Shown: one piece after another, positions 1 to 34,355 of the stretch
Position numbering within the stretch: position 1 is the first letter of the stretch
Layout: each line of letters starts with the position of its first letter
NCBI GenBank assembly: GCA_028698525.1
Contig: JAQVDB010000021.1
Coordinates: forward strand, 1 to 34,355
Direction of reading: 5' to 3'
Length of the DNA stretch: 34,355 nt
Origin: Clostridia bacterium
GTDB taxonomy: Bacteria > Bacillota > Clostridia > JAQVDB01
The notes under the pieces: generated by a model
Told to the model about the DNA's origin: nothing
The model's input: only the letters and a program-made list of their open reading frames with translations
Databases searched by the model: none
Translations under genes and position numbers: made by a program

Positions 1-638
1 TTGGACGGATCTTGCTCTATTTTTTTTCTCATCCTTCTAATATTTACATCAACAATCTTAGGATCTCCTACAAAATCATTTCCCCACACAAGGTCAAGCA
101 ACTCATCTCTGCTGAATGCCTTGCCCGACTCCTCCATAAACTTCTTTATCAAAAGATACTCCTTTGGAGTCAAGTTTAACTCTCTTTCATTTTTGTATAC
201 TTTCCGTGAATATGTATCTATCTTAAAAGGAGGATATTCGATAAACCGTTTTGACCTGCCAGAGCTTTGTTTTACCACTCTTCTCTCTAAAGCCTTAACC
301 CTTAGTAATAGCTCTGTAGGGTTAAACGGCTTTATTATATAATCATCTGCTCCGTATTGGAGACCCATTATCTTATCCATATCCTGACTTCTTGCAGTGA
401 GCATTATAATTCCTACCCGGGGAAGCTCTTGTCTCAATATCTCGCACACCTTGTATCCATCTATTCCTGGGAGCATTATATCCAAGACAACAATATCCGG
501 CCTTTCTAGCCTGGCCTTCTCTAAAGCCTGTTCTCCTGTTTCAGCTTCAATAACAGTGTACCCTCCGCTCTTAAAGCTGAGCTTTAAAAACCCCCTTATA
601 CTGCTCTCATCCTCTACAATCAATATCTTGTTTCTCAT
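1..638 (-). CDS. OmpR/PhoB-family response regulator, 3' end outside the window
   Basis: Translation from the ATG at 638 gives 212 visible residues and runs off the left edge. Residues 1-120 are a receiver domain: acidic pair E9-D10, phospho-acceptor D53 in VVLDIMLPG, a T in IMLTA, and the switch lysine in IIKPF. Residues about 125 onward are a winged-helix effector domain (LTPKEYLLIKKF, then a recognition helix with GDPKIVDVNIRRMRKKIE). The family binds DNA direct repeats after phosphorylation by a membrane histidine kinase, which is probably encoded just beyond the edge. GAGG lies 8 nt before the ATG. The recognition helix resembles those of WalR/PhoP-type regulators, but the specific regulon cannot be assigned from sequence. 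The only open frames on the other strand here are shadows. Confidence 0.93.
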   Translation of the reverse strand, partial: MRNKILIVEDESSIRGFLKLSFKSGGYTVIEAETGEQALEKARLERPDIVVLDIMLPGIDGYKVCEILRQELPRVGIIMLTARSQDMDKIMGLQYGADDYIIKPFNPTELLLRVKALERRVVKQSSGRSKRFIEYPPFKIDTYSRKVYKNERELNLTPKEYLLIKKFMEESGKAFSRDELLDLVWGNDFVGDPKIVDVNIRRMRKKIEQDPS

Positions 639-677
639 ATTGTCAACCTCAAAACCCTTCTTTGTTGCTTTTTATTC

Positions 678-686
678 AGTATAGCA
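678..686 (-). promoter_or_regulatory. Extended -10 promoter for the response regulator
   Basis: On the minus strand TGC-TATACT is an extended -10 about 40 nt before the ATG at 638. No good -35 is visible; the position where one would lie falls in the terminator hairpin of the preceding gene. Confidence 0.4.
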
Positions 687-690
687 TTTA

Positions 691-726
691 TTAATAAAAA
701 ACTCTAACCTTTTAAGTCAGAGTTTT
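691..726 (-). terminator. Rho-independent terminator after the LCP gene
   Basis: Hairpin with arms 698-708 and 716-725 (AAACTCT pairing with AGAGTTT, one internal mismatch), followed on the minus strand by TTTTTTATT. It lies 50 nt after the LCP stop and before the response-regulator promoter. A nearly identical hairpin ends the polysaccharide deacetylase gene at 30994-31019. Confidence 0.75.
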
Positions 727-774
727 GTTGGTAATTTAAACTAATTTGCATCCCGTTATTTTATAAAATACTGG

Positions 775-1821
775 CTAATCTTGCTGCTGGTATTCTTGCA
801 ATTTTTGTTGAAATAATTCTACATCTATGTCGTCTTCATCATACCCTTTATCATTATAGATGAAATCCTTCAATATCTTCGCATTCTGTTCAGCATCCAT
901 AAACAATACCCAACCCTTTTGGCCATATCTCCTTCCCCTACTGATCTCATTAACCGGAATCTGCAGCTGTTCAGGTGAAAATTCATCCATCTTACATGCA
1001 GTATAGGCTAGATCAGCCATATACTTAATGCTCATATTTGTTTGAACATAAGGCATAAATTTGGTTATCAGCGAGGGATATTTTGCAATGGGAACTTGTT
1101 TTAATTTTTCCGCCAACAGCAGTATAACTTTTCTCTGCCTTTCAGCTCTTTCAAAATCTCCATTCCCTACTTTTCTTATCCTAGTATAAGCTAATGTCTG
1201 AGTTCCATCTAAATTATGTACTCCAGGTCTGTCTAACAGGCTACTATCTTTATTCTGTTTATCCTTCAACTCGTTCATGTTATTCTTTATACATCTGTTC
1301 ATCTCATTTACTTCGTAGTCCTTTATATCTACCTCTATTCCCCCTAATATATCCACCACTTCCACTAGCCCATAGAAATCAACTATTGCATAATTATCAA
1401 GCTTTATATCCAAGTTTTGTTCAATAGTATCCGTGAGCAGCTGAGGACCCCCAAAATAAAACGAATGGTTTATTTTTTGCGACGAATGGCCGGGTATATC
1501 TACATAAGTATCCCGCATTATGGAAGTAAGTTTTATTTTTTTATGCTGATTATCTACAGTAGCAATAATGATTGTATCTGAACGTCCACGGTCGTAGTCC
1601 TCCCTGCTATCAGTACCTATCAAAAGTATATTGGTTATTCCTTCAGTTTTATTGTATACTTGCTGGTCAGCATTGTCGTCTTTATCATGATCTTTATTTA
1701 TAACACTTTCATCCTGCCTGGCTTGATCTGTAAAAGAACAAGAAACTGTACCTGTACAAAAAATACATATCATAACGGCAATTACAGCTATCCTAAAAAT
1801 TAGACTATCAGGTTTAAACAT
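775..1821 (-). CDS. LytR-CpsA-Psr (LCP) family cell-wall ligase
   Basis: A 348-residue protein from the ATG at 1821 (GAGGG upstream at about 11 nt); a TTG at 1881 would add 20 residues with no good ribosome site and is less likely. A short cytoplasmic N-terminus is followed by one membrane anchor (about residues 8-25, IAVIAVMICIFC), then an acidic linker, then the LCP domain. Hallmarks seen: NILLIGTDSRE, RSDTIIIAT, SIMRDTYVDIPG, KINHSFYFGG and VDFYGLVEVVDILGGIEVDI, which carry the Asp and Arg residues that bind the polyprenyl pyrophosphate. The family transfers teichoic acid or other glycopolymers from undecaprenyl pyrophosphate to peptidoglycan on the outer face of the membrane. It is a single-gene unit with its own terminator and a promoter preceded by a WalR-like box. 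Confidence 0.92.
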   Translation of the reverse strand: MFKPDSLIFRIAVIAVMICIFCTGTVSCSFTDQARQDESVINKDHDKDDNADQQVYNKTEGITNILLIGTDSREDYDRGRSDTIIIATVDNQHKKIKLTSIMRDTYVDIPGHSSQKINHSFYFGGPQLLTDTIEQNLDIKLDNYAIVDFYGLVEVVDILGGIEVDIKDYEVNEMNRCIKNNMNELKDKQNKDSSLLDRPGVHNLDGTQTLAYTRIRKVGNGDFERAERQRKVILLLAEKLKQVPIAKYPSLITKFMPYVQTNMSIKYMADLAYTACKMDEFSPEQLQIPVNEISRGRRYGQKGWVLFMDAEQNAKILKDFIYNDKGYDEDDIDVELFQQKLQEYQQQD

Positions 1822-1920
1822 ATTGTCATCATCCCTCATTTCATAATTCAAAATACCGATAACCCTTACATCCTTCCACAATACAGGCTGAATTTAATAT
1901 TTATCTTCTATAATACTAAT

Positions 1921-1929
1921 ATTATAGCA
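1921..1929 (-). promoter_or_regulatory. Extended -10 promoter for the LCP gene
   Basis: TGC-TATAAT on the minus strand, a perfect extended -10. The expected -35 position (about 1944-1949) has no TTGACA-like hexamer but touches the WalR-like box, as expected for an activator-dependent promoter. The leader to the ATG would be about 90 nt. Confidence 0.55.
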
Positions 1930-1948
1930 AATACATTGCAATCATTTG

Positions 1949-1965
1949 GTTACAAACAAATTACA
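1949..1965 (-). promoter_or_regulatory. WalR-like box upstream of the LCP gene
   Basis: Minus-strand TGTAAT-TTGTT-TGTAAC fits the WalR (YycF) consensus TGTWAH-N5-TGTWAH. Its centre lies near -43 relative to the start predicted from the extended -10, a usual place for an activating OmpR-type regulator. The match is exact to the consensus, but the consensus is loose in AT-rich DNA. Confidence 0.45.
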
Positions 1966-1973
1966 AAAAAATT

Positions 1974-2006
1974 GCAAAAAAAAGAAGTAGACGATATAGT
2001 CTACTT
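1974..2006 (-). terminator. Rho-independent terminator after the module A operon
   Basis: Perfect 8-bp stem AAGTAGAC/GTCTACTT (1985-1992 with 1999-2006), 6-nt loop, then on the minus strand C followed by eight or more Ts. It lies 26 nt after the stop of the heptad-repeat protein gene. Confidence 0.85.
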
Positions 2007-2031
2007 TATATGAAGTTTAGGGTGGTCAATT

Positions 2032-4158
2032 TTATTTATGTGATTTAAATAAATCTTTAAACCATTGTATAAATCCTTTCTTTTCACTTTTCTCGTGATT
2101 ACGATGATTTTGTACCTCTTTCTCCTGTTTTTTTATCTCCTCAGTCCTCATAACAAACTTTACTTTTCCTTCCATACCATCCCCAAGCTTTGTATATATA
2201 TTATATGAATCAGAATATTCTTTGAGCTTATCTTTGACTTCCTTTAATTCATCCAATCCATCAATCTTTTTTTCTACTTCATCTTTGAGCTCCAGTACGC
2301 CTTCCTGATAAAACCTTTTCATGTTTTCATCCAGCTCTTTCATACCGTCACTTATCTTTATTGCTCCATCTTCAAGTTGTGTAGTAGAACCGGCTAATTT
2401 TTTGTTCCCGGCGCTGTATTGGTCAGCCCCTTTTCTTAATGCAGAAGTACCCGTGCTCAATCCATCCAATCCCTCTGCCAATTGATCAGATGCCATAGAT
2501 AGTTGTCTTGCCCCTTCTACAAACTTAGATGAGCCTTGATTCAACTCATATGCACCACCGCTTATAGTTTCCGGTGCTCCAGCCATTTTTTGATACCCTG
2601 CCTTTAATTTAGATGCACCTGTTTTTAAACCTTTAGCACCTTCATCCATTTTATGCAGTTCTGGCATAGCGGATTGTATCCCTTTATCCAATTGGTCTAA
2701 ACCACCATAGAGTTGTTTCTGACCTATGTGAAGCTGTCCTAACCCATTGCCTACTCCTGTAGAGGCCATTTCTAGCCCTTCCATATTTGAAATTATTTGC
2801 CCAATTCCGGAAACATCCATCCCCGCTGATTCCATCTGTAATTTCATCGATTCAAGTGCTTTTATTGTAGAGGATATACCTGCCGTCACCTGGGATTGTG
2901 TAGCTCTTAGCTGTCCTGCTTCGCTAGTTTGTTCTTTGAGTTCTCCTGCTCCCTGCTTTAGAGCACCAATGCTATCCACCATTCCGCCAGGTGCTGTTAA
3001 ACTGCTTGAAAAATCAGTTACACCATTAGCAAATTCCGTAGCTCCTTTTGAAAAATCACCTGCACCTTGTACAAAATCACCTGCACCATTTGCAAACTTT
3101 TGAACACCATCCGATAAACCATCCACGCCTTTGCCTAATTTTGAGGCATTATCAGCTAAAATCTTGCCACCCTTAGAAATTTTCCTTGCACCATCACCGG
3201 CCTGTCCGGAACCGGTATCTATTTTTCCTATTCCAGCCTTTAATTCATCAAAAGCTGAATCCAACTTTCCAACACCATTTCCAAAATCCATTATACCGTC
3301 AACAAGTTGACCTTGCCCATCTGCCAGTTGACCTGTCCCATCTGCCAGTTTACCGGTTGCATCCTCCATTTGATCTATTCCATCGGTTAATTTATCAGTA
3401 TTATCTCCCAATTCATCCAGATCCTCCGCATCGGGAATCTCTGATGCGATTGTCACCAGTATAGGGTCAAGTTCAAAATCCTGAGTTTCTGCCTTTATCT
3501 CCAATTGATCCGGAAGATCTAATATATCATCATATTCACCCAAGCTTTCCTTTAATCCCGGGAATGCTATATATGTTATTATCTGGTTGTTTGCTTCTGA
3601 CACCATTCCGCCTGTATTTATCTGTATATTAGAAAACTTATCTACTGGAAGATTGACGACTGCAACAGCAGCAAATGGGGTATATAATCTTCTGTTCTCT
3701 CCATCTATGATGGTATTATGTGATAAATTGTTTTTGAATTTTAATGTAATATCCACATCCCCTGATTTACCTGCCAAATCTTTAGGACTGGTTATCCTTC
3801 CATCTAACTTGTATGTTATCTCTACATCTACCGGAAGAGGTTTGTCTGATTTTCCCTGGTAGAATATATCGCTGTTTTGGGATTCCCACTTCAAAATATC
3901 CCCGTCTATAATTGGCTGCTCCTCGCCTTTTATATTTTTTATATCCTTTAAATCGGATCGATCTTTTACATTTATCCCTTGGCCATCGGAATAAAGCCAG
4001 TCACTTACTATTATTTGTTCAACTTTACCTTCATTATTTAAATTTACATATACTGTTTCATCCTTAGTTACTTTTTCGGCTGCAAAAGCCATATTTGTAA
4101 AACAAAACGTTATAAGCAGTGTTATGCTTAATGTCTTTAGCATCTTTTTTGTGTTCAT
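2032..4158 (-). CDS. Secreted heptad-repeat (xxxLxxG) protein, partner of MMPL pump A
   Basis: 708 residues. Residues 1-26 are a signal peptide ending AFA. Residues 34-240 form an N-terminal domain (ETVYVNLN, KNIKGEE, FYQGKSDKPLP, DLAGKSGD) shared with the paralogue at 22727-24445. Residues about 250-620 are two long runs of xxxLxxG heptads (for example KLADGTGQLADGQGQLVDG) separated by a break near 385-465 rich in coiled-coil residues, so an antiparallel hairpin is plausible. The C-terminus (KKGFIQWFKDLFK) is amphipathic, and there is no second membrane segment. This heptad motif is known from YhgE/Pip and EsaA-type envelope proteins. It starts 2 nt after the MMPL stop, so the two are surely co-translated. 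The function is unknown; a role as an extracytoplasmic partner of the pump is inferred from linkage only. Confidence 0.85.
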   Translation of the reverse strand: MNTKKMLKTLSITLLITFCFTNMAFAAEKVTKDETVYVNLNNEGKVEQIIVSDWLYSDGQGINVKDRSDLKDIKNIKGEEQPIIDGDILKWESQNSDIFYQGKSDKPLPVDVEITYKLDGRITSPKDLAGKSGDVDITLKFKNNLSHNTIIDGENRRLYTPFAAVAVVNLPVDKFSNIQINTGGMVSEANNQIITYIAFPGLKESLGEYDDILDLPDQLEIKAETQDFELDPILVTIASEIPDAEDLDELGDNTDKLTDGIDQMEDATGKLADGTGQLADGQGQLVDGIMDFGNGVGKLDSAFDELKAGIGKIDTGSGQAGDGARKISKGGKILADNASKLGKGVDGLSDGVQKFANGAGDFVQGAGDFSKGATEFANGVTDFSSSLTAPGGMVDSIGALKQGAGELKEQTSEAGQLRATQSQVTAGISSTIKALESMKLQMESAGMDVSGIGQIISNMEGLEMASTGVGNGLGQLHIGQKQLYGGLDQLDKGIQSAMPELHKMDEGAKGLKTGASKLKAGYQKMAGAPETISGGAYELNQGSSKFVEGARQLSMASDQLAEGLDGLSTGTSALRKGADQYSAGNKKLAGSTTQLEDGAIKISDGMKELDENMKRFYQEGVLELKDEVEKKIDGLDELKEVKDKLKEYSDSYNIYTKLGDGMEGKVKFVMRTEEIKKQEKEVQNHRNHEKSEKKGFIQWFKDLFKSHK

Positions 4159-4160
4159 TA

Positions 4161-6260
4161 TCAGTTCTCCTCTCTTTCTAAAGCAGTCAATGATGCTTTA
4201 TTTCTCCAATACCTGCTGGTAACAGATATAAAGCTCTCTGTAGCTATCAGCACAGCAGGTAACAGCAATAATATTACAACCATACTTATTATAGCTCCCC
4301 TTGCTATCATGGTAGTCAAGCTGCTTGTTATTTCTATATCAGCAACAATTCCAACGCCTATCGTTGCCGCAAAAAATGTTAATCCACTTGTAACTATAGA
4401 TTTAGCAGAATTTTTAAGGGTTATATACATGGCTTCGCCCTTTTTAAATCCATTTCTAATCTCTTCCCTAAACCTGGTAGTAAGCAATATAGCATAATCA
4501 ACCGTTGCACCCAATTGTATACATCCTATAACTATGGATGAAATAAAGGGTATTGAAGTATTTGTGTAATAGGGTATTCCCATATTTATAAAAATTGCAA
4601 GCTCTATAGCGCTAACCAACATGATAGGTATAGATATTGAACCAAACAATAACATTATTATTACAAATATAGCTACTATAGAGGCTATATTTACGTTCCT
4701 AAAATCTATATCACAGACCTCAATCAAATCCTTGGTAAGGGCTCCTACCCCGGCTATAACATTTTCCTCATCATATGATTTTATTATATTATCCATATCC
4801 TCCAGCTGTTTGTTCAACTCATCGGAGGCAGCCTTATATTTTGAGTTTACTAACATAAGCTTATATCCATCGTTTTCAAACATATTCACAAATTTTTGAG
4901 GTATAAAACTTTTAGGAATACCGCTTCCAATATACTTATCATAGGATACCGCCTTTGTTATACCATCAAGCTGTTCTATCCTTTTTATCATTTGATTTAC
5001 CTGATGAGAGGGGATGTCACCTTTGACGATCACCATATGGGTAGTCGTCATATTAAACTCTTCTTTCAGCTTATTCAAAGCCACCACCGACTGCATATCT
5101 TCAGGAAGGGACTTATCCAAATTATAATAAACTTCTGTGTTTGCCTGTCCGTATATAGCCGGAATGAATAATACTATAAATATTAAGAGTAATATCTTAT
5201 AATTGTCTGTTACAAATTTGGCCATTTTATCGAATTTAGGCAAAATAGTCCCGTGGTTATATTTATGAATTGGTCCATCAAAAACCAAAATCAGTGCCGG
5301 CAAAACAGTTACAGTACAGATAACCCCTAATAATACGCCTTTTGCCATAACAATACCTATATCGCCCCCTAGTCTTAACTGCATGATAACCAACACAGCA
5401 AAACCAGCTATAGTCGTAAGGGAGCTGCCGGATACTGAAGATGCAGACGCCGAAATTGCCTTAGCCATGGCCTCTACTCTGTCATCGGTATTTTTCTTTT
5501 CTTCATCATACCTGTGAAACAAAAATATCGAATAATCCATTGTAACTCCCAACTGCAAAACAGCTGCCAAAGATTTTGTTACGTAGGATATCTCTCCCAA
5601 AAACACGTTTGTACCAAAATTATACATAATAGCAATTCCTATGGATGCAAGAAAAATGAATGGAATAAGCGTGGATTCAAGAGTAAGAGCTAAAACAATA
5701 ATTGCTAATGCTACCGCCAAAGCTATGTATATGGGGGTCTCCTTATCTGCCAATGCTTTTGTGTCTTTGATTATTGAGGCAGCACCTGATAAAAAGCATT
5801 GCTTATCCATTATTTTCTCTATACCTTCTAGTGCATCCATAGTCTCTTTTGAAGCGGCTGGATACTCAAATTGTATAGTTACCAATGTAGAATTATCGCT
5901 GTAAAAAGTAGTCCTTATCTCTTCTGGCAGAAAATCTCCAGGTACCGATATATCTACAAAATCATCAATCCATGTAACACTTTCAACGCCTTCTACCTTT
6001 TCTATCTTCTCCTTGATAACCTGTACATCTTTATCTTCCATATCTTCTATAACTAGCATTCCAGTTGCAGCTTTAGAAAAAGTATTGTCCAACAACTCCT
6101 GACCTTTCATTGAATCCATATCTTCAGGCAGATATGTAAGCATATCATAATTGATACGCGTAATAGCCATCCCGTAAAATGAGGGGAAAAGCAGCAGTAT
6201 AGCAATTATCAAAACCAGTATCCTGTTCTTGGATACAAACTTCCCAAACTTGTACATCAT
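4161..6260 (-). CDS. MMPL/RND-superfamily transporter (module A)
   Basis: 699 residues with the duplicated MMPL plan: TM1 (about 12-30), an external loop, five membrane segments (about 176-330), TM7 (about 353-371), a second external loop and five more (about 525-680). The MmpL-type proton-relay Asp-Tyr pairs are present in both halves: D242-Y243 in QLGVTMDYSIFLFHR and D588-Y589 in QLGATVDYAILLTTRF. The family exports lipids or other amphiphiles using proton motive force. GGAAGG lies 9 nt before the first of two ATGs. It follows its TetR by about 107 nt without a visible terminator and is followed 2 nt later by the heptad-repeat protein. It is the closest relative in this window of the MMPL at 24459-26516. 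The substrate is unknown. Confidence 0.92.
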   Translation of the reverse strand: MMYKFGKFVSKNRILVLIIAILLLFPSFYGMAITRINYDMLTYLPEDMDSMKGQELLDNTFSKAATGMLVIEDMEDKDVQVIKEKIEKVEGVESVTWIDDFVDISVPGDFLPEEIRTTFYSDNSTLVTIQFEYPAASKETMDALEGIEKIMDKQCFLSGAASIIKDTKALADKETPIYIALAVALAIIVLALTLESTLIPFIFLASIGIAIMYNFGTNVFLGEISYVTKSLAAVLQLGVTMDYSIFLFHRYDEEKKNTDDRVEAMAKAISASASSVSGSSLTTIAGFAVLVIMQLRLGGDIGIVMAKGVLLGVICTVTVLPALILVFDGPIHKYNHGTILPKFDKMAKFVTDNYKILLLIFIVLFIPAIYGQANTEVYYNLDKSLPEDMQSVVALNKLKEEFNMTTTHMVIVKGDIPSHQVNQMIKRIEQLDGITKAVSYDKYIGSGIPKSFIPQKFVNMFENDGYKLMLVNSKYKAASDELNKQLEDMDNIIKSYDEENVIAGVGALTKDLIEVCDIDFRNVNIASIVAIFVIIMLLFGSISIPIMLVSAIELAIFINMGIPYYTNTSIPFISSIVIGCIQLGATVDYAILLTTRFREEIRNGFKKGEAMYITLKNSAKSIVTSGLTFFAATIGVGIVADIEITSSLTTMIARGAIISMVVILLLLPAVLIATESFISVTSRYWRNKASLTALEREEN

Positions 6261-6367
6261 GCAATCATTCCTTCCGTCATGTCACTTTAGGTTTATTGAA
6301 TCTATCTGTATTAGTTATATCTATTTGGAAGCAGATAGTAGGTACTTTTGCTTTTGAGAACATCACC

Positions 6368-6979
6368 TTAGGGGTTTTGGTCAATTGTGCTCTTGATTAT
6401 TTTAAACAAAATAGGTTTCATCTCATCCATCTTAAATGGCTGTTCCAGCACTATGGCACTATAACACACTGAACCTATCATATCCACAATAATAAAAAGG
6501 ACTTTCTTGGCATCTTCTATATCATAGCCCTTGCTGACCAAACCATTTATAAATTCATCAACAATATTGCTTATCTCAAGATAATTGTGCTGATCCTTTA
6601 AGGCTTTAGTAAACATCCCATACGATAAATCCTTATGAATTATCTTCAGCAAAATCTTGTTTTTCTTCAAATATTCTATTATGAAGTTGGTAAAATAAAT
6701 TACCCTGTCTTCAAAATTAGAATGCTCCTCACTATGCGCCGCCTTGCTGGCTTCAACTATAACTTCTGTGCTCTTTTTCAAGATAATTAGATCAAGGATA
6801 TCGTACTTGTCATTAAAATAAAGATAAAAGGTCCCTTTGGCTACACCTGCATTATTTACAATATCGCTTATAGTAGTGTTATTGATGCCCTTAGTTGTAA
6901 ATAAATTGTACGCTGCTTCAAAAATTGCATTTCTTTTAAATCTTTTGTTCTCAAGCACCTTGCTGTTCTTCTCTTCCAC
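6368..6979 (-). CDS. TetR/AcrR-family regulator of module A
   Basis: 203 residues from a GTG at 6979 with AGAGGTGA about 6 nt upstream. The N-terminal helix-turn-helix is clear: TTISDIVNNAGVAKGTFYLYF, then NDKYDILDLI. Residues about 70-200 are the all-helical ligand and dimer domain, which has no recognisable specificity. It is the first gene of the TetR-MMPL-heptad operon and its own promoter is framed by two dyad operators, so autorepression released by a ligand (probably the pump substrate) is the natural reading. This is inference from architecture. Confidence 0.92.
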   Translation of the reverse strand: MEEKNSKVLENKRFKRNAIFEAAYNLFTTKGINNTTISDIVNNAGVAKGTFYLYFNDKYDILDLIILKKSTEVIVEASKAAHSEEHSNFEDRVIYFTNFIIEYLKKNKILLKIIHKDLSYGMFTKALKDQHNYLEISNIVDEFINGLVSKGYDIEDAKKVLFIIVDMIGSVCYSAIVLEQPFKMDEMKPILFKIIKSTIDQNP

Positions 6980-7002
6980 AACTTCACCTCTTTTTCATGG
7001 CA

Positions 7003-7016
7003 TTGACCAATAGTCA
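7003..7016 (-). promoter_or_regulatory. TetR-type operator O1 of module A
   Basis: Dyad TGAC-CAATA-GTCA (7004-7016), downstream of the predicted transcription start. With O2 it fits TGACYAWTRGTCA. The two dyad centres are 46 bp apart and flank the promoter. Confidence 0.65.
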
Positions 7017-7034
7017 TTTTTTAAACCAGATACA

Positions 7035-7063
7035 ATTATATAACTAAAATGACCATTAGTCAA
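7035..7063 (-). promoter_or_regulatory. Consensus promoter of the module A operon
   Basis: Minus-strand TTGACT (7058-7063), 17-nt spacer, perfect TATAAT (7035-7040). The predicted start is near 7028, about 50 nt before the GTG. The -35 hexamer is part of operator O2, so a bound TetR would block polymerase. Confidence 0.8.
7049..7063 (-). promoter_or_regulatory. TetR-type operator O2 of module A
   Basis: Dyad TGAC-CATTA-GTCA (7050-7062), overlapping the -35 of the module A promoter. It lies about 50 bp upstream of the candidate -10 of the divergent aminotransferase, which could therefore also be affected. Confidence 0.65.
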
Positions 7064-7098
7064 TATTTTTTCATATAGATTGTTTGTTTTTTTTGATA

Positions 7099-7104
7099 TA
7101 TAAT
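7099..7104 (+). promoter_or_regulatory. Candidate -10 for the aminotransferase gene
   Basis: TATAAT 34 nt before the ATG at 7138. The hexamer 17 nt upstream (TAGATT) is a poor -35 and the DNA is very T-rich, so the call is weak. Confidence 0.35.
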
Positions 7105-7137
7105 ATTTTTAATATAAGAATATTGGGAGATGAGATA

Positions 7138-8055
7138 ATGAAAGAATCTTTAGCATATATGAATGGAAAGTTTATTCCTCAGTCCGAATGCAGACTGCCA
7201 ATATATGACCTGGGTATTGTAATCGGCGCTTCAGTAACAGACTTTTTAAGGACGTTTCACCAAAAACCTTTTAGGATGCAAGAACATGTAGAAAGGCTAT
7301 ATCGTTCTTGTAAATACACATACATACAACCTCCTGTTTCTATTGATGAGAGCATGGAAATATCTAAAAAGTTGATTGAACACAACAGCCGGCTCTGCCC
7401 TGGACAAGAGCTGGGGCTTGTATACTATGTAACTGCGGGGGAAAACCCTGTATATGCCGGTTCTGCAGGACTCACAGGGAATCTAACTCCTACCTATGTA
7501 CAGCACACTTTCTCCTTACCGTTTTTCTTATGGAGAGACATATTCATCAAGGGGATACACTGCATAACTCCAGTAAATATGCACTGGCCTCCTCAATGTG
7601 TTTCATCCAAAATAAAGAACAGAAATAGAATTCATATGTGGGTAGGGGAACAGCAGGTACATTTAACAGATCCAAAAGCCATGCCTCTATATCTGGATAT
7701 TAACGGCAACATAGCTGAAACAGGAGGCTCAAATTTCGTAATCTATAGAAATGGCAAGGTTATATCTCCCCGCAAAAATAATATTCTTTGGGGGGAAAGT
7801 CTCATATTCTTAACTGAATTGCTAGAAGAAATGAAAATACCCTTCGTACAAGAAGATATTCAAATATATGATGCAGTAAACGCAGAAGAAGCCTGGGTTC
7901 CCACCACGCCCTATTGTTTAGGCCCTGTTGTAAAAATAAACGGAATACAGATAGGCGACGGTAACCCTGGTCCTGTTTGGAGAAAAATAATATCCAAATG
8001 GAGCGAAAAAGTTGGAAAGGATATTTACAAAGAGATCACATTATCTGAAAAATAG
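7138..8055 (+). CDS. Class IV (BCAT-fold) PLP-dependent aminotransferase
   Basis: 305 residues from the ATG at 7138, which has GGGAG 8 nt upstream; the in-frame TTG at 7084 has no ribosome site. Seen: an N-terminal YMNGKFIP and YDLGIVIGASVTDFLRTF; the PLP lysine region SSKIKNRNR (K158 is the likely Schiff-base lysine); and the cofactor-phosphate region NIAETGGSNFVIY with E194 at the position of the conserved family glutamate. The fold covers branched-chain aminotransferase, D-amino-acid aminotransferase and aminodeoxychorismate lyase. Length fits all three and the substrate cannot be fixed. It is transcribed divergently from the module A operon and ends at a strong bidirectional hairpin. Confidence 0.9.
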   Translation: MKESLAYMNGKFIPQSECRLPIYDLGIVIGASVTDFLRTFHQKPFRMQEHVERLYRSCKYTYIQPPVSIDESMEISKKLIEHNSRLCPGQELGLVYYVTAGENPVYAGSAGLTGNLTPTYVQHTFSLPFFLWRDIFIKGIHCITPVNMHWPPQCVSSKIKNRNRIHMWVGEQQVHLTDPKAMPLYLDINGNIAETGGSNFVIYRNGKVISPRKNNILWGESLIFLTELLEEMKIPFVQEDIQIYDAVNAEEAWVPTTPYCLGPVVKINGIQIGDGNPGPVWRKIISKWSEKVGKDIYKEITLSEK

Positions 8056-8063
8056 ATAGATAT

Positions 8064-8098
8064 AAAATATGCACCAGATTTAATCTGGTGCATATTTT
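8064..8098. terminator. Bidirectional terminator between convergent genes
   Basis: Perfect 16-bp stem (8064-8079 with 8083-8098), 3-nt loop, core GCACCAGAT/ATCTGGTGC, with A/T-rich outer ends that give U tracts in both directions. It sits between the aminotransferase stop and the stop codon of the minus-strand TetR, which it slightly overlaps. Confidence 0.9.
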
Positions 8099-8693
8099 AT
8101 ATGCTTATACCGTATTTTATAAGTTCTATCAACTGCTTTTTCTCTTTCTCTATCTTTATCTCATCATCTTGTGCTAAACTTCTCATGCTATATGCTATAA
8201 TCATATTAACAAATATATCGGCAGTAAATTCCTTGTCTATATCCTTTACCTTGTCTTCCTTCTGTCCCATGCGAAATATATCTATAATAATGCTTATCAA
8301 TTGCTTTCTATATTGGGAAATGATGGACGACAGTCGTTCCTTTGTTTCACTCTTTAAATAAATACCTTCATTCCTCAATCTCATGATATGAGCAATTTTC
8401 ATATTTTTATCTATCAACTTTGAATTAATATTTACAAAAGCATCTATCTTGCCTTCAAAATCTGATTTTATTCCTATTTCGCTTTCTATAAGATCAAAAC
8501 ATTTAGCAAAATTACATTTCACCACTTCTACAAAAAGTTCTTCTTTACTTTTAAAATATTCGTATATAGTGCCTTTTCCTACTTCAGCAGTCTCTGCTAT
8601 ATCGGATATACTTGCATTATAAAAGCCCTTTTTGCTGAAAGTTTTAGTTGCAGCATTTAATATGATTAATCTTTTACCTTTGTCTTTTGTCAC
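8097..8693 (-). CDS. TetR/AcrR-family regulator of RND pump module B
   Basis: 198 residues from a GTG at 8693; a TTG one codon earlier is also possible, and AGAGGGGG serves either. Helix-turn-helix: ASISDIAETAEVGKGTIYEYF followed by KSKEELFVEVV, a typical AcrR-like recognition helix. The rest is a helical effector domain. It is the last gene of the adaptor-pump-TetR operon, starting 14 nt after the pump stop, so it is made with the pump it probably represses through the dyads at 13194-13220. The drug or lipid sensed is unknown. Confidence 0.92.
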   Translation of the reverse strand: MTKDKGKRLIILNAATKTFSKKGFYNASISDIAETAEVGKGTIYEYFKSKEELFVEVVKCNFAKCFDLIESEIGIKSDFEGKIDAFVNINSKLIDKNMKIAHIMRLRNEGIYLKSETKERLSSIISQYRKQLISIIIDIFRMGQKEDKVKDIDKEFTADIFVNMIIAYSMRSLAQDDEIKIEKEKKQLIELIKYGISI

Positions 8694-8707
8694 CAAATTT
8701 TCCCCCT

Positions 8708-11700
8708 CTATTTACCTGTCTTAAACTTGATTGCTATATCATCAAATAAAGTATATATAACAGGAACTATTATAAGAGTCAATACTGTAGACAGTATGAG
8801 ACCTCCTATAATGCTGATGGCTAATGGTCTCTCCAGTTCAGCCCCTTCTCCTATCCCCAATGCAAGGGGAAGCAACCCCAGCACTGTGGTAAGGGTGGTC
8901 ATCAATATAGGTCTTAATCTGGCAGGCCCGGCTTCCAATATGGCAGCAGTTCTGTCATTTCCTGCTTCTCTCAGCTGGTTGATATAATCGACTAAAACTA
9001 TTCCGTTGTTCACCACTATCCCTGCCAAAACAATCATACCTAGCAAACCTGGTACACTCAACGCCTGACCTGTCAAAAAAAGCGCTAAAAAAGCACCGGT
9101 TAAAGCCAAAGGAACTGAGAACATTATTGTAAAAGGATAAACCAGGGATTCAAACTGGGAGGCCATTATCATATATACCAATATTATCCCCAACAAAAGT
9201 GCCTTGCTCAAATCTTCAAAGGCTTGCTGGAGCTGCTCACTCTCGCCCCCTACATATAAGCTGTACCCTTCAGGTAATCTATAACTTTCCAATTGTTCTT
9301 CAATATCTTTAACAACACTCCCTAAATCCCTCTGTTTGATAGAAACTGAAACCTTTACAACCCTAGTCTGACCCTCTCGTTGTATTTGAATAGGTCCTTT
9401 TTCGCCATATATATCTGCAATATTTTTTAGCGGTACAGTCATACCTAGGGGTGATTGTACAGGCAAATTTTCTATATCATTTAAATCGAGATGATCTTTG
9501 TTTTCAACCTGCACTCTCACATCCATTTCTCTGCCACCTGTTTTATATCTAGTTGCTACATTTCCCTGTAAAAATCCCTGAACAGTGGAAGATACCAACG
9601 CAACATTTATTCCGTATTGTGAGGCCCTTTCTCGGTCCAGCACTATTCTAAATTCTGGACTCCCCTCTTCAAAACCACTCTCTACTTCTGCTACTCCTTC
9701 AACCTTCCTTGCTATATCTGCCACATCAAATGATATGTCTCTCAAAATATCAAGATTGTCTCCTTCTATAGCTATCGAAATAGGTGCACCCGAAATCCCG
9801 CCGGTAGCATTGGCCATCATTGAACCACCTGCATCCACCTTTACCTCCGCCCCAGGGATTTGAGCAACTTTTCCCCTTATTTCTTGAGCAATATCCTGGG
9901 TACTTCGATTTCTATCTTTAATAGGCTTTAGATTTACAGTTATACTACCGTTATCTCCGGCTGAAGGCGTATAGCCTGCAAACATTTCATTTCCTCCTAC
10001 ACTGCTGGCTACAATATCTGCCTCAGGTATGGAATATACTACATCCTCTATCTCTTTCACGGTATTTACAGTCTCATCATATTTTGTTCCCTTGGGCATA
10101 TTGACAGTAATACTAATCTGCCCTTGATCTACAGTTGGAAAAAATTCCGACCCAATGAAAAATGCAGAGAGCAAAGATGCCACAAAAACTCCCATAGCTA
10201 TGAAAACTACGGCTGCCCTATGTTGTATAGACCAATTTAATAAGTTATGATATTTCTGGTTTATATATTCTAAAACCCTATTTTTCCTCTCCTGAGAATT
10301 TTTGTTGGTAAGAAGCTTTGAAGAAAGCATGGGAACAAGGGTTAAAGCTACAACTAAAGATGTAATCAAAGAAAAGGTCACAGTCAATGCCATCTGCTTG
10401 AATATCTCTGCCGTTATACCCTGAACAAAAACTATTGGTATAAAAACACTTATAGTTGTAAGGGTAGAAGCAGTAATAGCCATGGCCACTTGACTGCTTC
10501 CTTCTTTAGCAGCATCCATCATTCCAAATCCTTCCTGCCTCATCCTATATATGTTTTCCAAAACAACAATAGAATTATCTACCAACATGCCTACACCCAG
10601 AGCAAGTCCCCCAAGGGATATAATATTCAAAGTTGTTTCAGAATAATATAGCAAAATAAAAGTACCTATAACTGATATAGGTATAGACGTAGCGATGATC
10701 AATGTAGGTGCAATATCTTTCAAAAACACCAATAGAATCAGTATAGCAAACAGACCGCCTATCAATGCACTCTTTGCAACAGAAGAGATAGAAAGATTGA
10801 TAAACTCTGCTTGGTCCAGCACAGTTGTGATGTTAACGTTGCTATACTCTTGAATTATCTTTTCTATCTCCTGGTTAACCTTTTCAGATACTTTAACAGT
10901 ATTAGCATCGCTCTCCTTCTGTATAAAGACGCTTATGCTATCCTCTCCATCTATCTTTGAATAAGCAACCTTCTGTTTGTCTGCATACTTTACTTGACAT
11001 AAATCTTTGAGCAAAAACTTAGTGCCACTTTGCGTGACCACAGGCAAATTTTCTATATCTTCTAGGCTCTCAAACTCTCCAGTTGTCCTGACTAAAAGGT
11101 CATACTGCCCTTCGGTAATCATTCCTCCGGGAGCATTTATGTTTTCCATACGGATGGCATTTACAACCTGCTCAAGGGATATATTGTTAGCAGATAACCT
11201 ATCAGGATCTACAATAACTTTTACCTCTTTTTCTGTACCACCTGCTAAACTGATGGAAGCCACACCATCCAATCTTTCGATACGAGGTTTTAATACATCC
11301 TCTACCCAAAGCCTAGTAGTATTCATATCCTCTCCAGTCTTTGATACACCAAAAGATATAATTGGAAGCATATTTGGATCTAATTTTAAAACTATAGGTG
11401 AACTTATACCCTCGGGAAGCATCCCCTCTATTAAATCTAATTTTTCCCTCATCTCAAGGGTGGCGAAATCCATATCAGTTCCATTATTGAATTCAAGTAT
11501 TACTATAGAATTCCCTTCCGATGATATGGAATTGATTTTCTTTACATTGCTCACAGTGGCCATAGTATTTTCTATATTCTTGGTTACAATCTCTTCTACC
11601 TCTTTAGGCCCTGCACCGTTATAACCTGTAGATACTGCAGCAACAGGAATATTTATATTAGGAAGTAAATCAACATTTAATCTCGTAAGCGAAACAACAC

Positions 11701-11773
11701 CCAAAAGAATTATTATCAACATTATCATAGTGATAGTAACCGGGCGCTTTATACTGAATTCTGATAGCTTCAC
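8708..11773 (-). CDS. RND efflux pump permease, AcrB/SwrC (HAE1) type
   Basis: 1021 residues, the usual RND size. TM1 is at about 11-30, the first large porter loop at 31-335, a cluster of membrane segments at about 335-480, TM7 near 515-540, the second porter loop to about 850 and the last membrane cluster to 1010. The TM4 proton-relay motif reads GVGMLVDNSIVVLENI: D399 is kept while the second Asp of AcrB is Asn. TM10 has GIVVNNGIVLVDY, without the AcrB lysine. Both are common in Gram-positive RND pumps. The GTG start shares one base with the adaptor TAG stop, and GGGGTG lies 7 nt upstream within the adaptor gene. No outer-membrane channel gene is near, consistent with a monoderm SwrC-like exporter of drugs or lipopeptides. 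Confidence 0.95.
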   Translation of the reverse strand: MKLSEFSIKRPVTITMIMLIIILLGVVSLTRLNVDLLPNINIPVAAVSTGYNGAGPKEVEEIVTKNIENTMATVSNVKKINSISSEGNSIVILEFNNGTDMDFATLEMREKLDLIEGMLPEGISSPIVLKLDPNMLPIISFGVSKTGEDMNTTRLWVEDVLKPRIERLDGVASISLAGGTEKEVKVIVDPDRLSANNISLEQVVNAIRMENINAPGGMITEGQYDLLVRTTGEFESLEDIENLPVVTQSGTKFLLKDLCQVKYADKQKVAYSKIDGEDSISVFIQKESDANTVKVSEKVNQEIEKIIQEYSNVNITTVLDQAEFINLSISSVAKSALIGGLFAILILLVFLKDIAPTLIIATSIPISVIGTFILLYYSETTLNIISLGGLALGVGMLVDNSIVVLENIYRMRQEGFGMMDAAKEGSSQVAMAITASTLTTISVFIPIVFVQGITAEIFKQMALTVTFSLITSLVVALTLVPMLSSKLLTNKNSQERKNRVLEYINQKYHNLLNWSIQHRAAVVFIAMGVFVASLLSAFFIGSEFFPTVDQGQISITVNMPKGTKYDETVNTVKEIEDVVYSIPEADIVASSVGGNEMFAGYTPSAGDNGSITVNLKPIKDRNRSTQDIAQEIRGKVAQIPGAEVKVDAGGSMMANATGGISGAPISIAIEGDNLDILRDISFDVADIARKVEGVAEVESGFEEGSPEFRIVLDRERASQYGINVALVSSTVQGFLQGNVATRYKTGGREMDVRVQVENKDHLDLNDIENLPVQSPLGMTVPLKNIADIYGEKGPIQIQREGQTRVVKVSVSIKQRDLGSVVKDIEEQLESYRLPEGYSLYVGGESEQLQQAFEDLSKALLLGIILVYMIMASQFESLVYPFTIMFSVPLALTGAFLALFLTGQALSVPGLLGMIVLAGIVVNNGIVLVDYINQLREAGNDRTAAILEAGPARLRPILMTTLTTVLGLLPLALGIGEGAELERPLAISIIGGLILSTVLTLIIVPVIYTLFDDIAIKFKTGK

Positions 11774-13176
11774 TAGTCTTCACCCCGGACAATTTTAATT
11801 TTAGCACCGTCACTCAAAAAATCTTTACCCTTAGTAATAACTTTTTCTCCCCCATTTAAGCCTGATAAAATTTCTACATATTCTTGATCTTGTATTCCGA
11901 TTTCCACCTGCACCTTCTTGGCTCTATCACCATCTATAATAAATACAAATGAATTTCCTGCTTGATCTAATATACTCTTTTTAGGAACTGCTATACAATC
12001 CTTTTTCTCATCAACTTTGATACTGGTCTTTGCAAACATACCGGATTTAATAATTCCATCTGGATTGTCTATTTTTATACAGGCAGGATAAGACTGAGTC
12101 TTAATATCCAAAGTAGGACTTATATAATCTATCACACCTGATACACTTGAATCATCCAATGCCTCAATGACAACATCAACCTTTTGCCCCTCTTCTACCT
12201 TGTTTACCTCGAATTCAGTCAAGTTTACATCCAAAGTAACTTCACTGGCATCTACTACAGTTGCAGGAGGCATATTTTGAACTGCCATCTCCCCTTTTTC
12301 CACTGTCAGGCTGGCTACTATCCCATCTATCGGCGATTTAAGCTTTAAATTATCTCCTGCACTTTCGGCCATATCCACCCCTATCTTTGCCTGTTCCAAT
12401 TGGGCATCAAAGGCTTTCTGCTGTATAGGAGTCAGCTTCAGCTTTGATTCTAATTCTATCTTTGCTCCTTCAAGTTCTGCTTTTTTGCTCAATAACTGCT
12501 GTCTCCCATTAACCATTCCCGATAAATTAATAGCATTTCCTGCCGCCATTCCCCCAGATATATCCCCTAGATATTGCTTATACTCATCTGGTACGTTATT
12601 TTGTATGTATTTAGTCAACTCTTGCTGAAATTGCTGTTGGGTTATCTCGCCTTTCTGCAATTGTTGTGATAATTTAGATAGCTGGCTAGAAACCTTTTCG
12701 GTCACTTGATCCATCTTTTTTATCTGACTGTCTATTTCACCGATAGCTTTATCAAGGTTATTCTTTTGCGCTGCCAATTCATCCAATTGTTTTTTGGATA
12801 GCTGGATATTTGCACTAGCAGCGTCATAAGCAGCTTGGGCCTGTTTTATCTGCATATCTACGTCGCTGCCCTCCAACTCTATCAGCACCTCACCTTCTTT
12901 TACTGCCTGACCTACTTTTACATTGACCTTCTTTACCGGACCGGGAATCTTGGGCACAACCATTATCTCCTTACCGGCCTCCAACTTACCGGACAGCTCT
13001 TTGGCTACTTGTATATCTTTCAGCTGTACCTCTTCTATTTCAACAGAAACAGCATCTGTTCCGCCTTCTTCCTGCCCTTCATCACCCTGTTTTTTGATAC
13101 CGCATGATGTCAATACAAAAATCAGCATACAAAAAACAACAATGATGAGTATGCTATTTCTTATCCACCTTTTCAC
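11773..13176 (-). CDS. RND adaptor (membrane-fusion) lipoprotein
   Basis: 467 residues from a GTG at 13176 with AAAGGAGG 10 nt upstream. Residues 1-24 form a lipoprotein signal with lipobox LTSC, so the mature protein is anchored outside the membrane by C25. A biotinyl-lipoyl-like half motif (IMVVPKIPGPVKKVNVKVG) precedes a long alpha-helical hairpin (about residues 110-295, rich in Gln, Lys and Leu), then the second lipoyl half (LKSPIDGIVASLTVEKGE), beta-barrel and membrane-proximal domains (IAVPKKSIL, GGEKVITKG). The hairpin is longer than in AcrA. It is the first gene of the operon and overlaps the pump gene by one base. The adaptor is needed for energy-coupled export by RND pumps. Confidence 0.93.
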   Translation of the reverse strand: MKRWIRNSILIIVVFCMLIFVLTSCGIKKQGDEGQEEGGTDAVSVEIEEVQLKDIQVAKELSGKLEAGKEIMVVPKIPGPVKKVNVKVGQAVKEGEVLIELEGSDVDMQIKQAQAAYDAASANIQLSKKQLDELAAQKNNLDKAIGEIDSQIKKMDQVTEKVSSQLSKLSQQLQKGEITQQQFQQELTKYIQNNVPDEYKQYLGDISGGMAAGNAINLSGMVNGRQQLLSKKAELEGAKIELESKLKLTPIQQKAFDAQLEQAKIGVDMAESAGDNLKLKSPIDGIVASLTVEKGEMAVQNMPPATVVDASEVTLDVNLTEFEVNKVEEGQKVDVVIEALDDSSVSGVIDYISPTLDIKTQSYPACIKIDNPDGIIKSGMFAKTSIKVDEKKDCIAVPKKSILDQAGNSFVFIIDGDRAKKVQVEIGIQDQEYVEILSGLNGGEKVITKGKDFLSDGAKIKIVRGED

Positions 13177-13193
13177 TGATTATCATCCTCCTT

Positions 13194-13220
13194 TGACTGA
13201 ATGTTCGGTCACCAAACATT
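13194..13220 (-). promoter_or_regulatory. Overlapping dyad operators of module B
   Basis: Two interlocked dyads lie between the -10 and the Shine-Dalgarno site. The first (13194-13211) has arms TGAC-Y-GAA and TTC-R-GTCA. The second (13200-13220) has arms AATGTT-Y-GGT and ACC-R-AACATT around one central base. Both have only one or two mismatches between arms. This is a typical TetR-family target, and the operon's own TetR is the likely ligand. Confidence 0.65.
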
Positions 13221-13246
13221 TTATACTTGATTCCATACACTGTCAA
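13218..13246 (-). promoter_or_regulatory. Promoter of the module B operon
   Basis: Minus-strand perfect TTGACA (13241-13246), 17-nt spacer, TAAAAT (13218-13223). The operator dyads start within the -10, so a bound repressor would cover the transcription start. Confidence 0.75.
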
Positions 13247-13259
13247 TAAAAAAAATAGA

Positions 13260-13328
13260 GTGACAAGGGGACGTTTCGTTTGACACAGTTTTTCTAAAAC
13301 TGTGTCAAACGAAACGTCCCCTTGTCAC
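13260..13328. repeat. REP-like 33-bp hairpin element, copy 1
   Basis: A perfect inverted repeat: 33-bp arms (13260-13292 with 13296-13328) around a 3-nt loop. The outer stem is GTGACAAGGGGACG, then the core GTTTCGTTTGACACAGTTTT. The inner part of the arm recurs at 33485-33550. It has no U tract, so it is not a standard terminator. It lies between the nitroreductase stop and the module B promoter. Such GGGGACG...GACAC palindromes are often scattered in clostridial genomes and resemble REP elements spread by RAYT-type Y1 transposases; no such transposase is present in this window. Confidence 0.85.
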
Positions 13329-13351
13329 GATGCAGCAAACATAACAATATT

Positions 13352-13879
13352 CTATTCTTTATATACATCCCAGTATACCAATTCGTCCATATCTTTTCTC
13401 TTAGTTTGATGGCGGTTCACATCTACCTGGTCTGCAGGATAACCTAGGGGCAAAAGCACGATAGGTTCAAGATTGTCAGGTAATTCAAGCAATTGATGGC
13501 ATTTCTTTGCATCAAATGCACATATCCAACAGGTACCCAAACCTAATTCTGCAGCAGCTAGAGTCATATGATCCACTGCTATTGCAACATCCACATCACA
13601 GTGATCTTTGCCATCCCCCCTGTGCCAAGATTTATCATGATCACCACATGCTACTATAATAACAGGGGCCTGCAAAATCCAATCCCTCTTATATGTAACA
13701 GAAATCTTTTTCCTCATATCATCATCCTGTAAAACTACAAGCTTAACAGGTTGAAGGTTGGCAGCTGAAGGAGCAATTCTCGCCGCTTCCAACACCTGCT
13801 GCAATTTTTCCAGCTCTACAGGCTGATCCTTATATTTTCTAGTAGAATATCTTCTTTTAGCTAAATCAATAAAAAACAT
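13352..13879 (-). CDS. Nitroreductase-family FMN oxidoreductase
   Basis: 175 residues from the ATG at 13879, with GGGAGG 8 nt upstream; an upstream in-frame start at 13927 lacks a ribosome site. The N-terminus has RRYSTRKY, the FMN-phosphate arginines, followed by VLEAARIAPSAANLQPVKLVV, the classic nitroreductase signature. The centre has AVDHMTLAAAELGLGTCWICAF and the end has LLPLGYPAD. At about 175 residues it is a small subfamily member that should act as a homodimer using NAD(P)H. The physiological substrate is unknown. It is a single gene, divergent from the DUF3810 gene. Confidence 0.93.
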   Translation of the reverse strand: MFFIDLAKRRYSTRKYKDQPVELEKLQQVLEAARIAPSAANLQPVKLVVLQDDDMRKKISVTYKRDWILQAPVIIVACGDHDKSWHRGDGKDHCDVDVAIAVDHMTLAAAELGLGTCWICAFDAKKCHQLLELPDNLEPIVLLPLGYPADQVDVNRHQTKRKDMDELVYWDVYKE

Positions 13880-13916
13880 TATATATACCTCCCTATTTTT
13901 TATTATAGTCGATAGC

Positions 13917-13946
13917 TTACAAGACAAAACAGAATAATTTTATAAT
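13917..13946 (+). promoter_or_regulatory. Promoter for the DUF3810 gene
   Basis: TTACAA (13917-13922), 18-nt spacer, perfect TATAAT (13941-13946). The predicted start near 13953 coincides with the earliest possible GTG codon, which argues for the downstream ATG at 13989 as the true start. A TATAAT on the opposite strand (13902-13907) may serve the nitroreductase. Confidence 0.5.
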
Positions 13947-13988
13947 AAAAAGGTGAATACTAATAAAAGCAATAAAAGGATGGTGGAA

Positions 13989-15038
13989 ATGAGAAAATCC
14001 ACAAATTATGTCATACTACTTTTGCCCTTGAGTTTAGTAATATCATATTTAGCCACATATATACCCGAAAAAGTGGAAATTATATACTCGACTGTCATGT
14101 TCAGATTTTTCAGCCAAATCCTCAATTATTTCAACGCTTTTTTCTCTATTTCTCTAGCAGAATTATTCATCATTTTTTCTATTATCTATTTTTTAATACG
14201 CATTGTCGATATCATTAAACTGACCAAAAAATATGAGATATTGACTTTGGCAAGAAATGGGGCAATTATAGTAAGTATTCTATATTTTTTATTTATCATG
14301 CTATGGGGTTTAAACTATCACCGCCTTCCATTTTCCCAAATGGCCCAACTGAACACCAGCTCTCCTTCCATAGAAGAGCTGGAAGTTGTATGCCATAAAC
14401 TAGCTGATGATGCAAATAACCTAAATAAAACAATGGAGCCAAAGCAAAAATCCTATAATGTGTTTACACGGGCTCAAAAAGGGTATCAAATTATATCAAA
14501 AACTTATCCTGAATTAACAGGCAAATATACTAGAGCCAAGAAAGTGATATTATCTGATGTATTGTCCTATATGGGCATATCAGGATTTTACTTTCCCTTT
14601 ACAGGAGAAGCCAATATCAATACCAATATTCCCCCCTGTACCCTACCCTCCACCGTATGCCATGAAATGGCACATCAAAGAGGGATCGCACGGGAAGATG
14701 AAGCCAACTACATCTCATATTTGGTATGTACAAACCACCCTGACCCTGATTTTAAATATTCCGGTACCTTATTGGCTTTGATATACTGTTCTGCTGAATT
14801 ACGAAAACATTCCCTTGACAAATATTATGACCTGAATAAAAAATATAACTATAATCTAATGGAAGACCTCCGCTCGATAAATAAATTTTGGAGCAAATAT
14901 CAAGGACCTATAGAAAAAATATCCTCAAACATAAATGATGCATATCTTAAATCTAACATGCAAAATAAGGGAATAAAAAGCTACGGTGAGATGGTAGATC
15001 TTGTGATAGCAGAATATAGAAAAACCAAGTCACCATAA
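13989..15038 (+). CDS. DUF3810 membrane protein with a zinc-metalloprotease motif
   Basis: 349 residues from the ATG at 13989, with AAAGGA 8 nt upstream; a GTG at 13953 would add 12 residues but lies at the predicted transcription start. Three membrane segments occupy about residues 8-25, 55-75 and 90-108. The rest is an extracytoplasmic or soluble domain carrying TVCHEMAHQRGIAREDEANY: an HExxH zinc motif (about residues 225-229) followed by a glutamate-rich helix, as in gluzincin peptidases. The preceding segment, SGFYFPFTGEANINTNIPP, is also typical of DUF3810. The substrate is unknown; no peptidase activity is established by sequence alone. It ends 12 nt from the convergent DUF89 gene with no terminator between. 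Confidence 0.85.
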   Translation: MRKSTNYVILLLPLSLVISYLATYIPEKVEIIYSTVMFRFFSQILNYFNAFFSISLAELFIIFSIIYFLIRIVDIIKLTKKYEILTLARNGAIIVSILYFLFIMLWGLNYHRLPFSQMAQLNTSSPSIEELEVVCHKLADDANNLNKTMEPKQKSYNVFTRAQKGYQIISKTYPELTGKYTRAKKVILSDVLSYMGISGFYFPFTGEANINTNIPPCTLPSTVCHEMAHQRGIAREDEANYISYLVCTNHPDPDFKYSGTLLALIYCSAELRKHSLDKYYDLNKKYNYNLMEDLRSINKFWSKYQGPIEKISSNINDAYLKSNMQNKGIKSYGEMVDLVIAEYRKTKSP

Positions 15039-15050
15039 ATACCAGCTCCC

Positions 15051-15929
15051 TTATCCTTGTACGTGTTTAATCACATTTTGTACAAAAACATTGGTCCCTT
15101 GTTCCACGCCTAAATTATCGGCAACAGAACCACATTTTGCTTTCAATATGAAAAAGGTTTTGTCCCCTGCTCTACTTTCGCCTTCTAGCGATTCGTAATT
15201 TGCCTGACCTTTAGCTATTATGATATCCGCACTATCAAATGTATCGAGAAACTCATCTGAACATTTTTCAAATATAGTACCGCAAAACTCATTGCCATTC
15301 GTTATAACTTTAGCTATCTTATCCATACCCGACTGATATACATCCTCCATAGTAGCATCATTCAGTATAGGTTCTTCTTTTACAGCATAGATTGTCTCTT
15401 TCCCCAGCTTATTCAGCTCTTCAACCAATAGCTTATCAAAAACTATTTCGCCGCTATTATCGCCGATTATCAATATAGTATACCCATCTTTCAACATATC
15501 TTTAAACTTATCATAATCACAGATGCCAAAATCTATATTCAAGGCATCATGGATAGCTCCATGTATGTCATAATCCCTGATAATTCCCATATCGATTATA
15601 TTGCCGGCGACCGCCATCTGAAATGAAGTAAATAATGGGTCTTCAGATTTATCCACTGTATCTTTTAATTCATCGTATATGCTCAATGCCAGCTCATTGG
15701 ATTCCCTCTTGGCTTCTTTATAAGGATCACTATTGCCCATAAGCTCACATGCACGCTGCAATACCAGAGATGTATTCTCCCCCGGAGTTTTATCATAATT
15801 AAGCTTAGGCAACTCCTTTATTATCTCTGCCATAAATTCTTTCTGCTTTTGTTCATCTACCTTACCTACCAGAAAAGTAGAAATAGCCTGATTTAAATAA
15901 CAGGGTAAACACTCAACTCTTTGTCTCAT
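15051..15929 (-). CDS. DUF89/ARMT1-like metal-dependent phosphatase-family protein
   Basis: 292 residues from the ATG at 15929 (AAAGGA 9 nt upstream). ATGs 3 and 6 codons earlier and a non-ATG start at 15974 are also in frame but have poorer ribosome sites. The N-terminus has the paired cysteines ECLPCY. The core has ILIIGDNSGEIVFDKLLVEEL, with the Asp and Asn that bind metal in this family, followed by KEEPILNDAT and IIAKGQANYESL. DUF89 proteins are metal-dependent hydrolases proposed to remove phosphate from damaged or excess metabolites. The ARMT1-like prokaryotic branch has this length. Substrate unknown. It has a long AT-rich leader. Confidence 0.88.
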   Translation of the reverse strand: MRQRVECLPCYLNQAISTFLVGKVDEQKQKEFMAEIIKELPKLNYDKTPGENTSLVLQRACELMGNSDPYKEAKRESNELALSIYDELKDTVDKSEDPLFTSFQMAVAGNIIDMGIIRDYDIHGAIHDALNIDFGICDYDKFKDMLKDGYTILIIGDNSGEIVFDKLLVEELNKLGKETIYAVKEEPILNDATMEDVYQSGMDKIAKVITNGNEFCGTIFEKCSDEFLDTFDSADIIIAKGQANYESLEGESRAGDKTFFILKAKCGSVADNLGVEQGTNVFVQNVIKHVQG

Positions 15930-16118
15930 TTTTGTCATTCCTTTCATCTCTTCATATATATATGCATAAAGCACTGAATCTAAAATAACATCTAAATCTA
16001 TAACATTTATATCATATTAGTAAAACTTACATAGAAAATAAGTAGACTGCTTATAAATATTCGACTTAAATCTAAAAATTGTTTTTTATGTTATACATAT
16101 TTATCACTGCTATCAATG

Positions 16119-16147
16119 ATTATATTTGTTTTATAACACGTTTTCAA
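16119..16147 (-). promoter_or_regulatory. Promoter for the DUF89 gene
   Basis: Minus-strand TTGAAA (16142-16147), 17-nt spacer, perfect TATAAT (16119-16124). It is the best match in the region, but it lies about 190 nt from the start codon; nearer AT-rich alternatives exist. Confidence 0.5.
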
Positions 16148-16212
16148 GTATATGCAGTCAGCTTTCATCCCACAAACTTCCATTAATACTTCCATTTTAT
16201 ATTAATTGCTCT

Positions 16213-16218
16213 TATAAT
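16213..16218 (+). promoter_or_regulatory. -10 element for the TVP38 gene
   Basis: TATAAT 40 nt before the ATG at 16258. The -35 position reads TTCCAT, a weak match. Confidence 0.4.
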
Positions 16219-16257
16219 ATAAAGTATATAAAAAATACATAGGGAGAGATAGATAAA

Positions 16258-16944
16258 ATGCCTACCAAAGATAATTTTAAAAAAATAATAACAGCTATAC
16301 TGGTAGTACTAGGAATCATATTGATATTTAAATATACAGATTTAGGAGAATGGCTGACTTTAGAAGGCTTTCAAAGGAATAAAAATTTCATGAAGGAGTA
16401 CATGTCTGAACACTATCTTATCAGCGTTATAATATATATATTATTTTATACATTTGTAGTATCTTTCTTTTTCCCAGGCGCTACAGTCACACTGATCGCA
16501 GGAGGATTTCTATTCGGAACTGTTCCTGCTATGGTGTATTCGATAATAGGAGCTACCATAGGAGGAACATTGAGCTTTCTGTTTTCACGTTATATAATAG
16601 GTAGCTGGATTCAAAAAAAATACAGAGATAAATTCAAAAACATAAATCAAAAAATTAAGGAAAATGGAAAAAATTATGCACTTACCCTACGCTTTGTACC
16701 CGTGTTACCTTTTTTTATGATCAATCTTCTGTTCGGAATCACACCTTTACCTTTAGGCACCTTTGTATGGACAACTGCTGTAGGTGTGATACCCGGTATT
16801 TTTGTATGTGCCAATGCAGGAGATACCATAAGCAATATAAATTCCATGAGCGATGTTTTTACTCCCAGAACATATGCTACACTTGTAATTTTTGCAGCCT
16901 TTGCACTGCTACCTGTATTGCTCAACAAGAAAAAACAGAACTGA
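16258..16944 (+). CDS. TVP38/TMEM64-family (VTT domain) membrane protein
   Basis: 228 residues, ATG preceded by AGGGAG. Membrane segments: about 9-25, 53-75, 77-110 (a re-entrant pair), 140-165, 170-190 and 203-222. The VTT signature is seen as FFFPGATVTLIAGGFLFG, then IGATIGGTLSFLFSRYIIG, and later ALTLRFVPVLPFFMINLLFG. Related DedA and TMEM41/VMP1 proteins are lipid scramblases or flippases; for the bacterial TVP38 branch the role is not settled. It is a single gene, convergent with the YhaN-like gene 11 nt away, with no terminator between them. Confidence 0.93.
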   Translation: MPTKDNFKKIITAILVVLGIILIFKYTDLGEWLTLEGFQRNKNFMKEYMSEHYLISVIIYILFYTFVVSFFFPGATVTLIAGGFLFGTVPAMVYSIIGATIGGTLSFLFSRYIIGSWIQKKYRDKFKNINQKIKENGKNYALTLRFVPVLPFFMINLLFGITPLPLGTFVWTTAVGVIPGIFVCANAGDTISNINSMSDVFTPRTYATLVIFAAFALLPVLLNKKKQN

Positions 16945-16955
16945 CCATTGCCTAT

Positions 16956-19622
16956 CTACAATCTTATAACCTGTACATCCATGGCTGATGATAGCATATT
17001 CAACAACCATTCATGACAGGTAATCAAAAATACCTGGCGGCTATTAGAAAGAGCGTCTAGCAGCTTAACTCCGTTTTCCGCTCTTACTTCATCCCAATTG
17101 ACAAATACATCGTCCAAAATAACAGGTAAACTCTCCCCTTCCGGGTCCAGATGTTCAGCCATGGCAAGCCTCAAAGCAAAATAGATTTGTTCAAGGGTAC
17201 CTCTGCTCAGGTTCTTTTCCCCTACCTCCAATATACGATCATTCTGACACAACCTTACCTGCAAACCCTGTTTAGAAGATGCATCTTGTGCATAAATCCT
17301 GTCATATCTTCCTCCCGTTATCAGTTCTATATATTTACCGGATTTTTTTAAAACATCAGGCTGGTGCTCCTCTCTGAAACGTTTCTGTGCCTCAATAATT
17401 ATATTCTTGGCAAGGATAAACCGATCCCTTTGAAAGGTCACATCATCAAGTCTATCCTTTAGATGGGATATTTCTCCTTCTATTTCATCCAAGGTTTTAT
17501 TCTGTAAGCCGTGCTCTATCTCCTTTTTTAAAGTTCCTATTCTGTTATTTATATGATTTATCTCTTGCTCGATCTTTTCTCTGTCTATCTTACACTTTTC
17601 TATCCTTCTCTGATCAATAAAAACATCTTTTTTATGCTGATAAAGCTCTTTTATATCTTGCAAGTCATCATATTCACCCTCCAACTCCTGAATGAGCATG
17701 TATGCTTGCTGCCTACATTTTCTTCTACTTAAAATATTATCTATCTTATCTTCTATATCTATTCCTTTCATCTTATTTATACAATTTAAAAGGGCTTTTT
17801 TAGCCTGTTGGGTTTCCTTCAATTGCTCATCTAGTTTTCCTATTTCCCTGCCCATCTCATCAATCTCTATTCGTGCATCATGGACTAGCCTGTAATACTT
17901 TCTAGCTTGTTGCAAGTTTTGTTCTAAAAAATCGATATCTTTAAGCATATCACCGGTTGTATCGCCGATATGGAACTGATCATAAAGATTAGATATGCTG
18001 ATACTATAATGGCCTAATCTGCCTTCAATCTCTTGAATGCTGTTTCTCATATCTGTATATCTCGAAATCAAGTTTTTTAAAACACTCACATCCATGATAA
18101 TATTTTCATCAGGATATTCCAATCTCTGTGATTCGATAGGGATATCCTTCAATTCCCTCTTTATCTTGGATAACAGCTGGCTTTTTTTATCCTCTATTTT
18201 ACATAGCTGATCCTGCATCATCTTTTCCGGGCTTTTATTAAATCTGCGTCTTTTCAGAAATATCCAGCCTGTATAAGACGTAGCACCTAAAAGCATTACC
18301 AATGCAAATAGAAAATCCAAAGAATGCTGCGGTGAAATAATCAATCCTACAAAGCCGGAAAGCAGTATAACAAAAGATATCCAAGGTGTAAGCTCTTTCT
18401 TTTCTAGTCTCTGCATGGATTGCAGCTTTTGATGCTGATATTGTTCATCTAGTTTTCTATACAGTGACACAAAAGACTTTAGTTGTGCCATATCCACGCC
18501 TTCAATATCCTCTTCCAACCCTTGCTTCCATCCGCCTACCAGTGTCTCAGATGCTTTATCCATCAGCAATGATTCTGTTTTTGCAGTTTCTACCTCTAAT
18601 CTGTTTTTTTCATTTAAATAATACTTTATCTGCTCGTATGACCTTATCAAGGTCATTATTTCATGTTCTCTATCCAAAATACGTCGATGCTGGTTTGAAA
18701 AAACCTCTGCTTCCTGTTTGAGCTGTCTGAGACGAAAATCGCATTGTTCTTTGCTTTTAATGATATCATTTATTGTATCATCCAATTGTTTGATATAGCT
18801 TTTAGCATCATCCGGTACACCATCAAACTCTTGTATGCCATCTGATTCAGATAACAAGCTATCAATACGCTCTAATTTCCTGAAGGCTGGATTAAGCCTT
18901 TCATATTTGTCAATATACGATATTATATAATCTTTTTGCTCATACATCTTTTCCAACTTTTGTTCCAGATGGTCCAACTCTTTTTGATCAGCCCTGATCT
19001 TTCGTTCATTTTCCAATGCGACACTTTTCTGCTCCATCAATCCATCCAGCTGTTTGCATATCATCTTTGATTCAGGCTTTCCTCTTCTGTCTGAACGCCA
19101 CAACGTATTTGCCTGCTGTTCCAGTTCCGATAAGACATCGACAACCGGTCTTATAAATGAGCAAAACTCTCCCCCCAACAACTGATCCTGCATCATCTCC
19201 CAGGTCTTGCTTTTGGGCATACACATATTATCAATATCAAGAGTATATACCTGTTCAAACACCTTCCTGGGCAAACCCCTTACATATTCAAGGGATTTAT
19301 TTGAAATATCTACGCTTTTATCATCCGATATTATGGTGCCTGATGCAACGCTCTGAAGCCTTCTTATCACATCCAGCCTTTTCCCGTAGGACGTCTTAAT
19401 TCGTGCTTGACAAAATGCCTTGCTCTCATCCCAGGGCACATAGGGATTGTTGTCTCGGCTAGCAGGACTAAAACCATACAGGATTGTGGTCATCAAATTG
19501 AATATAGTGGTTTTACCCGATTCATTAAGTCCGAATATTACAACAAGACCTTCATCTAGATGAGGTGTTTGCCAATCTCTTAAACATCCAAATCTTTCAG
19601 CTTTTATAGTTTCAAATATCAT
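16956..19622 (-). CDS. yhaN: YhaN-like AAA/SMC-type ATPase with a membrane hairpin
   Basis: 888 residues. Walker A is GLNESGKTT (31-39). The C-terminus carries the ABC signature LSRGTLEQIYFALRLAMAE (from about 805) and Walker B LPVILDDVF (about 832-840), followed by the H-loop region FLITCHE. Between them are two long coiled-coil arms (about 165-405 and 465-760). At the tip side, residues about 413-430 and 436-456 are two adjoining hydrophobic membrane segments, a trait of YhaN proteins that ordinary SbcC lacks. The start ATG overlaps the YhaO stop (ATGA), so the two form a nuclease-ATPase pair in the SbcCD/Mre11-Rad50 manner, presumably in DNA repair at the membrane. The exact role is unproven. 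Confidence 0.9.
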   Translation of the reverse strand: MIFETIKAERFGCLRDWQTPHLDEGLVVIFGLNESGKTTIFNLMTTILYGFSPASRDNNPYVPWDESKAFCQARIKTSYGKRLDVIRRLQSVASGTIISDDKSVDISNKSLEYVRGLPRKVFEQVYTLDIDNMCMPKSKTWEMMQDQLLGGEFCSFIRPVVDVLSELEQQANTLWRSDRRGKPESKMICKQLDGLMEQKSVALENERKIRADQKELDHLEQKLEKMYEQKDYIISYIDKYERLNPAFRKLERIDSLLSESDGIQEFDGVPDDAKSYIKQLDDTINDIIKSKEQCDFRLRQLKQEAEVFSNQHRRILDREHEIMTLIRSYEQIKYYLNEKNRLEVETAKTESLLMDKASETLVGGWKQGLEEDIEGVDMAQLKSFVSLYRKLDEQYQHQKLQSMQRLEKKELTPWISFVILLSGFVGLIISPQHSLDFLFALVMLLGATSYTGWIFLKRRRFNKSPEKMMQDQLCKIEDKKSQLLSKIKRELKDIPIESQRLEYPDENIIMDVSVLKNLISRYTDMRNSIQEIEGRLGHYSISISNLYDQFHIGDTTGDMLKDIDFLEQNLQQARKYYRLVHDARIEIDEMGREIGKLDEQLKETQQAKKALLNCINKMKGIDIEDKIDNILSRRKCRQQAYMLIQELEGEYDDLQDIKELYQHKKDVFIDQRRIEKCKIDREKIEQEINHINNRIGTLKKEIEHGLQNKTLDEIEGEISHLKDRLDDVTFQRDRFILAKNIIIEAQKRFREEHQPDVLKKSGKYIELITGGRYDRIYAQDASSKQGLQVRLCQNDRILEVGEKNLSRGTLEQIYFALRLAMAEHLDPEGESLPVILDDVFVNWDEVRAENGVKLLDALSNSRQVFLITCHEWLLNMLSSAMDVQVIRL

Positions 19623-20872
19623 AATTCATCCTCCAAAACCATTCGAGAGGCTATCTCATAATCCAATCCTTTCATCAGTTGCCGTAAATATTCTATCACC
19701 GAGTCATCATCGGTACTTGGACATCCTCCCAGATCATCTGGCTTTAACTTCAGCAACAGACTGTGATCAGATTCTGCATCTTTCAATAAATCAAGGACTG
19801 TGCCCAACAGATGAGGCTGTCCAATGAACTGGCTGACATCTATTGAGGGAGTCAGTCTATCCACTAAAAATTCCACATATTGTGCATCGGTAAACAGCTT
19901 CACATAATCACACAGGCTCTCTAGATTGTCCCTGTCCTTCAATTCCTCATGTAAGCTACAGGGTCCTTCAAGATTTATCCTTAAAAATAAATGTTGGGCA
20001 CTGTCATACATATCGACTACATCCTGCAGTGAATCCCGTATATGATTTTCCAGCTGACTCAAGGTTTCTATCTTTTCCAAATCATCTATAGTCACTACCT
20101 CCCATAATACCGGAGAAAGTGGATGAAAATCCGTGTGCACCATCCTGTTATCATCTATATCCACCAAATATGCCCCTTTCCAACCTCTTTCCACCGGGTT
20201 TCTGCCTGATATGTTGCCCGGATATATTATAAACGGGTTGCGGGAAATCTCCAGTCGGGTATGAACATGCCCTAACGCCCAATAATCGTAACCTTTTTCC
20301 ATCATATCACTTATGGAACAAGGGGCATACCTCTCATGTTGATCTGAACTTTTCTGACCTGTGACCAGAACATGTGCAATCCCAACATGGGGTATATCTT
20401 GTGAATCACGATCAGGAAATCTCTTTATTAAATTTTGAAATTCTTTTTTATGGGAATGCCCCACCCCTGTCACCAGACCGATGACTTTTCCACTTTTATC
20501 TTTAATCTGATGAGTGACGGGCATATCATCATCGAATATTATGATATTGGAAGGCCACTGAATATTTCTCATCTTATAACTTTGACCATAAGGATCATGA
20601 TTCCCGGGAGAATAGAATGTTATAATATTTTCATCCTTCAATTTGTCTAACTGGTCGAGCAAAAATTTTTCTGTAGCAAAACTCAATGTATTGTTATCGA
20701 ACAGGTCCCCTGATATCAGAACCGCATCTACCTCTTGTTGTACCGCTAGCTCAATTCCTGCAGCAAATGCATTCTTTATAGAATCTTTTAATAGTTTTCC
20801 AGTGTTTTTATCACTGCTATAAAACGGAGTATCCAGGTGAATATCTGCCATATGTACGAATTTTAACCCCAT
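19619..20872 (-). CDS. yhaO: YhaO-like metallophosphoesterase (SbcD/Mre11-type nuclease)
   Basis: 417 residues from an ATG with AGAGGGG 7 nt upstream. All calcineurin-type metal motifs are present: ADIHLD (D10, H12), SGDLFD (D56), GNHD (90-93), the histidine in IAHVLV (about 167) and GHVHT (201-204). The C-terminal 200 residues form the capping and partner-binding region. This family makes double-strand-break nucleases that work with the ATPase encoded next. It overlaps the YhaN-like gene by 4 bases. A candidate -10 (20899-20904) lies just upstream; the preceding gene ends at its own terminator, so this is an independent two-gene operon. Confidence 0.92.
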   Translation of the reverse strand: MGLKFVHMADIHLDTPFYSSDKNTGKLLKDSIKNAFAAGIELAVQQEVDAVLISGDLFDNNTLSFATEKFLLDQLDKLKDENIITFYSPGNHDPYGQSYKMRNIQWPSNIIIFDDDMPVTHQIKDKSGKVIGLVTGVGHSHKKEFQNLIKRFPDRDSQDIPHVGIAHVLVTGQKSSDQHERYAPCSISDMMEKGYDYWALGHVHTRLEISRNPFIIYPGNISGRNPVERGWKGAYLVDIDDNRMVHTDFHPLSPVLWEVVTIDDLEKIETLSQLENHIRDSLQDVVDMYDSAQHLFLRINLEGPCSLHEELKDRDNLESLCDYVKLFTDAQYVEFLVDRLTPSIDVSQFIGQPHLLGTVLDLLKDAESDHSLLLKLKPDDLGGCPSTDDDSVIEYLRQLMKGLDYEIASRMVLEDEL

Positions 20873-20907
20873 ACCATTACCCCTCTTTCTTTAAAATAAT
20901 TATAACA

Positions 20908-20939
20908 TAAAAAAATCCGCTTTATAAAAATAAAGCGGA
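20908..20939 (-). terminator. Rho-independent terminator after the fumarase/DUF3892 genes
   Basis: Perfect 10-bp stem TCCGCTTTAT/ATAAAGCGGA (20916-20925 with 20930-20939), 4-nt loop, then seven Ts on the minus strand. It is 4 nt past the DUF3892 stop. Confidence 0.9.
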
Positions 20940-20943
20940 ATAA

Positions 20944-21174
20944 TCATCTAAATGTTGGTAAGTTATCCAGATTATCCTCCTTTGTGTCGTTTGGATCACT
21001 TCTCAAAAATTCTCTACCATTCTTTGCCCTGCCTACATTTACTCCTTCAATCAAATCTTCCTTTACCATCATAATTGCATCCTCGATAGAGTAAACATTA
21101 CCATCTTCCAACATTACATCGGTAATATCGCCATCAGGGTTTTTTCTTACCTTTGTTATTTTAGGTTTATACAT
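20944..21174 (-). CDS. Small DUF3892 protein
   Basis: 76 residues from the ATG at 21174 (GGAGG about 10 nt upstream); an ATG two codons earlier is only 4 nt from the ribosome site. The sequence is a single compact domain: ITKVRKNPDGDITDVMLEDG, then YSIEDAIMMVKEDLIEGV and VGRAKNGREFLRS, which fit DUF3892, a small widespread Firmicutes family of unknown function. The tail is acidic and Asn-rich. It lies 62 nt after the fumarase beta stop on the same strand and ahead of a strong terminator, so it may be the last gene of that transcript. Confidence 0.82.
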   Translation of the reverse strand: MYKPKITKVRKNPDGDITDVMLEDGNVYSIEDAIMMVKEDLIEGVNVGRAKNGREFLRSDPNDTKEDNLDNLPTFR

Positions 21175-21236
21175 AATCATAATCCCTCCCCGATTATATT
21201 TTCCCGCAATGGACTATGATTATACATCCATCATTT

Positions 21237-21767
21237 TTATCTTTCATACAAATTATTCCCCATACAATCGATGGCTACCACCACAACGAAATCCTCTACT
21301 TGTAACCGGTATATGGCTTCTGGCCCTAAATCAGGATAAGCACAGACATCAGCTTTTTTTATACTCTTGGATATCAATGCACCTGCTCCCCCCACTGCAG
21401 CAAAATAAACTGCTTTATTTTTTATCATGGATTGCACTACTTGCTCCGACCTCATACCCTTTCCTATCATGCCTTTTAGGCCTCTGTCTAGAAGCTCCGG
21501 GGTATAGGCATCTACCCTCCCACTAGTAGTAGGGCCGGCAGAACCTATTATTTGTCCCGGTTTGGGAGGACAAGGTCCTACATAATATATGATCTGATTT
21601 TTAATATCAAAGGGAAGGAGCTGTCCTTTTGCTATACACTCTTGCATTCTCTTGTGAGCTGCATCCCTTCCTGTATATATAGTACCGGAGATAGATACCA
21701 TATCTCCCGCCTTGAGTGCTGAAACTACTGAGTCATCGATAGGAGTCTCGATTTTTATCGTATCCAT
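21237..21767 (-). CDS. Class I fumarate hydratase, beta (C-terminal) subunit
   Basis: 176 residues; GGGGAGGG lies 10 nt before the ATG. Family marks: GDMVSISGTIYTGRDAAHKR, the substrate loop VGPCPPKPG, SAGPTTSGRVDAY, and IGKGMRSEQV. It is the small half of a two-subunit oxygen-sensitive Fe-S hydro-lyase that adds water to fumarate to give malate; in single-chain FumA the same region is the C-terminal domain. The alpha subunit gene ends 22 nt upstream. L-tartrate dehydratase is the main alternative and shares this architecture, but the anaerobic context and the general motif set favour fumarase. Confidence 0.9.
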   Translation of the reverse strand: MDTIKIETPIDDSVVSALKAGDMVSISGTIYTGRDAAHKRMQECIAKGQLLPFDIKNQIIYYVGPCPPKPGQIIGSAGPTTSGRVDAYTPELLDRGLKGMIGKGMRSEQVVQSMIKNKAVYFAAVGGAGALISKSIKKADVCAYPDLGPEAIYRLQVEDFVVVVAIDCMGNNLYER

Positions 21768-21789
21768 ATGGTTTTTTCCCTCCCCTTCA

Positions 21790-22632
21790 TCATAATATAG
21801 CCTGCTTATGTCTTGCAGAGTGGCATTGTATATTTACTGCTACCGGCAGCCCGGCTATATGTGTAGCAGATGTCTCACAGTGCACAGCAAGAGCAGTAGT
21901 ACGTCCTCCCAGCCCCTGAGGGCCTATCCCTGTCTTGTTTATCTTCTCCAACAGATAATCTTCTAACTTTTTAATATCAGCATGGGCATTGGAATCTCCT
22001 AATCTCCTTATAAGGGATTTTTTAGCCAGATACGCTGCCTTTTCCATGGTTCCTCCCATACCTACCCCTACAATTATAGGGGGACATGGATTGGCCCCTG
22101 CCTTTATCACTGTATCTATCACAAACTCCTTTACACCGTCCATACCCTGGGCAGGCTTCAACATTTTCAGCCTGCTCATATTTTCACTTCCAAATCCCTT
22201 AGGTGCAACTGTAATCTTTAAGCTATCTCCTTGGACTATATCGGTATGAATTATAGCAGGTGTATTATCCCCTGTATTCACCCTGTTAAAAGGATCTTTC
22301 ACCACCGACTTTCTTAAGTACCCCTGGGTATATCCCCTGCGTACACCTTCATTTATAGCATCATAAAAACCGCCACCTACTATATGCACATCCTGTCCTA
22401 ATTCGATAAACACAACTGTCATCCCGGTATCCTGACAAAGGGGCATATTTTGACAAGCTGCATACTCGGCATTTTCAATCAATTGTCTCAAAATGCTTTT
22501 GGCAGTATCAGATTCCTCTTTTTGTAAAGCTCGATTGAGAGCCTGTTTCACATCATCCCCTAAATTATAACATGCATCAATACATAGCTCCTTCACCGTT
22601 TCAGCTATGATCTCAGTGCTTATCTCCTTCAT
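21790..22632 (-). CDS. Class I fumarate hydratase, alpha (Fe-S) subunit
   Basis: 280 residues, AGGTGA 10 nt before the ATG. Three cysteines fit the [4Fe-4S] ligands: C66 in MPLCQDTG, C183 in NPCPP and C252 in VHCETSATH. Other family marks are RVNTGDNTPAIIHTDIV, APKGFGSENMS and GIGPQGLGGRTTALAV. The cluster binds the substrate directly, so the enzyme is oxygen-labile, consistent with an anaerobe. The pair makes malate from fumarate, or fumarate from malate in a reductive pathway. It is the first gene of the fumarase transcript, with a well-formed promoter upstream. Confidence 0.92.
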   Translation of the reverse strand: MKEISTEIIAETVKELCIDACYNLGDDVKQALNRALQKEESDTAKSILRQLIENAEYAACQNMPLCQDTGMTVVFIELGQDVHIVGGGFYDAINEGVRRGYTQGYLRKSVVKDPFNRVNTGDNTPAIIHTDIVQGDSLKITVAPKGFGSENMSRLKMLKPAQGMDGVKEFVIDTVIKAGANPCPPIIVGVGMGGTMEKAAYLAKKSLIRRLGDSNAHADIKKLEDYLLEKINKTGIGPQGLGGRTTALAVHCETSATHIAGLPVAVNIQCHSARHKQAIL

Positions 22633-22668
22633 ATTAAATCGCTCACCTCTATTGATATCTTAAATGTA

Positions 22669-22697
22669 ATTATATCATTATATAGAACCATATCCAA
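22669..22697 (-). promoter_or_regulatory. Promoter of the fumarase operon
   Basis: Minus-strand TTGGAT (22692-22697), 17-nt spacer, perfect TATAAT (22669-22674), about 36 nt before the start codon. It begins just after the terminator of module C. Confidence 0.65.
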
Positions 22698-22702
22698 TTA
22701 AT

Positions 22703-22727
22703 AAAAAAGACCTTTTAGGTCTTTTTT
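22703..22727 (-). terminator. Rho-independent terminator of module C
   Basis: Compact hairpin with core GACCT/AGGTC flanked by A and T runs (22703-22713 with 22717-22727, 3-nt loop), giving six Us on the minus-strand RNA. It directly abuts the stop codon of the heptad-repeat protein gene. Confidence 0.85.
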
Positions 22728-24445
22728 TAAAACTTGAACAGATCTTTTACCCTTTCCCAGAATCCTTTTTTTACTTCTTCATTCTGTGGTATCTTTTCTT
22801 GTTCATCTCTTTCTATTGGAGGGGTCCTTAATACAAATCTTACCGTTGAATTTTGTTTGTTCCTGGCATCCACAAATGAAGTATAATCCACAGATTTATC
22901 CTGATTTAAAAATTCTTCAAACTTTTTTATTCCTTGGTCATTTATCTGATCTAATCCCTCTTGTACATCCTTTTGACCGGCGACAGCCTTACTCATATTG
23001 TCAGTTATGCTATCCATGCCGTTGTACAGCTCTTGTGCCCCTTGGGCTGATTCATTTATTGCGGAATGAACATCCTGCCAGCCATTTTCCACATCTTGGG
23101 CTCCTTGTTCTAATTGTTCTATGCCCTGTATTAGTTTTCGACCTTCAGCGCCTAAATTGCCCAGTCCGTCGGATATCTGCTCTATCCCTGCCGAGTACTG
23201 ATCAAATCCCTGTTCTAAAGCCCCGGTGTTTTCCGATATCTGTTTAGCACCCTGGGCAAAGTCTGCATACTTTCGGTTTATCTCCCCAATAGCATCCTTT
23301 TCAGCCATTATAGCTTGGAGCAGTTTTGCCTCCATGCTGTCTGAAGGATATGAACCTAATACCAGGGCAGCTAGTTGTACTATCTGTTCATGTGACGACT
23401 CAAAGGTTTTAAGTCCTGTCCCCATATCTTGGATACCTGACTCCAGCTTTTTTGCCCCTCCATTCAGCTGGGACAATCCATCGTTTATAGACTTTCCTTT
23501 TTGCAAAACCTCTCCTAGAGCACCGTTTAATTCATCGGCTCCCTTTATCAGTTGACTGCTTCCTCCTTTGATTGAGCCTATTCCCTGAGTCAAGCCCTCC
23601 AGCCCTTCACCTAATCCATGGGTATTTTTATACAGCGATGACAAGCCTGACGACAACTGGCCGGTACCTGTTCTGATATCCTTCATACCTTGGAGGAGTT
23701 TATCATCTCCATGGGATATTTGTCTAAGTCCATCTGCGATATCATCCATCCCGGACTGTAGGGAATCTATATCCTCATCAAAATTTCCCGGTATCGGCAT
23801 AGACCCGGGTGCCACCTGAAAGGTCATCTCCTCCAAGCAGATATCCTCCCCATCCATTTCTACGGATATTTCCGCATCAGGCTGAGGTACCAGAGCATAA
23901 TTTATATTCATCTGTTTACCTATCAGTATACTAGTAGTAGCATCTTTGGCATCTATATTTGAAAATCTACTCGTATCAAAGTTCATATTCAACATAACTA
24001 TTAAAGGATCATCTAATCGGGATTCCACCCTTATATCGATTCTTAATTTTCCATCTTTGCCTGCCAACTCATCAGCATCTAATCTCTTCCCATCAAGATA
24101 ATAATCTATATTGATATCAAAAGGAAGCCCTTTATCCAAGTTGCCTTGATAATATATCCCTTCTTTTTCAATGATATCAGCAGGCCATATTGTTTTTTCG
24201 CCTTCTATTTTAGGTTTTTCATAACCACCTATGTTTTTAATAGAGTTATAGTCACCATATTCAATATGTTCTGCTTGGTCAGACCAACCTTCCAGGTGCA
24301 CTACTACAGCTGTTTCGTCTGCACTCCCATCACTATTCAAATTTACATACACCGTTTCATTTCTATTTATCTGTGCAGAAGCTGCAGAACAAACAAACAA
24401 AAATACAATTAATATAGTTATCGCTATTAACGACTTTTTCTTCAT
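22727..24445 (-). CDS. Secreted heptad-repeat (xxxLxxG) protein, partner of MMPL pump C
   Basis: 572 residues. Signal peptide 1-24 ending ASA. The N-terminal domain (29-220) matches the module A protein at the same landmarks: ETVYVNLN, IKNIGGYEKP, IYYQGNLDKGLPFD and LAGKDGK. Residues about 226-510 are xxxLxxG heptads in two arms around a break at about 350-395. After the heptads both paralogues have a short strand-like stretch (STVRFVLRT here) and an amphipathic end (KKGFWERVKDLFK). It is shorter than its paralogue mainly through fewer heptads. It starts 13 nt after the MMPL stop. There is no C-terminal membrane segment, unlike YhgE/Pip or EsaA. Function unknown; the pump-partner role is inferred. 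Confidence 0.85.
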   Translation of the reverse strand: MKKKSLIAITILIVFLFVCSAASAQINRNETVYVNLNSDGSADETAVVVHLEGWSDQAEHIEYGDYNSIKNIGGYEKPKIEGEKTIWPADIIEKEGIYYQGNLDKGLPFDINIDYYLDGKRLDADELAGKDGKLRIDIRVESRLDDPLIVMLNMNFDTSRFSNIDAKDATTSILIGKQMNINYALVPQPDAEISVEMDGEDICLEEMTFQVAPGSMPIPGNFDEDIDSLQSGMDDIADGLRQISHGDDKLLQGMKDIRTGTGQLSSGLSSLYKNTHGLGEGLEGLTQGIGSIKGGSSQLIKGADELNGALGEVLQKGKSINDGLSQLNGGAKKLESGIQDMGTGLKTFESSHEQIVQLAALVLGSYPSDSMEAKLLQAIMAEKDAIGEINRKYADFAQGAKQISENTGALEQGFDQYSAGIEQISDGLGNLGAEGRKLIQGIEQLEQGAQDVENGWQDVHSAINESAQGAQELYNGMDSITDNMSKAVAGQKDVQEGLDQINDQGIKKFEEFLNQDKSVDYTSFVDARNKQNSTVRFVLRTPPIERDEQEKIPQNEEVKKGFWERVKDLFKF

Positions 24446-24458
24446 GGAAATCCTCCCA

Positions 24459-26516
24459 TCAATATGATTTTCTATGCCATCTATCCATCAGCGAGTGAGC
24501 ACCTATTAAAAGACCGGGCAAAAGTACGAATACCGTTCCCATACTTATGAGAGCTCCACGGGCTATCAAAAGTGTAAGCTCACCGGTAGTCTTGATGGCT
24601 GTTACAAAATATATAGTTATAGTGGATGCAAACAGGGTCAACGCACTGGTTAACAACGAGGCACCACAATCAGAATAAGTCTTTTGCATAGCCATCAACT
24701 TATCTGAATTCTCCAAAGCATTTTCTTTAAACCTGGATGTGAACAATATAGCGTAGTCAACAGAAGCTCCTAACTGGATAGCCCCTATGATTATATATGA
24801 TACGAAAAACAGGGGGGCACCCATAAAATATGGGATGCTCAAGTTTATCCATATTGCAAACTCTATTACAAATATCAGCAGTATGGGAATTATTATGGAT
24901 TTAAAAGTAAAAACCAATATTATCCCTATGAATAATATGGATAACATATTTACTTTTTTAAAATCACTCCGTGTGATTTGGGCTAAATCCTTGTATACTG
25001 GCGCCTCTCCTGCTACATATATTTCATCAAAATATCCTTCTGCATCCTTTTTTATTTGAGATATAGTGTCTTTAGTAAGCTCTTGCTCCGGCCGGGATAC
25101 CAAAGTTACAGTAAAATAAGTAAAACCGTTCTCCGAAATAAAATTCTGTTTTAACTGACCAGGCAGGAACATCTCAGGTATATTGCCGTCCGCTAATGAA
25201 TACATACTGCTTACCATACTCACATTGGGGTATTGTTCTATCAAACCTATAAATTCCTGCTCTTTTACTTTATCTTGATGTGGTACTAATAAATAAAGAT
25301 CAGTCCCTTTTTGAAAAGTGTCTTCAATCAATTTTGTGGATTTTGCGGAAATAGAAGTATCATGCATGGTGGCAGACGCTGAATATTTGAAATCCAGTTT
25401 TGTCTGAGCCATGAATATAGGGAGCGCTATTATTATAGCCAAAATCAAAGTCAGATATCTATGTCTGATAAAAACATTTGCCAAACCTTTAAAATCCGGA
25501 ATAAAAACCTTGTGTTTATATCTTTCTGTGATTTTATCAAATAAAAGCACAAGACAGGGAAGCAATATTATTATGCAAACTACGCTCAACAACACACCTT
25601 TTGCCATGACAAATCCCATATCCTTGCCTATACCGTAATTCATAAAAGTCAACGCTATAAAACCAGCCACTGTAGTAAGAGCACTGGAGAATATAGATGT
25701 AAATGACCTTTTTATCGCCTCTACCATAGCATCTTCAGAATTTTTAAACCTTTCTTTTTCCTGATGATAGCGATGGATCAAAAAAATCGAATAATCCATG
25801 GATACCCCTAACTGCAATAATGGGGCTGCCGCATGAGTCATATAGGATATCTCGCCCATAAAAATATTGCTTCCCATATTGAGAGCAATGGCCGCCCCTA
25901 TAGATACCAACAGCAATATAGACTCTATGTATGAGCTGACAGACATAGAAATAATAAACAATATTATCACCAGCGCTATCCCTGTATACATAGGCATTTC
26001 TCTATTAGCTGTATTCTGAGTATCTATGGCATAGGCAGCCTCTCCGCCTATATAATACTCGCCGTCTATTATTTTTTTAATCTGTTCAATGGCTTGGTTT
26101 GTTTTTTGGTGTGCATTCCCCTCAGCAAATTTTATAATTAAAAGGTTATCTTGCCCTTTATTAAACTGCTCCTTTATATCATCGGGCATAAAGAATTCCG
26201 GTTGATACACATCGATAACATCATCCAGCCAAGCAACCTTACTCACACCTTCAATCTTTTCTATATTATTTTTTATATCTAAAATTTCATTTATTTTCTT
26301 TTCTCTTATCATTATCATGGCAGAACCTTTGATATCAAATTCACGGCTGAATATTTGATTTGCAATATATGAATCCATATCGGGAGGAAGATACCCGCCC
26401 ATATCATATTTTATAGATACATTTTTAAGGAAAAAAAGAGAGATTATTGTCAAAATTATAAATAAAACTGTAACAATCTTTTTGTTTTTTACTATAAAAT
26501 GCGCAAACTTATCCAT
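24459..26516 (-). CDS. MMPL/RND-superfamily transporter (module C)
   Basis: 685 residues with the same duplicated plan as the module A pump: TM1 at about 13-31, loop, five segments to about 327, TM7 at about 354-370, loop, five segments to the end. Both Asp-Tyr relay pairs are intact: D241-Y242 in QLGVSMDYSIFLIHR and D588-Y589 in QLGASVDYAILFTSRF. AGGGGTG lies about 10 nt before the ATG. It is the first gene of a two-gene operon with the heptad-repeat protein and is divergent from a TetR gene, whereas in module A the TetR is the leading gene of the operon. The substrate is unknown; lipids or amphiphilic molecules are typical for the family. Confidence 0.92.
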   Translation of the reverse strand: MDKFAHFIVKNKKIVTVLFIILTIISLFFLKNVSIKYDMGGYLPPDMDSYIANQIFSREFDIKGSAMIMIREKKINEILDIKNNIEKIEGVSKVAWLDDVIDVYQPEFFMPDDIKEQFNKGQDNLLIIKFAEGNAHQKTNQAIEQIKKIIDGEYYIGGEAAYAIDTQNTANREMPMYTGIALVIILFIISMSVSSYIESILLLVSIGAAIALNMGSNIFMGEISYMTHAAAPLLQLGVSMDYSIFLIHRYHQEKERFKNSEDAMVEAIKRSFTSIFSSALTTVAGFIALTFMNYGIGKDMGFVMAKGVLLSVVCIIILLPCLVLLFDKITERYKHKVFIPDFKGLANVFIRHRYLTLILAIIIALPIFMAQTKLDFKYSASATMHDTSISAKSTKLIEDTFQKGTDLYLLVPHQDKVKEQEFIGLIEQYPNVSMVSSMYSLADGNIPEMFLPGQLKQNFISENGFTYFTVTLVSRPEQELTKDTISQIKKDAEGYFDEIYVAGEAPVYKDLAQITRSDFKKVNMLSILFIGIILVFTFKSIIIPILLIFVIEFAIWINLSIPYFMGAPLFFVSYIIIGAIQLGASVDYAILFTSRFKENALENSDKLMAMQKTYSDCGASLLTSALTLFASTITIYFVTAIKTTGELTLLIARGALISMGTVFVLLPGLLIGAHSLMDRWHRKSY

Positions 26517-26570
26517 ACTATTAATGCACCCCTAAATAATAAAATAGCCACCAATCGTACATTTCAACTG

Positions 26571-26611
26571 ATCTATTCAAATAGTAATTTCAAACAAATG
26601 TTTTAATAGAT
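26571..26611. repeat. Inverted repeat in the MMPL-TetR intergenic region, possible operator
   Basis: ATCTATT (26571-26577) and AATAGAT (26605-26611) form a perfect 7-bp inverted repeat, and a smaller dyad CTATT-CA-AATAG overlaps the first arm. It lies in the transcribed leader of the MMPL gene. The DNA is AT-rich and arms this short can arise by chance, so an operator role is only a guess. Confidence 0.25.
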
Positions 26612-26614
26612 GTA

Positions 26615-26643
26615 TTGAAAGTATAATACCAAAGATATATAAT
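26615..26643 (+). promoter_or_regulatory. Promoter of the divergent TetR gene (module C)
   Basis: TTGAAA (26615-26620), 17-nt spacer, perfect TATAAT (26638-26643). The predicted start is near 26650, about 47 nt before the ATG. It occupies nearly the same DNA as the opposing MMPL promoter. Confidence 0.65.
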
Positions 26644-26651
26644 ATTGTCAA
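26623..26651 (-). promoter_or_regulatory. Promoter of the MMPL operon (module C)
   Basis: Minus-strand perfect TTGACA (26646-26651), 17-nt spacer, TATTAT (26623-26628). It overlaps the TetR promoter head-on: each -10 lies inside the other's spacer, so polymerase can occupy only one at a time. Confidence 0.7.
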
Positions 26652-26696
26652 CGATATGTTTTAAAATCATATAAGTTAGAGGGAGATCTGATTTTA

Positions 26697-27272
26697 ATGG
26701 CTGATAACAAATCCACCAGGGAACAAATAATAGAAGCTGCACTTGAAATATTGAGCAAAAAGGCAAGTTTCCAACTGACCACACGTGAAGTAGTAGAAAA
26801 AGCTAATGTAAATATAGCTGCAGTCAATTATTATTTTGGTTCAAAGGACAACCTTATAGAGCAAGCTATAGAGTTTCTGCTTAAAAAACTATATGAAATA
26901 TTAAATGAGATGAAAGATGATTCAGTCCCGCCAAAAAAGAGGCTGTATAACTTTTCTTTCAAGTTTTTAGAGCTCACTGATAAATATCCGGGAATTGTAA
27001 AAAATATTGTGAGTACATTGATGTTTGAGGAAAACACATCCGAAAGCATCAAAAAGATGATACCGGAATTTACATCCATAGTATCAGACGTTATAAGACA
27101 GCTTTCTCCAAAAGATAGAAAATATCCGGTGGAATATCATACCTCCCAATTCATAGTAAATCTAGTTTTCCCCCAGCTTTTTTATAATTCGTATCCTACA
27201 CTTTTTAACGATTCAAATGCCAAAAATAAAATAAGGAATGAATATATATCATTCCTTTTGGATAATATTTGA
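26697..27272 (+). CDS. TetR/AcrR-family regulator of module C
   Basis: 191 residues from an ATG with AGAGGGAG about 11 nt upstream. Helix-turn-helix: QLTTREVVEKANVNIAAVNYYF, then GSKDNLIEQAI; the NIAAVNYYFGSK form is typical of one TetR branch and differs from the KGT-type recognition helices of the other two regulators here. The C-terminal effector domain is helical (residues about 75-190). It faces away from the MMPL and heptad-repeat genes and shares an overlapping promoter with them, which makes it the likely repressor. It ends 10 nt from the convergent YbaK-like gene. Confidence 0.92.
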   Translation: MADNKSTREQIIEAALEILSKKASFQLTTREVVEKANVNIAAVNYYFGSKDNLIEQAIEFLLKKLYEILNEMKDDSVPPKKRLYNFSFKFLELTDKYPGIVKNIVSTLMFEENTSESIKKMIPEFTSIVSDVIRQLSPKDRKYPVEYHTSQFIVNLVFPQLFYNSYPTLFNDSNAKNKIRNEYISFLLDNI

Positions 27273-27282
27273 AAACACAAAA

Positions 27283-27741
27283 TCATTTGCACACATCTAT
27301 CCAAACTGCATCGGTGATTTCAGCAAGCTTGTCCACATCAACTCTAACTGCGGAGTTTGGCGATCCCGCAGCGGGAAACACATAATCATATTGTTTTAAG
27401 GATACATCCAAATAAATCTTTAAAGGTTGCTTGAGTCCAAAGGGGCATACTCCTCCTACAGGATGTCCGGTCACCTCTTTTACCTGATCAGGACTCAGCA
27501 TTTTGGCCTTTGTCTTGAAGGTGTCTTTATATTTTCTGTTATTAATTCTTGCATCCCCTTTTGTTATTACAAGTATATTCTCATCCTTTAAAGCAAACGC
27601 CATAGTCTTGGCAATCATTCCAGGCTCTACTCCCAAAGCCTGTGCCGCTAAATCTACAGTTGCAGTGCTTTGTTCAAACTCTATCACTTTAAGGTCTATA
27701 TTCTTCTCCTCTATCTCTCTTTTTACGCTTTGTATGCTCAT
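27283..27741 (-). CDS. YbaK/EbsC-family aminoacyl-tRNA deacylase
   Basis: 152 residues from the ATG at 27741 (GGGGTG 6 nt upstream; a GTG three codons earlier sits inside the ribosome site). The YbaK domain fills the protein: a conserved lysine in IAKTMAF (K45) at the place of the catalytic-site lysine, ILVITKGDARINNRKYK, the GHPVGGVCPFGL loop, and the end FPAAGSPNSAVRVDVDKL. Members hydrolyse mischarged tRNA such as Cys-tRNA(Pro), protecting translation accuracy. Length and loop sequence fit the free-standing subfamily rather than the ProRS-inserted domain. It has its own promoter within the end of the E1 beta gene and is convergent with the TetR gene. Confidence 0.9.
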   Translation of the reverse strand: MSIQSVKREIEEKNIDLKVIEFEQSTATVDLAAQALGVEPGMIAKTMAFALKDENILVITKGDARINNRKYKDTFKTKAKMLSPDQVKEVTGHPVGGVCPFGLKQPLKIYLDVSLKQYDYVFPAAGSPNSAVRVDVDKLAEITDAVWIDVCK

Positions 27742-27780
27742 TACTATCACCCCTTTTACATTTACAATCTGATAACAAAT

Positions 27781-27809
27781 ATTGTATGATATTGCCGATT
27801 TTTCGTCAA
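27781..27809 (-). promoter_or_regulatory. Promoter of the YbaK-like gene
   Basis: Minus-strand TTGACG (27804-27809), 17-nt spacer, TACAAT (27781-27786), about 40 nt before the ATG. The -35 overlaps the stop codon of the E1 beta gene, so the gene can be expressed independently. Confidence 0.65.
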
Positions 27810-28783
27810 ATTAGTAATCTTTTTAATGCTGCTTTTATTTCAGGTTCAGTAGGTACTACGTTTTTCTCTAGTTCAGGGGAATATGGAATAGGAACATCTA
27901 GTCCGCATAATCTTTTTATAGGTGCATCCAGATAGAAGAATGCATCGCTATCTGCTATAACGGCAGCTATTTCTCCACCAAAGCCACCTGTTTGAACTGC
28001 TTCGTGTACTATCAACACTCTTCCTGTCTTTTGAACGGATTGTATCACTGTCTCTTTGTCCATTGGGAGCAATGTTCTAATGTCTACTACTTCTACGCTT
28101 ATTCCTTCTTTCTCAAGGTCTTGTGCTGCTTTTAAGCAGGTAGGTATCATTCTTCCATAGGTTATTATGCTTATGTCTTTGCCTTCTTTTTTTATGTCGG
28201 CTTTGCCCAAGGGAACTATGTATTCACCTTCAGGTACCATGCCTTTTTTTCTGTACAGTAATTTTTGTTCAAAAAAGCAGACAGGGTTATCGTCACGTAT
28301 AGCGGCCTTTAATAATCCCTTTGCGTCATAGGGGGTGGAAGGTACTACTACTTTTAGTCCAGGTATATGGCAAAGCCATGCTTCTAAACTTTGTGAGTGC
28401 TGCGCTGCTGCACCGGTACCCGAGCCTGCAGGTGTTCTCATCACCATGGGTACTTTTGCCTTGCCGCCGAACATGTAGCGCATCTTTGCCGCCTGATTTA
28501 CAATCTGATCCAGTGCTATTGTTATAAAATCGCTAAACATTATTTCTATGATAGGTCGTAAACCTGTAACTGCTGCACCTACTGCACAGCCAGCTATTGC
28601 CGCTTCGGATATGGGGGTATCTCTTACACGCTTTTTACCAAACTCCTCTAACATACCGGCAGATACTTCAAACGAACCACCGTACAGACCTACATCTTCA
28701 CCCATCAGTATGATATCCGGGTCGTTACGCATCTCTTCGCACATCGCTTCTTTTATCGCTTGTGCATATATTATTTCTCTCAT
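27806..28783 (-). CDS. acoB: 2-oxoacid/acetoin dehydrogenase E1 beta subunit
   Basis: 325 residues, GGAGGG 9 nt before the ATG. Transketolase pyrimidine-binding domain: [50 protein letters not shown]; the C-terminal domain has [17 protein letters not shown] and [13 protein letters not shown]. The beta subunit completes the alpha2-beta2 E1 that decarboxylates pyruvate, a branched oxoacid or acetoin on thiamine diphosphate. The alpha subunit gene is 21 nt upstream. Its sequence is closest in style to AcoB-type proteins, but the substrate cannot be proved. No E2 or E3 gene follows; next on this strand is an unrelated YbaK-like gene with its own promoter. Confidence 0.9.
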
Positions 28784-28804
28784 AGCAGTTTTCCCTCCTC
28801 ACTT

Positions 28805-29770
28805 TTATGCATATACATCGTCGGTTATTGCATCCAATGGTGGATAAGGGCTGTTGTTTGCAAATTCTACTGATACTTCTATTTCCTGGGCTGCCTGTTT
28901 TTCTATAGTTTCTAGCTGCTCTTGGGTGAATATCTTTTGTTCCAGCAGCTTTTTTTTCATGAATTTTATAGGATCTTTTTTCTTCCACTGTTCTATTTCT
29001 TCTTTTGTACGGTATACGTTGGCATCGCTCTTGGAATGACCGGATATTCTGTAGGTCTTAGATTCTATCAATATGGGACCATTTTGTTTTACATAGGATT
29101 TAGCCTCTAGTACTGTGTTGTATACCTCGAATACGTTATTACCATCCACTATCTTGCCAGGTATACCGTATGATTTAGCTCTTTGGGCTATATCTTTTAT
29201 GTTCATATGGTTTTCTATCGGTATTGACATACCGTATAGGTTGTTTTCACATATGAATATTACCGGCAGTTTCCATATTGATGCTAAATTCAATGATTCG
29301 TGAAAGCTGCCTTGATTGGTTGCGCCATCACCAAAAAAGCAGACTACTACTCTGTCTAATTCTTTATACTGAGTAGTCAATGCCGCTCCTACTGCTATAG
29401 GTATGCCACCACCTACTATACCATTTCCACCTAAATTGCCTATTTCTAAATCAGCTATGTGCATGGAACCGCCTTTACCCTTGCAATATCCTGTCTGCTT
29501 GCCAAACATTTCCGCCATCATCAATTTTACATCTGCACCTTTGCCTATGCAATGTCCATGACCTCTGTGAGTGCTCGTTATTTGATCGTCTTTGTCTAGT
29601 GCACAGCATACTCCTATTGCTGTGGCTTCTTCACCTATATACAAATGAGTTGTTCCATGCAGCATCCCCGCAGAAAAGAAGTATTCTAACTTTTTTTCAA
29701 AGAGCCTTGTGAGTAACATTTTATAATATATCTCTTCAAGCTTGCCTTTAGGTATATCTATCTTTCCCAT
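28805..29770 (-). CDS. acoA: 2-oxoacid/acetoin dehydrogenase E1 alpha subunit
   Basis: 321 residues, GAGGTGA 9 nt before the ATG. It shows GTTHLYIGEEATAIGVCCAL, STHRGHGHCIGKGAD and GKGGSMHIAD, as in AcoA-type alpha subunits, and the thiamine diphosphate motif from GDGATNQG (about 147) to ENN (about 175-177). The alpha chain binds the cofactor diphosphate and Mg. It is the first gene of a two-gene E1 unit. I see no sigma-54 type -24/-12 promoter and no AcoR-like activator nearby, although such control is known for acetoin operons; a TTGCTT palindrome lies about 80 nt upstream. Confidence 0.9.
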   Translation of the reverse strand: MGKIDIPKGKLEEIYYKMLLTRLFEKKLEYFFSAGMLHGTTHLYIGEEATAIGVCCALDKDDQITSTHRGHGHCIGKGADVKLMMAEMFGKQTGYCKGKGGSMHIADLEIGNLGGNGIVGGGIPIAVGAALTTQYKELDRVVVCFFGDGATNQGSFHESLNLASIWKLPVIFICENNLYGMSIPIENHMNIKDIAQRAKSYGIPGKIVDGNNVFEVYNTVLEAKSYVKQNGPILIESKTYRISGHSKSDANVYRTKEEIEQWKKKDPIKFMKKKLLEQKIFTQEQLETIEKQAAQEIEVSVEFANNSPYPPLDAITDDVYA

Positions 29771-29850
29771 TATGATTTTTCACCTCGCATCGTATGCTTT
29801 TATTATCTTTTCTATGAAAGCTGAGTAAGAATAACTAAAACTATACAATC

Positions 29851-29865
29851 TTGCTTATCAAGCAA
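29851..29865. promoter_or_regulatory. Palindrome upstream of the E1 genes, candidate operator
   Basis: Perfect dyad TTGCTT-ATC-AAGCAA, 80 nt before the E1 alpha ATG. It has no U tract and does not look like a terminator. The rest of 29771-30015 holds no supported gene; no confident promoter for E1 was found, only degenerate AT-rich hexamers. Confidence 0.4.
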
Positions 29866-30020
29866 CTATATCATAACTGTAGATACATCAAAGACCTAAA
29901 TAGTATGATACAAAAAACACCATGAAATATTGCAATAATAAGTGAAAATTGAAAAAAATGATCGAAAAGTGCTTAAAATTCAGGTAGGAGCTGAACTCAT
30001 AGAAAGAGAGAGTACTTAAT

Positions 30021-30044
30021 AAGGCGCGGAAAAATCCACGCCTT
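30021..30044. terminator. Terminator hairpin after the DegV gene
   Basis: 10-bp stem AAGGCGCGGA/TCCACGCCTT (one G-T wobble or C-A mismatch depending on strand) with a 4-nt loop, 12 nt after the DegV stop. The U tract is poor in the minus direction (ATTAAG) and better in the plus direction (ATATTTTTT), so it may also stop a plus-strand transcript. Confidence 0.65.
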
Positions 30045-30055
30045 ATATTTTTTGA

Positions 30056-30892
30056 TTAAAAAGCTATAATTAGTCCTCCATCATTTGCATACACCGTGCT
30101 TATACCTGCAGTCTCGACTATAATAATATCCTTAAAATTATACAGTTTTTTTACCTCTTCCTTGAATTTGATAGCTTTTTCTAAACAATTGCAATGAGCT
30201 ATTCCAAGGGTCTTGTTCTCCAGATCTTTACCATGTTCACCTATCACCTTAACCAATCTTTTAAATGCTCGATTAGAACCTCTCACACGCTCTAACATGT
30301 CTATTTCACCTTTTTCATTTCCTCTCATTATAGGCTTTATAGATAAAAACGATGCCAGTCTTCCTTTTAATAAACTTAACCTACCCGCCTTTATCAGATT
30401 TTCTAAAGATTCGAGGACAAAAAAAGTTTTCATTCCTTTTATATATTTCTCTACATTTTTAACAATATTAGAATTGTCATTACCTTTTTTAATTAATTCG
30501 GATATTTTCAAGCTTACAAGTGTTTCGCCAACAGAGGCACTCAAAGAATCAAATACATGTATGAATTTATTTTCCATAGTTTCCAATATCATATCTTTAG
30601 CCATGACTGCATGATTATAAGTGCTGCTCAATGCAGATGACAGAGTAACGACAAAAACATTGTCCGATTCCTTGTATTCATTTAAAAAATAGTCAGGCGA
30701 AGGACTTGCTGTCTTGGGAGAAGTCCAACACTTTTTCATATCCGCTAAAAGTTCAGCCATATCTAAATCCTCATCATCTTTATATGTCTTGTCCCCTAAA
30801 TGTATCGTTAAAGGAACTATCTTGACATTAGTTTCCTTTTTCACTTCATCGTTGAGGTCACAACAGCTATCTGCAACAATCTTATATTTCAT
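30056..30892 (-). CDS. DegV-family fatty-acid-binding protein
   Basis: 278 residues, AAGGGGA about 9 nt before the ATG. DegV marks: KIVADSCCDLNDE at the start, VPLTIHLGDKTYKDDEDLD, SPSPDYFLNEY with the ligand-contacting serines, VVTLSSALSSTYNHA, LESLENLIKAGRLS and the end STVYANDGGLIIAF. DegV/FakB proteins bind fatty acids in the cytosol and present them to a FakA kinase for phosphorylation; no FakA gene is in this window, so whether this one works that way is open. It is a single gene with its own terminator and an extended -10 promoter. Confidence 0.93.
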   Translation of the reverse strand: MKYKIVADSCCDLNDEVKKETNVKIVPLTIHLGDKTYKDDEDLDMAELLADMKKCWTSPKTASPSPDYFLNEYKESDNVFVVTLSSALSSTYNHAVMAKDMILETMENKFIHVFDSLSASVGETLVSLKISELIKKGNDNSNIVKNVEKYIKGMKTFFVLESLENLIKAGRLSLLKGRLASFLSIKPIMRGNEKGEIDMLERVRGSNRAFKRLVKVIGEHGKDLENKTLGIAHCNCLEKAIKFKEEVKKLYNFKDIIIVETAGISTVYANDGGLIIAF

Positions 30893-30961
30893 GATTTCAA
30901 TTCCCCTTCTTAATAGAGTTCCATCAAGTATGACTTGTTGACCGAAAAATCTCTTTTGTTC

Positions 30962-30970
30962 AGTATAACA
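30962..30970 (-). promoter_or_regulatory. Extended -10 promoter of the DegV gene
   Basis: Minus-strand TGT-TATACT, about 70 nt before the ATG. The -35 region (TTAATT at a 17-nt spacing) is weak. Confidence 0.4.
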
Positions 30971-30993
30971 TAATTTATCAAAATAATTAATAG

Positions 30994-31019
30994 AAACTCT
31001 AACTTTTAAGCTAGAGTTT
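30994..31019 (-). terminator. Terminator after the polysaccharide deacetylase gene
   Basis: Stem AAACTCTA/TAGAGTTT (30994-31001 with 31012-31019) extended by inner C-TT/AA-G pairs, starting at the stop codon. On the minus strand a moderate T-rich run follows. It is nearly the same hairpin as the one at 698-725. Confidence 0.65.
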
Positions 31020-31964
31020 TTATTTTAATATTTTAAAATTATATCCCTTTGATTTTAAAAATTTTATTATTTCAGGCAGCGCATCCAATGTAGTCTTTTT
31101 TGTGGCTGAATCATGCATAAGCACTATAATATTATCCTTGCCTGATGCTGTATCCTTGAGTTTAGATATCAATCTGTCAGGTGGAATATCATGTCCCTCA
31201 CCGTCTCCACTCAACGCATTCCAATCTATATAAGTATATCCATATTCATTCAAAACTTGTTTGAACGGTTGTTTGTATTTTTCAAAAGATCCTCCTGGAA
31301 ATCTGAAAAGTCTAGTATTATATTGCTCACCTAATATACTTTTTAATATTTTTTCGGTCTTTTTTAACTCTTGTGTAAAATATTCTCTATCCGAATACAG
31401 TTTATTATAATCATGAGAATAGGTATGATTCCCTATAGCATGCCCCCTATTATCAATCTCTTTTATAAGATAGTTATTTTTTCCCGCTTGACAACCTACA
31501 ACAAAAAATGTAGCTTTAATATCATATTCGTCTAGAATATCTAATACGATAGGGGTCGTTTTAGGACTGGGCCCATCATCAAACGTTAGAAAAGCAGTTT
31601 TATCACCGTCTTTACTGAAAGCATCTTCTACTCTTACTTCTATATCACTGACTTCTTCTATATTGCCGTCTTTTCTCGATACTTCTTTTTTCTGTTGTTC
31701 AAACAATTCTTTAACATCTTGTTGTTGGACTTTATCTTCTTTTTTTACTTTGTCCCTACTCCGTTGGGGATAAGCCTGCGCTTTAGCCTTTTTTTCTGCC
31801 AGATTAGAACCATTATTTTCTGCCAACACTAGGACACTGCTAGCATTAACAGTATTTGATGATTTTGTGCTGAGCTGTTCAATCAAATCTTGGGGACCCA
31901 TAAATATTACTACAATACCAATCAAAACCAATGGTGTTATTATCAAACATATCTTCCGAGTCAT
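31020..31964 (-). CDS. Polysaccharide deacetylase (NodB domain), membrane-anchored
   Basis: 314 residues, AAAGGA 8-10 nt before the ATG. Residues about 5-22 are an N-terminal membrane anchor, 30-115 a charged low-complexity linker (rich in Lys, Glu, Gln) that may span the wall, and 122-314 the NodB domain. Catalytic motifs: TFDDGPS (D129, D130), HTYSH (H180, H184), RLFRFPGGS (R221), DWNALSGD and LMHDS (H284). These enzymes remove acetyl groups from peptidoglycan or related glycans outside the cell, affecting lysozyme resistance, sporulation or wall turnover. The substrate is not defined. The upstream DNA has a WalR-like box, as for the LCP gene. Confidence 0.94.
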   Translation of the reverse strand: MTRKICLIITPLVLIGIVVIFMGPQDLIEQLSTKSSNTVNASSVLVLAENNGSNLAEKKAKAQAYPQRSRDKVKKEDKVQQQDVKELFEQQKKEVSRKDGNIEEVSDIEVRVEDAFSKDGDKTAFLTFDDGPSPKTTPIVLDILDEYDIKATFFVVGCQAGKNNYLIKEIDNRGHAIGNHTYSHDYNKLYSDREYFTQELKKTEKILKSILGEQYNTRLFRFPGGSFEKYKQPFKQVLNEYGYTYIDWNALSGDGEGHDIPPDRLISKLKDTASGKDNIIVLMHDSATKKTTLDALPEIIKFLKSKGYNFKILK

Positions 31965-32033
31965 TTTGATGTTCCTTTCATGATTATTAATAGTCTCTAT
32001 ATATTTAATTTACAACTTTTATAGGATAAATGG

Positions 32034-32072
32034 GTTACATAAAAAGCAAGGATTGGTTACATTTTAGTTACA
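32034..32072 (-). promoter_or_regulatory. WalR-like box and extra half-site upstream of the deacetylase gene
   Basis: Minus-strand TGTAAC-TAAAA-TGTAAC (32056-32072) is an exact fit to the WalR consensus TGTWAH-N5-TGTWAH, with both half-sites identical. A third TGTAAC (32034-32039) lies exactly 22 bp (two helical turns) downstream of the first pair, in phase. Candidate -10s are TATAAA (32018-32023) and TATTAA (31987-31992, with TTGTAA 17 nt upstream); neither is decisive. Confidence 0.5.
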
Positions 32073-32092
32073 AAATAATGAACATCAAAGCA

Positions 32093-32121
32093 TTGAATTA
32101 ATTGATATAACAAGATAGAAT
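32093..32121 (+). promoter_or_regulatory. Promoter of the aldolase-family gene
   Basis: TTGAAT (32093-32098), 17-nt spacer, TAGAAT (32116-32121), about 50 nt before the start codon. Confidence 0.5.
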
Positions 32122-32170
32122 GTTGTGTATAGATAAATCATCATAAAATTAGAGCAAGGAGGAACATATT

Positions 32171-33457
32171 TTGAATTTTGAATTAATGCATCCAGCAGAT
32201 CAGATAGTAATGATAATGGAAAGAATTTATGGTTATGGTATGACAACAACATCCGGCGGAAATCTATCCATATTGGATGATAATGGTGATATATGGATTA
32301 CACCTAAAGGCATAGATAAAGGCTCCCTTACCCGTCAAGATATAATTCGAATAAAACAAGATGGAACTATTGATGGAATCCATGAGCCTTCATCAGAACT
32401 GCCTTTTCACGAAAGAATCTATCAAAAAAGACCCGATATAAAGGCAGTTATTCATGCTCATCCCCCTGCATTAGTATCCTTCAGCATTATCAGGAAAGTT
32501 CCAAACATAAAGCTAATTCCTGACGCTTGCCTGATTTGTGGGGAAATTGGAATAGCTAAATATGCTGTGCCGGGCAGCAAAGAATTAGGTAAAAATATTG
32601 CAGCTGAGTTTGAAAAGGGTTACCGTACTGTAATGCTTGAAAACCATGGGGTCGTTGTAGGAAGTGGGGATCTTTTCAAAGCATTTATGGCCTTTGAAAC
32701 TTTGGATTTTACAGCCAGGCTTGAAATTGAATCCAATAAAATCGGTAAGCCCATTGCCCTTACAGATAAGCAAATTAAAATTTCTAAGCACAAACAAGAT
32801 ATAAAGATGAATGAGTTTATTTCTCAACAATTTAGCAGTGAGGAACGCAATGCAAGACGTGAAATGTGTCAACTGATCCACAGGGCATATAACCAAAAAT
32901 TATTTACTAGTACCCAAGGCACATTCTCACAAAGATTGGATGATAATTCTTTCCTCATCACCCCTTATGGCATAGATAGAAAATATTTAGATGTATCTGA
33001 CATTGTAAAGATCAAGGATGGTTGGAAAGAATCAGGCAAAGAACCCAGTAGGTCTGTCATGCTGCATAAAAGTATTTATGAAAAACATCCTGATATTAAT
33101 TCGGTTATCATCGCCCACCCACCGAATGTGATGACATTTGCAGTGACTGATCAAAGATTCGAGACTAAAACTATACCAGAGAGCTATATCATGCTCAGAA
33201 ATATACCGAAGCTACCTTTTGGTATAAGTTTTATGCAACCGGAAATGACAGCAGATTCCTTCTCAAGAGAAACACCCATTGTCTTGGTGGAAAACGACTG
33301 TATAATTGTAACAGGAGATACTCTTTTAAATGCGTTTGACAGGCTAGAAGTTGCAGAATACAGTGCAAAAGCCATACTTCTAGCATCCTCCATCGGTGAA
33401 CTTGTGGTCATAAACGATGATGAAATTTCAGATCTAAAAAAGGCTTTTAATTTATAA
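32171..33457 (+). CDS. Tandem class II aldolase/adducin protein with a degenerate second domain
   Basis: 428 residues from a TTG start with a perfect AAGGAGG 8 nt upstream; the next ATG, five codons on, is too far from it. Domain 1 (about 8-195) has a complete class II aldolase site: E76 in SSELPFH, H95 and H97 in HAHPP, and H159 in ENHG. Domain 2 (about 222-428) aligns with it but has lost the key residues: S295 for the glutamate, I314 for the first histidine (only H316 kept) and D376 for the histidine of ENHG. So one active and one structural half are likely, replacing the homodimer or tetramer interface. Family reactions include L-fuculose-phosphate aldolase and decarboxylation of sugar acids; the substrate is unknown. 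Confidence 0.88.
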   Translation: MNFELMHPADQIVMIMERIYGYGMTTTSGGNLSILDDNGDIWITPKGIDKGSLTRQDIIRIKQDGTIDGIHEPSSELPFHERIYQKRPDIKAVIHAHPPALVSFSIIRKVPNIKLIPDACLICGEIGIAKYAVPGSKELGKNIAAEFEKGYRTVMLENHGVVVGSGDLFKAFMAFETLDFTARLEIESNKIGKPIALTDKQIKISKHKQDIKMNEFISQQFSSEERNARREMCQLIHRAYNQKLFTSTQGTFSQRLDDNSFLITPYGIDRKYLDVSDIVKIKDGWKESGKEPSRSVMLHKSIYEKHPDINSVIIAHPPNVMTFAVTDQRFETKTIPESYIMLRNIPKLPFGISFMQPEMTADSFSRETPIVLVENDCIIVTGDTLLNAFDRLEVAEYSAKAILLASSIGELVVINDDEISDLKKAFNL

Positions 33458-33484
33458 GCATAAACACAAAAACAACAAAAACAA

Positions 33485-33550
33485 GCCGGGGGGACGTTTC
33501 GTTTGACACAGTTTTTTAAAAAACTGTGTCAAACGAAACGTCCCCCCGGC
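33485..33550. repeat. REP-like 33-bp hairpin element, copy 2
   Basis: A perfect inverted repeat of 66 nt with no spacer between 33-bp arms. The inner core (GGGGACGTTTCGTTTGACAC, then AGTTTT) matches copy 1 at 13260-13328, while the outer stem is GCCGGG instead of GTGACAA, still fully paired. It lies between convergent genes and may block or end transcription there, but it lacks a U tract. Confidence 0.85.
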
Positions 33551-33561
33551 CTACTTTTTAT

Positions 33562-33918
33562 TTAATCTTTTGTAACTACTATATCGGCTCCGCTGTCAAG
33601 AATGTTTTGGATAACAACCTGACCTATTTCTAAAGGACTCTCTATTTCTACTTTCTTCAGCGCATCCATACATTCAAACATCAAATCCTTGGGTATGGGC
33701 TTATTGCTCCTGACAGAAACAACTGGCAGATGATAATTTCTGGTCTTTACAGTTGTAGTTAAAATTCTCATAGGATTTAAAAATTCACTTACAGCATATT
33801 GCTCTCCTCGTTTACATTTGATTCCAGAGATCTGAACTATTCTTTGTTTATCACCTTTAACTAGAATTTCACATCCTATGGGACAAACAACACAAGTTAC
33901 CTTTTTCTGTTCCATCAT
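33562..33918 (-). CDS. DUF1667 Cys-rich redox accessory protein
   Basis: 118 residues. The N-terminus has four cysteines in CVVCPIGC and IKCKRG, a likely metal or Fe-S site; then TTTVKTRNYHLPVVSVRSNKPIPK, the DUF1667 core, and a C-terminal NILDSGADIVVTK. Its start overlaps the stop of the upstream FAD oxidoreductase by 4 bases. In clostridia and related bacteria DUF1667 commonly closes a cassette of two FAD/NAD(P) oxidoreductases (glycerol-3-phosphate or hydroxyglutarate dehydrogenase-like) and probably acts as an electron-carrying subunit. That role is inferred from gene context. Confidence 0.9.
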   Translation of the reverse strand: MMEQKKVTCVVCPIGCEILVKGDKQRIVQISGIKCKRGEQYAVSEFLNPMRILTTTVKTRNYHLPVVSVRSNKPIPKDLMFECMDALKKVEIESPLEIGQVVIQNILDSGADIVVTKD

Positions 33919-34355
33919 TGTAAGCCCCCTTCAACTACATTTATTTTTATATCCTGTAACACGTCTTTTATTTTTTCTGCCTTCAATTTTATATGTTCCA
34001 TCTCTCCCGGGTTGGATCTTACCCTTTTTGCTTCAGCTAGGATTTCGCCTCCTGATACAGCTTGTATTTTTATGTTTGTCATAGGTTCCTTAACCCTATA
34101 ATATATAGTAACATCACTATGTAATTCCTGATAAAATTTTATCCTTTGAGGCACCACATATCTTATCCCCTTTCCGGGTATTATATCGATCTGTCTACAG
34201 GGCCGGCCGATTTTGCCTTGGGAATACGAGGCTGCATATTTACCTGCCAGTTGACTTTCAATCGTCACATTGTCAACTAAATCGTTTACATGAACTACAT
34301 TACCGCAGGCGAATACACCTTTTTTAGTTGTTTGCATCATATTATCAACGATGGG
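33915..34355 (-). CDS. FAD-dependent oxidoreductase, C-terminal part only
   Basis: 146 residues are visible; the frame continues beyond the right edge (PIVDN precedes an internal Met-Met), so the N-terminal dinucleotide-binding domain is missing. The segment GVFACGNVVHVNDLVDNVTIESQLAGKYAASY is the FAD-binding C-terminal signature of pyridine-nucleotide-disulfide type oxidoreductases, where the flavin is held near the end of the chain. After it comes a 90-residue extra domain (RYVVPQRIKFYQELHSD and following) seen in the branch that partners DUF1667. Its stop overlaps the DUF1667 start, so the two are translationally coupled. Confidence 0.88.
   Translation of the reverse strand, partial: PIVDNMMQTTKKGVFACGNVVHVNDLVDNVTIESQLAGKYAASYSQGKIGRPCRQIDIIPGKGIRYVVPQRIKFYQELHSDVTIYYRVKEPMTNIKIQAVSGGEILAEAKRVRSNPGEMEHIKLKAEKIKDVLQDIKINVVEGGLQ

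What the first reader, a model, noticed from the sequence alone, without database searches (positions are those of the whole stretch)
2032..6979. Module A: TetR, MMPL pump and secreted heptad-repeat protein as one tightly coupled unit
The MMPL gene and the xxxLxxG heptad-repeat gene are separated by 2 nt, share a TetR-controlled promoter and end at a strong terminator. The pump keeps both Asp-Tyr relay pairs (D242-Y243, D588-Y589). The partner has a signal peptide, an N-terminal domain, two heptad arms around a break (possible long antiparallel hairpin) and an amphipathic tail with no second membrane segment. Heptads of this type are known from YhgE/Pip and EsaA, which are integral membrane proteins; here the heptad part is a stand-alone exported protein. 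I infer a pump plus extracytoplasmic conduit or substrate chaperone, perhaps analogous to the coiled-coil extension of some mycobacterial MmpL proteins.
Basis: partly seen in the sequence, partly recalled or inferred. Interest (0 to 1): 0.7.

Follow-up and report, generated by a model that had tools for sequence, protein, structure and literature searches.

The report
MMPL pump with dedicated heptad-hairpin partner
A lipid-type membrane pump in a Clostridia bacterium is encoded with a secreted, probably hairpin-shaped partner protein, and the same gene pair recurs in well over a hundred related species, often under a conserved switch, so the partner is very likely a missing external part of this class of pump.

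Summary
On the minus strand lie tetR (6979-6368), a 699-aa MMPL pump (6260-4161) and a 708-aa exported xxxLxxG heptad protein (4158-2032), the last two 2 nt apart. Homologues of the heptad protein lie directly 3' of an MMPL gene in 34/34 relatives' loci, 78/78 usable named loci and 44/49 genes of a phylum sample. A second paralogous module (22727-27272) lies in the same window. A palindrome TGAC(C/T)NNN(G/A)GTCA flanks the tetR promoter. It recurs upstream of MMPL in 36/37 loci with a like TetR, against 2/67 others. AlphaFold gives a beta-domain, long paired helical arms and a returning C-terminal strand. Another MMPL branch carries xxxLxxG heptads inside its own second extracytoplasmic loop, where mycobacterial MmpL5 has its coiled coil. 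I conclude that this is a split MMPL exporter: pump plus dedicated membrane-tethered hairpin subunit. Whether the hairpin is a hollow conduit, a docking rod or a lipid carrier is open, and the substrate is only inferred (fatty acid or lipid). It belongs to neither the YhgE nor the EsaA family. Verdict: new variant of a known kind.

The parts
6368..6979 (-). tetR (203 aa, GTG start), probable autoregulated repressor of the unit; FadR/AcrR-like TetR
   Evidence: Pfam TetR_N 4.7e-14; best NCBIfam match Bacillus FadR model 48 bits, far below its 200-bit cut-off; paired operator motif
7004..7016 (.). operator-like palindrome 1, TGACCAATAGTCA, between promoter and tetR start
   Evidence: one of only two TGACN5GTCA in the 34-kb window (0.36 expected from base composition)
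7050..7062 (.). operator-like palindrome 2, TGACCATTAGTCA, overlapping the -35 box
7035..7063 (-). sigma-70-like promoter TTGACT-17-TATAAT of the tetR-mmpL-heptad unit
   Evidence: 11 of 12 matches
4161..6260 (-). MMPL/RND pump, 699 aa, 12 TM, short second loop (about 154 aa between TM7 and TM8), both Asp-Tyr pairs
   Evidence: PF03176 5.2e-65; TM positions; Asp-Tyr conservation; nearest solved structures MmpL4/5/3
2032..4158 (-). exported xxxLxxG heptad protein, 708 aa: signal peptide about 1-26, beta-domain 30-240, helical arms 254-444 and 450-651, C-strand 662-672, amphipathic tail 689-705
   Evidence: TIGR03057 4.9e-15; AF2 model, beta-domain pLDDT mostly 80-97, arms mostly 50-73; heptad register
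1985..2006 (-). terminator-like hairpin and T8 after the heptad gene
24459..26516 (-). module B MMPL pump, 685 aa, 36% identical to module A pump
22727..24445 (-). module B heptad partner, 572 aa, 30% identical; same predicted architecture (arms 222-363 and 371-513, strand 532-540)
26697..27272 (+). module B TetR, divergent from its pump
   Evidence: the nearest B-type module L047 has a like TetR, 5e-25

Best explanation
A TetR-switched, split MMPL (RND-type) exporter of an apparently monoderm bacterium. Shown: the MMPL gene and the heptad gene are an almost obligate, co-inherited, tightly spaced pair with a conserved operator-like site, and the pump keeps its proton-relay residues. Predicted: the partner is exported and stays at the outer face of the membrane (cleavable signal peptide plus amphipathic C-tail here; lipobox or C-terminal TM in other members). 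Its beta-domain carries a long antiparallel helical hairpin (about 140-200 residues per arm, roughly 20-28 nm if helical). Inferred: the beta-domain docks on the porter domains of the pump, and the hairpin extends into the cell wall as the separately encoded equivalent of the coiled coil that MmpL4/5 and the long actII-type MMPLs carry within loop 2, guiding a hydrophobic substrate (fatty acid or lipid) away from the membrane. The TetR senses that substrate or a related acyl compound.
For: Adjacency: 34/34 relatives' loci, 78/78 usable named loci, 44/49 genes in 398 phylum genomes; few MMPLs of this subfamily lack the partner. Distance matrices of pump and partner beta-domain correlate at r = 0.97 over 103 pairs, including the old A/B duplication. 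Operator-like site within 800 nt of MMPL in 36/37 loci with a like TetR versus 2/67 others, also where tetR lies downstream of the pair. Fusion evidence: xxxLxxG heptads in loop 2 of about 1050-aa MMPLs, above the shuffle maximum in 6 of 9 or more. AF2 models of two partners 30% identical agree. Tail and lipobox never occur together (0 of 24 tailed proteins). MmpL5 precedent: the PD2 coiled coil is predicted to form a tube and is needed for efflux (PMC12501195). FarE precedent: a TetR-controlled Firmicute efflux pump linked to fatty acid and phospholipid export (PMC8844917). Own genome shows neither TolC (PF02321) nor Omp85 (PF01103), so no outer-membrane channel was found.
Against: No interface was modelled or measured. 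Hairpin arms have pLDDT of only 50-73, and the predicted contacts between arms could not be inspected. Heptad arm lengths hardly co-vary across homologues (r = 0.24). Three genomes have a C-TM variant of the partner without MMPL (L181-L183), one genome has pump and partner on different contigs, and one further MMPL has no partner beside it. The FadR resemblance of the TetR is weak (48 bits versus a 200-bit cut-off). Adjacency and co-inheritance cannot by themselves separate subunit from chaperone.
Confidence: 0.6

Rival explanations
1. The partner is a membrane-tethered extracytoplasmic carrier or acceptor for the exported lipid, not a conduit: its beta-domain takes the substrate from the pump and the hairpin merely spaces it or binds the cell wall.
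For: beta-domain is the best conserved and best predicted part; heptad arms vary from about 30 to more than 300 residues among homologues, and proteins from 444 to 1319 aa, which a fixed-length conduit would not need; heptad register has one Leu/Gly/small stripe rather than two separate ones.
Against: heptads, apparently without the beta-domain, are fused into MMPL loop 2 in another branch; Foldseek finds only distant mu-homology-type beta-sandwiches, no lipid-binding fold.
Confidence: 0.2
2. The partner is an assembly factor that only stabilises or oligomerises the MMPL, as MmpS does for MmpL5.
For: MmpS (TM plus beta-sandwich) is required for MmpL5 trimerisation (PMC12501195); the partner likewise has an N-terminal segment and a beta-domain.
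Against: MmpS has no hairpin; no match to MmpS in Pfam or NCBIfam.
Confidence: 0.1
3. The partner is a client or a co-regulated surface protein (cell-wall rod, adhesion or phage-receptor-like) that merely shares the operon.
For: Pip/YueB-type proteins, which by family knowledge carry such heptads, are phage-adsorption proteins (PMC4999554); large length variation.
Against: near-obligate pairing in both directions, co-inheritance and the loop-2 fusion.
Confidence: 0.08

Closest known systems
Mycobacterial MmpS5-MmpL5 (and MmpL4)
   Same: MMPL pump with an extracytoplasmic coiled-coil hairpin and a beta-domain partner; best solved-structure relatives of the pump by sequence
   Different: there the coiled coil is inserted in pump domain PD2 and MmpS is small; here the pump has a short loop 2, and the hairpin and a different beta-domain form one separate protein
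S. aureus FarE/FarR
   Same: Firmicute efflux pump controlled by an adjacent TetR, linked to fatty acid and phospholipid export (PMC8844917)
   Different: no heptad partner is mentioned in the abstract read; FarE itself was not compared here
YhgE/Pip and EsaA/YueB proteins
   Same: xxxLxxG heptads in an extracytoplasmic region (family knowledge)
   Different: those are multi-TM membrane proteins; no match to their domains here, no C-terminal TM bundle
actII-type long MMPL transporters (about 1050 aa)
   Same: xxxLxxG heptads next to the MMPL porter
   Different: heptads are inside loop 2 of the pump; the partner's beta-domain was not detected in those examined
Thermus SbtR-type TetR operators
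   Same: TGAC...GTCA palindromes (PMC4948773)
   Different: SbtR site is 14 bp, here 13 bp with a 5-nt centre

Membership tests
MMPL / RND superfamily | MMPL domain (PF03176), two repeats, about 12 TM | tested here: met
   5.2e-65, two stretches; 12 TM segments
MMPL / RND superfamily | Asp-Tyr proton-relay pairs in TM4 and TM10 | tested here: met
   D242-Y243 and D588-Y589, 102-103 of 103
MmpL4/5 subgroup | coiled-coil insertion in PD2 (second loop) | tested here: not met
   loop 2 about 154 aa (TM7 ends 374, TM8 starts 528), no insertion
MmpS adaptors | match to MmpS family models | tested here: not met
   no Pfam or NCBIfam match
YhgE/Pip family | YhgE/Pip terminal domains and multi-TM C-terminus | tested here: not met
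   no such match for the module A or B partner; single N-terminal hydrophobic segment
EsaA/YueB (type VIIb secretion) | EsaA domain match, multi-TM topology | tested here: not met
   no match and no multi-TM C-terminus; no EsaA among listed structural matches. Whether T7SS genes lie elsewhere in the genome was not examined
xxxLxxG heptad repeat (TIGR03057) | repeat model above cut-off | tested here: met
   55 bits vs 18.6; 32 of 32 aligned members match
HlyD/MFP adaptors of RND pumps | barrel-sandwich/lipoyl domain | tested here: not met
   no Pfam match for the partner, while the nearby 11773-13176 protein does match
FadR-type TetR | NCBIfam FadR equivalog cut-off | tested here: not met
   48 bits vs 200
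MMPL-partner complex | physical interface with pump | not testable with these tools
   only single chains could be predicted

The most novel reading that the evidence does not exclude
Several partner hairpins assemble on the MMPL into a hollow helical tube that crosses the thick wall of a monoderm: a separately encoded Gram-positive counterpart of the MmpL5 coiled-coil tube, in effect a wall-crossing channel for lipids. The repeated pairing of MMPL with hairpin proteins (xxxLxxG here; GLUG plus coiled-coil proteins in other loci; in-loop coils elsewhere) would then be convergent solutions to one problem.
Probability: 0.25. Interest if true: 0.82.

Novelty: new variant of a known kind. Interest (0 to 1): 0.6.

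Why it matters
How MMPL pumps of thick-walled bacteria pass hydrophobic cargo beyond the membrane is open, and I know of no assigned partner for most Firmicute MMPLs. Here an unnamed beta-domain family (no Pfam entry matched) is tied to one MMPL subfamily in well over a hundred species of gut, rumen and environmental Clostridia. A predicted operator makes the unit easy to switch on and assay. If the subunit role holds, it explains at least one use of xxxLxxG heptads, a repeat that has long been catalogued without a mechanism.

Tried and rejected
Single-protein scan of genome contigs with full-length P0001 gave no relatives; a 20-row alignment was too diverse for the scan; an 8-row N-domain alignment worked. 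No PDB relative of the partner by sequence. YhgE/EsaA membership rejected. Arm-length covariation as a hairpin test: weak and inconclusive. Heptad register as a test of tube against rod: inconclusive (Leu at a, Gly at d, Ala/Val/Ile/Thr at e, polar at g). The diderm hypothesis (partner reaching an outer membrane) lacks support: no TolC or Omp85 in the genome. Plasmid search gave a single unannotated Subdoligranulum record. Literature searches combining MMPL with heptad, YhgE or accessory terms found no description of the pair; subscription papers are mostly not covered. Phyla other than Bacillota-type relatives were not sampled.

Full report
WHAT IS THERE. The window is G000:C21:1-34355 of a 2.18-Mb genome in 136 contigs, with its relatives in one class and the nearest named ones Clostridia. 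On its minus strand, tetR (6979-6368), an MMPL pump (6260-4161) and an exported heptad protein (4158-2032) follow one another; pump and partner are 2 nt apart, with the ribosome site of the partner inside the pump gene. The pump has 12 TM segments, both Asp-Tyr pairs and no insertion in loop 2. The partner has a signal peptide ending AFA|AE, no Pfam domain, and strong TIGR03057 heptads. The heptads exceed shuffles by far (25 against a mean of 1.8, maximum 7). They run in one unbroken register from 257 to 386 and in another from 469 to 605.

A SECOND COPY. The same window holds a paralogous module B: MMPL 24459-26516 (36% identical), partner 22727-24445 (30%) and a divergent TetR 26697-27272. 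The two partners are the only TIGR03057 proteins found in the genome. Conserved between them are the beta-domain motifs (ETVYVNL, YQG..DK.LP, LDG, LAGK.G), a C-terminal strand V.FV.RT..I and the tail KGF....KDLF.

THE REFUTATION TEST. With a profile of the beta-domain only, 34 loci in relatives were found and all 34 lie directly 3' of an MMPL gene on the same strand. A scan of 84,980 species genomes found 222 stretches encoding relatives, of which the best 80 were fetched (Oceanirhabdus, Butyrivibrio, Lachnospiraceae, Ruminococcus, Oscillospiraceae and others). In every one with enough contig (78) the MMPL is upstream, usually from -64 to +180 nt; one pump is frameshifted and one is cut by a contig end. 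In 398 phylum genomes, 44 of 49 partner genes are beside an MMPL (count made by matching the places, exceptions read). The exceptions: three C-TM variants beside a 5-TM protein, one fragment, and one genome with pump and partner on separate contigs. Conversely, among close MMPLs only two (G456, G389) have no partner beside them; the other unpaired ones are cut or partial. Pump and partner distances correlate at r = 0.97 over 103 pairs; much of this is shared species history, so it supports co-inheritance, not contact.

REGULATION. TGACN5GTCA occurs twice in the window, at 7004 and 7050, around an 11/12 promoter. Taking loci whose TetR resembles that of module A (E < 1e-20), 36 of 37 carry the palindrome within 800 nt upstream of MMPL (the printed count of 37 of 38 loci, 32 with two or more sites, has one further row, module B of the same window, without a site; window module A's own sites are at -750 and -796 because tetR lies between). 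Of 67 other loci, 2 do. Elsewhere in 489 kb of the same loci there are 9. The consensus is TGAC(C/T)(A/G)N(T/C)(G/A)GTCA. Where tetR lies downstream of the pair, the palindromes are still at the pump's promoter, which ties the regulator to the pair. The site resembles, but is one base shorter than, Thermus SbtR sites. The regulator scores weakly with FadR, so acyl sensing is only a lead.

SHAPE. AlphaFold2 with 32 aligned sequences (mean pLDDT 68) gives a confident beta-domain (30-240, pLDDT mostly 80-97), helices 254-444 and 450-651 of nearly equal span (pLDDT mostly 50-73, with smaller breaks), a confident returning strand 662-672 (about 86) and a tail helix 689-705. Module B gives helices 222-363 and 371-513 and a strand 532-540 (mean pLDDT 61.9). 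Equal arms around one break fit an antiparallel hairpin, but coordinates could not be inspected and the heptad arms of other homologues are often unequal. Foldseek places both beta-domains near mu-homology domains (TM-score by target about 0.4-0.47), a distant likeness of fold only. Module B's helices also match TolC weakly, which is best read as 'long helical hairpins'.

TETHERS. Twenty-four members have a 30- to 43-residue tail, most ending in an amphipathic helix, and none of them has a lipobox. Thirty-three have a lipobox-like sequence, and none of these has the tail. Three have a C-terminal TM. The split follows lineages, so it is suggestive, not proof, that each protein keeps one membrane attachment.

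FUSION EVIDENCE. Long actII-type MMPLs (about 1050 aa) of the same phylum have a second loop of 400-570 aa. In six of the nine tested (L193, L200, L203, L204, L206, L207) it holds more LxxGxxxLxxG-type and GxxxLxxG motifs than any of 1000 shuffles; the first L198 copy does so too (5 against a maximum of 4, and 8 against 5), L208 and the second L198 copy do not exceed it clearly. So the repeat that is a separate protein here sits within the pump elsewhere, at the site where MmpL5 carries the coiled coil that is needed for efflux (PMC12501195). A further MMPL type (804-861 aa; L188-L190) is followed by a large exported protein with GLUG motifs, coiled-coil-like stretches in at least one, and a C-terminal TM, apparently a third way to pair MMPL with a long external protein.

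MECHANISM. Shown: near-obligate pairing, conserved operator-like site, active-site residues, heptads. Predicted: hairpin on a beta-domain, outer-face tether. Inferred: docking on the porter, guidance of a hydrophobic substrate into the wall, lipid or fatty acid as substrate (by analogy with FarE, PMC8844917). Against a conduit: arm length varies greatly, and the heptad register shows one seam rather than the two faces of a barrel. I give the dedicated external subunit, as stated, 0.6, and a hollow tube 0.25.

NOVELTY. Searches found no paper on the pair; the library lacks many journals. Parts are known kinds (MMPL, TetR, xxxLxxG); the split architecture with an unnamed beta-domain is not described in what I could search: a new variant of a known kind.

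Noticed in passing
window 22727-27272: Second, paralogous TetR-MMPL-heptad module in the same contig, old duplication; its nearest relative (L047) has the same kind of TetR, so there is a separate B type.
   Followed up: yes
L188, L189, L190 (also L195): MMPL of 804-861 aa followed by an exported 1166-1256 aa protein with GLUG motifs and a C-terminal TM anchor; coiled-coil-like matches in L189. Looks like a different MMPL partner of analogous shape.
   Followed up: partly
L181, L182, L183: Variant of the heptad protein with a C-terminal TM, not near MMPL but directly after a 169-195 aa 5-TM protein (DUF1097-like in L182).
   Followed up: partly
L041, L049, L085, L141: A roughly 200-aa multi-TM protein directly upstream of the MMPL; DUF308/HdeD-like in L041 and L049, possible third component in one lineage.
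   Followed up: partly
window 8097-13176: AcrB-type RND permease, HlyD-type adaptor and TetR side by side in a genome where neither TolC nor Omp85 was found: a tripartite-type pump apparently without its outer-membrane channel.
   Followed up: partly
L194 5646-6945: Decayed module: MMPL N-terminal fragment (188 aa) runs into a heptad-containing fragment, as if an internal deletion removed the rest of both genes.
   Followed up: no
window 16956-20872: SbcC/Rad50-like and SbcD/Mre11-like pair, below the curated cut-offs of the named NCBIfam models.
   Followed up: no

Follow-up and report, generated by a model that had tools for sequence, protein, structure and literature searches.

What keeps the two arms of a hairpin matched when the copies of that hairpin differ from one another in their outer stems? 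The question is raised by a 69-nt element on contig JAQVDB010000021.1 of a Clostridia bacterium (assembly GCA_028698525.1), within the stretch of 34,355 nt that was analysed as a whole and is called the window below. This element (copy 1) has a relative about 20 kb away in the same window (copy 2). A first-pass annotation, made from the letters alone, took copy 1 for a REP-like element of the kind moved by RAYT transposases and ascribed its retained pairing to selection for the folded form or to a replication mechanism acting on it. This first reading proved largely right, and the comparison with other genomes suggests that copying from arm to arm contributes more to the pairing than selection alone. 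The coupled arms are a more interesting result than the window elements themselves.

The two hairpins and their neighbouring genes

Copy 1 (13,260–13,328) consists of two REP-like units in inverted orientation, which form, as first annotated, a perfect stem of 33 bp closed by a 3-nt loop: positions 13,260–13,292 and 13,296–13,328 are 100% paired with 3 nt in between. It is the longest perfect stem of the window (33 bp, when none of 20 Markov simulations gave more than 11), the number expected by chance is about 1.5e-14 and the single-stranded DNA folds at −41.7 kcal/mol (z = −13.5). The left unit GTGACAAGGGGACGTTTCGTTTGACAC (13,260–13,286, + strand) comprises an outer part, the GGGGACGTTTC core and an inner part; the right unit (13,302–13,328, − strand) is its exact reverse complement, and the spacer AGTTTTTCTAAAACT (13,287–13,301) is near-palindromic and recurs in copy 2 with small changes. 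Copy 2 (33,485–33,550) has a perfect 31-bp stem and a 4-nt loop, and its arms carry the core 20-mer used for the genome search (33,490–33,509 on the + strand and 33,526–33,545 on the − strand). The core common to both copies, already recognized in the first pass, spans from the GGGG to the spacer, each copy being built of two inverted units of about 27 nt around a palindromic A/T spacer. Rfam gave no match within positions 12,900–14,000 of the window.

The unit consensus, drawn up by eye from the copies of the genome, is GTGTCAM-GGGGACGTTTCG-TTTGACAC, the core being framed by an outer and an inner half-stem. In most units, the outer part also pairs with the inner part, the loop holding the core, so that either one long hairpin or two short ones can form from a doublet. 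The outer stems of the two copies are different and still paired (GTGACAA/TTGTCAC in copy 1 versus GCCGG/CCGGC in copy 2), as had been claimed, but this claim needs refinement: the outer stem of copy 1 belongs to the repeat, as its outer part (consensus GTGTCAM) with an identical change on both arms, whereas that of copy 2 does not. Most of the pairing within units is gone from copy 2 (2 of 6 outer pairs are left), and yet its arms remain fully paired.

The placement of copy 1 between the stop of a nitroreductase gene and a pump promoter also holds. The nitroreductase gene (13,352–13,927, − strand, stop at 13,352; Pfam PF00881) faces copy 1 with its 3' end; directly after copy 1 on the same strand lies a terminator-like T-tract, TCTATTTTTTTT (13,248–13,259), and 13 nt beyond copy 1 stands a promoter-like site of the HlyD/AcrB pump genes, TTGACA-17-TAAAAT (11/12), which runs from 13,246 to 13,218 on the − strand. 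Copy 2 lies between two converging genes, a class II aldolase gene (32,171–33,457, + strand; PF00596) and a DUF1667 gene (33,562–33,918, − strand; PF07892), 32 and 16 nt from its core. Both copies are intergenic. Since they follow genes and have T-rich exits on the expected strands (on both sides for copy 2), a terminator role is likely: transcription probably ends at the window copies, from either direction in the case of copy 2. A scan for the intrinsic-terminator consensus lists none around copy 1, the scan counting at most 20 pairs and the stem being longer.

The surroundings hold other features. The pump genes (8,708–13,176) encode an AcrB-type RND pump and its HlyD partner; most genomes related to this one by the repeat are Bacillota. 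A near-palindrome, AATGTTCGGTCACCAAACATT (13,200–13,220), stands beside the −10 of the pump promoter and resembles a TetR-type operator; a TetR_N gene is found at 6,368–6,979 (Pfam). A further perfect, A/T-rich hairpin lies between convergent reading frames at 8,060–8,102, with 21 bp per arm or a 20-bp stem and a 3-nt loop according to the two methods used; no link of this hairpin to the GGGGACG family was seen.

The repeat unit and Y1 transposases

The genome search for the core and for a Y1 transposase gene, which the first-pass annotation had suggested, gave positive answers to both. The core 20-mer occurs at 15 sites with at most 3 mismatches in the 136-contig draft, against 0 for the reversed control. 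None of the 11 sites elsewhere in the genome has such a hairpin, all being single units or short direct arrays, and only four inverted pairs occur in the genome, of which only the two in the window belong to the unit type of copies 1 and 2. One locus (L016, 98–187, contig C77) carries three core units as a tandem direct array at the contig end.

Four Y1_Tnp genes are present in the genome. One of them, the C4 gene (255 aa), is flanked on both sides by the unit in inverted orientation: GTGTCAAGGGGACGTTTCGCTCGACAC precedes its start by about 30 nt, and an inverted GTGTCACGGGGACGTTTCGTTCGTCAC overlaps its 3' end, both units being 2 bases off the core 20-mer. Its product matches Pfam Y1_Tnp (61.4 bits, cut-off 23) and carries the HUH and tyrosine motifs NHVHLL and RYIHQNP; its sole NCBIfam match is REP_Tyr_transpos (74.2 bits, below the cut-off of 80; E = 9.8e-21), its C-terminal HTH matches are sub-threshold only and no PDB chain matches it. 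The C110 Y1 gene lies between CACAAGGGGACGGTCC units (L018, 2544 and 3379) that are direct and not inverted. Two GGGGACGG-type hairpins complete the picture, one on C105 with the GGGGACGGTCC core of C110 and a mixed one on C13. At least two RAYT-unit pairs thus seem to be present in the genome. The window hairpins are REPIN-like and have a likely cognate RAYT. The REP-like, RAYT-linked nature proposed for copy 1 is therefore borne out by the repetition of the unit and by the flanks of the C4 gene, but the unit has no GTAG and forms only two inverted pairs.

In a set of 148 genomes, made up of the source genome and of others related to it at the level of the class at most, the 20-mer was found with at most 2 mismatches in 7 genomes, source genome included, and the exact hairpin pattern in 2. 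A scan of a species-genome collection yielded at least 120 stretches, those among the matches listed being mostly from Bacillota and Omnitrophota; among these matches, the GGGGACG-core, GTAG-less class is widespread in both phyla. No description of this repeat class, nor any recognized description of locus-specific arm pairing, was found in the open-licence literature searched, most of it unopened, and the matches of an exact-string search of open-licence literature with GGGGACGTTTC, GGGGACGGTTC and their complements look unrelated, judging from the listing. Nine genomes with hits contain 4 to 93 inverted pairs each (93 in G149 and 44 in G151); as they were picked for having hits, nine out of nine does not measure prevalence.

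A Y1_Tnp search of 10 genomes found 12 RAYT-type ORFs in six of them, all six other than the source genome. Seven of these ORFs are accompanied by GGGGACG units, on both sides in six cases, and five are not. Four genomes that bear hairpins (G149, G151, G157 and G160) gave only IS200-like or fragmentary Y1_Tnp matches and no full-length RAYT. Many hairpins can therefore be present where no RAYT is visible, which argues against a strict one-to-one link between RAYT and hairpin. Where flanked RAYTs and hairpins occur in one genome, their half-stems agree: TGTCC/GGGACA in G142, TGGCA/TGCCA in G153 and G154, TGACA/TGTCA in G152, and, in the Butyrivibrio genome NC2007, GAGTCA/TGACTC and the GGGGACGGAGTCA type, with one RAYT for each of the two hairpin types. 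A tree built from 16 RAYTs places the C4 protein together with three others (97/94), each of which has GGGGACGTTTC-core units; most other forks are weak.

Pairing beyond the repeat and its possible causes

NC2007 contains 44 inverted pairs, 43 of which were used after removal of one nested duplicate; they fall into two classes. The short class (47–54 nt) joins two unlike units: the 2 nt beside the core agree in only 3 of 18 elements, pairing fades at the edge of the repeat and there is none beyond it. In the long class, these 2 nt agree in 23 of 24 elements and pairing continues into locus-specific flanks. At outward positions 10–12, 13–15 and 16–20, the paired fractions are 0.90, 0.69 and 0.53, versus 0.44, 0.28 and 0.29 when the right flanks are exchanged among elements (24 of the 25 long elements; 0 of 5000 shuffles at each range). 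G160 behaves in the same way, with 0.61, 0.56 and 0.45 versus 0.33, 0.30 and 0.27 (0 of 5000 each; n = 35 of the 36 elements fetched, L311 being dropped and a few partial or contig-edge places left out). The retained pairing noted in the first pass is thus real and, in these two genomes, far above shuffles.

The arms also share their internal structure. Some G160 arms reach 62–79 bp, with two or three units in each. Sixteen elements of NC2007 and G160 have nested units in both arms, and the junction of the nested unit is identical in the two arms in 9 of them, the same with small changes in 5 and different in 2 (14 of 16 shared); when the left segment of an element is compared with the right segment of a different one, the two are equal in only 0.011 (G160) and 0.067 (NC2007) of pairs. 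A further 16 elements have an extra nested unit in one arm only. Among 110 dimers from other genomes, a set from which eleven NC2007 loci had been deliberately excluded, the excess is slight (0.35 versus 0.28, and 0.32 versus 0.27 at positions 13–15), so that strong arm coupling may be confined to some lineages. Two G160 elements, L291 and L292, have the same paired extension beyond the repeat, GAGGCAG, which looks like the copying of an already extended hairpin. Along L276–L311 of the same genome, the central 5 nt of the hairpin are very variable (20 types in 35) and the arms near constant.

The terminator-like features of the window copies do not extend to the family. T-tracts are not enriched on the gene-exit sides of 42 NC2007 elements (4.71 T of 15, versus 4.76 on entry sides; p = 0.61), which indicates that they are not a family trait. 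By simple longest-ORF gene picks, 26 of the 44 NC2007 dimers lie between same-strand genes, 13 between convergent and 4 between divergent ones, with 1 unplaced; in the wider set, 22 of 121 dimers are inside such a pick and 17 at edges. At L185, L187, L202 and L205–L208 of NC2007, the TGA of the unit, or its complement, stands at the end of a flanking frame, 6 nt before the core, so that these frames apparently take their stop codons from the repeat.

Relatives of NC2007 offer sites with other contents, at an interspecies identity of 71–89% that makes the empty-site results suggestive only. The G157 counterpart of L177 has neither the element nor its 13-bp locus-specific stem, and no palindrome. 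At L172, G156, G157, G163 and G170 have a terminator hairpin of which only the right arm remains in NC2007; as this arm stands outside the paired flank of the element, the flank is not the old stem. The L190 slot is filled by ordinary terminators in G156, G157 and G170 and by repeat hairpins in NC2007, G160, G159 and G162; the hairpins of these relatives are unrelated, and the content of the slot differs in each relative read.

Several explanations can be put forward for such arms. The hairpins might merely be strong intrinsic, possibly bidirectional terminators, with pairing under selection for termination and a core that is incidental or recruited. The positions of copy 1 just past a stop and of copy 2 between convergent genes, their T-rich exits and the ordinary terminators in the L190 slot agree with this, but it is improbable given that the core recurs at 15 places, mostly as single units without a hairpin, and beside a transposase gene, that T-tracts are not enriched in NC2007 and that arms of 62–79 bp with matched internal junctions are superfluous for termination. 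Termination was kept as a secondary role only. An assembly artefact or a chance palindrome is hardly credible: the source genome is a 136-contig draft, but both copies are internal to a single contig, whose end is about 0.8 kb away from copy 2, and have unlike outer stems, the chance expectation given above is minute, and a like architecture is found in many other genomes.

Two further explanations, both rather unlikely in our judgement, concern the origin and the upkeep of the outer stem. Elements could insert at the apex of existing palindromes (terminators or other REPINs), the outer stem being the old target hairpin. REP dimers of some families are described as inserting within palindromes (PMC3733652); nested units and the occupancy of terminator slots are seen here, and GCCGG/CCGGC followed by T-tracts in copy 2 resembles a terminator stem. 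However, no unpaired loop remnants separate element and outer stem in NC2007, the empty site of L177 lacks a palindrome, L172 retains the old terminator's right arm only, outside the new paired flank, and truncation points match in both arms. Insertion into a ready-made palindrome is weakened above all by the L177 site and the matched truncations: it explains nesting but not the missing stem. The other explanation, selection on DNA or RNA for the folded form (as RAYT substrate, RNase III site or nucleoid protein site) with compensatory substitution, accords with the pairing of outer and inner parts within most units and with the compensatory changes that REPIN spacers commonly show (PMC3116915). 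It leaves unexplained the pairing of locus-specific flanks and the duplications and truncations matched in both arms, and copy 2 is down to 2 of 6 unit-level pairs despite full arm pairing.

The explanation preferred here combines REPIN-like doublets, spread by a RAYT, with a terminator role in the window and arms matched mainly by arm rewriting; as a whole, we consider it probable. The following scheme can be proposed. The C4 RAYT, or its ancestor, would process the single-stranded hairpin and spread it, an action on single-stranded DNA that is assumed by analogy with TnpA-REP work (PMC8266576). The spread elements would settle beside gene 3' ends, where the window copies, with their T-tracts, would terminate transcription. 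One arm would then be rewritten from the other, by template switching or by snap-back synthesis on the folded strand, and this rewriting, not separate selection of each base pair, would mainly keep the arms matched. It would yield contiguous pairing into unique flanks, matched truncations and freely varying loops. From the pairing into locus-specific DNA, the junctions shared in 14 of 16 elements and the L177 empty site without a palindrome, we infer arm templating. A more specific proposal, which we hold tentatively, is that GGGGACG REPINs are written as palindromes, an arm with its nested units, truncations and unique DNA being copied onto the other, possibly during RAYT transposition, and that the window copies are products of this process. 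The window copies can be read in this way only in the light of genomes of the NC2007 and G160 type, and the elements look mobile as far as their sequences tell.

PMC3116915 raises as open questions the way in which RAYTs disseminate REPINs and the means by which a REPIN remains symmetric although the excision product seen is asymmetric. The GGGGACG family, with its locus-specific matched arms, offers many natural records of the step that creates REPIN symmetry, and allows the idea of arm copying to be tested directly by comparing strains. The range of RAYT-linked doublets is also widened by it, to include a large class of Bacillota genomes of which the searched literature yielded no description.

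Relation to known elements

Bidirectional intrinsic terminators consist of a hairpin with T-tracts after genes. The stem found here is much longer than usual in such terminators, and differs from them by its repeated unit and its link to a transposase.

The CGTC-tagged REPs are, like the present elements, palindromic dimers near gene 3' ends, and the reverse strand of the core reads CGTC (PMC3733652). Theirs is an unpaired CGTC at one end of a stem of 8–9 bp, with no transposase, whereas here the motif lies within the stem and a RAYT gene is flanked by the unit. There is also a likeness to the TIRYT/TIRtron system (Di Nocera 2013, PMC3733652) and to TnpA-REP subclass 2.1 (PMC6006769): a Y1 transposase lies between inverted repeats that start with GGGG, and the repeats occur elsewhere as dimers or clusters. 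The TIRYT repeats follow GGGGWSAS, a pattern broken by the G at position 7 of GGGGACGT, and the C-terminal HTH matches of the C4 RAYT are sub-threshold only, another difference from both groups.

The Pseudomonas REPINs (Bertels and Rainey 2011, PMC3116915) differ from the present elements in their unit sequence: here the GGGGACGTTTC core stands between half-stems and there is no GTAG at the foot of the palindrome, as there would be in GTAG-tagged REPs. The source genome, moreover, has only four inverted doublets. Both kinds of element are inverted doublets that form a hairpin, are extragenic, are tied to a RAYT and show compensatory changes in the spacer; the present ones combine inverted units in one hairpin, repetition outside genes and a RAYT gene flanked by the unit on both sides, whose product has the Y1_Tnp domain with the HUH and tyrosine motifs of RAYT/TnpA-REP proteins.
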